From NCBI GenBank assembly GCA_023249375.1, contig JAHFCT010000023.1, positions 1 to 53,164 of the forward strand: a stretch of 53,164 nt of DNA, in the 5' to 3' direction. The translations under genes and the position numbers were made by a program. The notes under the pieces are model-generated. The model saw only the letters and a program-made list of their open reading frames with translations. It was not told the DNA's origin and did no database searches. This DNA is from Gemmatimonadota bacterium. GTDB lineage: Bacteria > Gemmatimonadota > Gemmatimonadetes > Gemmatimonadales > Gemmatimonadaceae. Of this stretch, positions 1 through 53,164 are shown piece after piece (positions within the stretch are counted from its first letter, which is position 1; every line of letters begins with the position of its first letter).

Positions 1-462
1 ACGCGGCACGAAGCTGAACTGAATGCTGTCGTGGGGCATGACGTTGCGATACGCGCGATTGGGCGCGATTTCCGCGGCGTGAAAATCCATCGAGTGCGGC
101 ATATCGGCGCCGTTGACGAGTGTGAACTCGATGGTGTCGCCCACGGTGGCGCGGAGAATCGGCCCCGGCACGATGGAGTCAAATGCCCACGCATCGTAGA
201 TCACGCCTGGCGCGACTTCGTGCCGGACGGCAACGGTGGTCATGCGAATGCGATGATGACGCGACGTGGCGCGCGGCGGCGCGTCGGCGGCGCGATCCGA
301 CTTGGTGGCGACGGCGCCGATGGGCGCCTCGCCGTGCGACATCTCGGCGGGCGGCTTGAGAGCGGCAGAGGCCGCAGCTGGCGGCGACGGCGCGCGAGTC
401 GAGGACGGCGCACCGCACGCGGCAAGCGCGGCGAGGGACACTGAGAGAGCGATCGAACGCAT
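1..462 (-). CDS. Copper nitrite reductase-like lipoprotein (3' part outside window)
   Basis: Only the first 154 codons lie in the window; the gene continues past position 1. The start is ATG at 462 and opens a lipoprotein signal peptide with a lipobox-like LAAC, Cys at residue 16. A Ala/Pro/Ser-rich linker follows, then a cupredoxin domain with VPGPILRATVGDTIEF and PHSMDFHA. The H-x2-D-x-H pattern in PHSMDFHA matches the type 1/type 2 copper ligand and catalytic Asp region of NirK-type nitrite reductases (HNVDFHA). In that family the enzyme reduces nitrite to NO in the periplasm. A laccase-like or other multicopper oxidase is also possible because the C-terminal domain is not visible. It is third in a minus-strand set after a MarR regulator and a small membrane protein. 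Confidence 0.7.
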   Translation of the reverse strand, partial: MRSIALSVSLAALAACGAPSSTRAPSPPAAASAALKPPAEMSHGEAPIGAVATKSDRAADAPPRATSRHHRIRMTTVAVRHEVAPGVIYDAWAFDSIVPGPILRATVGDTIEFTLVNGADMPHSMDFHAAEIAPNRAYRNVMPHDSIQFSFVPR

Positions 463-504
463 GAGATGATCCACGGTGAGAGGGGGCAGGGCAGCTGCGG
501 ATGC

Positions 505-876
505 CTATGGCTCAGTCCTGGTTCGCTCGCTGGAGCCGCCTCTGGCATCGCCGGCAGTGGCATCGCCGGTAGCGACATCGCCGGCAGTGGCATCGCCGGT
601 AGCGGCGTCGCCGGTATCTGGCGGTGCAATCGCTGCCGGTGGCGGATCGAAGAAGGTCCATGGCGTGAGGACCGTGCGAAACCAGCGGGTGAGCGTGGCG
701 GATGCACCCTGAAACAGGCGGACGCCAAGTATCCGGCACGCGCGCTCGAGCGGCCAGGTAACCAGCCACATCACGGCGAGGCCCACGAGCGCGACGGGCC
801 AGAGTGGAATCGCGATGAGCAGCGCGATTGGCACGAGGGGTGCCACGAACATGCAGGGGCCGATCGCGAGTGCCAT
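505..876 (-). CDS. Small membrane protein with a repeat-encoded hydrophilic tail
   Basis: This 123-aa protein has two hydrophobic segments near the N-terminus (about residues 2-22 and 25-43), a short amphipathic middle, and a Gly/Asp/Ala/Thr-rich tail. The tail repeats a five-residue theme (TGDAT / AGDVA) and is encoded by five 15-bp tandem units at 544-618. I chose ATG 876, 17 bases after the MarR stop, over a start at 960 that would overlap the MarR gene by 67 bases and add an arginine-rich segment. The family is not recognised. Its position suggests co-transcription with the MarR regulator and the nitrite reductase-like gene. Confidence 0.55.
   Translation of the reverse strand: MALAIGPCMFVAPLVPIALLIAIPLWPVALVGLAVMWLVTWPLERACRILGVRLFQGASATLTRWFRTVLTPWTFFDPPPAAIAPPDTGDAATGDATAGDVATGDATAGDARGGSSERTRTEP
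544..618 (-). repeat. Five 15-bp tandem units inside a coding region
   Basis: The units read ggcatcgccggcagt, ggcatcgccggtagc, gacatcgccggcagt, ggcatcgccggtagc and ggcgtcgccggtatc on the + strand. Units 1-2 and 3-4 form a 30-bp higher-order repeat differing at one base, so the array probably grew by a 30-bp duplication. The length keeps the reading frame of the membrane protein on the minus strand. Confidence 0.85.
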
Positions 877-893
877 GAGCCGGCGGTGCGCCG

Positions 894-1445
894 CTACCGG
901 GCGCGCGGGCGCGCGCCGGTCGTGACCGGTGGTTCGAAAAGGAGCGGCGATCCCGCCCACGTGATGCCGAGCCGAGAGAGCAGCGGCGCAAGCCCGGCTT
1001 CGAGCGAACGGATCTCTTTTGGGGGAAGGCTTGTCATCGCGCCAAGCAGCCGGGTCATGGGTGCCACAGGGGCGCGTCGCACGAGACGACGGCCCGCGCC
1101 GGTGACGCGAATGACGACGCGCCGCCGGTCGTCCGGCGCTTTCTCCCGCGTGACCAGGCCGGCACGTTGCAGGCGTCCGATGACGACCGAGACGGTGCTG
1201 TCGTGGGTGCGGGCCAACTCGGCGAGTGCGCCGAGCGACCGCGGGCCGTCGGCGGCGAGTGCCTGCAACAGGAAGAGTTGCGCGTTGGTGATGCCGGTGC
1301 GTCGCTCCACGGTGCGCGCCGACGCGCTCAGTCCGGCGATGAGCGCGCGGAGCATGGCGAGGGCGTCGCGGGGGGTGTGGGGGCCGCGGCTGCCGTGGTG
1401 GCCGGCGACGCGTGTGCGCGAGGGCTGACGGGGGGGAACGGGCAT
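894..1445 (-). CDS. MarR-family transcriptional regulator
   Basis: The 183-aa protein carries a MarR-type winged helix: the segment TNAQLFLLQALAADGP begins the HTH core, THDSTVSVVIGRLQRAGL is the recognition region, and TREKAPDDRRRVVIRVT is the wing with the typical DDRR pattern. MarR proteins are dimeric repressors that usually control their own gene and a neighbour. The first 30 residues are low-complexity and Arg/Pro/Gly-rich, so the true start could be the internal ATG at 1355. The 11-bp palindrome upstream of 1445 is a candidate operator. Downstream on the same strand are a membrane protein and a nitrite reductase-like gene, the likely targets. Confidence 0.85.
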   Translation of the reverse strand: MPVPPRQPSRTRVAGHHGSRGPHTPRDALAMLRALIAGLSASARTVERRTGITNAQLFLLQALAADGPRSLGALAELARTHDSTVSVVIGRLQRAGLVTREKAPDDRRRVVIRVTGAGRRLVRRAPVAPMTRLLGAMTSLPPKEIRSLEAGLAPLLSRLGITWAGSPLLFEPPVTTGARPRAR

Positions 1446-1467
1446 GGAATGGATTAGTTAGACATCG

Positions 1468-1478
1468 AAGTAATACTT
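1468..1478 (-). promoter_or_regulatory. Candidate MarR operator (11-bp palindrome)
   Basis: AAGTA-A-TACTT is a perfect inverted repeat with one central base, about 23 bases upstream of the MarR start. It lies in an AT-rich patch (about 1452-1480) that stands out from its GC-rich surroundings. Autoregulation through such sites is usual for MarR proteins; the link here rests on position. Confidence 0.4.
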
Positions 1479-1533
1479 ACCGCGGCGTGCCGGCGCCAGC
1501 GCGCGATGCGGGGGTGCGCTGGCGGGGGCGCTG

Positions 1534-1552
1534 CCCTCGGCGCCGCCGAGGG
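1534..1552. other. Stem-loop upstream of the tRNA gene
   Basis: CCCTCGGC and GCCGAGGG form a perfect 8-bp stem with a 3-base loop. There is no T-tract on either strand, so a terminator role is uncertain. The rest of 1479-1666 shows no coding signal that I can support. Confidence 0.3.
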
Positions 1553-1666
1553 CGCGGCGGGTGCCGCTATCGGTGCTTCTGACTCCCAGGCGCAGCGCGT
1601 GGACCGCTGGAAGCGGTGCGTCACCGCGACTAGGTTTCGCGAGCGGCCGTTGCTCGTAGCGGCAGC

Positions 1667-1750
1667 GCCCGGATGGCGGAACTGGCAGACGCACGGGACT
1701 CAAAATCCCGCGAGGGCAACCTCATGTGGGTTCGATCCCCACTCTGGGCA
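1667..1750 (+). tRNA. tRNA-Leu(CAA)
   Basis: The 84 bases fold as a class II tRNA. The acceptor stem GCCCGGA pairs with TCTGGGC (one G-T pair), followed by discriminator A. The anticodon stem CGGGA/TCCCG holds the loop CTCAAAA, giving anticodon CAA (reads UUG). The long variable arm GAGG-GCAA-CCTC is typical of tRNA-Leu, and the T arm is GTGGG-TTCGATC-CCCAC. CCA is not encoded. Confidence 0.95.
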
Positions 1751-1756
1751 TGCAAT

Positions 1757-1826
1757 ACGATTGCGGATATTGGATCACGGATCGGGATCGAGGATCACGA
1801 ATCCGGATTTCGATGGCGATTGATTG
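1757..1826. repeat. GATC-rich intergenic repeat, copy 1
   Basis: A run of short units related to GGATCACGGAT and GCGATTG starts seven bases after the tRNA 3' end and runs into a terminator. It resembles the copies at 17837-17900 and 24219-24282, sharing GGATCACGGAT and GATTGAGGA, but it is more diverged and its parts are in a different order. Confidence 0.6.
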
Positions 1827-1829
1827 AGG

Positions 1830-1855
1830 AGGGCCGCCGGAGTGGGCGGCCCTTT
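1830..1855 (+). terminator. Rho-independent terminator after tRNA-Leu
   Basis: AGGGCCGCC pairs perfectly with GGCGGCCCT (9 bp) around a 6-base loop, followed by TT. It sits between the tRNA/repeat and the next gene. Confidence 0.7.
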
Positions 1856-1871
1856 CGCCTCCACGGACCAT

Positions 1872-2432
1872 ATGCACACACTCATTCCTCGCACGCTGCG
1901 CACTGAGCGGCTCTTCATGCGGCCGTGGGCGGCGACCGACGCGGCCGCGCTGCTGCCGGTGCTGACGGCGAACGTGGAGCACTTGGGGCCCTGGATTCCG
2001 GCGCACGTCTGGACGCCGGTACCACCGCCGGAGCTGACCGCGCGGCTCGCGGGCTTCGCGGAGGACTTTGCCGCGGATCGATCGTACCGCTTCGCGCTCT
2101 TCGATCTGGACGACACACAGGTGCTTGGCGAGGTCGATCTCTTTCCGCGCGCCGCCTCGGGACGCGTGCCGCTCGCCGACGCGGATCACGTGGAGTTGGG
2201 GTACTGGCTTGATGTCACGGCCACCGGGCGGGGATTCGCGAGCGAGGCGTGCCGCGCGCTCTTCGATGTGGCGCGCACGCTCCCCGGCATGACGCACGTC
2301 GACATTCGCTGCGACGCCGCGAACGTGCCGAGCGCGGCTGTTCCCCTGCGCCTCGGCTTCCACCTGGCCGCGGTCGAGCGTGAGATGCAGGTCTGGCGGA
2401 AGCAACTCGCGAGCGACCACACGGGCGCGTAA
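1872..2432 (+). CDS. GNAT N-acetyltransferase, RimJ/RimL type
   Basis: The 186-aa protein begins with the RimJ-like pattern LRTERLFMRPWAATDAAAL. It has a central HVELGYWLDVTATGRGFASE with the acetyl-CoA-binding G-R-G-x-A stretch, and ends with the DAANVPSAAVPLRLGFHL segment (N-x-S-x-x-x-x-x-x-x-G-F) typical of the family. Such enzymes move acetyl from acetyl-CoA to an N-terminal or small-molecule amine; the substrate cannot be told. ATG 1872 is chosen because an earlier in-frame start at 1824 would lie inside the terminator hairpin. Confidence 0.85.
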   Translation: MHTLIPRTLRTERLFMRPWAATDAAALLPVLTANVEHLGPWIPAHVWTPVPPPELTARLAGFAEDFAADRSYRFALFDLDDTQVLGEVDLFPRAASGRVPLADADHVELGYWLDVTATGRGFASEACRALFDVARTLPGMTHVDIRCDAANVPSAAVPLRLGFHLAAVEREMQVWRKQLASDHTGA

Positions 2433-2480
2433 TGTGACGTGCCGCACCGCCAGCAATGCGACTCGGGCATACCGTGTATC

Positions 2481-2500
2481 GGCGTTGGCGTTGGCGTTGG
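2481..2500 (+). repeat. Hexanucleotide tandem repeat
   Basis: Three copies of GGCGTT plus GG lie in the 160-bp gap between the acetyltransferase and the next gene. The rest of the gap shows no recognisable promoter. Confidence 0.7.
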
Positions 2501-2592
2501 CATCGGCACACAGCCGCTGGCGCACCGGGATCTGACCGAGTACGCTCAGGCGCCGAGCCAAGTCCGATGCGTCCCCCCTGCACGGAGAGATC

Positions 2593-3201
2593 ATGTTCGC
2601 CGCGCTCGCCTTGTTGAGCAGCTTCGCGATGTCGCCGCTGGACACCATCCCCGCCGAGCTGACCGTCGACCCGGGCTGGATGTCGGGCGCGATCGAGACG
2701 CAGGAACCCGTCAATGACACGACGCCGCGCCGGCGACCACGGGCCATCGCCGTGTCGGACGCGTACGCCAAGCGTCTGCACGTTCATCGCTTCGCGAGCT
2801 ACGCCATTCTGCCGCTCTTCACGGCGCAGGCGATCGTCGGCGAGCATCTCTACCACAGCGATCAGAACGGACTGCCGCCGGCGGCGTCGCTCAAGCGCAC
2901 GCACTACTTCCTTGCCTATTCAATTGGCGGGCTCTTCGCGGTGAATGGCGTGACGGGCGCGATGAACTGGTGGGAGACGCGGCATAACCCCAAGGGGCGT
3001 GCGTGGCGCACGGCACACGGCGCACTGATGATGCTCTCGGAGGCGGGCTTCGCCTACACGGCCTCGCTCGGCTGGAAAGCTCGCTTCAGCCAGAGCGGCG
3101 GCAATGTGTCCCGCACGAATCACCTGCACATGGCGGAACTCTCCGTGGGCATGGCGCTGACGAGCTACGCGATGATGCTCAAGCCGTTCCGGCGGGATTG
3201 A
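2593..3201 (+). CDS. Multi-pass membrane protein with conserved histidines, possibly b-type cytochrome-like
   Basis: The 202-aa protein starts with a short hydrophobic leader and then has four likely membrane segments (about residues 71-88, 107-124, 142-160 and 178-195). Histidines sit at the ends of or inside these segments, in LHVHRF, TAHGALMM and NHLHMAEL. This pattern resembles cytochrome b561-type haem-binding four-helix proteins, but I cannot assign a family. The segment RTHYFLAYSIGGLFAVNGVTG is the second helix. It stands alone, with 109 bases to the next gene. The start ATG follows GGAGAGATC, an acceptable ribosome site. Confidence 0.6.
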   Translation: MFAALALLSSFAMSPLDTIPAELTVDPGWMSGAIETQEPVNDTTPRRRPRAIAVSDAYAKRLHVHRFASYAILPLFTAQAIVGEHLYHSDQNGLPPAASLKRTHYFLAYSIGGLFAVNGVTGAMNWWETRHNPKGRAWRTAHGALMMLSEAGFAYTASLGWKARFSQSGGNVSRTNHLHMAELSVGMALTSYAMMLKPFRRD

Positions 3202-3271
3202 GTCGGTCGACAGCGCACTGGTGGCCGTGTGCATGGCGACGCCACCGCACCGGAAAAGTGCTAACTTGGAA

Positions 3272-3306
3272 GTGCCTCCCGGCATGCACTCTTGTGCGTG
3301 AGGCAC
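3272..3306 (+). promoter_or_regulatory. Leader stem-loop that covers the ribosome site of the regulator gene
   Basis: GTGCCT (3272-3277) pairs with AGGCAC (3301-3306), and inside it CATGCAC (3283-3289) pairs with GTGCGTG (3294-3300) around loop TCTT, with a 5-base bulge. The only Shine-Dalgarno-like bases, GAGG at 3300-3303, lie in the 3' arm seven bases before the GTG start. When folded, the hairpin would hide the ribosome site. Confidence 0.45.
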
Positions 3307-3310
3307 CGTC

Positions 3311-3967
3311 GTGCAGATCCTGATTGCGGACAAGCATGCGCTCGTGCGGAGCGCCCTGCGGACGCTGGTTGAAGAGCATGGCCACCGCGTCGTGGCTGAG
3401 GTTGCGTCGGGGCCCGAGGCGGTCGAGATGACGCGCCGTAGCGAACCAGATGTCGCGCTGCTCGACCTCGAAGGCTCGCCGTTCGAGATGATGGCGGCGG
3501 GCAAGCGGATTTCGTCGGCGTTCCCGCATACTGCCGTCGTCGTGCTCGCCGGTCCCGGCGAACACGACTTGTTCCTCGAGGCCGTGTCGAGCGGCGCGCG
3601 CGGCTTCGTCACGCGCGACATGGACGAGCACATCTTCTGCACGCTGCTGGAACGCGCGGCGGCCGGCGAGATTGTGGTCGCGCCGGAACTCGCCACCAAG
3701 CTGCTCGAGGTCTACACGCACGCGTCGGCGGACGGTCAACACGTGCGTCGCGCGATGACGCTGACGCCGCGTGAGCACGAAGTGCTGTCGCACATGACGC
3801 GCGGGCAAACGTCCAACCGCGCACTGGCGGCGGCACTGGACCTGAGCGAGAACACGGTTCGCTTTCACGTGCGGAACATCCTTGAGAAGTTCCACGTGCA
3901 CAGCCGGGCAGCGGTGGTGGCCTACGCGTGCTCGCACGATGCCGTCGCGTTGGAGGGCGCCGAGTAG
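3311..3967 (+). CDS. NarL/LuxR-family response regulator with an altered receiver pocket
   Basis: The 218-aa protein has an N-terminal receiver (about 1-120) and a C-terminal LuxR helix-turn-helix (about 150-210; LTPREHEVLSHM and SENTVRFHVRNILEKFHVHSR). The receiver keeps the phosphate-accepting Asp52 (ALLDLEG). It differs elsewhere: the second acidic residue is Lys8 (ADKHALVR instead of ADDHALVR), the Thr/Ser switch position is Ala80, and the conserved Lys is Arg102 (VTRD instead of LLKD). Such changes are seen in receivers with weak or no phosphorylation. No histidine kinase is nearby. The start is GTG 3311. It is encoded just upstream of the hydrogenase operon on the same strand and is the obvious candidate regulator of it. 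Confidence 0.85.
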   Translation: MQILIADKHALVRSALRTLVEEHGHRVVAEVASGPEAVEMTRRSEPDVALLDLEGSPFEMMAAGKRISSAFPHTAVVVLAGPGEHDLFLEAVSSGARGFVTRDMDEHIFCTLLERAAAGEIVVAPELATKLLEVYTHASADGQHVRRAMTLTPREHEVLSHMTRGQTSNRALAAALDLSENTVRFHVRNILEKFHVHSRAAVVAYACSHDAVALEGAE

Positions 3968-4044
3968 CCGGCGCGCGGCCGGTGTGGCCAACCGGATCCG
4001 TCGACGGGGACGGTGCGCACGTCAGCGTTTTCGGCGAATCCCAC

Positions 4045-4077
4045 CCATTGGGGTAGGGTGCGCTCCCACCCTAATGG
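4045..4077 (+). promoter_or_regulatory. Inverted repeat upstream of the hydrogenase operon (candidate operator)
   Basis: CCATTGGGGTAGGGTG (4045-4060) and CCCACCCTAATGG (4065-4077) form an inverted repeat of the CCATTnGGGTnGG type. It lies about 90 bases before the first gene of the operon (start 4168) and about 80 bases after the regulator stop. The symmetry and position suit a dimeric NarL-type protein. A clear sigma-70 or sigma-54 promoter was not seen in 3968-4167. Confidence 0.5.
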
Positions 4078-4167
4078 ACGTTCCGAGCTCGCACCAATTT
4101 TCACAAGCTTCCCTTGTACCTCCCGCGCGGTGCAAACCGCGGCGCCTGGTTCTTCAAGGGATTAGCG

Positions 4168-6111
4168 ATGATCTCCCGAGAACGCTCGGGTTTTCAGAAT
4201 AGCTTGACCGTGTGCCCCTTCTGCTCCTGCGGGTGTGGTCTCCACCTGCAGGGAGACAGCGATGGCCTCGTTGGGGTGGTACCCAGCGAGGCCAGTCCTG
4301 TGTCAGAGGGGCGCCTGTGTGAGCGCGGCTGGGCCGCGCATGACGCCGCGCGCTGGGGCGCCCGCTTTCACGAGCCGCACATCCGTGAGCACGGCGTGCT
4401 CCGCCCGGCGTCCTGGGACGAGGCACTCGGCGTGGCGGCCAAGTCACTGCGCAGCCTGCGTGACCGCGGCCGGCCGGTGGGTGTGCTCGGCTCCGGTCGC
4501 GCGTCCAACGAGGAGAACTTCCTGGCGGTGGCACTCGCCCGCGTGGCGCTGCACACCGGCAATGTCGATGCCGGACTGCGCCGCTGTTATGAGGACCTGC
4601 TCGCGGCGTTGGAACAGCCCGCCGCCGCGGCAGACCGCGAGGATGGGATCCGCCGGCTTGAGCGCTCGGACGTCATCGTGCTGATTGAGGGCGACCTCAC
4701 GACGTCGCATCCGCGCGTCGCGATGGGCGTGCTGCGCGCGCTGCGTCGAGGCGGCCGGTTGATCACCGCCGGATGGAGCCGGACGCAGATGAGCCGGCTG
4801 GCGACCGTGCACCTGCCGTTAAGTGCGGCGATGCCAGTGAGCACGCTGGCCGCGTTGCAGCAGGCGTTTACCGAGTTGGCTGCGCGCGGTGATGCGGTGA
4901 GTGCCGGCGGCGGCGGCGCGAGCGCGGTGGAGCGCGCGGCATCGATCGTCGCCGAGTCACGGCGCGTGGCGTTTGTCCTGACGCCGTTCGATGCGGATTC
5001 CGTGGTGCTTCGCACCGCGGCTTCGCTCATCGCGGCGCTGGCCGACGATGTCGCCGCGGCCGGAGGGACGCCGCCGCTCGTACTGCCGCTCCCTGTCCGC
5101 GCCAATACGTGCGGCGCGTTCGATATGGGGGTGGCGCCGCACCTGCTCCCCGGGCGGCGTTCACTGGAAGATCATGACGCCCGCGACCGACTGCGCGCCG
5201 TGTGGGGCACCGAGCCGTGCTGGAGTGGCGGACTGAGCGCCGAGGAGATGATCGACAGCGTGTCGGGGCTCGTGGTGCTGGCGGATGACGTCACGGAGTT
5301 TCATCGCCGGCCCGATCGTGCAGTGGCGGCGCTGCAATCGCTCGACACGCTTGTCGTGTTCGACAGCTTCGTGACGCCGACGACGAAGGCGGCGCACGTG
5401 GTGCTGCCGATCGCGGCGTTCGGAGAGACGGCGGGAACGATCACGAGTCTCGAGGGGCGCGTGCAGCGGTGGCGGAGCGCCGCCGATGCGCCGCACTCGA
5501 TTCGGCCGGGTTGGCGGGCACTCCGCGACTTGCTCGATGCGCTGGGCGCCACGTACGCGCCGCAATCACTCGACGTGCTGCTGCGAGACATCTGGACGGC
5601 GGTGCCGTCCTACGGCGCGATTGCGCCGGCCGCGCTCGACGCCGCGGGCGGCGCGGTGCTTGAGGATTCAGGCGCACCGCGCCGCGCGACCCCCGTCGCT
5701 GATGCGATGCGCCGGACCGCCTCGCGCCGCGTCGGCGCCGCGCCGGCGGAAGCACCGTCGGATGCGACGGCGGATGCGATGCGCTGGCTGCTGCGCGGCG
5801 AGGGCGTGTTCGACTGGGGCGACGACCCGCTGGTGACGTCGTCGCCGATCCTCCGGCGTACACCGGCGTCGGAGCGGAAGCTGCGCCCGACCGGTGTGGT
5901 GATGATGAGCACGGATGACGCGGAACGACTGGGTGTCCGCGACGGATGGACGATTCGCGTTCGCTCGAGGAGCGGTGAAGCTCACGTGGCGGTGTCTCTG
6001 CGGGCAGGACAGGAGCGGGGCGTGCTGTTTGTCCCGTTCGCATATCGGGATCGCCTGAGCGCGCTGTCGGGCGACGGTGGTGCGGTGGAGGTGGAAGTCA
6101 GTCGCGCCTGA
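4168..6111 (+). CDS. Formate dehydrogenase-like molybdopterin oxidoreductase subunit
   Basis: The 647-aa protein follows the FdhF plan. An N-terminal [4Fe-4S] site has Cys16, Cys19, Cys23 and Cys51 (CPFCSCGCG and GRLCERG). A cofactor domain carries NVDAGLRRC with Cys140 where E. coli FdhF has Sec140. A later segment has RANTCGAFDMG (compare NNVQGACDMG), then VLPIAAFGETAGT and EGRVQRW, and a C-terminal molydopterin-binding domain. The residue after Cys140 is Tyr141 where active formate dehydrogenases have His, and the lysine next to the FeS site is Arg53, so catalysis on formate is uncertain. Start ATG 4168 has AGGGA upstream. It is the first gene of the hydrogenase operon; in the family it would feed electrons from formate. 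Confidence 0.8.
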   Translation: MISRERSGFQNSLTVCPFCSCGCGLHLQGDSDGLVGVVPSEASPVSEGRLCERGWAAHDAARWGARFHEPHIREHGVLRPASWDEALGVAAKSLRSLRDRGRPVGVLGSGRASNEENFLAVALARVALHTGNVDAGLRRCYEDLLAALEQPAAAADREDGIRRLERSDVIVLIEGDLTTSHPRVAMGVLRALRRGGRLITAGWSRTQMSRLATVHLPLSAAMPVSTLAALQQAFTELAARGDAVSAGGGGASAVERAASIVAESRRVAFVLTPFDADSVVLRTAASLIAALADDVAAAGGTPPLVLPLPVRANTCGAFDMGVAPHLLPGRRSLEDHDARDRLRAVWGTEPCWSGGLSAEEMIDSVSGLVVLADDVTEFHRRPDRAVAALQSLDTLVVFDSFVTPTTKAAHVVLPIAAFGETAGTITSLEGRVQRWRSAADAPHSIRPGWRALRDLLDALGATYAPQSLDVLLRDIWTAVPSYGAIAPAALDAAGGAVLEDSGAPRRATPVADAMRRTASRRVGAAPAEAPSDATADAMRWLLRGEGVFDWGDDPLVTSSPILRRTPASERKLRPTGVVMMSTDDAERLGVRDGWTIRVRSRSGEAHVAVSLRAGQERGVLFVPFAYRDRLSALSGDGGAVEVEVSRA

Positions 6112-6136
6112 AGGCCTCAACTGGAGGAACGGAACC

Positions 6137-7207
6137 GTGGAGAGGAGCGCCACCCGCGTCATCGCCAGAAGCGACGTGAACGAGTGGCTGGCGCATATCC
6201 TCCACCATCGTGACGTTATCGCGCCGACGCGGTCACCGGGTGGAGACACGATGTTTGCTCCCATCACGTCGCCCGATGACGTGCTGTGGGACTTCGAGAA
6301 TCCGCTGGCGCCACCGAAGCAGTTCCTGCTCCCACAGACGGAGCCGCTGGCGCACTTCCGTCGCATCGACGGCCACATGCACGTGGAACCGGTGGCCGAG
6401 CAGCGGGAGCGCGTGCTCTTCAACGTGCGCAGCTGCGATGCCTCGGCGCTCGCCTTTCTGCGTGAGACCTATGCACGCGACCTCGCCGATGACGTGGTGG
6501 AGCGACGCGCGGCATCGCTGACGGTCGTGACGCTGGCGTGCAGCGTGCCCTGCGAGCTGGGGTTCTGCGTCTGCACCGACGCGGGGCCGTTCTTGCGGCG
6601 TGACTTCGACGTGCAGCTCACCGATCTCGGCGACGCGTTCTTCGTGGAGGTGGGCACAGACAAGGGGCGCGCGCTCGTCGGCCTCGCGGACGCTCTGTTC
6701 CAGGATGCGGCCTCCGACGATCAGGCGCGACGCGATGCGTCGGAGCTTGCGGCGCGCGCGCATTTTGGCGGCGAGACGTGCCACTTTGGTTCCGCCATGC
6801 GGCGCATCTCGACGAAACGGGTGGCGGACGAGTTGTGGGAGTCGATGAGCGCGTGGTGCCTGGACTGTGGCGGCTGCACGCACGTGTGCCCCACCTGCTA
6901 CTGCTTCAGCGTCTCGGACACGCCGCCGGCCGACGGCTGCTCCACGCGATGCCGCCTGTGGGATTCGTGCCAGTACTCGGCGTTCACCCTCGAGGCGACG
7001 GGACACAATCCGCGCACGGCACACGGCGAGCGCATGAAGCGCCGATTCCATCACAAGGCGAGCGCGCAGTACTTCCAACGGGACGGGCGCGTCGGCTGCG
7101 TGGGATGCGGACGCTGCGTGAAGGTGTGCATGGGCACCACCGACATGCCGACGGTGATCGCGGCCATTCGCCACGGCACGTGGGACGGCGGGCGCGCTCA
7201 TGCCTAA
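6137..7207 (+). CDS. hydB: HydB-like iron-sulfur subunit (4Fe-4S dicluster)
   Basis: The 356-aa protein matches the beta subunit of sulfhydrogenase and AsrA-type proteins. A variable N-terminal region leads to a cysteine-rich half: WCLDCGGCTHVCPTCYCF, CRLWDSCQY, RFHHKASAQYF and CVGCGRCVKVCM. These are two [4Fe-4S] sites plus the family's R-x-W-D-S-C signature. HydB passes electrons between the flavin subunit HydG and a catalytic partner. Start GTG 6137 follows GGAGG at the right spacing; an in-frame start at 6077 would overlap the upstream gene. The stop overlaps the next start by eight bases, so translation is coupled to the HydG-like gene. Confidence 0.88.
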   Translation: MERSATRVIARSDVNEWLAHILHHRDVIAPTRSPGGDTMFAPITSPDDVLWDFENPLAPPKQFLLPQTEPLAHFRRIDGHMHVEPVAEQRERVLFNVRSCDASALAFLRETYARDLADDVVERRAASLTVVTLACSVPCELGFCVCTDAGPFLRRDFDVQLTDLGDAFFVEVGTDKGRALVGLADALFQDAASDDQARRDASELAARAHFGGETCHFGSAMRRISTKRVADELWESMSAWCLDCGGCTHVCPTCYCFSVSDTPPADGCSTRCRLWDSCQYSAFTLEATGHNPRTAHGERMKRRFHHKASAQYFQRDGRVGCVGCGRCVKVCMGTTDMPTVIAAIRHGTWDGGRAHA

Positions 7208-8021
7208 TCTCCTGCTGCCGAGCGTGGCGACGATTCTCACGCAGCGCGACGAGACGCCTGACGTCCGCACGTACGCTCTTCGCTTCCGCGATCCTGACGA
7301 ACGGGCGGGCTTCGCGTTCACGCCAGGGCAGTTTCTGGAACTCTCGGTCTTTGGATTCGGCGAGGCGCCGTTCTGCCTGGCGTCGAGTCCGACGCGCGGC
7401 CCCGATGTGGAAGTCACGGTGCGGCGGTGCGGCCGGTTAACCGACGCGCTGCACACGCTCGGGCCCGGTGATGAAGTGGGCCTGCGGGGGCCGTGCGGCA
7501 ACGGATTTGACGTGGACGCGGCGCGGGGCAAGGACCTCGTTTTCGTCGCCGGCGGCATTGGGCTGCCGCCGCTTCGCAGCCTGATATGGAACGTGTTCGA
7601 CCGCCGCCGCGAGTTTGGCCGTGTGACCATTCTGTACGGTGCGCGCACGCCGTCCGACCTCGTGTACAAGGACGAACTCCGCGATTGGGAGCGGCAGGCT
7701 GATGTCACGGTGCGCGTGACGGTGGACCGCACCGGGCCGGGCTGGGACGGAACGGTCGGGATGGTGCCGGTGCTGTTCGACCACGTCGAACTGAATGCGG
7801 CGACGAGCCTGGCGTATGTCTGCGGTCCGCCGATCATGATCAAGTTCGTCGTGCAAGACCTGCTCAAGCGCGGGTTCGCGGCGGAGCACGTGATCTCCAC
7901 GCTGGAGCGGATGATGCAGTGCGGCGTGGGCAAGTGCAATCACTGCTGCGTGGGGCATCGATACCTGTGCCGCGACGGGCCGGTGTTCAACGTGCGCGAG
8001 ATCACGGAGATGTGGGAGTGA
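7200..8021 (+). CDS. hydG: HydG-like FAD/NAD(P)-binding oxidoreductase subunit
   Basis: The 273-aa protein has a ferredoxin-NADP reductase fold: an FAD domain (FTPGQFLELSVFGFG, PFCLASSP), a nucleotide domain (VFVAGGIGLPPLRSL, VCGPPIMIKF), and a C-terminal [2Fe-2S] site with four cysteines (QCGVGKCNHCCVGHRYLC then DGPVF). This is the layout of the gamma subunit of sulfhydrogenase and of AsrB. It would exchange electrons with NAD(H) or NADP(H) and hand them to the HydB-like protein encoded before it. Its presence in a group 4 hydrogenase operon suggests NAD(P)H as a second electron donor or acceptor. The next gene starts within its stop codon. Confidence 0.9.
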   Translation: MPNLLLPSVATILTQRDETPDVRTYALRFRDPDERAGFAFTPGQFLELSVFGFGEAPFCLASSPTRGPDVEVTVRRCGRLTDALHTLGPGDEVGLRGPCGNGFDVDAARGKDLVFVAGGIGLPPLRSLIWNVFDRRREFGRVTILYGARTPSDLVYKDELRDWERQADVTVRVTVDRTGPGWDGTVGMVPVLFDHVELNAATSLAYVCGPPIMIKFVVQDLLKRGFAAEHVISTLERMMQCGVGKCNHCCVGHRYLCRDGPVFNVREITEMWE

Positions 8022-8500
8022 ACCTCGCCTCGCGTCTTCGCGGCCGCGTCACCGTGGTCGGCATCGGCAATCCGCTGCGCGGAGACGACGGCGTGGGCTG
8101 CCGTATCGTGGAAGCGCTGGCGAACGATTGCTGCAGCGGCGCGCTTCGTCGCGAGGCGGGCCTGACGGTGGTCAACGCCGAAGACGTGCCGGAGAACTAT
8201 CTCGGTCCAGTTGTCGACTCGCGGCCGGATGTCGTGCTGCTGGTGGACGCGGTGGACCTTGGAACGTCGCCGGGCGCGTCGGTGATTCTCGAGTCGGCGG
8301 CGCTGAGCGGTGAATCGCCGTACACGCATCGCACGTCACTGCGGGTGACGGCGTCGCTGTTGGAGCGCATGACGGGCGCCGAGGTGCTGCTGCTCGCGGT
8401 GCAGCCGGGCACGCTCGAGTGGGGGTTCCCGCTGAGCGATGCGGTGGCGACCTCAGCGGACAGCCTGACGGACTTGCTGCGGGAGGCACTCGCATGCTGA
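8018..8500 (+). CDS. hycI: Hydrogenase maturation protease, HycI type
   Basis: The 160-aa protein opens with VTVVGIGNPLRGDDGVG, the M52 peptidase signature with the nickel-sensing Asp, and includes DVVLLVDAVDLG, the second Asp site. These endopeptidases check that nickel is inserted in the hydrogenase large subunit and then cut off its C-terminal tail. The large subunit encoded later in this operon has such a tail: 38 residues after Arg530. The start is GTG 8018, sharing bases with the upstream TGA; a longer in-frame ORF from 7919 would overlap the HydG-like gene by over 100 bases. Confidence 0.92.
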   Translation: MNLASRLRGRVTVVGIGNPLRGDDGVGCRIVEALANDCCSGALRREAGLTVVNAEDVPENYLGPVVDSRPDVVLLVDAVDLGTSPGASVILESAALSGESPYTHRTSLRVTASLLERMTGAEVLLLAVQPGTLEWGFPLSDAVATSADSLTDLLREALAC

Positions 8501-9960
8501 CGCTGGCGCTCGCGCTGGTACTGGTGATTCCGGTGGCCGGCGCCGTGATGGCGGGCGTGGCGCGCGTGGGTGAAGCCCGCGGTGTGGCGTTGCGCGCGGC
8601 ACTTGTCACCGCGCTCCTCGCCATTGGCGTGTCGTGGGTGGCGTATCCGGCGGGCTATCGCGTGATGCTCGCGGGATTGCCGTGGCTGGAGCACGGATCG
8701 AGCGCCGGCCTATTTGGGCTGCTGCTCGATCCGCTCGCCACCATCCTGCTGCTGGTGGCGACGGTGATCGGATTTCTCACCGTGCTGTATTCGGGTGGAT
8801 ACCTGCAGAAGGAGAATCAGGAGCACAGCGTCGGTGCCGAGCATCATGGCCGGTTCTATTTCTGGCTGCTCGCGTTTCTGGCGAGCATGGTCGGCGTGGC
8901 GACCGCGCCAAACTTCCTGCAGCTGTTCGTCTTCTGGGAGCTGACGACGGTCTGCTCGTGGTCGCTGATCTCGTTCTACCGCAGCCCGTCGAGCCTGCGC
9001 GCCGGATTCAAGGCAATCCTGATGACGCACGCCGGCGGCCTGTTCTTCATGGCCGCGCTGCTCGTGATGTTCGTGAAGACGGGATCCTTCGACTTTGATG
9101 CGCCGGCGCGGCTCGATGGCAACGTGCGCGGCGCGGTGTACGCGTTCCTGATGATTGCGGCGTGGGGCAAGGCCGCGCAGGTGCCGTTGAACACGTGGCT
9201 TCCCGACGCGATGGAGGCGCCGACGCCCATCAGCGCGTACCTGCACGCGGCGGCGATGGTGAAGGCCGGCGTGTACCTGATGGCGCGCGCGGTGAGCAGC
9301 GGCTGGGCAATGCCGGAGGGCGTCGGCCTCGTGATGGCCATCATGGCGCTGGTCACCATCCTGATTGCGCTCTCGTTCTACTTCGTGCAGGACGACCTCA
9401 AACGGCTTCTCGCGTACTCGACGATCGCGCATCTGGGCTATGTGCTGCTTGGCGTCGCCATTGGCGCGCTCGGCTCGCCAATCGCCTTGCAGGGCGGTGC
9501 ACTGCACATCATCTGCCACGCGTTCGGCAAGGCGACGCTGTTCCTGTGCGTCGGCGCGGTCGCATGGAAGACGGGTTCGCGCAGTATCGCGGGGCTGCGC
9601 GGCATCGCGCGCATCATGCCGCTCACGGCGACGGCGTATTTCGTGGGGGTGCTGGCGGTCACGGGCATCCCCCCGTTTGCCTGCTTCTGGAGCAAGTTCA
9701 TGATCCTCGCCGGCGCCATGCAACTCGCGTCGCCGCTCGGTCCCGTGATCATGGCGGTGGTGCTCATCGAGAGCCTGGTGGCGTTCGGCTGGATGCTCCG
9801 GGTGGGACAGAAGGTCTTCCTCGGGCCGTGGACGCCGCCCGCGGATCGGCCCCTCCATCCGCTGCCTGTCTCGATGCAGATCGCGCTGGTGGCTCTGATC
9901 GCCGGGTGCCTGGTGGCGCCGGTCGTGGGCATCCCCCTCGTTCATCGGATTGTCCCATGA
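8494..9960 (+). CDS. Antiporter-like membrane subunit, NuoL/HyfD type (proton channel 1)
   Basis: The 488-aa, very hydrophobic protein has about 14 membrane helices and the proton_antipo_M pattern. It carries FVFWELTTVCSW (conserved Glu of TM5), GKAAQVPLNTWLPDAMEAPTP with the pumping Lys, and HAAAMVKAGVYLMAR. The helix end VQDDLKRLLAYST is typical of the family. In complex I and Hyf hydrogenases such subunits carry protons across the membrane when electrons flow. Start ATG 8494 overlaps the protease stop by seven bases. It is the first of three antiporter-like subunits in this operon. Confidence 0.92.
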   Translation: MLTLALALVLVIPVAGAVMAGVARVGEARGVALRAALVTALLAIGVSWVAYPAGYRVMLAGLPWLEHGSSAGLFGLLLDPLATILLLVATVIGFLTVLYSGGYLQKENQEHSVGAEHHGRFYFWLLAFLASMVGVATAPNFLQLFVFWELTTVCSWSLISFYRSPSSLRAGFKAILMTHAGGLFFMAALLVMFVKTGSFDFDAPARLDGNVRGAVYAFLMIAAWGKAAQVPLNTWLPDAMEAPTPISAYLHAAAMVKAGVYLMARAVSSGWAMPEGVGLVMAIMALVTILIALSFYFVQDDLKRLLAYSTIAHLGYVLLGVAIGALGSPIALQGGALHIICHAFGKATLFLCVGAVAWKTGSRSIAGLRGIARIMPLTATAYFVGVLAVTGIPPFACFWSKFMILAGAMQLASPLGPVIMAVVLIESLVAFGWMLRVGQKVFLGPWTPPADRPLHPLPVSMQIALVALIAGCLVAPVVGIPLVHRIVP

Positions 9961-11981
9961 TCACGTTTCGCCTTCTTGAAGTGGCGGCGGCGTTTCTCGT
10001 GCTTGGCGCGGCCACCGCGTTCTTCACGCGGCGCCGGCGAAAGGTCTGCGGTTGGGTGAGTGTGGCGGCGATGGGTGGTGCGGCAGTGTTGATGATCGCC
10101 GTGGCGGTGCGCGCCTTCGCCGGCGCGGCGGACGCCGAAGTCTCGGTGTTGCCCATCGCGAGCCTGAGGTCGGCGCTGAGCGTGCGCGTCGATGCGCTGA
10201 GCGCGCTGTTCCTCTGCGTGTCGGGGCCGGTGGCGTGGATGACCACTCTGTACTCGGTGGAGTACATGTCGCGGTACACCAAGGACAGCGTCGCCAAGTA
10301 CTTCCCGGTGCTGCTGCTCCTGTTCTTCTCGATTGCGGGAACCGTCGTGACGACGGACCTCTTCTGGTTCCTCGTCTTCTGGGAAGTGATGACGCTCACG
10401 TCGTTCTTCCTCGTGATCTACGAACGGGAGAATCGCGAGTCGCATCGCGCGGGACTGAAGTACTTCATCTGGAATCAGGGGGCGGCGCTCGGCATGGTGG
10501 CGGCGGCGCTGGTGCTGTGGCGTCACGCCGGCTCGTTTGGATTTGCTGCAATTCGTGACGCGCTCGGCGCGCTGCAGGTGAGCAATCCGCTCCTCGCGCA
10601 CACGGTGCTGTTCCTCTTCTTCGCCGGCTTTGCCACCAAAGCGGGGCTGCTGCCGTTCTGGAACTGGCTGCCCGACGCCTACGCGGCCGCGCCGAGCAGC
10701 GCGACGGCGGCGTTTGGCGGCACGATGTCGAAGCTCGGCGTCTACGGGCTGTTGCGCGTGTTCCTGCATCTGCTGCCGCTTGGCTCGTTCACCACGTCGT
10801 GGGGCGTGGTCATCGCGTGCGTGGGCCTGGCGAGTCTCTTCATCGGCACGCTAGCTGCACTGCAGCAGGACGACACGAAGCGGCTGATGTCGTATCACGC
10901 CATCGGGCAAGTGGGGTACATGTTCCTCGGCATCGGCGCGGGACTCGCGCTGCTGCGCACCAATCCGCTGCTCGGCACGATGGGACTCGTCGCGGGCCTG
11001 TTTCACATGGTGAACAACTGCTTCTACAAATCGTGCCTCTTTCTGGGGGCAGGGGCAGTGGAGTTCCGGACGGGCGGGCGCAGCCTCGCGGCGATGTCGG
11101 GCGGACTGGGCGGCGTGATGTCGGCGACGATGGCGTGCTCGCTGATTGCGTCACTCGCGATTGCGGGCGTGCCGCCGCTGAACGGATTCGCCAGCAAGTG
11201 GCTGATGTATGTCACCGGGATTCTCGGCGGCGAGGTGTCGTTCCTGCTTCCGGTGGCCGCACTGGTGGCGATGTTCATCTCGCTCGTGACGCTGGCGTCG
11301 TTCCTGAAGTATCTCGGCGGGGCGTTCCTCGGCGCGGCCACCGAGGTCAAGGGCATTCGCGAAGTGCCCATGACGATGCTCGCCCCGCAGGTGGTGCTCG
11401 CGACACTGTGCATCGCGGCGGGGCTGCTGCCGATTGTTCCGCTGCGACTCGTCCATCAGGCCGTGGTCGGCCTTCCCTCCGCGGCGGGGCTGCCGGCGTT
11501 GAGTGCACTCGTCGGGCCGGGCCCGAACCTCGCCCTCGTGAAGGACGGCGTCGTACTCGCGACGTGGGCACCCATGCCCGTGGCCCTCGTGCTGTTGGTG
11601 CTCGGTGCGGCCGCGTTCTTCGGACTGCAGCGTGCGGGCGGTGCTGCCACGCGCACGGTGCCGGTGTGGGCGGGCGGCGAGGAAGAAGAGCCGGCGCTGA
11701 TGAGATATCGCGCCGACAGCTTGTATCGGCCGTTCAAGGATGCGTTCCACGGCATGTATCCCCACGTGCCGCCGCTGCAGCTTTCCGTTCCGGTCTTCGT
11801 GCGACGCACGCTGGATCTCGACCGCTGGCTCTTTCGGCCGATTGCACGAGGCACCGCCGACGCGGCGCGCGGCGTGAGCCGCACGCATGTCGGCATTCCA
11901 CAGGTCTATCTGCTCTGGATCATCGTCGGCGCCGTCGCGGTGATCATGACGATTCTGCTGGTGTCCGGAGGCGCTCCATGA
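9957..11981 (+). CDS. hyfB: Antiporter-like membrane subunit, HyfB/HycC type (proton channel 2)
   Basis: The 674-aa protein is the longest membrane subunit. It shows FWEVMTLTSFFLV (conserved Glu), GFATKAGLLPFWNWLPDAY, SKLGVYGLLRVF and QQDDTKRLMSYHAIGQ. After the antiporter core it has a long C-terminal extension with a soluble segment (VPVWAGGEEEEPALMRYR) and a final helix, as in HyfB and HycC, where the tail anchors the subunit along the membrane arm. ATGA overlap joins it to the gene before (start 9957, stop 9960) and to the gene after. Confidence 0.92.
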   Translation: MITFRLLEVAAAFLVLGAATAFFTRRRRKVCGWVSVAAMGGAAVLMIAVAVRAFAGAADAEVSVLPIASLRSALSVRVDALSALFLCVSGPVAWMTTLYSVEYMSRYTKDSVAKYFPVLLLLFFSIAGTVVTTDLFWFLVFWEVMTLTSFFLVIYERENRESHRAGLKYFIWNQGAALGMVAAALVLWRHAGSFGFAAIRDALGALQVSNPLLAHTVLFLFFAGFATKAGLLPFWNWLPDAYAAAPSSATAAFGGTMSKLGVYGLLRVFLHLLPLGSFTTSWGVVIACVGLASLFIGTLAALQQDDTKRLMSYHAIGQVGYMFLGIGAGLALLRTNPLLGTMGLVAGLFHMVNNCFYKSCLFLGAGAVEFRTGGRSLAAMSGGLGGVMSATMACSLIASLAIAGVPPLNGFASKWLMYVTGILGGEVSFLLPVAALVAMFISLVTLASFLKYLGGAFLGAATEVKGIREVPMTMLAPQVVLATLCIAAGLLPIVPLRLVHQAVVGLPSAAGLPALSALVGPGPNLALVKDGVVLATWAPMPVALVLLVLGAAAFFGLQRAGGAATRTVPVWAGGEEEEPALMRYRADSLYRPFKDAFHGMYPHVPPLQLSVPVFVRRTLDLDRWLFRPIARGTADAARGVSRTHVGIPQVYLLWIIVGAVAVIMTILLVSGGAP

Positions 11982-13684
11982 TCGCCACAGCGGCCGCCGA
12001 AACGGCCACCCTGCTGCGTAGCCGGCTCGGCGCCGGCGTGCTCGGTGCGCGCGAGATGGATCCCGATCTCCTGTGGGCGTCGGTGGACCGCTCTTGCGTG
12101 CGCGAAGCGACGACGGTGATGAAGGAGATCGGGAGCCGCTATCTCGTCACGGTCGGCATTGACGAGCGGCCGCTGGGCGGCGGCTACGGCATCGTGCACC
12201 TGTTCTCGCTGGACGCGGAGCATCTGTTCATCGCGGTGGACTGTCCGGTGTCGGCGGGCGATCCGCGCATTGATTCCATCACGCCGCTGATTCCCGGCGC
12301 GTCGTGGGCCGAGCGGGAGTTCCGCGACATGATCGGCGTGGAGCCCGAAGGACATCCCGATCCGAAGCGCCTGGTGTTGCCGGACGACTGGCCCGAGGGC
12401 GTGCACCCGCTGCGCCGCGACGTGGCGTACAACTATCGTCCGCCCTCCGTGGAGGGATTTGCGCCTGAGCTCGTGAAGCCGCCGCGGGGAAGCAGCGTGC
12501 TGCCCGTCGGGCCGTTCTTCCCGGTCTTGGAAGAGCCGGCGCGGTTCCGGCTCTTCGTCGAAGGGGAGACGGTCGTGGGGTGCGACTATCGCGGCTTCTA
12601 CAACCACCGCGGCATCGAGAAGCTCGGCGACAGCGTGCTGACGTGGGATCGCATCCCATTTCTCGCGGAGCGCATCTGCGGCATCTGCGGATTCATTCAC
12701 TCGACGTGCTACTGCCAGGCGGTGGAGAAGGCGGCGGACATCGAGGTGCCGCGCCGTGCGGCGTACATCCGCACGGTGATGCTGGAACTCGAGCGCATTC
12801 ACTCGCACTTGCTGTGGCTAGGCATTGCCGGCCACATCCTGGGCTTCGATACGGTGCTGATGCAGACGTGGCGCATCCGCGAACCGGTGATGTGGCTCAC
12901 GGAGGAGATCAGCGGCAACCGGAAAACCTACGGCATGAATCTGGTGGGCGGCGTGCGCCGCGACATCACCGACGCGCAGCTGCCGCGCATTCTCGACGTG
13001 CTGAAGACGGTGGAGAAGGAGGCGCTCGCGGTGCGCAAGGCGATTGCGGACGACAGCACGCTCCACGCGCGCACGGTGGGCGTGGGGCCGCTGAGCACCT
13101 GGTGGGCAAAGGAAATCTGCGCGGTGGGCCCGCCGGCCCGCGCCTCGAACGTGCTGATTGACGCACGGATTGATCATCCGTACGCGGCCTACGATGACTT
13201 GAAGCCGAGGTTGTGTTCGTCGGACGGCTGCGACGTGTGGGCGCGCGTCATCGTGCGCCTTGACGAACTCGAGGACAGCATCCGGCTGGTGCGCGAGGCG
13301 CTGGCGAATCTCCCGGCGGGCGCCGTGCGCGCCGAGTTCGACGAAATTCCCGGTGGTCGCGTAGGCGTGTCGGCGGTCGAAGCGCCGCGCGGGGAGGCCA
13401 TCCACTTCGTGATGACGGGCGGCGAGAACCGGCCATATCGGTGGCGCGTGCGCGCGCCGACGTTCCCGAATCTTCAGGCCGTGCCGGCGATGATCCGAGG
13501 GCAGAGCATCGCCGACGTGCCGATCAGCATCGGCAGCCTTGACCCGTGCTTCTCGTGCACGGAGCGCATGGAGACGGTCAGCGTCGCGGATGGCAGTCGG
13601 CGCATCTACACGCTGCAGGAACTGCAGGCCTTGGCGCAGTCAGCGCGCGCGCGCCGTGGCAACGGCGACGGAGGAGCACCATGA
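11978..13684 (+). CDS. hyfG: Group 4 [NiFe]-hydrogenase large subunit with NuoC-like N-terminus
   Basis: The 568-aa protein is a NuoC/NuoD fusion like HycE and HyfG. Residues about 1-150 are NuoC-like (EREFRDMIGVEPEGHPD); the rest is the catalytic large subunit. The nickel-binding motifs are intact: Cys234 and Cys237 in RICGICGFIH (L1) and Cys524 and Cys527 in DPCFSCTER (L2). Complex I NuoD lacks these cysteines, so this is a hydrogenase. The Arg at the end of L2 (instead of His) is typical of group 4. The 38 residues after Arg530 fit a tail removed by a HycI-type protease, which is encoded in the operon. It would interconvert protons and H2 at the cytoplasmic side of the membrane. Confidence 0.95.
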   Translation: MIATAAAETATLLRSRLGAGVLGAREMDPDLLWASVDRSCVREATTVMKEIGSRYLVTVGIDERPLGGGYGIVHLFSLDAEHLFIAVDCPVSAGDPRIDSITPLIPGASWAEREFRDMIGVEPEGHPDPKRLVLPDDWPEGVHPLRRDVAYNYRPPSVEGFAPELVKPPRGSSVLPVGPFFPVLEEPARFRLFVEGETVVGCDYRGFYNHRGIEKLGDSVLTWDRIPFLAERICGICGFIHSTCYCQAVEKAADIEVPRRAAYIRTVMLELERIHSHLLWLGIAGHILGFDTVLMQTWRIREPVMWLTEEISGNRKTYGMNLVGGVRRDITDAQLPRILDVLKTVEKEALAVRKAIADDSTLHARTVGVGPLSTWWAKEICAVGPPARASNVLIDARIDHPYAAYDDLKPRLCSSDGCDVWARVIVRLDELEDSIRLVREALANLPAGAVRAEFDEIPGGRVGVSAVEAPRGEAIHFVMTGGENRPYRWRVRAPTFPNLQAVPAMIRGQSIADVPISIGSLDPCFSCTERMETVSVADGSRRIYTLQELQALAQSARARRGNGDGGAP

Positions 13685-14598
13685 ACGCCGCATACCTGCG
13701 CACCGCCGCCATCGCGGTGCTCGATGTGGCGCTGCTGCTCGTGCTCTCGCCGCTATTCGAGGGCGTGCTGCGCAAGCTGAAAGCGGCGCTTCACTCGCGC
13801 ATCGGCCCGCCGGTCGTGCAGCCGTTCGTGGACACCCTCAAGCTGCTCGGCAAGGACGACCTTCTCACGGTGCACAGCCGAGCGTACGCCGTGACTCCGG
13901 CGCTGGCGCTGGCGTCGGTGCTCGTGCTCGGAACGATGGTGCCGATCGGCGGCGTCCCACCACTCGGATTTGCCGGTGATGTCGTCGGGATCATCTACGT
14001 GGCGGGCGTTGGCGCGGTGCTGCTGATCCTGACCGCGTTTGCGAGCGGCAGTCCATACGCGGCGGTCGGCGGATCGCGCGAGATGATGGCGCTGCTCTCG
14101 GTGGAGCCGGTCGTCGCGGTGACGCTCGTCGTCGGCGCGATGAAGGCCGGCACGCTGTCGGCGGGCGGCATCTCGGCGTGGAATGCGTCGCACGGTCCGA
14201 CCATCAGCATGACCTTGGCTGGGCTGGCGCTCTTTCTCGCCGTGCAGGCACAGGCCGGCAAGCTGCCGTTCGACATTCCGGAAGCGGATCAGGAGATCAT
14301 GGGAGGCCCGCTGGTGGAGCAGAGCGGGCCACGGCTCGCGCTCTTCCGCTGGGCGATGTGGGTGCGGCAACTCGTTTTCACACTCTTGCTTGTGGAACTG
14401 TTCTTCCCGTGGCCGCGGAGCGGGGTCTTCCTGCTCGACCTGGTGTCGGCATTGGCCAAGGCGATGCTCGTGCTGGTGCTTGTCGCGGTGGTGGATGTGG
14501 TCAACCCGCGCCTGAAGGTGGAGCAGGCGATGGGCTACTACCTGCGCGTCGCGTTCTCATCGCTGGCGGCGCTGGCCTTCGCCGTCGTCGGCATGTAG
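13681..14598 (+). CDS. hyfC: NuoH/HyfC-like membrane anchor subunit
   Basis: The 305-aa protein has about eight membrane helices. HSRIGPPVVQPFVDTLKLL is the NuoH/HycD signature near the N-terminus, and KLPFDIPEADQEIMGG is the acidic loop that links the hydrogenase module to the membrane arm. In Hyf and formate hydrogenlyase complexes this subunit holds the catalytic module and couples redox change to ion movement. It starts with an ATGA overlap with the large-subunit gene. Confidence 0.94.
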   Translation: MNAAYLRTAAIAVLDVALLLVLSPLFEGVLRKLKAALHSRIGPPVVQPFVDTLKLLGKDDLLTVHSRAYAVTPALALASVLVLGTMVPIGGVPPLGFAGDVVGIIYVAGVGAVLLILTAFASGSPYAAVGGSREMMALLSVEPVVAVTLVVGAMKAGTLSAGGISAWNASHGPTISMTLAGLALFLAVQAQAGKLPFDIPEADQEIMGGPLVEQSGPRLALFRWAMWVRQLVFTLLLVELFFPWPRSGVFLLDLVSALAKAMLVLVLVAVVDVVNPRLKVEQAMGYYLRVAFSSLAALAFAVVGM

Positions 14599-14608
14599 GA
14601 GGTGCACC

Positions 14609-15148
14609 GTGCTCCTCAGTAAACTGCGCGAGGCCTTGATCTGCGTCCAAGCGGGACGCGTGACGCTGCCGTATCCCTATGCGCCGCACGATCCGCCGCC
14701 CGGATTCCGCGGAAAGCTCGCCCTCGATGCCGATCGCTGCATCGGATGCGGCGGATGCGCGGCGGTGTGCCCGTCGGGCGTGATTCTCATCCGTGATGAC
14801 AAGCCGATGGTGCGCACGCTGCACTTCGCCCTGGCACGTTGCACGTACTGCGGGCGCTGCTCCGATGTGTGTCCCGAAGGCGCGCTGTCGCACACGCTGC
14901 AGTTCGAGACGGCGACCAACACCATCGACGACCTGGTGATGACGATCGACGTGTTCATGGGACCGTGCCAGCGCTGCGGCCGCTGCTTTCCGCCGCCCAC
15001 GGCGATGGATCAACTGCCGATTCGGGGCTTCAGGATGGACAGCGAGTGCTGCCGCGTCGGGGCCGACATGCCTGCCCCCGATGCGGCGGCGACGTGGGCC
15101 GCGGCGCACTCCGCACCGCCCGGTGGCGTGAGGACACTCACCCCGTGA
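14609..15148 (+). CDS. hyfH: NuoI/HyfH-like ferredoxin subunit with an extra cysteine cluster
   Basis: The 179-aa protein has two classic [4Fe-4S] motifs: Cys44-47-50-54 (CIGCGGCAAVCP) and Cys78-81-84-88 (CTYCGRCSDVCP). It links the electron-input proteins to the small subunit. A third group of cysteines follows: CQRCGRC at 120-126 and a CC pair near residue 145, which standard NuoI-type proteins do not need. Start GTG 14609 is preceded by AGGAGG at a good spacing. The end overlaps the next gene by four bases (GTGA). Confidence 0.92.
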   Translation: MLLSKLREALICVQAGRVTLPYPYAPHDPPPGFRGKLALDADRCIGCGGCAAVCPSGVILIRDDKPMVRTLHFALARCTYCGRCSDVCPEGALSHTLQFETATNTIDDLVMTIDVFMGPCQRCGRCFPPPTAMDQLPIRGFRMDSECCRVGADMPAPDAAATWAAAHSAPPGGVRTLTP

Positions 15149-15819
15149 TCTCCGACCTGCTTCCCGTTCCGCTCATTCGCACACTGAGCCTCACGCTGGT
15201 CATCACGTCGGTGCTGGTCGTCGAGTCGCGGCGGCTGCGCGTGGCGGCCGCCGCGTACCTGCTGCAGGCGCTGCTCATCGTGGCGCTGCTCGCCGCGTTT
15301 GCCTCGATGAATCACGCGCTGTACTGGTGGGCGGCCACCGCGCTGGTCACCAAGGCCGTGCTTATCCCGTGGTTCCTGCTGCGCTACATCCGGCGCACGG
15401 GCGGCGTGGAGGTGAAGCCGCTCGTCGGTTTCGCGCCGTCCGTGCTGGTGGCCGCGATCCTGATGGTTGCGTTTTTCCGGCTCACGCACGGACAGGCGGG
15501 GTTGCTGGTGCCGAGCGCGCTCGCGAAAGAGGAAGTCCTGCGGACGAACCTCGCGGTGGCATCCACCGTTTTCGTGCTGGGGTTGTGGGCGCTGCTCACG
15601 CGGCGCGACGCGGTGAAGGCGGTGATCGGATTGTGCCTGCTCGAGAATGGCGTGCACCTCGGTCTCGTCAGCTTCGCCCCGGGACTTCCAGAGACCGCGC
15701 TGTTCGGCGTCGCCTCCGAAGTGGTGGTCACCGTCTTCCTGCTCCTCTACGTGATTGAGGGACTGTTCAAGGAGTTCGGCACCACCGACACGTTCCAGCT
15801 GAGGACGCTGCGATGGTAA
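15145..15819 (+). CDS. hyfE: HyfE-like membrane subunit
   Basis: The 224-aa protein has about seven membrane helices and the HyfE layout, in which the C-terminal half (about 130-205; AVIGLCLLENGVHLGLVSF) resembles NuoK/MnhC. The LLENG motif supplies the conserved Glu of that fold. HyfE is present in Hyf-type but not in the smaller Hyc complexes, so it supports a Hyf-type assignment. Start GTG 15145 lies in the stop of the previous gene; the end overlaps the next start by seven bases. Confidence 0.85.
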   Translation: MISDLLPVPLIRTLSLTLVITSVLVVESRRLRVAAAAYLLQALLIVALLAAFASMNHALYWWAATALVTKAVLIPWFLLRYIRRTGGVEVKPLVGFAPSVLVAAILMVAFFRLTHGQAGLLVPSALAKEEVLRTNLAVASTVFVLGLWALLTRRDAVKAVIGLCLLENGVHLGLVSFAPGLPETALFGVASEVVVTVFLLLYVIEGLFKEFGTTDTFQLRTLRW

Positions 15820-17324
15820 CGACGTCTTCGCTTCCCGTCGCCGCGTTCCTCGTGCCGCTGCTCGCCGGCGTCCTCCTGCTCGTATCGGGAGGCGGCCGGC
15901 GACGGTTCTGTGAATGGGTGGCGCTCGCCGCGTCCGCGTTTCTCGCCGTGGCGGGGGTGTGGGTCGCGATTCAAGTGGCGGCGGGGAGCATCCTCGTGGC
16001 GTGGGGCGAGGAACTGCGCGTCGATGCGCTCTCCGCCCTGATGATGCTCGTCGTCGGCGTGCTGGGCTTCCTCGCGATCGTGTACGCCGTGCGCTACAGC
16101 GAACACGGGCGCATGATGGACGCGCCCGGCATGGGCGGCCCCGAGCGCCGGCCGGCGGTCTTCTACGCTTTGGTGCTGCTCTTCCTGGGCACGATGACGT
16201 GGGCCGTGGTGACGAACAACGTCGTGATGCTCTACGTCGCGGTGGAAGCAACGACGCTGAGCTCCGGATTGCTCGTCGCCTTCTTCTGGGACAAGCGCGC
16301 GCTCGAGGCGGGCTACAAGTATCTGATCCTGCTCACGGTGGGCATCACGTTCGCGTTGCTCGGATGCGTCGTCGTCTATGCCGCCGGCGCGGCGACGGGC
16401 GCGATCACCGGCGTCGACACGCTGCTGCTCAGCCACATCCGCGACGTGGCGCACCTGATCCCGCGCCCGACGGCGCTGATGGCGGTGGCGCTGCTCGTCG
16501 TCGGATTCGGCACGAAGGCCGGCCTGGTGCCGTTCCACGTCTGGCTGCCGGACGCGCACGCCGAGGCGCCAGCGCCCGTCAGCGTACTGCTCTCGGGGAT
16601 CATGATCAAGGTCGCGCTGTACGCGATGGCGCGGACCATCAGCATGTTCTTTCCGGCCGTTCCGCAGCTCACGATCTTCGCTGTCGCTCTGGGATGTCTG
16701 ACGATGCTCGTCGGCGTTGTGCTCGCGCTGGCTCAGGACGACCTCAAACGGCTGCTTGCGTATTCGTCAGTCAGCCAGATGGGATACGTGCTCGCGGGCA
16801 TTGCCCTGGGCACGTATCTGGGCGCGTACGGCGGGCTGTTCCATCTGCTGAATCACGCGCTGTTCAAGGCGCTGCTGTTCATGGCGGCTGGCGCGCTCGT
16901 GTTCGCCACCGGGGCGCGCCGCGTGAGCGAACTCGGCGGACTAGCGCGGCGGATGCCCGTGACCGCGGCGTGCTTCCTTGTCGGCGCACTTTCGATTGCG
17001 GGGTTCCCGCCGTTCAACGGTTTCTGGAGCAAGTTCACGATCTACGTAGCGCTCGCACGCTCGGGGTTGTGGTGGGCGGTGGGGGTGGCGGTCTTCACCA
17101 GTCTGCTCACGATGGTGGCGCTGGTCCGGCCGGTGATTCGAGTGTTCTGGGCGGCACCGACGGGCGACGCGCACCGTCTGGACGGCGTGCAGGAGGTGCC
17201 AGCCGCGCTGTGGGTGCCGATGGTCGTGCTCGCCGCGCTGTGCCTGCTCCTCGGCGTGGTGCCGTCCGCGGCGTACGCACTGCTCCACCGCGCGGCGACG
17301 GTACTCGCCGTGCTCGGCGGGTAG
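15813..17324 (+). CDS. hyfF: Antiporter-like membrane subunit, HyfF type (proton channel 3)
   Basis: The 503-aa protein has about 14 helices. It carries VAVEATTLSSGLLVAFF (conserved Glu), GFGTKAGLVPFHVWLPDAHAEAP and SGIMIKVALYAMAR with the channel lysines, and LAQDDLKRLLAYSSVSQMGY. This sequence type matches HyfF. With the two other antiporter-like subunits it gives three possible ion channels. An RBS-like GGGG precedes the next gene after an 8-base gap. Confidence 0.92.
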   Translation: MVTTSSLPVAAFLVPLLAGVLLLVSGGGRRRFCEWVALAASAFLAVAGVWVAIQVAAGSILVAWGEELRVDALSALMMLVVGVLGFLAIVYAVRYSEHGRMMDAPGMGGPERRPAVFYALVLLFLGTMTWAVVTNNVVMLYVAVEATTLSSGLLVAFFWDKRALEAGYKYLILLTVGITFALLGCVVVYAAGAATGAITGVDTLLLSHIRDVAHLIPRPTALMAVALLVVGFGTKAGLVPFHVWLPDAHAEAPAPVSVLLSGIMIKVALYAMARTISMFFPAVPQLTIFAVALGCLTMLVGVVLALAQDDLKRLLAYSSVSQMGYVLAGIALGTYLGAYGGLFHLLNHALFKALLFMAAGALVFATGARRVSELGGLARRMPVTAACFLVGALSIAGFPPFNGFWSKFTIYVALARSGLWWAVGVAVFTSLLTMVALVRPVIRVFWAAPTGDAHRLDGVQEVPAALWVPMVVLAALCLLLGVVPSAAYALLHRAATVLAVLGG

Positions 17325-17332
17325 GGGGGCGC

Positions 17333-17833
17333 ATGTTCAAGGAGCTCTGCCGCAAGGCGTTTACTCGGTCGCTGTGGGTCTACCACGCGAATGCCGGCGC
17401 GTGCAACGGGTGCGACATCGAAGTCATCGACGTGCTCACGCCCTACTATGACGCGGAGCGGTTTGGCATTCGGCTGGTGGGGTCGCCGCGGCACGCCGAC
17501 GTGATTCTGCTCAGCGGGCCGGTCACGCGACAGGCGGCGCCAGCGCTGAAACGGCTGCTGGATGCCGTTCCTGATCCCAAGCTGGTCGTCGCGGTGGGAT
17601 CGTGCGCCGCGGGCGGCGGAAGCTGGTTCGACACCTACGCGACGACCGGTGGTGCGAACGAGACCATTCACGTCGATTACTTCATTCCCGGGTGCCCGCC
17701 GCGCCCCGAGGCGATTCTCTATGCGCTCGCCGTGGCGATGGGGCTCGTGCCCAAGAAAGCGGCTCCGGAGCATTGGCAACAGGAGACGCTGGAGGAGCTT
17801 GCGGCGGGCATCACGCATCTGAAACGAGCATGA
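17333..17833 (+). CDS. hyfI: [NiFe]-hydrogenase small subunit, NuoB/HyfI type
   Basis: The 166-aa protein has the four cysteines of the proximal [4Fe-4S] cluster: Cys24 and Cys27 (GACNGCDIEV), Cys91 (GSCAAGGG) and Cys121 (PGCPPRPE). It takes electrons from the HyfH-like ferredoxin and passes them to the NiFe site. It is the last gene of the operon; a repeat and a strong terminator follow. No hyp maturation genes other than the protease are seen in the window. Confidence 0.95.
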   Translation: MFKELCRKAFTRSLWVYHANAGACNGCDIEVIDVLTPYYDAERFGIRLVGSPRHADVILLSGPVTRQAAPALKRLLDAVPDPKLVVAVGSCAAGGGSWFDTYATTGGANETIHVDYFIPGCPPRPEAILYALAVAMGLVPKKAAPEHWQQETLEELAAGITHLKRA

Positions 17834-17836
17834 CGG

Positions 17837-17900
17837 CGATTGAGGACAGGGATCACGGATTGCGATCGCGGATCACGATTTCGGATCGAGATCGCGATGA
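17837..17900. repeat. GATC-rich intergenic repeat, copy 2
   Basis: It starts four bases after the hydrogenase operon stop. Its first 24 bases (17837-17860) are identical to 24219-24242. The rest has GCGATCGC and several GATC/GATCACG units. It leads straight into a terminator. Confidence 0.8.
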
Positions 17901-17936
17901 CACCAGAACGGCCGCCGAGAGGCGGCCGTTCTGGTG
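17901..17936. terminator. Strong bidirectional terminator of the hydrogenase operon
   Basis: A perfect 16-bp stem (17901-17916 with 17921-17936) encloses loop GAGA. It lies between two convergent genes and can stop transcription from both sides. Its core is GGCCGCC/GGCGGCC. Confidence 0.8.
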
Positions 17937-17954
17937 GTCGTTGCCCTCCGGGAG

Positions 17955-18800
17955 CTAGGGCTTCTTCGCGATCGGCTTCCGCTTCCAGTAGCCTGGGTCC
18001 GCGGTGACCCATTCTGCGGGCGGGAGACTCTGCTGTGGTGCAAACGAGAAGAGGTCGGTCTGCTGGCTGGCGACCGCGTTGGCGGTATTCGCGGCAATCT
18101 TCTTTTGGCCTTCGGGGCCGCCCAGCGCCGCGATGTACGCCGCACCCGTGTGCAGGGTGGCGTTGTCCAGTTCAGCGAGGGACTTGTGGGCGACGAACAT
18201 GAAATACGTGGGTCCGGGGCCGCCTCCGGCCACCTGCCAAATCGAATACTTATCCGAGAGCTTCGCACTCTCGTGCGCGGCCTTGATGAGCTTTCGATTC
18301 TCCTCGAACTCGGCGGCATGTCCGGGCCGCACCGAGATACGCGTCACCACGAAGTAACGGCTTGCGGCCAGATCCGCCGGTCCGCCGTAGCCGAGGTCCT
18401 CGCGGGCCGATAGCACCATCAGTCGGGCGTCACTGAGGTACTCTGACTCGGGCGGCACGAACTTCTTGTTGACGGCATCAAGGGCCGGGTTTGCGTCGAC
18501 GGCCTTGTTGGTCTTCTCGTAGTCGCCCCACGTGGGATAGAGGCTCATGTACCAGTTCTCGGACGGTCCGGTCATCGCCGACATCGCGAGCATCGACGTG
18601 GGGAACTTGGCGGCGGCGTTGGCGGCCGACCAGTTCACCTCGTGCGCGTCGTGGGCAAAGCCTTTTCCGACCTTCACCGTCTCCCGAAAGACAGTAAGCA
18701 CCGTGAACGCCGGGGCGGCCGGCTTCTCCTGTGCCGTGACCGCGATTGGCGCGAGCACGGCGACGGCGAGAGACAAGCGGGCAGCGTAATGCCTCATCAT
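17955..18800 (-). CDS. Secreted protein of unknown family
   Basis: The 281-aa protein begins with a clear Sec signal peptide (MMRHYAARLSLAVAVLAPIA, cut after VTAQ). The mature part has no motif that I recognise. Patterns include NWYMSLYPTWGDYEK, RYFVVTRISVRPGHAAEFEENR and PTYFMFVAHKSLAEL, which may be two dimeric alpha-beta barrel-like halves. That is a guess. Start ATG 18800 has AGGAG six bases upstream. It is convergent with the hydrogenase operon and shares its terminator region. Confidence 0.75.
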   Translation of the reverse strand: MMRHYAARLSLAVAVLAPIAVTAQEKPAAPAFTVLTVFRETVKVGKGFAHDAHEVNWSAANAAAKFPTSMLAMSAMTGPSENWYMSLYPTWGDYEKTNKAVDANPALDAVNKKFVPPESEYLSDARLMVLSAREDLGYGGPADLAASRYFVVTRISVRPGHAAEFEENRKLIKAAHESAKLSDKYSIWQVAGGGPGPTYFMFVAHKSLAELDNATLHTGAAYIAALGGPEGQKKIAANTANAVASQQTDLFSFAPQQSLPPAEWVTADPGYWKRKPIAKKP

Positions 18801-18827
18801 GGGGGGCTCCTGAAGTGCGAGGGGGCG

Positions 18828-18851
18828 CGCGGCGGATGGGTATCCGCCGCG
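18828..18851 (-). promoter_or_regulatory. Perfect 10-bp inverted repeat in a divergent intergenic region
   Basis: CGCGGCGGAT and ATCCGCCGCG enclose loop GGGT, 27 bases before the start of the secreted-protein gene. It could be an operator or a stem in the mRNA leader. Confidence 0.4.
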
Positions 18852-18986
18852 AACGAACGTAGCGCGCAGGTCCGAATCGGTAAGGCCAAGCGGTGCGGGG
18901 CAGTAGCACCGGCTCACGGACGTGCCAGAGACGCCGGACCGCGGTGCCGGTTGCGGGGCTCGCCGTCCATTCATTACAGTGAGGCC

Positions 18987-19550
18987 ATGCCCCGCACCAC
19001 GATGCAGGCTCTCAGCGCCGCCATCGCCCTCGCCTTCACCGCGATGGCGGGTCGCGCCCAGACCGATTCGGTGAAGAAGGACACCGCGTCGCTGCCGAGC
19101 GTGGCAATCATTGCCAAGCGCAATCTGACGTCGACCAACCGGGAAGGGTTCTACGACCGCAAGAAACTCGGGCTCGGCACGTTCTTCGACTCGACGGATG
19201 TGCGGCAGTTCGACGGATCCGGCCTCGCCGAGCGCCTGCGTGGCGTGGGCGGAGTGCGCATCGTCTCGTTCCACGAGAAGAACGAGCAGAATCTGACGCC
19301 CGAATTGCGGGCGGCGAGTTCCATTCATCAGGGTATGAATGGCGAGCCGTGCTGGAGCTCGGTCGTCTACGACAACGTCACCATCTATCGGTCCGGCAGC
19401 TTTGGCCGACCCCCGAATTTGCGCACGGACCTTGGCATCACGGGGCTCGAAGCGATCGAGTTCTATCGCGGCCACATGCAGGCGCCGCAGATGGTGAGTG
19501 CAATGGCCGACTGCGGCATTCTGGTGCTGTGGTCGCGGCGGAAACACTGA
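18987..19550 (+). CDS. TonB plug-domain protein without a barrel
   Basis: The 187-aa protein has a signal peptide (cleavage near GRAQ) and then only a plug-type domain. The pattern is GLAERLRGVGGVRIV, a Cys in GEPCWSSVVYDNV, then GLEAIEFYRGHMQAP and CGILVLWSRR. The final CGxxxxWxRR is typical of plug domains of TonB receptors, where it precedes the barrel. Here the protein ends at that point. A role as a surface or periplasmic partner is possible; no known function fits. The next gene begins 20 bases later. Confidence 0.7.
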   Translation: MPRTTMQALSAAIALAFTAMAGRAQTDSVKKDTASLPSVAIIAKRNLTSTNREGFYDRKKLGLGTFFDSTDVRQFDGSGLAERLRGVGGVRIVSFHEKNEQNLTPELRAASSIHQGMNGEPCWSSVVYDNVTIYRSGSFGRPPNLRTDLGITGLEAIEFYRGHMQAPQMVSAMADCGILVLWSRRKH

Positions 19551-19555
19551 GCGCG

Positions 19556-19627
19556 CGCGAGGGACGCCGCGTGGGCGTTGCACAGTCGCGCCGCGAGGGA
19601 CGCCGCGTGGGCGCTGCACAGTCGCGC
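19556..19627 (+). repeat. 36-bp tandem duplication in the signal-peptide region
   Basis: Two 36-base units (starting 19556 and 19592) differ at one base. Each codes for REGRRVGVAQSR or REGRRVGAAQSR and keeps the frame of the esterase gene, giving repeated twin-arginine segments. Confidence 0.85.
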
Positions 19628-20380
19628 CGCGAATTCCTGGCGTTGCTGGCCGGCGGCACGGCGGCCGCGGCCTGCGCGAACTCGATTGCCGGAGTCCGCG
19701 ACTCGGCGGGCGGCGGGTCTCCGCGGCTCGCGTCGCGTCCCGGCACGCCCACGCAAACGCTGACGCCGGGGACTTACCAGATCACGGCGTCGAATCCCAA
19801 TGACGGCTCGCTCGTCGTGCCGTCGTCGTACAGTGCGTCGCGCAGCATGCCACTGCTGGTCTCATTTCACGGAGCGGGGCAGGGTGCCGTCAGCATGCTG
19901 TCAGCGATGAGCCCGTATGCAGAGAGCCGCGGCTTTCTGCTGCTCGCGATCGGTGCCCGCGGACTCACGTGGGACGTGTTCACGTACAAGTACAGCTACG
20001 ACATCACATTCATTGACAGCGCGCTGGCGTGGGCCTTTGCGCGGTGCAATGTCGACGCGGCGCGCGTCACCGTGAACGGATTCTCCGACGGCGCGAGCTA
20101 CGCGCTGGGGCTCGGACTCGGGAATGGCGATCTCTTCTCGCGCGCGATTGCCTGGTCGCCGGGATTTCTGCCGGGGTCCGATACCAGCCCCGTGGGGAAG
20201 GCGCGATTCTTCGTGTCGCACGGAAAGCAGGACACCGTGCTGCCCATCGACAGCGCGAGCCGCGTAATCGTTCCCAGCCTGACGTCCAGCGGATATGATG
20301 TGACGTACGTGGAGTTTGACGGCGGGCACCAGATGCCGGCCGCGGTGGTCAATCAGGCAATGGACTGGATGCTCGCCTAG
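19571..20380 (+). CDS. Tat-exported alpha/beta-hydrolase (esterase/feruloyl esterase-like)
   Basis: The 269-aa protein has a twin-arginine signal (SRREFLALLAGG) with a lipobox-like AAAAC, so it may be a Tat lipoprotein. The catalytic parts are visible: oxyanion loop VSFHGAGQG, nucleophile Ser in NGFSDGAS, acid Asp in HGKQDTVLP and His in GGHQMP. This is the PHB-depolymerase/feruloyl-esterase (LpqC) style of hydrolase; the substrate is not clear. Two GTG starts are possible (19571 or 19607) because of the 36-bp duplication; both leave a full Tat motif. Confidence 0.8.
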   Translation: MGVAQSRREGRRVGAAQSRREFLALLAGGTAAAACANSIAGVRDSAGGGSPRLASRPGTPTQTLTPGTYQITASNPNDGSLVVPSSYSASRSMPLLVSFHGAGQGAVSMLSAMSPYAESRGFLLLAIGARGLTWDVFTYKYSYDITFIDSALAWAFARCNVDAARVTVNGFSDGASYALGLGLGNGDLFSRAIAWSPGFLPGSDTSPVGKARFFVSHGKQDTVLPIDSASRVIVPSLTSSGYDVTYVEFDGGHQMPAAVVNQAMDWMLA

Positions 20381-20451
20381 ACGAGCGCACTGATGTGCAC
20401 GGGTCGCCGTCGTCCGGCGCACCCCTTGGCATAACATGGGAGAACGAAGCG

Positions 20452-20979
20452 ATGAAGGGACGCAGCGCGTGGGTAGCGGTGCTGGCGGCGAGTGTGATGG
20501 CCGCTGGCTGCGGGCAGAAGGCGAAGCAGGAGGCGAACGCCGCGAAGGTGGAGCACGCCATGGCCGAACTCGGCATTGCCGCGGTCTGGCAGGCGTATCG
20601 GTCGGCGGGCCCGGCCGCCGACCTCAAGGCGTACGTCGACATCTACTCGAACGAAGTCGCATACTCGGCGCCGGGCACACCGACGCTTCGCCGCCTGCCC
20701 GCGGTGCGCGAATATCTCGCCGACAAGTTCAAGAAGTCGCACTATCTCGAGACCGACGTGCTGCTTGGCGTGCCGATGATCGAGGGTGACCACGCGATGC
20801 AGTTCGGGTCATACTGGGAGATTCGCTCGGAAGACGGAAAGAACCCGCACGCGACGGACTACGGCCAGTTCGCCGCCGAGCTGCGGCGTGAATCGGACGG
20901 CAAGTGGCGGATCTGGCGGCATCAGATGACGCTCGACTCGAGCGTCGTCTGGATGAAGCCGAAGCCTGCCGCGCGGTAA
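20452..20979 (+). CDS. SnoaL/NTF2-like lipoprotein
   Basis: The 175-aa protein has a lipoprotein signal ending MAAGC. The mature part has an NTF2-like fold pattern seen in SnoaL or DUF4440 proteins: VWQAYRSAGPAADLKAYVDIYSN, PTLRRLPAVREYLADKF and the final WRIWRHQMTLDSSVVW. Such domains bind small molecules or act as isomerases; no catalytic site can be named. ATG 20452 was chosen over 20395 because the former begins the signal peptide. The next gene begins one base after the stop. Confidence 0.75.
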   Translation: MKGRSAWVAVLAASVMAAGCGQKAKQEANAAKVEHAMAELGIAAVWQAYRSAGPAADLKAYVDIYSNEVAYSAPGTPTLRRLPAVREYLADKFKKSHYLETDVLLGVPMIEGDHAMQFGSYWEIRSEDGKNPHATDYGQFAAELRRESDGKWRIWRHQMTLDSSVVWMKPKPAAR

Positions 20980-20980
20980 C

Positions 20981-22867
20981 GTGCTGCGGCTCGCGCTGCT
21001 GCTGCCCAGCGTGCTCGTGGCGCAGGCCACGACGCCGGGCAGGGCGAGCGCGCCAGCGACGGTCACCGCCGCGGCAGAGCAGTACGAAGCGGTGCTCTCC
21101 GCGCGAAACGTGATGATCCCGATGCGCGACGGCACGCGGCTGGCGACGGACATCTGGCGCCCGTCGCGCAATGGCGTGCCCGTTCCGGGGAAGTTCCCGG
21201 TCCTGCTGCTTCGCACGCCGTACGACAAGACGGCGCGTGCCCCGCAGGCACCGTATTTCGCGGAGCACGGCTACGTCGTCGCGCTGCAAGACATCCGCGG
21301 GCAAAACAAGTCCGAAGGCGTGTTCGCCAAGGTGCAGCCCAAGGACGCCAGCGACGGGTACGACACCGTGGAGTGGCTGTCGCACCAGTTCTTCTCGAAC
21401 GGCAGCGTGGGAATGTGGGGCACGTCGTTCGACGCGCACATGCAGGCCGGCGCCGCCGCGCTGCATCCGCCCTCGCTCAAGACGGTGCTCATCAACATGG
21501 GCGGCATGTCGAACGCGTGGGATCATGGCGTGCGATTCCGCGGCGCGTACGAGATGGGGCGGCAGCTCACCTGGGCCTGGATGCAGATTCTGGCCGACCC
21601 GCACGCGGAGGCCGCGAAGACGATTCTGGAAAGAGAGAAGGTGGAGGACTGGTACGAGAGGCAGCCCATGCCGCGCGGACACAACCCGCTGTCGGCGGCG
21701 CCGCAGTACGAAGGGTGGTACACGGAGTTCTTTGAACACGCCAACTACGACGCGTTCTGGAAGGACCCGATGATGGCCTGGGACGAGCACTACGCCGAGA
21801 CGGCGGATATCCCGATGCTTCACGTGGGGGGCTGGTACGACATCTTCCTCGCGGGGACGTTCCGGAATTTCGCGGAACTTCGAAAGATCAAGCGCGCGCC
21901 GCAGCGCGTGCTCGTGGGACCGTGGACACACAGCGGCAACGGCCGCAGCTTCGCGGGCGATGTGTCGTTCGGTGACAGCGCCGTCATTCCCGATTTCGCG
22001 ACTGCGTTTCATCTGCGCTGGTTCGATCACTTCCTCAAGGGAATGAACACGGGCGCGGAGCACGACGCGCCGGTGCGGTTATTCGTGATGGGCACCGGCG
22101 ACGGGCACAAGGACGCCGACGGGCGGCTCTTCCACGGCGGCTATTGGCGTGACGCCGATGCGTGGCCGCTCACCGGGACGCGGTTCGTGCCGTACTACTT
22201 TCACGGCGACGGTTCGTTGTCTCCAAAGAAGCCGACGGCCTGGGCGTCGTCATCACGCTACACGTTCGATCCGCACCATCCGGTGCCGACCATCGGTGGC
22301 GGCGCCTCCGCGCGGCTGAAGGACGGTGCCTACGATCAGCGCGAAGGACCGCGCTTCCCTCCGTCAAAGCCACCGTACCTGCCGCTGCGCTCGCGCCCCG
22401 ACGTGCTCGTCTTCCAGACGGAACCGCTAGCGGAGGACGTCACTGTGATCGGGCCGATCAAAGTGGTGCTGTACGCCTCGGCGTCCACCGTGGACGCGGA
22501 CTTCACCGCGAAGCTCGTTGACGTGTATCCCGCGAGCGACGAGTGGCCCGGCGGCTTCGATCTCAATCTGACCGACGCCATCGTGCGCGGCCGCTACCGC
22601 GCCACGCGCGACCACGAAGTGCTGCTTGCGCCGGGACTCACCTATCCCTTCACGATCGAGCCGTTCCCGACCGCGAACGTTTTCAAGAAAGGGCACCGCA
22701 TTCGCGTCGACGTGTCGAGCAGCAACTTCCCGCGCTTCGACGTGAACCCGAATACGGGCGAGCCGCTGGGCCGCAATCAGCGGATGGTGAGCACCAACAT
22801 CATCGTGCAGCACAGCGCGGCGTTCCCGTCCCACATCGTGCTGCCGCTCGCGCCGGCGCGGCCGTGA
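20981..22867 (+). CDS. CocE/NonD-family hydrolase (X-Pro dipeptidyl-peptidase S15 type)
   Basis: The 628-aa protein has a signal peptide and the S15/CocE layout: an N-terminal hydrolase domain (MRDGTRLATDIWRP, LLLRTPYDK, GMWGTSFDAHMQ with the nucleophile Ser in GTSF), a helical cap, and a C-terminal jelly-roll domain (LVDVYPASDEWPGGFDLNL, IRVDVSSSNFPRFDVNPNTG). The acid Asp and His lie near PMLHVGGWYDIF and WTHSGNG. Family members cleave peptide or ester bonds. Start GTG 20981 follows the previous stop directly. Confidence 0.88.
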   Translation: MLRLALLLPSVLVAQATTPGRASAPATVTAAAEQYEAVLSARNVMIPMRDGTRLATDIWRPSRNGVPVPGKFPVLLLRTPYDKTARAPQAPYFAEHGYVVALQDIRGQNKSEGVFAKVQPKDASDGYDTVEWLSHQFFSNGSVGMWGTSFDAHMQAGAAALHPPSLKTVLINMGGMSNAWDHGVRFRGAYEMGRQLTWAWMQILADPHAEAAKTILEREKVEDWYERQPMPRGHNPLSAAPQYEGWYTEFFEHANYDAFWKDPMMAWDEHYAETADIPMLHVGGWYDIFLAGTFRNFAELRKIKRAPQRVLVGPWTHSGNGRSFAGDVSFGDSAVIPDFATAFHLRWFDHFLKGMNTGAEHDAPVRLFVMGTGDGHKDADGRLFHGGYWRDADAWPLTGTRFVPYYFHGDGSLSPKKPTAWASSSRYTFDPHHPVPTIGGGASARLKDGAYDQREGPRFPPSKPPYLPLRSRPDVLVFQTEPLAEDVTVIGPIKVVLYASASTVDADFTAKLVDVYPASDEWPGGFDLNLTDAIVRGRYRATRDHEVLLAPGLTYPFTIEPFPTANVFKKGHRIRVDVSSSNFPRFDVNPNTGEPLGRNQRMVSTNIIVQHSAAFPSHIVLPLAPARP

Positions 22868-22913
22868 CGCGCGGCGTGCGTTGCCGGACGGATCCGTCCA
22901 CGGAGCGGCACCA

Positions 22914-24215
22914 ATGCTGACGCTGCTCGCGTTCTCGATGGTCGTCGTCTTCATGCTGCTCATCATGACCAAACGGCTGTCGGCGCTCACCGCGCTCATT
23001 CTCGTGCCCGTGGCGTTTGGCATGCTGGGCGGATTCACCCGGGAGCTGGGCCCGATGATGCTCGCCGGCGTCACGAGGCTGGCACCGACCGGCGTGATGC
23101 TGACGTTCGCGATTCTCTACTTCGCGGTCATGATCGACGCGGGGCTGTTCGATCCGCTCGTGCGCGCCATCGTCAGGATCGTGCATGGCGACCCGATGAA
23201 GATCGTTGTTGGCACGGCAGTGCTGGCGCTCTTCGTCTCGCTCGACGGCGACGGCTCGACGACCTACATGATCACGACGGCGGCGATGCTCCCGCTGTAC
23301 CGGCGTCTTGGCCTGCGCCCGCTGATCCTCGCCTGCGTCATCATGATCTCGGGCGGCGTGATGAACATTCTGCCGTGGGGCGGACCGACGGCGCGCGTGG
23401 CCAGCGCGCTCGGCGTCGACTCGAGCGTGATCTTCGTGCCGCTCATTCCGGCGATGATCGCCGGCGCGGCGTGGGTGATCTTCGTGTCGTGGCGCCTCGG
23501 CCTGCGCGAGCGCGCGCGGCTGGCACACGCGGGCGCGATGACCGACGCCGGGCTTATCGAGGCCGTCACCGCCGATCACACGGCGCACCGCCGCCGCGGT
23601 CGCATGATCCCCAACGCGCTGCTCACCGTCGCGCTGATGATCGCGCTCGTGCTGGGGGCAATGCCGCTGCCCGTGCTTTTCATGCTGGGCTTCGCGCTCG
23701 CGGTGCTGTTGAACATCCCGACCGTAGAAGAGCAGAAGGCGATGCTGACGACGCACGCCGCCAACGTCATCGCGGTGGCCGGCATGATCTTCGCCGCCGG
23801 CATCTTTACCGGCATCCTGTCGGGGACCAAGATGATCGACGCCATGGCGGACAGCGTCATCACGCTCATTCCCGCGGCGCTCGGCCCGTATATGACCGTC
23901 GTCACCGGCCTGCTGAGCATTCCGTTCACGTTCTTCATCTCGAACGACGCCTTCTATTTTGGCGTGCTGCCCATTCTTGCCAAGGCGGGCGCCGCGTACG
24001 GGATCGCCGCGGCCGAAATGGGACGCGCGTCACTCGTCGGACAGCCGGTGCACTTGCTCAGCCCGCTCGTGCCCTCCACCTACTTGCTCGTCGGACTCGT
24101 AGACGTGCCGTTCGACGAACATCAGCGGTATACGATCAAGTGGGCGTTTGCGACGGCGATCGTGATGCTGGTGGCCGGGCTGGCGACGGCGGCGTTTCCG
24201 CTGGTCGGAAGATAG
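22914..24215 (+). CDS. CitMHS-family citrate-metal/proton symporter
   Basis: The 433-aa protein has about 12 membrane helices. Its repeats match CitM/CitH transporters: SLDGDGSTTYMITTAAMLPLY, ILPWGGPTARVASALGV, and the second-half counterpart SIPFTFFISNDAFYFGVLPIL with PVHLLSPLVPSTYLLVGL. These carriers take up citrate complexed with Mg or Ca together with protons. ATG 22914 lies in a good leader context; an upstream in-frame start would add a charged stretch. It lies after the CocE gene on the same strand with a 46-base gap. Confidence 0.9.
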   Translation: MLTLLAFSMVVVFMLLIMTKRLSALTALILVPVAFGMLGGFTRELGPMMLAGVTRLAPTGVMLTFAILYFAVMIDAGLFDPLVRAIVRIVHGDPMKIVVGTAVLALFVSLDGDGSTTYMITTAAMLPLYRRLGLRPLILACVIMISGGVMNILPWGGPTARVASALGVDSSVIFVPLIPAMIAGAAWVIFVSWRLGLRERARLAHAGAMTDAGLIEAVTADHTAHRRRGRMIPNALLTVALMIALVLGAMPLPVLFMLGFALAVLLNIPTVEEQKAMLTTHAANVIAVAGMIFAAGIFTGILSGTKMIDAMADSVITLIPAALGPYMTVVTGLLSIPFTFFISNDAFYFGVLPILAKAGAAYGIAAAEMGRASLVGQPVHLLSPLVPSTYLLVGLVDVPFDEHQRYTIKWAFATAIVMLVAGLATAAFPLVGR

Positions 24216-24218
24216 GGC

Positions 24219-24282
24219 CGATTGAGGACAGGGATCACGGATGGCGATTCGTGATTGCGATGGCGGATTATGATCGCGATGG
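24219..24282. repeat. GATC-rich intergenic repeat, copy 3, overlapping the end of amrS
   Basis: It starts four bases after the CitMHS stop. The first 24 bases are identical to 17837-17860. The last 15 bases code for the C-terminal residues of the AmmeMemoRadiSam radical SAM protein on the minus strand, so the repeat reaches into that gene. Confidence 0.8.
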
Positions 24283-25341
24283 CGTCGTGGGCGCGATTAG
24301 TGGTGATGAACGCGATTGCTCCGTGGGCGCGAAGCGGCCGGCGAGCGGCGTGTGACAGTCGGGGCAGCAGCCGCGGTCATCGACTCGATACTCCAGCAGG
24401 CGATACCAGTCACGCCGAATGAGCGCGCCGCCGCACGCCGCACAGCTTGTCGTGTCCCCCTCGGCGTCGTGCACGTTGCCCGTATAGACGTGGCGCAGTC
24501 CGGCGGCCTTGGCCTGTGCGCGTGCGCGGCGCAGGGTGCTCAGTGGCGTTGGCGGCACATCCAACATCTTGAAATCCGGATGGAAGGCACTGAAGTGCAG
24601 CGGCACCTCCGGGCCAAGGCGATCCATCATCCATTCGGCCAGCAGCGTCACCTCGCGTTCGCTGTCATTGTGGCCGGGGATGAGCAGCGTGGTGACTTCC
24701 GTCCAGACGGCAGTCTCCTTCACCAGGTACTCCAGCGTCTCGAGCACGGGCTGAAGCTGCGCGAAGCAGAGGCGCTCATAGAACCCATCGGTGAACGCTT
24801 TCAGGTCGACGTTGGCGGCGTCGATCTTCGCGTAGAGCGCGCGGCGCGGTTCGTCGCGAATGTAGCCCGCGGTGACGGCGACGGTTCGTAGGCCGCGCTC
24901 GTGGCAGGCATCGGCCACGTCCATCGCCCACTCGGCCCAGATGGTGGGGTCATTGTACGTGAACGCCACGCTCGCACAGTGCGCGCGCACCGCGCCTTCG
25001 GCGATTTCCGCCGGCGTCGCCTCGGCCGAACCGGCGTGCCACTCGCGCGCCTTGGAGATGTCCCAGTTCTGGCAGAAGCGGCAGCCGAGGTTGCACCCCG
25101 CGGTGCCAAACGACAGCACGCTGGAGCCGGGGAGAAAATGCGCGAGCGGTTTCTTCTCGATGGGATCAACGGCAAATCCCGTCGAGCGGCCCCACGCGGC
25201 GAGAAGCATGCGGTCGCCGCGCCGTTCACGCACGAAGCAGAAGCCCTTCTGCCCCTCGTGCAGGCGGCATTCCCGCGGGCAGAGGTCACACTGCAGGCGC
25301 CCGTCGGGCAGCGCATGCCACCATTGCGCCGCGACGTCCAT
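24268..25341 (-). CDS. amrS: AmmeMemoRadiSam system radical SAM enzyme
   Basis: The 357-aa protein has the radical SAM cysteines in GCNLGCRFCQNW (CxxxCxxC) and the N-terminal CDLCPRECRLHEGQKGFC group. Later patterns are VAFTYNDPTIWAEW, ANVDLKAFTDGFYE and SAFHPDFKMLDVPPTP. A C-terminal zinc-ribbon-like pair CAACGG...CCPDCH follows. It is the AmrS member of a three-gene system whose reaction is unknown. Start ATG 25341 lies two bases after the AMMECR1 stop. The last residues (after RFAPTEQSR) are probably repeat-derived. Confidence 0.92.
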   Translation of the reverse strand: MDVAAQWWHALPDGRLQCDLCPRECRLHEGQKGFCFVRERRGDRMLLAAWGRSTGFAVDPIEKKPLAHFLPGSSVLSFGTAGCNLGCRFCQNWDISKAREWHAGSAEATPAEIAEGAVRAHCASVAFTYNDPTIWAEWAMDVADACHERGLRTVAVTAGYIRDEPRRALYAKIDAANVDLKAFTDGFYERLCFAQLQPVLETLEYLVKETAVWTEVTTLLIPGHNDSEREVTLLAEWMMDRLGPEVPLHFSAFHPDFKMLDVPPTPLSTLRRARAQAKAAGLRHVYTGNVHDAEGDTTSCAACGGALIRRDWYRLLEYRVDDRGCCPDCHTPLAGRFAPTEQSRSSPLIAPTTPSRS

Positions 25342-25343
25342 CC

Positions 25344-25898
25344 TCAAGCCTTGACCGGTGCGGCCGACACCACGTCGGCCGCAAAGCGCAACGCGCGCAG
25401 GTCGGCGGGCCAGCGGAACAGATGCGCTTTGTACATGAGCGCGCGTACGAAGGCCTTCGGTTCGGGGAGTTCTTTCCAAACGCTCGGCAAAAAGAGCGCG
25501 CTCCCTTGGCGGCTGCGCAGGACAAGTCCATCGACATGCGGACGGAGCTGCGGCAGGAGTTCCTCCTCGGTGCGGGCGTCGATTGGTTCGAGCGGATGCA
25601 ACAGCGTGATCTCGATGTCCAGCTCTGGCAGTTCGTGCGCCTCCACCGGCATCATGCGCGGGTCGTCGAACGCCGCGGCCTTCGCCTTGTCGACCACCTC
25701 ATCGAAGAGCGATCGCCGTGGTTCCATGGTGCCGATGCAGCCGCGGAGGTCGCCGTCGCGATGCAGCGTGACGAAGAGGGCGGTTGGCACGTTGAGCCAT
25801 TCCTCGCCCGAGGGTTGCTGCACCTTGGGTCCGCCAAATTGCTCCGCGATCGAAGCGCGAACGAACTCAATGAGCGTACGTCCTTGCTCGGGTGTCAT
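25344..25898 (-). CDS. amrA: AmmeMemoRadiSam system protein A (AMMECR1 domain)
   Basis: The 184-aa protein is a single AMMECR1 domain with the invariant LRGCIGT motif at about residues 51-57. Flanking signatures are EWLNVPTALFVTLHRDGD, AAFDDPRMMPVEAHEL and IEITLLHPLEPI. The family is conserved from archaea to humans without a known reaction. It overlaps the Memo gene by four bases and lies two bases before amrS, so the three genes form one transcription unit. Confidence 0.93.
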   Translation of the reverse strand: MTPEQGRTLIEFVRASIAEQFGGPKVQQPSGEEWLNVPTALFVTLHRDGDLRGCIGTMEPRRSLFDEVVDKAKAAAFDDPRMMPVEAHELPELDIEITLLHPLEPIDARTEEELLPQLRPHVDGLVLRSRQGSALFLPSVWKELPEPKAFVRALMYKAHLFRWPADLRALRFAADVVSAAPVKA

Positions 25899-26722
25899 GC
25901 GGGTTCTCCTTCGTAAAACGCGAACGCACCATAACCGACCACGCGCGAGTGGTCGCCCGCTGTGTCACCCGAGTTGCGCAGGTCGAGCTGCTCGACCTTC
26001 AGGCCGCGCTGGCGCGCGACGCTGAGCAGGCCGCGCAGGCCTTCCACGCCGCAGGCCTGATCGGACGAGATGCCGTCGGCGTTGAGCGCGAGCACGTCGC
26101 GCGCGGTGGCGGCATCGAGCGCCTGGGCCGAGGCGTATGGGAGGTAGTGCGAAAGGTCGGTGGAGATGACCACCAGCGTGTCGCGGTCGCCCCACATCGC
26201 ATCGAGCACGGCGGCGACGTCCTCGACGCGGGCCTGCCCGACCGCAAACGGCACCACGGTGAACGCCGGCAACACGCGCTGCAGAAACGGAAGCTGCACC
26301 TCAAGTGAATGCTCCCGCAGGTGCGCCGCCGCCGACGTCTTCACGCACCCGAGTTGAGCCACCGCCGCTGCCGCGTGATGGTCAACCGGCACGTCGCCGA
26401 GTGGTGTGTAGAAGACGTCGGCCACGGGCAGCGCGAGCCCCCGCACCGGTTCGAAGTGCGACGGCCCGAGCAGGACGACGCGTGTCGGGAACGGTTCGCG
26501 CAACTGCACGTAGGCCGACGCCGCCACCGGGCCCGAGTAGATGTAGCCCGCGTGGGGAACGACGAGCGCCTTGGGACGGGCGCCGCGGCGCGTCGCGCCG
26601 GCGAGCAGTTCGTCGATGGCGGTTTCGAGTTCCTGGCGATGGCCGGGATAGAAGGCACCGGCAACGGCAGCATGGCGAACGCGTGCCGGCCCTGTGGCGA
26701 TAGTCGTACCGTTGCGAGCCAT
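25895..26722 (-). CDS. amrB: AmmeMemoRadiSam system protein B (Memo family)
   Basis: The 275-aa protein matches Memo: AGAFYPGHRQEL, VVPHAGYIYSG, LLGPSHFEP, REHSLEVQLPFLQ, VISTDLSHYLPY and NSGDTAGD near the end. The conserved histidines in PHAGY, GPSH and REHSLE and the Asp/His in STDLSH form a metal site like that of nonhaem iron dioxygenases. In mammals Memo is a redox protein; the bacterial role is not known. It is first in the triad and an inverted repeat lies upstream. Confidence 0.93.
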   Translation of the reverse strand: MARNGTTIATGPARVRHAAVAGAFYPGHRQELETAIDELLAGATRRGARPKALVVPHAGYIYSGPVAASAYVQLREPFPTRVVLLGPSHFEPVRGLALPVADVFYTPLGDVPVDHHAAAAVAQLGCVKTSAAAHLREHSLEVQLPFLQRVLPAFTVVPFAVGQARVEDVAAVLDAMWGDRDTLVVISTDLSHYLPYASAQALDAATARDVLALNADGISSDQACGVEGLRGLLSVARQRGLKVEQLDLRNSGDTAGDHSRVVGYGAFAFYEGEPA

Positions 26723-26766
26723 GTCCGTAGCCTCCGCGAGTGGACGCGCCGCCCCGATACTTCATC

Positions 26767-26793
26767 ATTGCGCCGCTTGGCGTGGGGCGCAAT
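26767..26793 (-). promoter_or_regulatory. Inverted repeat upstream of the AmmeMemoRadiSam genes
   Basis: ATTGCGCC (26767-26774) and GGCGCAAT (26786-26793) form a perfect 8-bp inverted repeat with an 11-base spacer, about 45 bases before amrB. It could be an operator. It could equally be a weak terminator between the two minus-strand units. Confidence 0.35.
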
Positions 26794-26858
26794 AGAGTCG
26801 TGCAGCGAGCCGGCCACGCGAACTGAAGTTGCCAGCTAGCTCGACCTGCAAGCCCCGC

Positions 26859-27662
26859 TCACTTCGGCATCTGCTCCCACTTCACCTCGGATCCCCAGGC
26901 GCTGTGCGGGATGGCGAAGACCACGAGCGTGGCCACGGCAGCGAGCATCATTGCCGTACGAGCGTTTTGTCCGCCGCGCATTCGCCAGAGCGCGATGGCC
27001 CAGGCGATGGCGGCGAAGAGCGTCTTGTTGTCGGTGACGTCCCAACCAAAGGGAATGCCGGTCCACCAGTCGCCGAACGCGAACTTCTGCATGATCGGGC
27101 CAAGGACAAAGCCGCCGACCGCGAGAAGCACTGCACCGACTATCGCATAGCGGCGCGCCTGCGGCAGCCGTGCGAAGGCGGCGAGCCCCGCGACCGTCGA
27201 GAAGAGCATGAAGAAGAACATCGCGCTCACGTGCGGAATGAGCACGTATGCGGGGATGTCGTCGCGGAATCGCGTCACGGCCGGTCGTTCGGGGAAGAGC
27301 ACCGCCTCGCTGCCGCGCTGCAGATGCGCCTGGTACTCGAGCTTCCCGGCGACCGGCTGGTGCGGGAGTGCCGTGCGCAGCGTGTCACCCGTGCGCACGA
27401 GGGGCAGCCGCTGCCACTCGTCCTTGGTCGGATAACGCCGCCAGGCTACCTCGCCCGCGATCCCAGTGTCTGACGCGAGGATGATGACCGGCTGGTCACC
27501 GGCGCCCGCGTAGGTGCGCGTCAGGCGGAGCGTGAGCGACTGGCCGCCCAGCGTGACGTTCCCGCGGGCCGGGTACGTGGGCCCGGTCATGCGCTGGTAC
27601 ACGGCAGAGCTGAGCGTGATGATGACGGCCAGCACCCAGAGGACGCGAATGTTCTTCATCAT
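26859..27662 (-). CDS. Membrane protein of unknown family with a periplasmic domain
   Basis: The 267-aa protein has one N-terminal helix, a beta-rich external domain of about 110 residues (GNVTLGGQSLTLRLTRTYAG to LEYQAHLQRG), and then four to five helices in the C-terminal half, including HVSAMFFFMLFSTVAGL and NKTLFAAIAWAIALWRM. No catalytic motif is visible. It is divergent from the molybdopterin oxidoreductase gene with 114 bases between the two starts, which may share a control region. Confidence 0.65.
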   Translation of the reverse strand: MMKNIRVLWVLAVIITLSSAVYQRMTGPTYPARGNVTLGGQSLTLRLTRTYAGAGDQPVIILASDTGIAGEVAWRRYPTKDEWQRLPLVRTGDTLRTALPHQPVAGKLEYQAHLQRGSEAVLFPERPAVTRFRDDIPAYVLIPHVSAMFFFMLFSTVAGLAAFARLPQARRYAIVGAVLLAVGGFVLGPIMQKFAFGDWWTGIPFGWDVTDNKTLFAAIAWAIALWRMRGGQNARTAMMLAAVATLVVFAIPHSAWGSEVKWEQMPK

Positions 27663-27776
27663 GCCTCACGTCGGAATTGAAGCCGTCCATGGCGGGCAGC
27701 CCTCGGGAATTCTAATCGATTGCCACAAACACCTCCGGTCTCGCCCTTGCACGGGCGCCGTCGCATCTTGAGAGAC

Positions 27777-29921
27777 ATGGTCCCCGGCAACGGCACACAC
27801 TTCGCCACCTGCCCGCTCTGCGAAGCGGCCTGCGGCATTGCCGTCACCACGCGCGAGGGCGTCATCACCGACATCCGCGGTGACCACGACGACCCGGCCA
27901 GCCGCGGGCACCTCTGTCCAAAGGCCGTCGCGCTCAAGGACCTGCACGAAGATCCCGATCGCCTGCGGCTTCCCGTCAAGCGCGTCGGCAGCGAGTGGGT
28001 CGCGATCTCGTGGGCTGAGGCAATCGATCTCACCGTGCGCGGCATTCGCGAGACGCAGCGACGGCACGGTCAGGACGCGGTCGCGGTCTACCTGGGCAAC
28101 CCGACGGTGCACTCGCTGGGCGCCATGCTCTTCGCCCCGGCGTTCAGCAAGGCGATCGGCACGCGCAACCGCTACTCGGCCACCTCCGTCGATCAGCTCC
28201 CGCATCATCTGGCGGCGCTCTTCGCGTTTGGGCATCCGCTGCTGATTCCCGTTCCTGATATCGATCGCACCGATTGCTGCATGATCTTCGGCGCGAATCC
28301 GGCGGTGTCCAACGGTTCACTGATGACGGCGCCCGATGTCGTGGCGCGCATCAAGGCGATTCGCGCCCGCGGCGGCGAGGTGATCGTCGTGGATCCGCGC
28401 CGAACGGAGACGGCGGACCTCGCGAGCGAGCATCTCTTCATTCGGCCGGGCACGGATGCCCTGGTGCTCATGGCGATGCTGCAGGTCATCATCGCCGAAG
28501 GGCGCGTGAAGCTCGGACGTCTGGCGGCGTTCACGGATGGACTCGACGCGCTCTCCAGTGCCTGCGCGGCGTACACGCCGGAACGCGTGAGTGTCGCCAC
28601 GGGTATGTCCGCTGACGCCATTCGCTCCCTCGCGCGCCGGTTGGCACGCACCGAGCGCGCGGTCATCTACGGCCGTATTGGCGTGAGCACGCAGGAGTTC
28701 GGCGCGCTGTGCTGCTGGCTCATCAATGCGTTGAACATCGTCACGGGGCATCTCGACGCCGCCGGCGGCGCGATGTTTACGCGCCCCGCCGTGGACCTGA
28801 TGCTCGGCGGCGGCACGTATGGCGGGGCGGGGCGGTTTGGCCGCTGGTCAAGCCGCGTTCGTCAGCTGCCGGAGTTCGCGGGTGAACTGCCGGTGGCCGC
28901 GCTCGCCGAAGAAATGGACACGCCCGGGCAGGGGCAGGTGCGCGCGCTCGTGACGCACGCCGGCAATCCCGTGCTCTCCACGCCGAACGGCGCTCGCCTC
29001 GACCGTGCGTTGGCCGGACTCGAATTCTACGCCGCCATCGACTTCTACATCAACGAGTCCACGCGGCACGCGCACGTGATCCTTCCGCCCACCGCTGGCC
29101 TCGAGCGCGACCACTACGACCTCGTCTTCCACACGCTCGCCATCCGCAACACCGCCAAATGGTCGCGGGCGGTGGTGCCACGCGGGACGGGCGCGCGGCA
29201 CGACTGGGAGATTCTGAGCGAACTCACCTGGCGCCTCGCGCGCGGCGGGCTGGTCAAACGCGCGGCGGCGTGGGGGGCGGCGAAGTTCGCGCAATGGCTC
29301 GGAATGCGCGGGATGATGAAGCGGGCGCTCGCGGGGAGTGTCTACGGCCCGCGCGTCGCCATGAAGGCGTTGGAACAGTCGCCCCACGGCGTTGATCTCG
29401 GGCCGCTTGAGCCCATGTTGCCCGGTCGCCTGCGCACCGAGAACAAGCGCATTGCGCTCGCATCGGAGCGATTGCTCGCGGATCTTCCGCGGTTGGCCGC
29501 GTTGCTGGATCTCACGCCGGCCGAACCGGATGCGCTCCAGTTGATCGGCCGGCGCGATCTCCGGTCCAACAACTCCTGGATGGCCAACAGCGAGCGCCTC
29601 GCGCGAGGCAAGCGGCGCAGCGCCCTGCTGATGCACCCCGCCGATGCGGCCTCGCGCGGCATCGTCGACGGCGCGGCGGCGTGCGTCGAATCGCGGACCG
29701 GGCGCATCAACGTCGAGGTGGCGGTCACCGACGACGTGATGCCCGGCGTCGTCTGCCTGCCGCACGGCTGGGGGCATGACCGCGAGGGGGTGCGGCTGCG
29801 CGTGGCGCGCGCGCACGGCGGCGCCAGCCTCAACGACATCACGGATGATCAGCGGCTCGATGCGATGAGCGGGAACGCCGCGTTCTGCGGAACGCGCGTG
29901 GTCGTGCGCCCACTCGAATAA
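27777..29921 (+). CDS. Molybdopterin oxidoreductase (formate dehydrogenase/nitrate reductase family)
   Basis: The 714-aa protein has an N-terminal [4Fe-4S] site (Cys12, Cys15, Cys19 and Cys47 in CPLCEAACG and GHLCPKA), the Mo-pterin domains (DRTDCCMIFGANPAVSN, VIVVDPRRTETADLA, HVILPPTAGLERDHYD) and a C-terminal LIGRRDLRSNNSWM segment. At the place where Cys or Sec binds the metal the protein reads YSATSVDQLPHH, so no Cys is present and Ser137 may be the ligand. The substrate is unknown. ATG 27777 begins the FeS domain; the TTG at 27720 would add 19 residues without homology. It is separate from the hydrogenase operon. Confidence 0.85.
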   Translation: MVPGNGTHFATCPLCEAACGIAVTTREGVITDIRGDHDDPASRGHLCPKAVALKDLHEDPDRLRLPVKRVGSEWVAISWAEAIDLTVRGIRETQRRHGQDAVAVYLGNPTVHSLGAMLFAPAFSKAIGTRNRYSATSVDQLPHHLAALFAFGHPLLIPVPDIDRTDCCMIFGANPAVSNGSLMTAPDVVARIKAIRARGGEVIVVDPRRTETADLASEHLFIRPGTDALVLMAMLQVIIAEGRVKLGRLAAFTDGLDALSSACAAYTPERVSVATGMSADAIRSLARRLARTERAVIYGRIGVSTQEFGALCCWLINALNIVTGHLDAAGGAMFTRPAVDLMLGGGTYGGAGRFGRWSSRVRQLPEFAGELPVAALAEEMDTPGQGQVRALVTHAGNPVLSTPNGARLDRALAGLEFYAAIDFYINESTRHAHVILPPTAGLERDHYDLVFHTLAIRNTAKWSRAVVPRGTGARHDWEILSELTWRLARGGLVKRAAAWGAAKFAQWLGMRGMMKRALAGSVYGPRVAMKALEQSPHGVDLGPLEPMLPGRLRTENKRIALASERLLADLPRLAALLDLTPAEPDALQLIGRRDLRSNNSWMANSERLARGKRRSALLMHPADAASRGIVDGAAACVESRTGRINVEVAVTDDVMPGVVCLPHGWGHDREGVRLRVARAHGGASLNDITDDQRLDAMSGNAAFCGTRVVVRPLE

Positions 29922-30077
29922 CTCGTCGCGTGCTCAGCGGACCGCGGTGGCGGAGCCTGCGCCAGCAGTGAGGCCTGGCGGAACCGCCGGCAGGAAATCG
30001 TGTACGTGGATGCAGCGAGCTCACGCCGTGACGCACACGAATCCGCTCCACTGCCTAACGTGACGAATCCTCACCGC

Positions 30078-30836
30078 ATGGCGCACCTCCGCAGGCGCGC
30101 GGCGACGGCTGTTGCCGTCGCCACGGTTGCCACCGTGACGACCCTGGTCACCGCCGACGGCGCGCTGGCACAGCACGCCAGCACGAGTGCGCCGCGCGCG
30201 TCAGGAGGGACGGTCTCGGTGGCGGATCTGCCACTCAGAGAGCTTGCGGTCAAAGGTGCCGGCCATCTCTTCGCCATTTTCCTCAGCGGGGACGGTGGCT
30301 TTGTCGCGCTCGACCGGCGCGTGAGCGCCGAACTCAACAGACGCGGAATCCCCGTGGTCGGGTACAGCCAGCTTCGCTATCTCTGGCGCGCCAAGACTCC
30401 CGACCGGGAAGGCGCCGACCTGGGCCGCATCATCGCGGCCTATGCTGACAAGTGGCGACGTGACAGCGTGCTCGTTATCGGCTATTCACGCGGGGCGGGT
30501 ACCGCGCCCTACGCCGTGAACCGCCTGCCGCCGGCGCAGCGTGCACACGTCGCGGCGCTCGTGCTCATCGGAGCGGAGCACACCGCCGGCTTTCATTTCG
30601 GGCTGCGCGACATCTTCCGCCACGGCAACGCTCCCGATGAGGTGCCCGTGATGCCCGAACTGCGCAAGCTCGGCGCACTGCCGCTCGTCTGTTTCTACGG
30701 TGACAAGGAACGAGATACGCTCTGCCCGGAACTCGCTCCGCCGGCCGTGGTGGTGAAGCTGCCCGGCGACCACCATTTCAACGGTGCCTACGCCGAAATC
30801 GGCCAGCGTATGGCCAATGTCCTCGGCGTCAGGTAG
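30078..30836 (+). CDS. VirJ/AcvB-like periplasmic alpha/beta-hydrolase-fold protein
   Basis: The 252-aa protein has a long signal peptide (to about ALAQ). The mature domain has the VirJ pattern: FLSGDGGFVALDRRVSAEL, GIPVVGYSQLRYLW, then DSVLVIGYSRGAGTAPYAVN with a GxSxG nucleophile, and DHHFNGAYAEIG at the end. AcvB/VirJ proteins act in the periplasm on phospholipid headgroups or in export; here the domain stands alone without the second AcvB domain. The start is set at ATG 30078; a GTG at 30000 would add 26 residues. Its stop overlaps the convergent gene. Confidence 0.82.
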   Translation: MAHLRRRAATAVAVATVATVTTLVTADGALAQHASTSAPRASGGTVSVADLPLRELAVKGAGHLFAIFLSGDGGFVALDRRVSAELNRRGIPVVGYSQLRYLWRAKTPDREGADLGRIIAAYADKWRRDSVLVIGYSRGAGTAPYAVNRLPPAQRAHVAALVLIGAEHTAGFHFGLRDIFRHGNAPDEVPVMPELRKLGALPLVCFYGDKERDTLCPELAPPAVVVKLPGDHHFNGAYAEIGQRMANVLGVR

Positions 30837-31827
30837 GCGGGACGCCAAGCGCTCGTTGCGCGAATCGCAGCATCAGCGTGACGACCGGATCGACCGCCTG
30901 CGGCGAGAGCACGTCGCCGGCCAGCACGTGACGGGTCGTCTCGGGCACATCAACAATCTCCTTGATGGGCGAGCCGAAACGCGCGTGCCGCTCGCGAATG
31001 AGGTCCACGCGCACCACATCGTCGTGCCGGGTGTAGAGCGTGAGCAGCGGCCGCGTGATACGCGACACGTCGATCGTTTGTCCGAACCGCACGAGGTCCA
31101 TCATCGCGACGATGCCTTCGCTGCGGTAGCGCTGTGTGGTCATGTACGCATGCGCGGCGTTGTCCGGTACGAGCTGCTTGTGCGAACCGACCACCAGCTT
31201 GGCGACCACGCGTCCAAGCGGCCCAGCGGCGAGCCACGCGAGGTTGTTGGCGGGAGCGTGATTCGGCGACACCAGGATCAGCGCCGCCGGCGCCGCTGAA
31301 TCGGCAGACTCCATCGCGAGCTGCTCCGCGAGCACGGCTCCAGTGCTCATGCCGACGACGAGCACGCGCGCGCCAATGCGGCGTCCGATCGCCAGGGCTT
31401 CGCGCGCATCGTCCATCCACGCTTGCGGCCGCACCGTGCCAAACGCTTCGCCGTCGGTCATGCCGTGCGCCGCGAGGCGGGTGAAGAACACATTGGCGCC
31501 GAGCGAGTCGGCGAGCCGCTCCACCACCGGCGACATCTCGCGGCGGCTGGCGGTGAAGCCGTGCAGATACACAATCGCAATGCGGGTCGGCGCCTTCTGC
31601 GATGCGTCGTGCCAGATGATGGTCTTCCGCAGGTCGCGCTTCACACCCGCAACGGCTGCCTCCCGCCGCGCCAGGTACGCGTCGAGATCGGGCACGGCCG
31701 CAATGCGTGCGGCAATGCCCGTGTCGGGCACCGGTGTCCAGCGGACGATGGCATCGACGCCGACCACAGCCGCGGGGACGGCAAGCACGACCAGAGCGAA
31801 GACGCTGAGAACGGTGCGGCGCCTCAT
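30829..31827 (-). CDS. Alpha/beta-hydrolase with N-terminal membrane anchor
   Basis: The 332-aa protein begins with a hydrophobic anchor or signal (VLSVFALVVLAVPAAVVG). The hydrolase domain shows IVYLHGFTASRREMSPV (oxyanion region), LVVGMSTGAVLAEQLA with nucleophile Ser in GMSTG, LTLYTRHDDVVRVD (acid Asp) and the His in TTRHVLAGD. The substrate is unknown. ATG 31827 was preferred; starts at 31851 or 31917 would add an Arg-rich stretch before the anchor. The last eight bases overlap the end of the convergent VirJ-like gene. Confidence 0.78.
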   Translation of the reverse strand: MRRRTVLSVFALVVLAVPAAVVGVDAIVRWTPVPDTGIAARIAAVPDLDAYLARREAAVAGVKRDLRKTIIWHDASQKAPTRIAIVYLHGFTASRREMSPVVERLADSLGANVFFTRLAAHGMTDGEAFGTVRPQAWMDDAREALAIGRRIGARVLVVGMSTGAVLAEQLAMESADSAAPAALILVSPNHAPANNLAWLAAGPLGRVVAKLVVGSHKQLVPDNAAHAYMTTQRYRSEGIVAMMDLVRFGQTIDVSRITRPLLTLYTRHDDVVRVDLIRERHARFGSPIKEIVDVPETTRHVLAGDVLSPQAVDPVVTLMLRFAQRALGVPPT

Positions 31828-31921
31828 GCCGTACGAAGCTACCGCGCCCATCGGCGATGAAACAGCGCGCGCGGTGCGCAGGTGACCGGCGATGTGCGGT
31901 GGGGTAAGGACAACCAAAACA

Positions 31922-31945
31922 AAGGCCGCCAGTCATGGCGGCCTT
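31922..31945. terminator. Terminator hairpin between two minus-strand genes
   Basis: AAGGCCGCC pairs with GGCGGCCTT (9 bp, loop AGTCAT). It lies downstream of the 63-aa gene on the minus strand, where TTTGTTTTGG follows the stem, giving a proper T-tract. Confidence 0.75.
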
Positions 31946-31977
31946 CGTTCTCCCAGCGAGTGAAATCGCGGCGCCGA

Positions 31978-32169
31978 CTAGACCGGCTGCGGCGCATGCA
32001 CCAGCGCGAGTTCCGAAAGCAGGCGCTCGGCGAGATCAAGCCGCTGGACGAGCAGGTGGCGAAAGTCCCTTGAGTCCGTGCGTGCAACCTCGCGCCGCAG
32101 CGCGGGCAGATAGTCATGAAGAAGGTCGTGCAGGTCGCGAGATTCTTGTTCACTCAATTGGATTTGCAT
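31978..32169 (-). CDS. Small acidic protein of unknown function
   Basis: The 63-aa protein is mostly alpha-helical and charged, with QLSEQESRDLHDLLHDYLP and DSRDFRHLLVQRLDLAERLL and no transmembrane segment. The start is ATG 32169 because GGAGG lies at the right spacing; a start at 32199 has none. It has its own terminator (31922-31945). I do not recognise the family. Confidence 0.6.
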   Translation of the reverse strand: MQIQLSEQESRDLHDLLHDYLPALRREVARTDSRDFRHLLVQRLDLAERLLSELALVHAPQPV

Positions 32170-32317
32170 GCTGGCCTCCGTTGGTCGCGTGGGAGTCAAG
32201 GTAAGAAGTCGCCCGTCGTTCGCGGATACACTTTTGCTTTACTTGCTGTAGGGGCTTGTCCCCAACTTGACGCCGCGTCCGTACTGACGATCGGTGAAAC
32301 AAGGGATCGATCACACC

Positions 32318-32344
32318 GCGCGCCGCAGGAATGCTGCGGCGCGC
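32318..32344 (-). terminator. Terminator-like hairpin after the TonB-dependent receptor gene
   Basis: GCGCGCCGCAG and CTGCGGCGCGC form a perfect 11-bp stem with loop GAATG, starting six bases after the receptor stop on the minus strand. There is no T-tract. Confidence 0.5.
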
Positions 32345-32349
32345 CTGCA

Positions 32350-34449
32350 TCACGGCCGCACGCGCAGGCCGACGAACACTTCGCGTTCCGCCGCCGGCTG
32401 GTACGAGTTGCCGTCTGGATCCGGCTCGCTGAACGCGATGTACTTCGCGCCGAGGATGTTCCGAACCGCGAAGGTGATCTCCGGCATCGCGCCGCCCATG
32501 CTGAACTGATACGCCAGGCGCGCGTTCAGCAGGGCGTAGCCGTTGACCGTCGCGACGTTGCTCGGATCCACATACCAGCGGCTCAGCATTTCGGTGCTGA
32601 CGCCCGCCGTCACGCGCGTGCTGAAGCGGTATTGCGCATCGGCCGAGAACTGGTGCCGCGGCGAGTTCGGCAGTCCGTTGCCGCGGACGTCGCCGTACGC
32701 GCTGTTCGAGTTTGTGTACGCGAAGTCGGACCACGTGTACGCCGCCTGCAGCTGCAGGGCGCCGGTGGGCGTCCAGTTGACGAACGACTCCATGCCGTAC
32801 CGGCGGCTCGAGGCCGCATTGCGATAAAACGTCTCCAGCGGCCGCGACGGCACGCGATAGCGGTCAAAGTCGCGGTCGGTCGTGAGATGGAACAGCGTGA
32901 CGTCGTACGCCAGCGTACGGCCCACCGTCCCGCGCGCGCCAAGCTCTTGACCCAGCGACACGGCCGGCTCGAGCCCGCGATTGAATCCGCCAATCTGATT
33001 CGGGTTGGCGCTCAGCTCCTCGGTGGCCGGCGGCAGGAAGCCCTGTCCGATGTTGCCGAACAGGTTGAGCGTCGACGATGGCGACCAGGTCATGCCCACG
33101 CGACCCGTGAATTGCCTGAACGTCGCGTTGCCGGACAGATCAACGCCGCCGGGCTTCAGATGATCGGTCAACTCGTTGCCCACGCGGTCAAAGCGCGCGT
33201 TCAGCATCAGGCTCCATTGCGGCGCGATGTCGATGCGGTCGAGCGCGAACAGGCCAATGCCGGTCTGCCTCATCGTCTGATCGCTGAGGCGCCCGAGCCC
33301 TTCACGTGCGTTGCCGAGGTTCGGCAGCGCGTAGTCGTCGATGGTCTGTCCCTGCAGGTCAGCGCCGATGCTGACGCGATGAACGGACAAGCCGCCGATG
33401 GTGTACTGCACGGTGCCGCCGGGTGCCGTCATCTGGCGATGCCGCACGGAAGACGGCACCGACTCACGATACATCGTGCCGCGCACGTAGCCCGTGAACG
33501 ACAGCGTCTGGTCGGGCGTCACGGCGAGTTCGCCCACCACGCCGCCCGTCACGCGCCGCGTGTCGATGAACTCGTTGAAGGTGAGCGCGTCGGGGTTGGC
33601 CTGTCGCCGGTCCTGCCCCAGCCACGTGAGATTCAACCCTTCCGCATTTTCGTTGAAGAAGCTCGTGTACCAGACCATCGGCGTGAGGCGCAGCGTCGCC
33701 GTCGGCGTCCAATGCGCCTTCGCCAGCAGGTTGTCGCCGTGAAACGCCGTGTGCACGCGGTAGCCGTCGCCGGCCGTGCGCGAGTACGACGCGTGATAGT
33801 TCAAGTCGCCCAGCGAACCGCCGCCCAGTGCGGTGGCGCGCCAGAAGTTGTTCGAGCCGTAGGTGGCGGACACTTCGCCGGCCAGCGGCGACGGGCCGCC
33901 GTTCGCGGTGGTGATGTTCAGCACACCCGCCGACGCGCTGCCGCCATAGAGCGACGCGGCCGGGCCGCGCTGCACTTCCATGTGGCTTACCGCGGACCAG
34001 TCCACGTCGTACAAATCCGCGGCGAACCCGGTGGGATCGTTGAGCGGCAGTCCGTCGCACAGCACGCCAATGCCGCGGAGGCCGTGCTCGCTCAGGATGC
34101 CTTGTCCGCGAATGGACATGTGCACGCGCTTGCCATTGGCCTGGTTGTCGACCTTGACGCCGGGCACGAGCGCGACGGCTTCGTCCACGGCGATGCCGCG
34201 CGGTGCCTGCGAGAGCGCGGCCAGTCCGACCAGCGTGATGGCGGCCGGATTCTGCGCGAGCGCCACCGGGACGCGCGAGGCCGTGACAACCACGCGATTG
34301 AGCGCACGCACGCGCACCGAGTCACTGTCGGCGCGAATCGCCGCGTTCAGCGTCGCGGTCTTTGCTTGTTGCTGTAGCGAGGCAGCGCCGCTAGCGAGGA
34401 GCAGGCGGGGAAGCAGGAGGAGCGCGACGACGCGAGCAACACGTGGCAT
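32350..34449 (-). CDS. TonB-dependent outer-membrane receptor
   Basis: The 699-aa protein has a signal peptide, a TonB-box-like segment (NRVVVTASRVP), a plug domain (VDEAVALVPGVKVDNQANG, MSIRGQG, GIGVLCDGLPLNDPTG, MEVQRGPAASLYGGSASAGV) and a 22-strand beta-barrel ending in an aromatic-rich final strand region (EREVFVGLRVRP). The plug sequence is of the FecA/FepA siderophore type, so iron or cofactor uptake is likely; the ligand is not known. The upstream leader (34450-34630) was searched by eye for cobalamin, TPP and FMN riboswitches; none was convincing. Confidence 0.92.
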   Translation of the reverse strand: MPRVARVVALLLLPRLLLASGAASLQQQAKTATLNAAIRADSDSVRVRALNRVVVTASRVPVALAQNPAAITLVGLAALSQAPRGIAVDEAVALVPGVKVDNQANGKRVHMSIRGQGILSEHGLRGIGVLCDGLPLNDPTGFAADLYDVDWSAVSHMEVQRGPAASLYGGSASAGVLNITTANGGPSPLAGEVSATYGSNNFWRATALGGGSLGDLNYHASYSRTAGDGYRVHTAFHGDNLLAKAHWTPTATLRLTPMVWYTSFFNENAEGLNLTWLGQDRRQANPDALTFNEFIDTRRVTGGVVGELAVTPDQTLSFTGYVRGTMYRESVPSSVRHRQMTAPGGTVQYTIGGLSVHRVSIGADLQGQTIDDYALPNLGNAREGLGRLSDQTMRQTGIGLFALDRIDIAPQWSLMLNARFDRVGNELTDHLKPGGVDLSGNATFRQFTGRVGMTWSPSSTLNLFGNIGQGFLPPATEELSANPNQIGGFNRGLEPAVSLGQELGARGTVGRTLAYDVTLFHLTTDRDFDRYRVPSRPLETFYRNAASSRRYGMESFVNWTPTGALQLQAAYTWSDFAYTNSNSAYGDVRGNGLPNSPRHQFSADAQYRFSTRVTAGVSTEMLSRWYVDPSNVATVNGYALLNARLAYQFSMGGAMPEITFAVRNILGAKYIAFSEPDPDGNSYQPAAEREVFVGLRVRP

Positions 34450-34630
34450 TTGAGCCTCCGATTCATGTCCCAGTCACGTTAGGATCGCTTGGTGCGCTCG
34501 GCCATCAGGTGATCTCTCGCAGGCGATTCAGGCAAACGTGGGCGCATCGCAGGGGGCAGCTCGGTATCGGCGACACGCCACGCGCGTGGGGACTCTCGCA
34601 CCGTTCTCACCACGCGTCCCTACTGCGGGT

Positions 34631-34663
34631 CGCCCCTGACGCCGCGAACCGGCATCAGGGGCG
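34631..34663 (-). terminator. Terminator-like hairpin after asnA
   Basis: CGCCCCTGACGCC and GGCATCAGGGGCG form a 13-bp stem with a 7-base loop. The single imperfect pair becomes G-U on the minus strand, so the stem suits asnA transcripts. It starts 20 bases after the asnA stop; there is no T-tract. Confidence 0.5.
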
Positions 34664-34682
34664 TTCTACGGCGTCGAGAGTC

Positions 34683-35813
34683 CTAGTTCAGGACATGAAT
34701 GTTCTTCCGCTCGCAGATCTCCTTCAGTTCCTTCGGCCACACCGTCACGCTGACTTCGCCCAGGTGCGCCTTCCGCAGCAGCAGCATCGTCGTGCGCGAC
34801 TGGCCGATGCCGCCGCCAATGCTCAGCGGGATCTGGTCGTTGAGGATGGCCTGATGATACGGCAGCTTCAGGAAGTCGAGTTGGCCGCTCAGTTCGAGCT
34901 GCTGCCGCAGCGTCTCCTTGGTCACCCGAATGCCCATGGACGTCAGCTCGTGGCGGCGCTTGGTCACCGGGTTCCACACGAGGATGTCGCCGTTCAGCCC
35001 GTGCATCGGCTTGCCGTCGGCGCTCACGGTCGGCGTCGCCCAGTCATCGTAGTCGGCGGCGCGCATCTCGTGCGGGTAGCCGTCCTTGAGCACCCAGCCG
35101 ATGCCGATGATGAAGATCGCCGGATAGTGCTCCGAGATCACCTTCGTCTCGCGCTGCTTGCGCGGAAGATCCGGGTACATCTCGAGAATCTCCTCCGCGT
35201 GCAGGAACTTCAGCTCGTCCGGCAGGTTGGGGAAGCGCGGGTCCTTCAGCTTGGGATACATCTCCTGCACCATCTTCTCTGCGCCGGTGATCACCTTCCA
35301 AATGCTCCGAACCGTGCGCTTCAGATATTCGAGATTCCGGTCGGCCGGTGTGATGGCTTTCTCCCAGTCCCACTGGTCCACGTAGGCCGAGTGATCGTGG
35401 TCAAGGAAGTAATCCTTGCGCACCGCGCGCATGTCGGTGTTGATCCCCTCGCCCGGCTTGCACTCGAATTGCTTGAGCGCCATCCGCTTCCATTTGGTGG
35501 CGGCCTGCACCACCTGCGACTCCATCCGCTTCTGCAGGCCCAGCCCGCACGGGAAGTCGATCGGCGTGCGCGACCCGTCGCGATCGAGATAGTCGTTGAC
35601 GCCGCTCTCCTTGGTGACGATCAGCGGCACCTCCACGTGGATGAGGTTCAGTTCCTTGCAGAGGTTGTCGTCGATGTACCGCTTGAGCGCCGAGAGGGCG
35701 ATCTGCGTTTCCTTGGCGTCAAGAATGGACGCATAGTTGTCCGGCAGGATCCTGTCGACATCGGGATACGTGCTGATGCCTGGCCCGGCCAGGTCAGCGG
35801 TCTTGTCGATCAT
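34683..35813 (-). CDS. asnA: Aspartate-ammonia ligase (asparagine synthetase A)
   Basis: The 376-aa protein is a class II aminoacyl-tRNA-synthetase-like AsnA. Visible signatures are HVEVPLIVTKESGVNDYLDRDG, WKRMALKQFECKPGEGINTDMRA, AYVDQWDWEKAI, FPNLPDELKFLHAEEI and the end region LSIGGGIGQSRTTMLLLRKAHLGEV (motif 3). It makes asparagine from aspartate, ammonia and ATP. Length is slightly above the usual 330 residues. It is divergent from guaA with 211 bases between starts. Confidence 0.93.
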   Translation of the reverse strand: MIDKTADLAGPGISTYPDVDRILPDNYASILDAKETQIALSALKRYIDDNLCKELNLIHVEVPLIVTKESGVNDYLDRDGSRTPIDFPCGLGLQKRMESQVVQAATKWKRMALKQFECKPGEGINTDMRAVRKDYFLDHDHSAYVDQWDWEKAITPADRNLEYLKRTVRSIWKVITGAEKMVQEMYPKLKDPRFPNLPDELKFLHAEEILEMYPDLPRKQRETKVISEHYPAIFIIGIGWVLKDGYPHEMRAADYDDWATPTVSADGKPMHGLNGDILVWNPVTKRRHELTSMGIRVTKETLRQQLELSGQLDFLKLPYHQAILNDQIPLSIGGGIGQSRTTMLLLRKAHLGEVSVTVWPKELKEICERKNIHVLN

Positions 35814-36024
35814 GAGATGATCTCCAGAAGCGGGTCAGGTGAAAACGAACTGTCCTGCCACGCTACGGCGGCCGCGTAGAAGGTGATATCGGGAGTTTGC
35901 CGAGTGCTGTGCAGGGCGTCTTCCGAGTGCAGCCACAGTCTTTCCCGCAGGTCGTCCGCCAGCGTCGACGGCAGACGCTCGCGCTTCCCACGCCTCCGCG
36001 CACCGGCTAGACTCTCGCACCACC

Positions 36025-37845
36025 ATGACCCACGACGCCATTGCAGTCATCGATTTCGGCGGACAGTACGCGCACCTCATCGCCACCAAGGTGCGCCGCC
36101 ACCGGGTGCTCGCCGAAATCCGACAGCCAGAAGATCCCATCGACGCGTTCCGTCGATACAAGGGAATCATCCTCTCCGGCAGTCCGTCGCTCTCGGCGCA
36201 TGGCGAGGACTCCGACTACACCAAGGCGATCTACGACCTCGAGGTCCCGATCCTTGGCTTCTGCTTTGGCCACCAGGAGATCGCCAAGCACTACGGCGGC
36301 ACCGTGGTGCACGGCGCGCAGGAGTGGGGCGCCGCCGATCTTCAGATCGTCGGCGACTCACCACTCTTCGCCGGATTGTCCAAGGTTGAACGCGTCTTCA
36401 TGAGCCACTTCGATTCGGTGACGAGCGTCGGCCCTGGATTCGAGGAGATCGGCTTCACCACACTCGGCGCCTCCGGCCATCCGCACCGCTACGCCGCCAT
36501 CGCCTCCGATGCGCTGCGCCGCTACGGATTCCAGTTCCACCCGGAAGTCGACGACACGGTGCACGGTGACGAGATGATCGCCAACTTCGTGCTCGGCATT
36601 TGCGGCTGCCGCCCGTCGTGGACCATGGAACGCTACGTCGAGGAGCGCGTCGAGCAGGTGCGGCGGCAGGTCGGCGACCAGTCCGTCTTCCTGCTCGCGT
36701 CGGGTGGCGTGGATTCCACCGTCGCCGCCGTGCTCCTCGGCCAGGCGCTCGGACCGGACCGCCTCCATTTACTGCACGTCGACAACGGTCTGATGCGCAA
36801 GGACGAAAGCCGCGATGTGCTCGAGGCGTTCCGTGCATTCCATCTCGACAAGAATCTGCACTTCGTCGACGCGAGCGAGACGTTCCTCACCGCGCTCGCC
36901 GGCGTTGTCGAGCCCGAGCAGAAGCGGAAGATCATCGGCAACACCTTCATCGAGGTCTTTGAACGCAAGGCAAAGGAACTCGGCATCGAGAGCCATCTGC
37001 TCGGGCAGGGGACCATCTACCCCGACACCATCGAGACGGGTGGCACCAAGCGCGCCGACACCATCAAGACGCACCACAATCGCGTCCCCGTCATCGAACG
37101 GATGATTGAGCAGGGCCGCGTAGTCGAGCCGCTGGCCGACCTCTACAAGGTCGAAGTGCGCGAGCTCGGCGAGAAACTCGGCATTGCGCACGATCTCATC
37201 TGGCGGCATCCGTTCCCTGGCCCCGGACTCGGCGTGCGGCTGCTCTGCTCAACGGGCGTCGAGAGTCGAGTCGGCTTTGAAACGATTGAACCCGCGATCG
37301 CAACGATCGCCGCGCAGCGCAAACTCTCGGCATCGGCGCTGCCCATCAAGTCGGTGGGCGTCAAGGCGGACCTGCGCTCGTACGAGCATCCCGTGCTGCT
37401 CACGGGAACCGCGTCGTGGGAGGATTTGCTCGAAACCGCGGGGACCATCTTCAAGGGTGTGCCCGGAATCAATCGCGCCATCTGGAACCTCGCGCCCACG
37501 GCGCCGCGGCGCGTGCGGCCCCTCGCCGCCACGGTCACTAGAGCGCGCCTCGATCTGCTGCGCGACGCCGATCATCTCGTGATGGAAGGCCTGCGTCGCC
37601 ACGGCATCTACGGCGACATCTGGCAGTGTCCAACGGCGCTGGTGCCGCTTGAAGTCGATGGAGCGGGAAGGGAGTTCGTCATCATTCGCCCGATTCACTC
37701 CGAGCGCGCGATGACCGCCACGCCGGCACAGCTTCCCGCGGCGCTGCGTGAGGAACTGCGATCGCAGATGGCCGCGCTGCCTGGAGTCAGTGGCGTCGCC
37801 GTGGACATCACGACGAAGCCGCCGGGCACCATCGAATGGGAGTGA
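36025..37845 (+). CDS. guaA: GMP synthetase of the long, eukaryote-like form
   Basis: The 606-aa protein has a class I glutamine amidotransferase domain (nucleophile Cys in FCFGHQEIA, His-Glu in FQFHPEV), an ATP-pyrophosphatase domain (LLASGGVDSTVAAV) and a C-terminal dimerisation domain (TTKPPGTIEWE). About 100 extra residues follow HPFPGPGLGVRLL, including LPIKSVGVKADLRSYEHPVL. The extra part resembles the insertion of human GMPS (LPIKTVGVQGDCRSY), which E. coli GuaA (about 525 aa) lacks. It converts XMP to GMP. A TAGACT at 36007-36012 could be a -10 site with a very short leader. Confidence 0.93.
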   Translation: MTHDAIAVIDFGGQYAHLIATKVRRHRVLAEIRQPEDPIDAFRRYKGIILSGSPSLSAHGEDSDYTKAIYDLEVPILGFCFGHQEIAKHYGGTVVHGAQEWGAADLQIVGDSPLFAGLSKVERVFMSHFDSVTSVGPGFEEIGFTTLGASGHPHRYAAIASDALRRYGFQFHPEVDDTVHGDEMIANFVLGICGCRPSWTMERYVEERVEQVRRQVGDQSVFLLASGGVDSTVAAVLLGQALGPDRLHLLHVDNGLMRKDESRDVLEAFRAFHLDKNLHFVDASETFLTALAGVVEPEQKRKIIGNTFIEVFERKAKELGIESHLLGQGTIYPDTIETGGTKRADTIKTHHNRVPVIERMIEQGRVVEPLADLYKVEVRELGEKLGIAHDLIWRHPFPGPGLGVRLLCSTGVESRVGFETIEPAIATIAAQRKLSASALPIKSVGVKADLRSYEHPVLLTGTASWEDLLETAGTIFKGVPGINRAIWNLAPTAPRRVRPLAATVTRARLDLLRDADHLVMEGLRRHGIYGDIWQCPTALVPLEVDGAGREFVIIRPIHSERAMTATPAQLPAALREELRSQMAALPGVSGVAVDITTKPPGTIEWE

Positions 37846-37852
37846 GCGCGCG

Positions 37853-38980
37853 CTACGGAGCGCTCGGAATCGAATCGTCGAGCGTGCCGTCGATCTCCTG
37901 ATACACGCGCTTCACGAACCACTCCACCAGATAGAGCGCGAACGCGTCGTTGCGCGCGACAACGCCGCTGGTGATGCGGTCTCGCAAGGCAAGCACTGCG
38001 GAATCGGCGAGTATCGCCTTTGTAGCGTCGGCTGCCGTGCGACCGGCCGCCTTCTGCTCGCGAGCAAGCACGACTTCCCGCTCCAGCAGCGATGACGTCG
38101 CACGAAGCAGCGCCGGATCAGTCAGCGGTGCGCCGTGTCCCGGAATCATCACGCGCGCGCCGAGCGAGTCGAGGTGGTGCAGCGTCGCAATCCACCCGCT
38201 CGGATAGCAGAAAAGCGCAAACGTGATCGGGTTGATCAAGAGGTCGCCGGTCACCGCGATGCGCTCATCCGGCAGCCACAGAAACACATCGCCCGGCGTA
38301 ATCGCGCGATCGTGATGCATCACCTTCACTACGCGCGTGCCGAGCCGGAGCGTGAGCGAATCGCGGAGCGTGCGCGTGGGCAGCGTGTGCAGCACCGTGC
38401 GTTTCTGCTCGAGGAACCAGCGATCGTTCGCCACGTGGTCCTGCAGGCGCGCGGTGTTGCTGTCGGCCGCCGCCGTCGAACGGGCGAGTGCCGCTTCCAC
38501 CTGGGCGATGTGTCCGGGCAGTTGTTCGTCGAGTCCGGGCTGGTTGAACACCACCGCCGGACCCGCCATCAGCGCGCGGGTCCGCTCGTGCGCGATGATC
38601 TCGAGCTTCGGGAACGCCGCGCGGTACACCTCGGCGCCGTACCAATGATCCCAGTGCCAGTGCGAAAGCACGAGGTACTTCACGGGCTTGTCGGTGATCT
38701 GGCGAATCTGCGCGAGCACGGCGGACGCTGCCGCGGGCGTGCCGTTGGCGTCGAACACGAGCACGCCGTCGTCGCCGACAATCGCGACCGAGTTGCCATC
38801 GAGCCCGGCGTCACCGTACGGCGCGGTTTGGAACAGATAGACGCCGGGGGCCACGTCCACGCGTGTTGGCGCCGGCCGTGCCGGCGCGACGAATGATGGT
38901 GCCGGCCGCGCCTGCGCCATGAGGACTGGCGCCGCCATGATGGCGGCCGCGGCGTACGTGATCAGGGGCGCGAGGCGCAT
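37853..38980 (-). CDS. Metallo-beta-lactamase-fold hydrolase, secreted
   Basis: The 375-aa protein has a signal peptide and an MBL domain with LSHWHWDHWYG (HxHxDH metal site), VFDANGTPAAA before it, ITPGDVFLWLPDERIAVTGDLLIN and IPGHGAPLTD. An extended C-terminal helical part follows. The type is closest to the SoxH/quinoprotein-relay and related hydrolases rather than true lactamases; the substrate is unknown. Start ATG 38980 has GGAGG-like bases upstream, while a start at 39043 would add a non-signal stretch. It is convergent with guaA with a 7-base gap. Confidence 0.85.
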   Translation of the reverse strand: MRLAPLITYAAAAIMAAPVLMAQARPAPSFVAPARPAPTRVDVAPGVYLFQTAPYGDAGLDGNSVAIVGDDGVLVFDANGTPAAASAVLAQIRQITDKPVKYLVLSHWHWDHWYGAEVYRAAFPKLEIIAHERTRALMAGPAVVFNQPGLDEQLPGHIAQVEAALARSTAAADSNTARLQDHVANDRWFLEQKRTVLHTLPTRTLRDSLTLRLGTRVVKVMHHDRAITPGDVFLWLPDERIAVTGDLLINPITFALFCYPSGWIATLHHLDSLGARVMIPGHGAPLTDPALLRATSSLLEREVVLAREQKAAGRTAADATKAILADSAVLALRDRITSGVVARNDAFALYLVEWFVKRVYQEIDGTLDDSIPSAP

Positions 38981-39061
38981 TCCGGAGGTTCCTCTATGCG
39001 TGTGACGCTGCGGCACGGTGGCGGCCGCACGTTCGACACGCACGGCCGCGGCGGTGGTTGC

Positions 39062-39988
39062 CTAGCTCGCTTCCACCTGGCTGATGCGGCTGCCGGGCGG
39101 AACGTCGTGCGTCAGCCAGACGTTGCCGCCGATCACCGAACCCGCGCCAATGGTGACGCGGCCGAGGATCGTCGCGCCCGAGTAGATGATCACGTCATCC
39201 TCGATGATCGGATGGCGCGGGATTCCCTTGATCGGATGGCCATGATCGTCGAGCGGAAAACTGCGCGCGCCGAGCGTGACGCCCTGATAGATGCGAACGC
39301 GGCTGCCAATCACGGCCGTCTCGCCAATCACCACACCGGTGCCGTGGTCAATGAAGAAGTGGCTGCCAATGCGCGTGCCGGGATGAATGTCGATGCCCGT
39401 GGCGCTGTGCGCGTACTCCGTGATCATGCGCGGCACGAGCGGCACGCCGAGCGCGTGCAGCTCATGGGCAATGCGGTAGCTCGTCATCGCGCGGATGCCC
39501 GGGTACGAGAGAATCGTCTCGGAGGGCGAACTCGCGGCCGGATCACCGGTGTAGGCCGCCTCGACATCCGCGGCGAGCAGCTGGCGAATGGCGGGCAGCC
39601 GGCCGAGGAACGCGCGCGTGACGAACTCTGTTCGTGCTTCGCACTCTCGGCACCGATCGGACGACGCATCGCTGCAGCCAAAGCACAGGGCACGCTGCGC
39701 CTGGGCACGCAGCGTGCGCCGCACCCGCGCAAGCGTGGTTTCTGTGCTGCGTTGCTGTGCCGCCGCGTCCGCAAACGACTCGCCGAAATAGCCAGGGAAG
39801 AGCACCGCGCGCAGATCTTCGACGATCCGCTCGACCTCGGCGCGCGCAGGCACCGGATGCTGCGCGTCCGCGCACTGCTCGCCCACGGCAGCCTGCAGCT
39901 GCCCCAGACGCGCCGCGATGGCCCGGTCCTCGTCGCTGACCGCGCCGCCGTTCCCGCCGGGATGAGATGAAGTCGGTTCGTCCGTCAT
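39062..39988 (-). CDS. cysE: Serine O-acetyltransferase (EpsC/CysE type) with a Cys4 insert
   Basis: The 308-aa protein has the left-handed beta-helix hexapeptide repeats at the C-terminal half: [43 protein letters not shown] and [20 protein letters not shown]. The catalytic Asp/His pair lies in IDHGTGV. It makes O-acetylserine for cysteine synthesis. Between residues about 100 and 120 is C-F-G-C and then C-R-E-C, a CxxC-x8-CxxC group that typical serine acetyltransferases lack and that could bind zinc. Confidence 0.9.
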
Positions 39989-40250
39989 GTCAGTGGCTCT
40001 CGTCTGGGTGGCGCCCAGGCGGCGCCGGTAGAGACTCGTCGAGTACTATGACACCAGACCCCGGCTGAAGGTAGCATCGGCGTGACGGCCACGCGCTGGT
40101 CGAGCGCTGGTCGCGCGTGGGGCGCACGCGTCGCCGCCGCGTTCGCCACGCGCTGGCGCCCCCAGTCATCAGCGTTAGGATTCCCTGAGTCGCGGCGCTC
40201 GATGCGCGCTGCGGCGCGACGATTGCCTGCGTTCACGACTTCTAGTCCCG

Positions 40251-41021
40251 ATGATCAAGACTCTGCTCGCCCAAGTGAAGCGGTTGACGATCGCGACGGG
40301 CGTTTACCGGCCCGCGCGCTGGCTGGCGCGGCGGCTGCGGCCCTCGACGCAGCGTGCGCATCTGGAGGACGTCGTCTTCCTCCGCGCGCTCCTGCCAAGC
40401 GGGTCGCTGTGCTTTGACGTGGGCGCCAACATCGGCGAGAAGTCGGAGGCGATGCTCGACGCGGGATGCCGCGTGGTCGCGTTCGAGCCGAATCCGCGCG
40501 TGCTGCCGGAACTGCACGCGCGCTGTGCGCACCGTGCCGGCTGGACCTCGGTCGCGGCCGCGCTGGGGAGCGGGCCCGCGATCGCCACGTTGCACGCGCG
40601 CGTCTTTCACTCGCAGTCGAGCCTGAGCGCCGAGTGGGACGGCGCGGTCGCCGCCACGTACGACGTTCCCGTGATCACGCTGAACGCGGCCATTGCCCGC
40701 TACGGCATGCCGGCGTTCTGCAAGATCGACGTCGAGGGGTGGGAACTCGAAGTGCTGAAGGGGCTGACGCAGTCCATGCCGCTGCTCTCCTTCGAGTTTC
40801 ATCTCGACGAGCGCGGCATCGCCAAGACCTCCGCCTGCCTCGCCCGGCTCGCCGCACTCGGTCCCGCGTTCGTCAACCTGACGCCTGCGGAGAGCGCGCA
40901 CTTCCATTTCACGGAATGGATGCCGATCGACCGCTTTCTTACGTGGTTCCCCGGAGACTTGGCGCAGTCGCTGCCCGGCAAGCGGTACGGCGACATCTTC
41001 GTGCGTCACGTCGCGCCGTGA
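40251..41021 (+). CDS. FkbM-family methyltransferase
   Basis: The 256-aa protein is a SAM-dependent methyltransferase: LCFDVGANIGEKSEAM (SAM-binding loop), VVAFEPNPRVLPEL, FCKIDVEGWELEVLKGL (the FkbM motif) and SFEFHLDERG. FkbM enzymes methylate sugar or polyketide hydroxyl groups. The acceptor is not known. The 262-base gap before it (39989-40250) shows no convincing gene or regulatory site. The YbaK-like gene follows 24 bases later. Confidence 0.88.
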   Translation: MIKTLLAQVKRLTIATGVYRPARWLARRLRPSTQRAHLEDVVFLRALLPSGSLCFDVGANIGEKSEAMLDAGCRVVAFEPNPRVLPELHARCAHRAGWTSVAAALGSGPAIATLHARVFHSQSSLSAEWDGAVAATYDVPVITLNAAIARYGMPAFCKIDVEGWELEVLKGLTQSMPLLSFEFHLDERGIAKTSACLARLAALGPAFVNLTPAESAHFHFTEWMPIDRFLTWFPGDLAQSLPGKRYGDIFVRHVAP

Positions 41022-41045
41022 ACACGCATCGACTCGTGGAGCCTC

Positions 41046-41552
41046 ATGCCTGATCTGTACGAATTCCTGGCGCTCCACGCCGTCGCGTACACGCGCGTGG
41101 ATCATCAGGCCGTATTCACGATCGAGGAGGTCGAGCGTCTCGTGCCGCCGCTCACCGGCGCGGCGAGCAAGAACCTCTTTCTTCGCGACAAGAAGGGCAC
41201 GCGCCAGGCGCTCGTCGTCGTGGCCGCCAGCAAGCCGGTGGATCTCCGTGCGCTCGCCGAACGCACCGGCTTCGAGCGACCCAGTTTTGGCTCGGCCGAT
41301 CGGCTGAAGCGGTGCCTCGGCGTTGAGCCGGGATCCGTATCGCTGCTCGCGCTCGTCAACGACACCGCGCGTGCGGTTGAGGTGTTCATCGACCGCGATC
41401 TGTGGAATGCGTCGGCGGTTCACTGCCATCCGCTGGTGAATACGGCGACGCTCGGCGTCTCGCACGAAGGCGTCGAGGCTTTTCTCGCCGCGACGGGGCA
41501 TCAGTGTCGCATCGTGGACATTCCGGAGGGGCCAGGCGTGTCGAACAGCTAG
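41046..41552 (+). CDS. YbaK/ProX-type prolyl-tRNA editing protein
   Basis: The 168-aa protein is an INS/ProX deacylase domain: YTRVDHQAVFTIEE, GAASKNLFLRDKKG with the conserved Lys, LGVEPGSVSLLAL and the tail NTATLGVSHEGVEAFLAATGH. Such proteins remove wrongly attached amino acids from tRNA-Pro. The K-N-L-F pattern favours the ProXp-Ala (PrdX) group; a YbaK type is less likely. Confidence 0.88.
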   Translation: MPDLYEFLALHAVAYTRVDHQAVFTIEEVERLVPPLTGAASKNLFLRDKKGTRQALVVVAASKPVDLRALAERTGFERPSFGSADRLKRCLGVEPGSVSLLALVNDTARAVEVFIDRDLWNASAVHCHPLVNTATLGVSHEGVEAFLAATGHQCRIVDIPEGPGVSNS

Positions 41553-41613
41553 CGGTCGCGCCGTGATTGCGCCGCGAGCAACCGCGTCGGATACTCCTGC
41601 CCGGGAGGATTCT

Positions 41614-43491
41614 ATGCATCGTGCGCTCCGTGTCGCACTCATTCTGCTCTCGGCCCCATGCCTCGCCGCCGGAGCGCAAACACCCCCGCCCGCACGGCGT
41701 CACGCGGCCGCGGCGCGAATCGACGTCGTCGAAGCGTCGGTCACCGATCTTCAGCGCGCGATGAGCAGCGGCCAGGCGACCGCGGTGGACCTCGTCGATG
41801 CGTACCTCGCGCGCATCGCCGCGTACGACCACGCGGGGCCCGAGATCAACGCGATGATCCGGCTGAATCCGCGCGCGCGCGCCGACGCGGCCGCGCTCGA
41901 CGCCGAGCGAAAGGCGGGTCACGTGCGCGGCCCGCTGCACGGCATTCCGGTGATCCTCAAGGACAACTACGATACCAGGGATCTCGCCACGAGCGCGGGC
42001 TCGCTCGCGCTCGCCAATCACCACCCCCTGCAGGATGCGTTCGTCGTGGCGCGGCTGCGCGACGCCGGCGCGGTCATCCTCGGCAAGTCGAACATGCACG
42101 AACTCGCCGCCGGCGTGACGTCCATCAGTTCGTTCGGCGGCCAGACGAGGAATCCATATGACCTGTCGCGCTGCCCCGGTGGATCGAGCGGCGGCACGGG
42201 CGCCGCCATCGCCGCCAGCTTCGGTGCGCTCGGGTGGGGCAGCGACACGTGCGGCTCCATTCGCATTCCCTCGGCGTTCGGTTCGCTCTTTGGCCTGCGT
42301 CCCACGATGGGACTGTTCAGTCGCGACGGCATCATCCCGCTCGCGCTCACGCAGGACGTGCCCGGCCCGCTCGCGCGTACCGTCATGGACCTCGCCATCG
42401 GCCTCGATGCCACAATCGGCGAAGACCGCAACGATGCCGCGACCAAACTCGGCGGTCGCGCACGCCCGCACTTTGTCGATTCACTGAGCAGGAACGCGCT
42501 GCGGGGTGCACGCATCGGCATCTTCGCGCCCTACTTTCGCAGCGCTGACGCCGACGTGGCTGACACCATCCGCGCCGCGGCGCGTTCGTTCGCCGCGCTT
42601 GGCGCCGAGGTCGTTGAAGTGAACATGCCGGACTTCGACGACCTCATCGCCGGCAGCAGCGCCATCATCCTCGAGACGAAGTTCGATCTCATCGACTACC
42701 TGGCGCGGCCAGGCGGCGCGCCGGTCAAGTCGCTCCGCGAGATCATCGACCGCGGTCTCTACGACAAGGCGCTCGAACTGCGCCACAAGTCAGCGGACAC
42801 GGCCAGTGCGCGCGACAGCGAGTCGCACCGCAAAGTCATCGCGAGACAGGCGCTCGTGCGTTCACGCATCATCGCGTTTCTTGACAGCCTCAAGCTCGAT
42901 GCCCTCGCGTACCCGACGAGTACGCGCAAACCGGTCCTTGTCGGCGACCCGCAACTCGGCGGCACGTGCGCGCTATCGGCGCAAACGGGTCTTCCCGCCA
43001 TCACCATGCCCGCGGGTTTCACCGCGGATGGTCTTCCGACGGGCCTCGAACTGCTCGGGCGTCCGTTCAGCGACGCGCGTCTGGTGGCGTACGCTTACGC
43101 CTTCGAGCAGTCGGGACCTCGCCGGCGTCCGCCGCCGAGTGCGCCCGCGCTCGTCGACGGCAAGGCACCGGCGCCGACGGCGATAACGGCAAGGGCAGGG
43201 TCCATGGAGCTGATCGGTTCGTTCGATCCGCTCACGAGTCTGCTCAGCTATCGCGTGAGCTTTGCGAAGCCTGCCGCCGCCGCACTGGATGCCGTCGTGA
43301 TTCGCCGATCGGACGCCGCCGGCATTCGCGTGCTCAAGCGAGTGCTCGGCCCCGGCATGACCAGCGCCACGGGATCGCTGCGACTGCTCGGCGCCGATCT
43401 CGACGCCTTTCACGCCGGACGCGTCACGCTCGCGTTGTTCACTGTGGCCGGCGTTGCCCCCGTCGCCGAAGTTCGGCTGCAGCCGCGGTGA
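41614..43491 (+). CDS. Secreted amidase-signature enzyme
   Basis: The 625-aa protein has a signal peptide (cleavage near AAGAQ) and an amidase-signature domain with the Ser-cisSer-Lys triad: Lys in PVILKDNYDT, cis-Ser in CPGGSSGGTGAAIA, and nucleophile Ser in DTCGSIRIPSAFGS. The fold ends around residue 520 (GLPTGLELLGRPFSDARL). After it, about 100 residues (AITARAGSMELIGSF to EVRLQPR) form an additional beta-rich domain. Substrate unknown. ATG 41614 begins the signal peptide. Confidence 0.9.
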   Translation: MHRALRVALILLSAPCLAAGAQTPPPARRHAAAARIDVVEASVTDLQRAMSSGQATAVDLVDAYLARIAAYDHAGPEINAMIRLNPRARADAAALDAERKAGHVRGPLHGIPVILKDNYDTRDLATSAGSLALANHHPLQDAFVVARLRDAGAVILGKSNMHELAAGVTSISSFGGQTRNPYDLSRCPGGSSGGTGAAIAASFGALGWGSDTCGSIRIPSAFGSLFGLRPTMGLFSRDGIIPLALTQDVPGPLARTVMDLAIGLDATIGEDRNDAATKLGGRARPHFVDSLSRNALRGARIGIFAPYFRSADADVADTIRAAARSFAALGAEVVEVNMPDFDDLIAGSSAIILETKFDLIDYLARPGGAPVKSLREIIDRGLYDKALELRHKSADTASARDSESHRKVIARQALVRSRIIAFLDSLKLDALAYPTSTRKPVLVGDPQLGGTCALSAQTGLPAITMPAGFTADGLPTGLELLGRPFSDARLVAYAYAFEQSGPRRRPPPSAPALVDGKAPAPTAITARAGSMELIGSFDPLTSLLSYRVSFAKPAAAALDAVVIRRSDAAGIRVLKRVLGPGMTSATGSLRLLGADLDAFHAGRVTLALFTVAGVAPVAEVRLQPR

Positions 43492-43608
43492 CGCGCCGCG
43501 GCACTGAGTTGCTGCGTGGCATCGGTTGCCCGCGTGCGGCGGGCGCTCCATGTTCACGCGCAGTCCCTGCGCATCGGCCCACTCACGCACTCGTTGAGAT
43601 TCCCACTC

Positions 43609-44838
43609 GTGCATACCTCACTGCGGCGCCTCGTCTCGCTCTGCGCCCTCGCGACCATCTCGGCCCTGACCATCTCTGCGCGCCGCATGGAGCCGCGGCT
43701 CGGCAGCGGCTTCGCCCTGACGCCGCGTGTCGACAACGGCCTCGCCCGCACGCCGCCGATGGGCTGGAACAGCTGGAACAAGTTCGGCTGCAATGTCAGC
43801 GAGCAGCTCATTCGCGAGACGGCCGACGCGATCGCGGCGAGCGGCATGCGCGACGCCGGCTACCAGTACATCACCATCGACGACTGCTGGCAGGTGGCAC
43901 GGGCGCCGCAGGGCACCATTGTCCCAGACTCGACGCGCTTCCCCCACGGCATCAAGGCGCTCGCGGATTACGTGCACGGCAAGGGGCTCAAGTTCGGCAT
44001 CTACACCGATGCCGGGCGCAAGACGTGTGAAGGCCGCCCCGGCAGCTACGGCTACGAAGCCATCGACGCCAAGACCTACGCCGCGTGGGGCGTCGACTAC
44101 GTGAAGATCGACTGGTGCAACGCCGAGGGGCTCGACGCGAAAACCCAGTACACCATCTTCCGCGACGCGCTCGCCAGCTCGGGCCGCAAGATCGTCTTCA
44201 GCATCTGCGAGTGGGGCAGCAACCAGCCGTGGGAGTGGGCCAGCGACGTCGGCAACCTCTGGCGCACCACCGGCGACATCGCCGATCGCTGGAGCAGCGT
44301 GATGACGCTGGTTGATCTATCATCGCAGTACTGGCACGTCGCGCGTCCCGGCGCCTGGAACGATCCCGACATGCTCGAAGTCGGCAACGGCGGCATGACG
44401 CGCACCGAATACCGCGCGCACTTCAGCCTCTGGGCGATGATGGCCGCTCCCCTCATTGCCGGCAACGACGTGCGCGTCATGATGGACAGCTCGCGCGCCG
44501 CCGCGGACATTCGCGACATCCTCCTCAACAAGGACGTCATCGCCGTCGACCAGGACTCACTGGGCATCCAAGGCAAGATCGTACAGGCGTCGCCCAGCGA
44601 GTTGCAGGTCTGGGTCAAGCCGCTCAAGGACGGCTCGCGCGCCGTGCTCCTCTTCAACCGGGCCTCGGTGCCGTCCACGATCACCGCCAACTTCGGGCGC
44701 ATCGGCCTCAAGACCAAGCGGGCGCGCGTCCGCGATCTCTGGACGCACACCGACTCGGCGTCAGTGGAAAATGCATTCACCGCACCGGTCCCGTCGCACG
44801 GCGTCGTGATGCTCCGCATCTGGCCCATCGCCGAGTAG
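43609..44838 (+). CDS. GH27 alpha-galactosidase
   Basis: The 409-aa protein has a signal peptide and the GH27 barrel. PPMGWNSWNKFGCNV is the family start, ITIDDCWQ binds the sugar, YVKIDWCN holds the nucleophile Asp, and RPGAWNDPDML holds the acid/base Asp. The C-terminal part is a beta-sandwich (SELQVWVKPLKDGSRAVLLFNR). It would release terminal alpha-galactose in the periplasm or outside. I chose GTG 43609 because the signal peptide begins there; the ORF runs from 43516. Confidence 0.88.
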   Translation: MHTSLRRLVSLCALATISALTISARRMEPRLGSGFALTPRVDNGLARTPPMGWNSWNKFGCNVSEQLIRETADAIAASGMRDAGYQYITIDDCWQVARAPQGTIVPDSTRFPHGIKALADYVHGKGLKFGIYTDAGRKTCEGRPGSYGYEAIDAKTYAAWGVDYVKIDWCNAEGLDAKTQYTIFRDALASSGRKIVFSICEWGSNQPWEWASDVGNLWRTTGDIADRWSSVMTLVDLSSQYWHVARPGAWNDPDMLEVGNGGMTRTEYRAHFSLWAMMAAPLIAGNDVRVMMDSSRAAADIRDILLNKDVIAVDQDSLGIQGKIVQASPSELQVWVKPLKDGSRAVLLFNRASVPSTITANFGRIGLKTKRARVRDLWTHTDSASVENAFTAPVPSHGVVMLRIWPIAE

Positions 44839-44863
44839 CGGCCGGCCGCCCCGCCGCGCGTCC

Positions 44864-45274
44864 TTACCGAACCGTCGGATCCCCGTCGCCAAAGTCGCCG
44901 GGACGCGTTGGCTGCGCGATCAGGTCGACCGCCAGAAACAGCAGCCTCGTGAACGGATACATCACCACCGGCATGACGATCACCAGCGCGGCGCCGCTCC
45001 ATTCCATCAGCCGCCACGATGGATCAGGCCACGTCGCCACCAGCAGCACGGCCCACAGCATCGCCGCCACCGCCTCCGCGATGCCGAGGTTCAACACGTA
45101 GCCGCCAAGAAAATGGTCGCTCTCGCCGCGGTCGAGCCGTAACGCGCAGTGCGGGCAGCGATCGGCGAGGGCAACCCAACCGCGCACCACGCCGTGCGCG
45201 CCGCACGCGGGACACCGCAGCCGAAACGCACATCCAACGCGCTCAACAGGAGAAAACCGACTGGCGGGTAGCAT
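44864..45274 (-). CDS. DUF983 membrane protein with a zinc-ribbon-like head
   Basis: The 136-aa protein opens with a CxxC pair (RCPACGAHG) and a second one (CPHCALRL) on an otherwise short soluble head. Two hydrophobic segments follow (ILNLGIAEAVAAMLWAVLL-like region at about residues 60-85, and GAALVIVMPVVMYPFTRLLFL). This is the DUF983 layout; the family is of unknown function. Start could be GTG 45301 instead. A small palindrome (TGCGTG-GTG-CACGCA, 45303-45317) lies in the 83-base divergent gap. Confidence 0.75.
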   Translation of the reverse strand: MLPASRFSPVERVGCAFRLRCPACGAHGVVRGWVALADRCPHCALRLDRGESDHFLGGYVLNLGIAEAVAAMLWAVLLVATWPDPSWRLMEWSGAALVIVMPVVMYPFTRLLFLAVDLIAQPTRPGDFGDGDPTVR

Positions 45275-45302
45275 GCGCTGGAAGATAAGGTTACGGATCA
45301 CC

Positions 45303-45317
45303 TGCGTGGTGCACGCA
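45303..45317. promoter_or_regulatory. Palindrome between divergent genes
   Basis: TGCGTG and CACGCA form a perfect inverted repeat with a 3-base spacer in the short gap between the DUF983 and Hpt genes. It may be an operator; nothing else supports this. Confidence 0.25.
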
Positions 45318-45357
45318 ACCGACGATCGCCTGCGCGTGCGCTCTCTCCGGACTCGTC

Positions 45358-45714
45358 ATGACCGACTCACCGCCCGTCGAACTCGCTGACTTCGACGCGC
45401 TGCTCGAACTGCTGGATCAGCACACCATGCGTGACGTGATCCGCCTGTTCGTGACTTCGGCGCCCGAGCGCCTCCGTGTCGCGAATGACGGCATCGCCGC
45501 CGGAGAGCAGGCCGTCGTGGCCACCGCCTTTCACACGATGCGGTCCGGCTGCGGCCAGTTGGGTGCCCGCCACCTCGAGCAGTTGTGTGCCAACGCCGAG
45601 CGCGCGGCCAAGCACGGCGACTTGTCCGCCGCGGCCGCCGGTCTTGCCGAGGTACGCGTCGAATACGAGCGCTGCCTCGCCTGGTTCCGCGAGCGCGGCT
45701 GGCTCAGCAGCTAG
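45358..45714 (+). CDS. Hpt phosphotransfer domain protein
   Basis: The 118-aa protein is a single histidine phosphotransfer domain: LLDQHTMRDVIRLFVTSAPERL, then TAFHTMRSGCGQLGA with the phosphorylated His (about residue 60), and helices to the end. It passes phosphoryl groups between a hybrid kinase and a response regulator. No kinase or other regulator is next to it in the window. Confidence 0.88.
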   Translation: MTDSPPVELADFDALLELLDQHTMRDVIRLFVTSAPERLRVANDGIAAGEQAVVATAFHTMRSGCGQLGARHLEQLCANAERAAKHGDLSAAAAGLAEVRVEYERCLAWFRERGWLSS

Positions 45715-45840
45715 CATCCCTCGTGCGCGTACTGGCGTGGAGTGGAAACACCGGGCGCCATGTACGGAACCCCGCGCGTTGGCTTGCTCGTCTCGCAGGC
45801 GGTTCCTAGTTTCCATTGAATCCTCTTACCACTCCGAAAA

Positions 45841-47091
45841 ATGGCGACGTATAAGTACTCCACCGTGCCCGCCGGCGGCGAGCGCGTGCAGGCGAAGGGC
45901 GGCGAGTTCCTCGTGCCCGACCAGCCCATCATTCCGTTCATCGAAGGCGACGGCACCGGCCCGGACATTTGGAAGGCCTCCGTCCGCGTCTTCGATGCCG
46001 CGGTCGACATCGCCTACGCCGGCAAGCGTCGCATCCATTGGATGGAAGTCCTCGCCGGTGAAAAGGCCTTCAACGCCACCGGCGAGTGGCTGCCGGCGGA
46101 GACGCTCGAGGCAGTAAAGGAGTTCCGCATTGCCATCAAGGGCCCGCTCACGACGCCCGTTGGCGGCGGCTTCCGCTCGCTCAACGTCGCGTTGCGCCAG
46201 GAGCTTGATCTCTACTGCTGCGTGCGCCCCGTGCGCTACTTCCAGGGCGTCGGCGCTCCGGTCAAGGCGCCCGAGAAGGTCAACATCGTCATCTTCCGCG
46301 AGAATATCGAAGACCTCTATTCGGGCATCGAGTTCCGCGCCGGCACGCCGGAAGCCGAGAAACTGCGCCTCTTCCTGCTCAATGAGTTCGGCAAGAAGGT
46401 GCGCGAAGGCTCGGCCATCGGCATCAAGCCCATGTCGCCGTTCGGCAGCAAGCGCCTCATCGAACGCGCCATTCGCTATGCGCTCAAGCACAACCGCCCG
46501 TCCGTGACCATGATGCACAAGGGCAACATCATGAAGTTCACCGAGGGCGGCTTCCGCGACTGGGGCTACGAGCTGGCCGCCGAGAAGTTCCCGACGCAGG
46601 TCGTCGCCGAGGCCGATCTCGGCAAGGCGGGCAACGAAGCGCGCGCCGACGCCGTGATCCTCAAGGATCGCATTGCCGACAGCATGTTCCAGCAGATCCT
46701 GCTGCGCCCCGACGAATACTCGGTGGTCGCCACGCCCAACCTCAACGGCGATTACATCTCCGACGCGCTCGCGGCAGAAGTCGGCGGGCTCGGCATCGCG
46801 CCGGGCGGGAACATCGGTGACGAGGCCGCGGTATTCGAAGCCACACACGGCACCGCGCCCAAGTACGCGGGGCTCAACAAGATCAACCCGGGTTCGGTCA
46901 TCCTCTCCGGCGTCATGATGCTCGAGACCATGGGCTGGCAGGAGGCGTCGGATCTCATCGTGCGCGGCATGGAAACGGCCATCAACAAGAAGACGGTGAC
47001 GTACGATCTCGCGCGGCAGATGCCGGGAGCCACCGAGGTATCCTCGTCGGGCTTCGGTGACGCCATCATCGCCGGCATGAAGGGGGCGTAA
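45841..47091 (+). CDS. icd: NADP-dependent isocitrate dehydrogenase
   Basis: The 416-aa protein matches E. coli Icd in length and motifs: [32 protein letters not shown] (with the Ser that AceK phosphorylates in E. coli), [29 protein letters not shown] and HGTAPKYAG. The Lys-Tyr in APKYAG marks NADP preference in this family. It oxidises isocitrate to 2-oxoglutarate. pepA follows two bases after the stop. Confidence 0.95.
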
Positions 47092-47093
47092 TC

Positions 47094-48575
47094 ATGTCCA
47101 TCGCGCTCACGTTGCGCGGCGGCAATCCCGCCCGCGTTGCCACGCCGTTGCTTGCCGTGGCTCTGCCGTCTGGCACGCAGTTCCCTGAATCGCTCTCCGC
47201 GCTCGACAAGGCGTACGGTGGCGCGCTCTCGCGCGCGCACAAGCAGGGCGACTTCAAGGGTGGACGCGACGAAGCGCTGCTGTGCGTCGGTCCGGGGCGC
47301 GGCCCGGCGCGCGTGCTCCTCGTCGGACTCGGCGACTACGCCGATCGCTACGGCGCCATTATGCGCGCCGCCACGCTTGCTGGCCGTAAGGGCAACGCCC
47401 TTGGCGTGAAAGCCATGGCCTTCTGGGCACCCAATCTAGCCGGTGACCTCGTGGAAGCGGCGGCGTTTGGTGTGTCGCGCGGCGCGTGGGACTTCACGGA
47501 TTACAAAACGATGCCGGCGGCAAAGGACCGCCCCAAGCCGCTCGTCAGCGCGACCATTGTCGCACACGACGTCCGCGCGTCAAAGACATCGTTCGCTGCG
47601 GGCGTCGCCCTCGGCGAAGGACAACGCGTCGCGCGTCGGCTGCAGCAGCTGCCCGGCAACGTCTGCACGCCGGAGTACATCGCCCGCACGGCGCGCGACA
47701 TCGGCAAACGGCACAAGCTGCGCGTCACCGTCTTCGGCCGCCGCGAGATCAAGCGTCTGAAGATGGAATCGTTCCTCGCCGTCGCTGCCGGAACGCCGCA
47801 GGATCCCAAGCTCATCGTCGTCGAGTATCGCGGAGGGCGGCGCGGCGACGCGCCCATTGCACTCGTCGGCAAGGGCCTCTGCTTCGATTCGGGCGGCATC
47901 TCCATCAAGCCGGCGCAGGGCATGGAGATGATGAAGTACGACATGTCCGGCGCCGCCGGCGTGCTCGGCGCGGTCGAAGCCATCGCGCGCATGAAACTCA
48001 AGGTCAACGTCGTCGGGCTCATCGGCAGCACCACCAACATGCCCTCGGGCACCTCGATGAATCCGGGCGACGTTGTCACCGCGTCGAACGGCAAGACCAT
48101 CGAGATTCTCAACACCGACGCCGAAGGGCGCCTGGTGCTCGCCGATGTGCTGGCGTACAGCGCCAAGTTCAAGCCGGCCGCCATCATCGACGCGGCCACG
48201 CTCACCGGCGCGTGCGTCATCGCCCTTGGCAACAGCGCGACGGGGGTGATGGGCAACGACGACAAGCTGGTGGACGAAGTGCTCGCGGCCGCCAAGCGCG
48301 GCGGCGAACCCGGCTGGCCGCTCCCGATGTGGGACGACTATCGCGAGATGATCAAGGGCGACATCGCCGACATCAAGAACATCGGCGGGCGCGGGGCGGG
48401 GACCATCACCGCCGCGCTCTTCTTGCGCGAGTTCGTTCCGGCCGGCACGCCGTGGGTGCATCTCGACATTGCCGGCACCGCCTACTCGGAGACAGATCTT
48501 GTCGTGATTCCCAAGGGACCCACGGGCGTGCCCGTGCGCACCTTTGTCGAGTTCGCGCGAGGGCGCGCCCGCTGA
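47094..48575 (+). CDS. pepA: Leucyl aminopeptidase (M17)
   Basis: The 493-aa protein has an N-terminal domain and the M17 catalytic domain with VGKGLCFDSGGISIKP, MKYDMSGAAGVLGA, and NTDAEGRLVLADVL. The metal-binding Lys, Asp and Glu residues are in place, so it should be an active two-metal aminopeptidase. In E. coli PepA also binds DNA; nothing here shows that. It lies in a likely operon with icd. Confidence 0.94.
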   Translation: MSIALTLRGGNPARVATPLLAVALPSGTQFPESLSALDKAYGGALSRAHKQGDFKGGRDEALLCVGPGRGPARVLLVGLGDYADRYGAIMRAATLAGRKGNALGVKAMAFWAPNLAGDLVEAAAFGVSRGAWDFTDYKTMPAAKDRPKPLVSATIVAHDVRASKTSFAAGVALGEGQRVARRLQQLPGNVCTPEYIARTARDIGKRHKLRVTVFGRREIKRLKMESFLAVAAGTPQDPKLIVVEYRGGRRGDAPIALVGKGLCFDSGGISIKPAQGMEMMKYDMSGAAGVLGAVEAIARMKLKVNVVGLIGSTTNMPSGTSMNPGDVVTASNGKTIEILNTDAEGRLVLADVLAYSAKFKPAAIIDAATLTGACVIALGNSATGVMGNDDKLVDEVLAAAKRGGEPGWPLPMWDDYREMIKGDIADIKNIGGRGAGTITAALFLREFVPAGTPWVHLDIAGTAYSETDLVVIPKGPTGVPVRTFVEFARGRAR

Positions 48576-48608
48576 CTCGCGGCCCGCGCCTCGTCGGCCG
48601 ACGCCTGA

Positions 48609-48630
48609 AGGGCCGCCTCGTGGCGGCCCT
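48609..48630. terminator. Hairpin after pepA that overlaps the next start
   Basis: AGGGCCGCC and GGCGGCCCT make a perfect 9-bp stem with loop TCGT, starting 33 bases after the pepA stop. The GTG start of the next gene lies in the loop and 3' arm. No T-tract follows, so it may act on translation instead of ending transcription. Confidence 0.45.
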
Positions 48631-50521
48631 CATGCTGTTGGGGAGCACTCTGCTCGCGGCGCAGCAGCCCGTGGCCCCCAGGGACACGACCGCGAGACCA
48701 CCGGCGGCACCGCGCCCGGCAACCGACACCTCGAAGGCCGCCGCGACGCGCATCGTGCGCGATACCACCAAGGTCGATTCCGCCACCGCGCGTCGTCGTC
48801 GCCTCGCCGCTGACACCGTCAAGGCGCCGCTCGCGCGCAGCGAACTTCCGGTCGAGGTTGGCGGCCGCTGGCACTGGAGCGGCGAGGCGCTCAAAGCCGC
48901 GGGTGCACTCACGCTCGCTGACCTCCTGCAGCGAATTCCGGGCGCCACGTCTTTCCGCGCCAACTGGATTCCGGCGCCGCAGTTCATCGCATGGAACGGC
49001 GACGCCGGCCGCGTGCGCGTCTTCCGCGACGGCGTCGAGATGGACGCCATCGATCCGCGAAACGGCGGCGTGCTCGATCTCGCTACCGTGGCGCTCTGGC
49101 CGTTCGAGGAAGTGAGCGTTGAGCGGGGGCCAGGCGAGCTGCGCGTGCACCTCCGCTCGTGGCGCGTGGACAAGACCATTCCCGTCACGCAAACAGACAT
49201 CACCACCGGCAGCGAGAACACCAACCTGTATCGCGGCTACTTCGGCAAGCGCATGCACAACGGCGGCGCCATCCAGGTCGCGGCGCAGCAGTACAACACC
49301 ATCTCGCCGCGCAGCGGCGGCGACGGTTCGTCGCTGCAGTTCTTCACCCGGCTCGGGTGGGCGTGGAAGCAACTCAGCGTCGATGGCGTCTGGCAGCGCG
49401 CCAGCATGGACCGCGCGGCAACTCGGCGATTCGACATCCTGCGCGATCCTAAGTTCGAGCTCGGTGTGCCGGCATTCAAGGGCGGCCTCGGCAACGCGTA
49501 CGGTCGCGTGGCATGGGGCGACCCCGATGCGCCCGCGGCACCGTGGATGCAGCTCATCGCGTCCACGCAGAGCACGAAAGACGGGACAGACACCACGCGC
49601 GTCGACACCCTGACGACCATCCAGAAGGAACCCTCCGGAAAGGTCGATACCGTGACGAGCTACGTCGCGCGGACCTTCGCGGTCTCTCGGGTGCAGTACG
49701 TGCTGGCCGCGGGCGCGTCGCACTGGGGCCTGCGCGCCAGCGCCACGGCCCGCTTGCGCGTCGGCGAGGGACGCAAGGACTTGTCGCCCGCGCTGCGGCT
49801 CGGGTACGACTGGCGGTTTGTTTCGCTCGCTGCGTTCGCCGAATCACGTGGTCAGGACTCGACGAGTCGCGCCGAGGTGACAGGGCGCATCGCACCGTGG
49901 AACTGGCTGGTCCTCACCGGGGCGTACGGCAGTTACACACCTAAGTCTCCGGTTACCGGCGGTCCGGCGTTCACGGCATCGCGCGCCGACGTCTCGACCA
50001 CGCTCTTCGGCGTCACGCTCACTGGAGGCGTGCTCTCGCGCGACCTCACCACGCTCGCCGCGCCGGTGGCGCTCGACAGCACGCTGGTGCGTACCGGCAC
50101 GGGCCCCGTGATGGGACTCGTCGCCGGTGTGCGCGGACGCGTCTACCGCGACCTCGGCGTCGACATCAGCGGTGTCCGCTGGGAAAGTTCGGGAGCGTAT
50201 CGCCCGCAGATGGACGTGCATAGCTCGCTCATCCTCGACAGCGGTTTCCCGGGCCGTTTCCCGCGCAACAACTTCCACATGCTCGCCTCGCTCACGTGGG
50301 ATCACCGCACGCCCATGTTCTTCCCCAACGACTCAGGAGGCGTGGGGAAGATGACGGGGCCCATCGACGCCTTGGGTGCCCGCCTCGAGATCAGGATCGA
50401 GAGCGGCACGGTCTTCTTCCAGGCCGAGAACATGGTGGGGAAGGCCTATGATTCTGCCCCCGGCTACCTGATGCCGCGGCGCCTGCAGATCTATGGATTG
50501 CGCTGGGAGTTCTGGAACTGA
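48620..50521 (+). CDS. Outer-membrane TonB-plug/barrel-like protein
   Basis: The 633-aa protein begins with a signal peptide (LVAALMLLGSTLLA then AQQP) and a Thr/Ala/Pro-rich linker. A plug-like domain follows (LADLLQRIPGATSFRANWIP, GRVRVFRDGVEMDAIDPRNGGVLDLATVALWPFEEVSVERGP). After it there is a long beta-strand-rich region with many aromatic ends, closing with LQIYGLRWEFWN, as in outer-membrane barrels. The TonB box is not obvious. The start codon is GTG 48620 or ATG 48632; a hairpin covers both. Confidence 0.72.
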   Translation: MAALMLLGSTLLAAQQPVAPRDTTARPPAAPRPATDTSKAAATRIVRDTTKVDSATARRRRLAADTVKAPLARSELPVEVGGRWHWSGEALKAAGALTLADLLQRIPGATSFRANWIPAPQFIAWNGDAGRVRVFRDGVEMDAIDPRNGGVLDLATVALWPFEEVSVERGPGELRVHLRSWRVDKTIPVTQTDITTGSENTNLYRGYFGKRMHNGGAIQVAAQQYNTISPRSGGDGSSLQFFTRLGWAWKQLSVDGVWQRASMDRAATRRFDILRDPKFELGVPAFKGGLGNAYGRVAWGDPDAPAAPWMQLIASTQSTKDGTDTTRVDTLTTIQKEPSGKVDTVTSYVARTFAVSRVQYVLAAGASHWGLRASATARLRVGEGRKDLSPALRLGYDWRFVSLAAFAESRGQDSTSRAEVTGRIAPWNWLVLTGAYGSYTPKSPVTGGPAFTASRADVSTTLFGVTLTGGVLSRDLTTLAAPVALDSTLVRTGTGPVMGLVAGVRGRVYRDLGVDISGVRWESSGAYRPQMDVHSSLILDSGFPGRFPRNNFHMLASLTWDHRTPMFFPNDSGGVGKMTGPIDALGARLEIRIESGTVFFQAENMVGKAYDSAPGYLMPRRLQIYGLRWEFWN

Positions 50522-50577
50522 GCAGCTCGGCTCGGCACGAAGGCTCCAAGTCTCACCCGTCCGATTGGGGCAGTCGG

Positions 50578-50606
50578 TTGCCAAACCCCCTGTAGCACAA
50601 TAACTT
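50578..50606 (+). promoter_or_regulatory. Promoter of the yicC-gmk unit
   Basis: TTGCCA (50578-50583) and TAACTT (50601-50606) are spaced by 17 bases. The start codon at 50619 is only about 12 bases after the -10, so transcripts would have almost no leader, and no ribosome site is seen. Confidence 0.5.
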
Positions 50607-50618
50607 ACTCGGTTCTAT

Positions 50619-51497
50619 ATGATTCGCTCCATGACCGGGTTCGGTTCGGCCGACGGGGTGGTGGGCACTGCCCGCATCAGCGTCGAACTCCGCACCGTCA
50701 ATCATCGCTTCTTTAGCCCCAGCCTCAAGCTCCCCTCGGCGCTCAGCCGCTGGGAGAATGAGGTGCGCGAGGCATTGCGGAAGCGGATCGCCCGCGGGCA
50801 CATCACCGTGTCGGCGCGCATGGAACGCACGGCCGTGCTGGGCGCGGTCATCGACGAGGCGCGCTTCGCCGAGTACGCGACGCAGCTCAAGGCGCTGCGC
50901 GGCAAGAACGCGCTGGGCGGGGAGGTGGACGTCGCCACCGTCCTTCGCCTGCCCGATGTCGTGCGCGCCGGCGCCGAGGACGATGTGCCGGATGATGGCG
51001 CCGAGGCGCTCATTGCGATTGTCGACGAGGCAGCGGGCGCTTTGATGGTGATGCGCGAGCGTGAAGGCGCTCGCCTGGCCGCCGTCGTGCTCGACCGCCT
51101 GGCCCTTATCAACGCGGCCGTCGAGCGTATCGCGGCCCGCGCACCCGAGCGCGTCATCGCCCAGCGCGATCGACTGCTCGAAAACGTCGCGAAGCTCGCC
51201 AACGGTGTCGTGCTCGACGACCAGCGGGTGGCGCAGGAAGTCGCCATCCTCGCCGACCGGCTCGACGTCGGCGAGGAGATCGACCGTTTTCGCACGCACA
51301 TCGGCGCCTTCACCGAGGCGCTGCGCGACGGAAAGGGCGAGGCCGTGGGCAAGCGGCTCGGTTTCCTGCTGCAGGAAATGCTGCGTGAGGCCAACACCAC
51401 GGGCAGCAAGGCCAATGACGCCGTGATTCAGCGCGACGTCATCGCCATCAAGGAAGAACTCGAGCGGATTCGCGAGCAGGTGGAGAACATCGAATGA
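50619..51497 (+). CDS. yicC: YicC-family endoribonuclease
   Basis: The 292-aa protein has the YicC N-terminus (MIRSMTGFGSADG, VELRTVNHRFF, SRWENEVREALRKRIARGHI) and the DUF1732 C-terminus (LLQEMLREANTTGSKAND, IKEELERIREQVENIE). Family members are endoribonucleases. The stop overlaps the gmk start by four bases, a common arrangement. Confidence 0.93.
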   Translation: MIRSMTGFGSADGVVGTARISVELRTVNHRFFSPSLKLPSALSRWENEVREALRKRIARGHITVSARMERTAVLGAVIDEARFAEYATQLKALRGKNALGGEVDVATVLRLPDVVRAGAEDDVPDDGAEALIAIVDEAAGALMVMREREGARLAAVVLDRLALINAAVERIAARAPERVIAQRDRLLENVAKLANGVVLDDQRVAQEVAILADRLDVGEEIDRFRTHIGAFTEALRDGKGEAVGKRLGFLLQEMLREANTTGSKANDAVIQRDVIAIKEELERIREQVENIE

Positions 51498-52132
51498 TCA
51501 CGTTCCCCATCGTGCTCTCGGCGCCCTCGGGGGCGGGCAAGACCACCATCTACAAGCGGTTGATGGCGGAGCGCAGCGACATCGGCTATTCGGTGTCGTG
51601 CACCACGCGCGCCCCGCGCGATGGGGAAGTGAACGGCACGGACTACCACTTTCTCTCGCCCGACGAGTTTGAGCGTCGCCGCGTCGCGGGCGAGTTCGCC
51701 GAGTGCGCGCAGGTGCATGACCGCGCGTACGGCACGCTGCGCAGCGAGGTGCAGCGGGTGCTGTCTGGCGGGCGGCATGTGATCATGGACATCGACGTGC
51801 AGGGAGCGGCGCAGTTTGCGCGGGCCTTCCCGCAGTCGGTGCTCATCTTCATCATCCCTCCCTCAATCGATGTGCTGGTGGAGCGGCTCACGCGGCGGGC
51901 CAGCGAGAGCCGGGACGGGCTGCTCACCAGGCTCCGCAATGCCCAGATGGAGTTGCACGAAATCGGCCGCTACCACTATGTGGTGGAGAACGATGATCTC
52001 GACCGCGCCGTGTCGCGCGTGTCGGCCATCATCGACGCCGAGATGACGCGGCGCGAGCGGGCGCCGATGCTGGACGAACAGGTGGCCGGGCTCATTGCCC
52101 GTCTCGAGACCGAAATCACGAATTACGCCTAA
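51494..52132 (+). CDS. gmk: Guanylate kinase
   Basis: The 212-aa protein has the P-loop SAPSGAGKTT and the GMP-binding patterns SVSCTTRAPRDGEVNGTDYHF, AQVHDRAYGT and VIMDIDVQGAAQF. It makes GDP from GMP. In this window it and guaA serve the same pathway although they are not linked. rpoZ follows 14 bases after the stop. Confidence 0.96.
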   Translation: MITFPIVLSAPSGAGKTTIYKRLMAERSDIGYSVSCTTRAPRDGEVNGTDYHFLSPDEFERRRVAGEFAECAQVHDRAYGTLRSEVQRVLSGGRHVIMDIDVQGAAQFARAFPQSVLIFIIPPSIDVLVERLTRRASESRDGLLTRLRNAQMELHEIGRYHYVVENDDLDRAVSRVSAIIDAEMTRRERAPMLDEQVAGLIARLETEITNYA

Positions 52133-52146
52133 CCCGGAACGCGACC

Positions 52147-52359
52147 ATGCGAGTGTTCACCCCGACCGAAGTCACCGTGCACGCGACCAACAAGTACCTC
52201 TCGGTGCTCGTGGCCGCCAAGTACTCGCGCGTGCTCAACGAGTTTCCGCGCATGGGCACCAAGGCCGGCGAGAAGAAGCTGACGACGCGCGCGCTCGAAG
52301 AGCTCACCGAAGGGCGCATCGAATACCGCGTGGTGCCGCGCCGCCGTCCCACCGAGTAG
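52147..52359 (+). CDS. rpoZ: RNA polymerase omega subunit
   Basis: The 70-aa protein is the omega subunit: NKYLSVLVAAKYSRVLNE contains the conserved core, followed by KKLTTRALEELTEGRIEY. It supports assembly of RNA polymerase. Place and size between gmk and coaBC match the usual order of the cluster. Confidence 0.92.
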   Translation: MRVFTPTEVTVHATNKYLSVLVAAKYSRVLNEFPRMGTKAGEKKLTTRALEELTEGRIEYRVVPRRRPTE

Positions 52360-52380
52360 CGGCGCCACCGGAGCCTTTAG

Positions 52381-53164
52381 GTGCGCCCCTTTGACGGGCG
52401 GCGCGTCCTCCTTGGCGTTACCGGGGGCATCGCGGCCTATAAGTCGGCGGCGCTGGCGCGGGATCTGACCCTCGCCGGCGCCGAAGTCGACGTCGTGCTC
52501 ACGCGTTCCGCGCGCGAGTTCGTCGGGGCGGTCACGTTCGAGGCGCTGACCGGACGCCCCGTGCACGAGCAGCTCGTCGCGGCGGGCCACGCCCTCGATC
52601 ACATTCGCTTGCCGCGCGGCGCCAACGTCATCGTCGTCGCGCCGGCCACCGCCGATTTCATCGCGCGCGCCGCCGCGGGCCGTGCCGACGACCTCCTCGC
52701 CGCATCGCTGCTCGCCGCGGGCGACGTACCCGTGTTGATTGTCCCCGCGATGAACGATCGCATGTGGGCGCACCCGCAGGTCAGGCAGAACGTCGCGCGC
52801 CTGCGCGAGATCGGATATCACGTAATGGAGCCCGACACGGGCCTGCTCGCGAGCCGCGAGGAGGGCAGCGGTCCTGGCCGCATGCCCGAGCCCGCGGTGA
52901 TCCGTGCACAGATCGCGCGGTTGCTCGAGCCCGCGTCGCCGCTCAGCGGCAAACGCGTCGTTGTCACCGCCGGCCCCACGCGCGAGGCGCTCGATCCGGT
53001 GCGCTTCATTAGTAATCACTCCAGCGGCAAGATGGGGGTGGCGCTCGCCGCGGCTGCGTGGCGCCGCGGAGCCGACGTGACGCTCATTGCCGGTCCGCTC
53101 AGCGTGGAGTTCCCCAGCGGGCCGCGCGTGGTGTCCGTGGAGAACACGCAGCAGATGGCCGACG
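52381..53164 (+). CDS. coaBC: Phosphopantothenoylcysteine decarboxylase/synthetase (3' end outside window)
   Basis: The visible 261 codons start with GTG 52381 (GGAG upstream) and cover the CoaC half: [11 protein letters not shown], the segment LDHIRLPRG with the catalytic His, [20 protein letters not shown] and PAMNDRMW (substrate-recognition clamp). The CoaB half begins with [23 protein letters not shown] then SSGKMG. The bifunctional enzyme makes 4'-phosphopantetheine in CoA synthesis. The gene is cut by the window end. Confidence 0.95.

Follow-up and report, generated by a model that had tools for sequence, protein, structure and literature searches.

A group 4a-like [NiFe] hydrogenase operon combining sulfhydrogenase-type HydB/HydG subunits with a formate dehydrogenase-like subunit devoid of the catalytic triad

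Results

Organization of the operon

The window, the entire 53,164-nucleotide stretch of Gemmatimonadota DNA analyzed here, carries 12 tightly packed genes on the forward strand at positions 4168–17833, in the order listed in Table 1. The open reading frames lie where the first-pass annotation had placed them, and its description of co-directional genes with overlaps of mostly 4–8 bases holds. Adjacent reading frames overlap by 4–8 bp with two exceptions: the FdhF/HydB overlap is 35 bp if HydB begins at the GTG at 6077, and HyfC and HyfH are separated by a 10-bp gap. The starts of the FdhF-like and HydB genes are uncertain. Genes were identified with Pfam and NCBIfam profiles, which matched molybdopterin oxidoreductase, the sulfhydrogenase beta and gamma subunits, the HycI protease, HyfD (above the cut-off), and HyfB-, NuoD/HycE-, NuoH-, HyfH-, and HyfE-like proteins; HyfF and HyfI were identified by comparison with E. 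coli Hyf. These matches agree with the earlier reading of an FdhF-like protein and a HydB/HydG pair opening an operon with NuoH-, NuoI-, and HyfE-like subunits, three antiporter-like subunits, and a HycI-type protease. Neither a HyfA/HycB ferredoxin nor HyfJ/HycH is present in the window operon.

Table 1. Genes of the hydrogenase operon in the window.
Product	Position	Strand	Basis or features
FdhF-like pseudo-formate dehydrogenase, 647 aa	4168..6111	+	[4Fe-4S] cysteines present; catalytic triad C140-Y141-P
HydB-like sulfhydrogenase beta homolog, multi-[4Fe-4S] electron-transfer subunit	6077..7207, start uncertain	+	profiles; PDB 9nez_B
HydG-like sulfhydrogenase gamma homolog, FAD/NAD(P)-binding reductase, [2Fe-2S] cysteines	7200..8021	+	profiles; PDB 9nez_C
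HycI-type hydrogenase maturation protease	8018..8500	+	profiles; E. coli Hyf comparison
HyfD antiporter-like membrane subunit	8497..9960	+	NF005097 above cut-off
HyfB antiporter-like membrane subunit	9957..11981	+	profile; E. coli Hyf comparison
HyfG/HycE-type [NiFe] hydrogenase large subunit	11978..13684	+	Ni ligands C234, C237 (L1), C524, C527 (L2)
HyfC (NuoH-like) membrane subunit	13681..14598	+	profile; E. coli Hyf comparison
HyfH (NuoI-like) ferredoxin subunit	14609..15148	+	profile; E. coli Hyf comparison
HyfE membrane subunit	15145..15819	+	profile; E. coli Hyf comparison
HyfF antiporter-like membrane subunit	15813..17324	+	E. coli Hyf comparison
HyfI (HycG/NuoB-like) small subunit, proximal-cluster cysteines	17333..17833	+	E. 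coli Hyf comparison

Distribution and host genome

A scan of GTDB contigs identified 56 relatives of this locus, to which further genomes were added. All are metagenome-assembled genomes (MAGs), which may contain errors, and the sequences are related to one another. They cover Gemmatimonadota, Acidobacteriota, Armatimonadota, MAGs labelled Deltaproteobacteria, KSB1, Calditrichota, Aminicenantes, and others. Most complete loci share the 12-gene set, usually in unchanged order and in some cases rearranged, which answers the search for this gene order suggested by the first-pass annotation. Because the gene set recurs in most of the 56 GTDB relatives and in further genomes, the operon architecture is not due to chance. 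Within the host phylum the locus is uncommon, with matches in 7 of 395 genomes at E ≤ 1e-100, and it is commoner in Armatimonadota, the phylum of the L054 locus as judged by its kin. The window host belongs to the same genus as JACPFW010000010.1. Its genome encodes a separate formate dehydrogenase (FDH) above the Fdh-alpha cut-off with an intact triad in its LCHSS and RGQNN motifs (G000:C45), and host formate oxidation thus need not depend on the window operon. The hypD gene lies on the same contig as a cytochrome b-associated [NiFe] hydrogenase of group 1 type, indicating that maturation machinery is present.

Hydrogenase core and membrane arm

HyfG is a fused 30-kDa/49-kDa large subunit in which the nickel cysteines predicted earlier for L1 and L2 are all present. 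It has a C-terminal tail, a likely substrate of the HycI-type protease. Among solved structures, HycE is its best match in the Protein Data Bank (435 bits, compared with 278 bits for Mbh). In a HyfG tree with E. coli proteins as the only references, all members fall on one branch far from HycE and HyfG. The structural scores make group 4a-like a reasonable provisional label for the large subunit, in line with the Hyf-type group 4 hydrogenase first proposed. The cluster cysteines of HyfH and HyfI are retained, including the four expected in the small subunit (HyfI C24, C27, C91, and C121). In comparison with E. coli Hyf, the antiporter-like subunits conserve HyfD E148/K225/K400, HyfB E143/K228/K259, and HyfF E145/K235. 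Ion pumping is expected from complex I-like machines, and by this analogy the membrane arm is likely to couple to H+ or Na+ movement, as the first-pass annotation had supposed.

The HydB/HydG module

HydB and HydG are homologous to the beta and gamma subunits of Pyrococcus sulfhydrogenase I (PDB 9nez). The Fe-S cysteines of HydB show virtually no variation across about 40 loci, nor do the FAD, NAD(P), and [2Fe-2S] residues of HydG, and the pair lies in the same conserved operon, consistent with its predicted role as an NAD(P)H module. HydBG occurs without a HycB-type ferredoxin at 65 loci, and the ferredoxin without HydBG in five records, four of them distinct. The two occur together on two contigs (L038 and L079), whose ferredoxins may or may not be part of the operon.

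The FdhF-like subunit has lost the triad and kept the fold

The best family of the FdhF-like protein is Fdh-alpha, at 257 bits against a cut-off of 666. A Cys-His-Arg triad is the signature of FDH (PMC8965080). With U140-H141-R333 of E. coli FdhF as the reference (U/C-H-R in FDH), the window protein reads C-Y-P, having lost both His and Arg, and its same-genus ortholog (L035) reads G-Y-P, having also lost the Cys. The full triad was found in none of 59 HydBG-linked FdhF-like proteins (two locus sets, with the duplicate L148/L083 counted once); one of them, L060, retains Cys-His with Ile in place of Arg. The ligand position is occupied by over a dozen residue types, differing even between same-genus orthologs, and some clades share their own triad residues (Y-D-R or I-C-L). 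Cys140 of the window protein was considered as a sign of FDH activity and rejected, as this Cys is absent in L035.

The triad C-H-R is intact in all three HycB-linked, HydBG-free loci: L054 (the same as L157), L055, and L146. Genome G115 has both types, an FHL-type locus with the intact triad (L157) and a HydBG-type locus with V-D-N (L147). The intact cases form one clade and represent few independent events, so that they provide a consistent contrast only.

Other parts of the protein persist. In the first locus set, the [4Fe-4S] cysteines of E. coli FdhF are conserved in 38 of 38 proteins, the fourth in 37 of 38, and all four are present in every full-length new protein of the second set. The position of Lys44 is Lys or Arg in all aligned proteins, and parts of the pterin-binding region remain, with invariant S109 and E115. 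An AlphaFold2 model of the window subunit has the molybdopterin-oxidoreductase fold (mean pLDDT 85.8); its best Foldseek match is E. coli FdhF, and complex I NuoG is among the matches.

The FdhF-like protein is also the fastest-evolving subunit in HydBG-type loci. Identities of FdhF and HyfG were 92/92, 75/78, and 76/79% for pairs with the intact triad, compared with 55/84 (window and L035), 51/77, and 48/76% for HydBG-type pairs. The subunit diverges faster than HyfG in nearly all HydBG-linked pairs, with the exception of L057 and L062 (93/93%), and the divergence of HydG follows that of HyfG. Because faster divergence and loss of the triad occur alongside a confident FDH fold and a retained cluster, the subunit has the profile of a pseudo-enzyme with its fold and cluster preserved. 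Of the two electron inputs originally proposed, the NAD(P)H module in a conserved operon stands, and the formate or formate-like input is not supported, given C-Y-P in the window, G-Y-P in the same genus, and the lack of an intact triad in all 59 HydBG-linked proteins. Modules may have been exchanged instead of FdhF decaying in place, and some lineages may have residual FDH activity or a different chemistry at Mo or W.

Candidate selenocysteine at L1 in relatives

In 16 relatives, the window not among them, an in-frame TGA coincides exactly with the L1 nickel cysteines of HyfG: with the second in 10, with both in five, and with the first in one. In this enzyme family, the second L1 ligand bridges Ni and Fe. 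L2 has Cys in all of these relatives in which it is covered, including at the known L2 selenocysteine (Sec) position. A perfect 6–8-bp stem, resembling a SECIS hairpin, lies 3' of the second L1 position in all 16 loci. It was better than in synonymous shuffles (p < 0.05) in 16 of 16 Sec-candidate loci versus 0 of 40 Cys loci, and in L065 it is kept though the bases differ on both of its sides. Minimum free energy by itself failed to distinguish the Sec loci from the Cys loci; the shuffle-based stem test succeeded. An altered genetic code for TGA was rejected, as no comparable in-frame TGA was found inside other operon genes of these loci, where the few other stops lie near alignment ends or are TAG. 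The double-Sec state appears in two separate parts of the HyfG tree.

In 14 of the 16 genomes we found SelB scoring above its cut-off, fragments of selB, or an unambiguous tRNA-Sec; those of L050 and L084 gave no clear match. Since several genomes with the Cys version also carry such machinery, including the window host (tRNA-Sec), its presence is a necessary condition and not proof. The marks of a [NiFeSe] enzyme, namely UGA at a nickel ligand with a SECIS-like hairpin and Sec machinery, are seen in these relatives and not in the window (the machinery in 14 of the 16), and we predict that UGA is read as Sec at L1. A 2026 review names the Frh/Vhu type (UxxC) as the sole Sec hydrogenases and gives sulfate reducers and methanogens as the only organisms with [NiFeSe] enzymes (PMC13188914). 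Sec has been engineered at each of the four nickel ligands in E. coli Hyd-1 and Hyd-2 (PMC11212049). We found no report of natural Sec at the L1 nickel positions in the open-licence literature.

Discussion

The product of the operon is probably a membrane-bound NAD(P)H:proton oxidoreductase resembling complex I, in which the pseudo-FDH would act as a relay or scaffold. HydG, with its FAD and [2Fe-2S] cluster, would exchange electrons with NAD(P)H and pass them to or from the [4Fe-4S] clusters of HydB, which would communicate with the single [4Fe-4S] cluster of pseudo-FdhF and, via HyfH and HyfI, with the [NiFe] site in HyfG, where H+ and H2 could be interconverted. HyfB, C, D, E, and F would link this electron flow to H+ or Na+ movement. 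HydBG would stand in for the ferredoxin (HycB/HyfA) that classical formate hydrogenlyase (FHL) uses, and the FdhF-like subunit would have been retained in a role comparable to that of NuoG in complex I. Co-assembly, electron path, pumping, direction, and cofactor preference are inferred here from comparison of sequences. Standard potentials are about −320 mV for NADH and −414 mV for H2 at 1 bar, and the NAD(P)H/H2 reaction is therefore near balance at low H2. The complex could run either way, producing H2 as an electron sink in fermentation or taking up H2 and reducing NAD(P)+ while conserving energy.

Could the FdhF-like subunit still oxidize formate, with HydBG adding NAD(P)H exchange to an FHL? 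Its best family, its fold, the Cys that the window protein has where the Mo ligand would sit, and the Cys-His of L060 would fit such an enzyme, as would the NADP-linked FDH of Thermococcus with its intact triad (PMC8965080). We consider this very unlikely in view of the missing His and Arg, the missing Cys in the same genus, the absence of any intact triad among the 59 proteins, the fast evolution of the subunit, and the bona fide FDH elsewhere in the genome. The retained fold and pterin-region residues, together with the clade-specific Y-D-R and I-C-L, might instead reflect another Mo/W reaction feeding the hydrogenase. Such a reaction appears improbable for a subunit that evolves faster than all others and whose ligand position varies even between same-genus orthologs.

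A separate soluble oxidoreductase, for instance an NAD(P)H:acceptor enzyme, might also be formed by the FdhF-like protein and HydBG and merely share the operon, since co-transcription is not co-assembly and HydBG functions in the soluble sulfhydrogenase I (PDB 9nez). However, the linkage is repeated in many phyla, HydBG loci have no HycB/HyfA link as required by FHL, and FdhF-HycB occupies the equivalent place in FHL-type loci, which together leave this arrangement little likelihood. Returning to the NAD(P)H-coupled membrane complex, we lean towards a widespread complex I-like hydrogenase class with a pseudo-FDH wire, some lineages of which would have Sec in place of one L1 nickel cysteine or of both.

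If true, this class would add a naturally occurring connection of NAD(P)H to H2 via an ion-pumping complex and would bear on module exchange between complex I and hydrogenases. The co-occurrence of fdhF and hyf in metagenomes is not evidence for formate metabolism. The Sec relatives might serve as natural tests of sulfur versus selenium nickel ligands, and Sec at L1 would represent [NiFeSe] chemistry so far obtained from engineered enzymes, not from nature.

Comparison with known systems

We found no description of an NAD(P)H/pseudo-FDH hydrogenase complex in the open-licence literature. The closely comparable E. coli FHL systems (Hyc/FHL-1 and Hyf/FHL-2; group 4a) have homologous HyfB/C/D/E/F/H/I and HycI; window HyfG is 41% identical to HycE and 39% to HyfG, and the FdhF-like protein 24% to E. 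coli FdhF. Unlike them, the window operon lacks HycB/HyfA, HycH/HyfJ, and the catalytic triad and has HydBG in addition. The complex shares the FHL core but should not be filed as FHL because two defining features, an active FdhF and HycB/HyfA, fail. The Acidobacteria SbA1 member (L039) has been annotated as FHL with "fdhF, hyf operon" (PMC6018796), and its triad reads I-C-L. The comammox Nitrospira "hyf" cluster is, like the window, annotated as group 4 hyf but was reported without both CxxC nickel motifs (PMC7305129), both of which the window has.

HydB and HydG, with conserved cofactor motifs, are shared with Pyrococcus sulfhydrogenase I (group 3b, HydBGDA; PDB 9nez), which differs in being soluble, with other large and small subunits and neither a membrane arm nor an FdhF-like subunit. 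The HydA/HydD catalytic pair of group 3b was not found in the window, whose catalytic subunits are Hyf-type. Thermococcus onnurineus Fdh3, an NADP-dependent FDH, likewise joins an FDH-fold subunit to Fe-S and NAD(P)-binding subunits, but it has an intact Cys133-His134-Arg324, is soluble, uses an NfnI-like NAD(P) subunit, and has no hydrogenase (PMC8965080). Respiratory complex I, with its NuoEFG module, has the NuoB/C/D/H/I/L/M/N-like core in common with the window operon, and in both an NAD(P)H flavoprotein is accompanied by a molybdopterin-fold subunit that has degenerated. In contrast to complex I, the window operon has a [NiFe] site rather than a quinone site, and its flavoprotein is of the HydG type (FNR/PyrK family) rather than NuoF.

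Predicted selenocysteine at the L1 nickel site

In relatives of the operon, the codons of the nickel-ligand cysteines in the L1 motif are replaced by in-frame UGA in the hydrogenase large subunit HyfG (loci L049, L050, L053, L057, L058, L062, L065, L069, L070, L071, L073, L074, L078, L081, L084, and L087). Among the UGA-bearing group 4 large subunits, the motif takes the forms UxxU, CxxU, or UxxC. SECIS-like hairpins accompany these L1 UGA codons, and the Sec machinery is present in most of the genomes concerned. As judged from sequence, these HyfG proteins are predicted to carry Sec at L1 and to be naturally occurring [NiFeSe] enzymes.

Variant loci and operon surroundings

A single MAG, G115, carries both operon types, namely an FHL-type locus with intact FdhF (L157) and a HydBG-type locus with decayed FdhF (L147); it also encodes a third large subunit of group 4, which is more distantly related. 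At L060, where the gene order is HydG-FdhF-HydB, the FdhF might represent an intermediate. The second molybdopterin oxidoreductase near the window operon matches the Fdh-alpha, NasC, and PhsA families, each below the cut-off, and the response regulator could possibly control the operon.

Features of the window and of related loci
Locus	Position	Feature	Remark
Window	3311-3967	NarL/MadR-like response regulator	Operon strand; directly upstream of operon
Window	27720-29921	Second molybdopterin oxidoreductase	733 aa; ~10 kb downstream of operon
L054	3943-4967	Ferredoxin-thioredoxin-reductase-like and redoxin genes	Between intact FdhF and HycB-like ferredoxin
L060	3379-5421	HydBG-linked FdhF	Cys-His retained; only triad Arg missing (Ile)
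L060 (distant relative)	15683-16609	Phosphonate-type periplasmic binding protein	Adjoins hydrogenase genes
L080 (distant relative)	9007-9909	Phosphonate-type periplasmic binding protein	Adjoins hydrogenase genes
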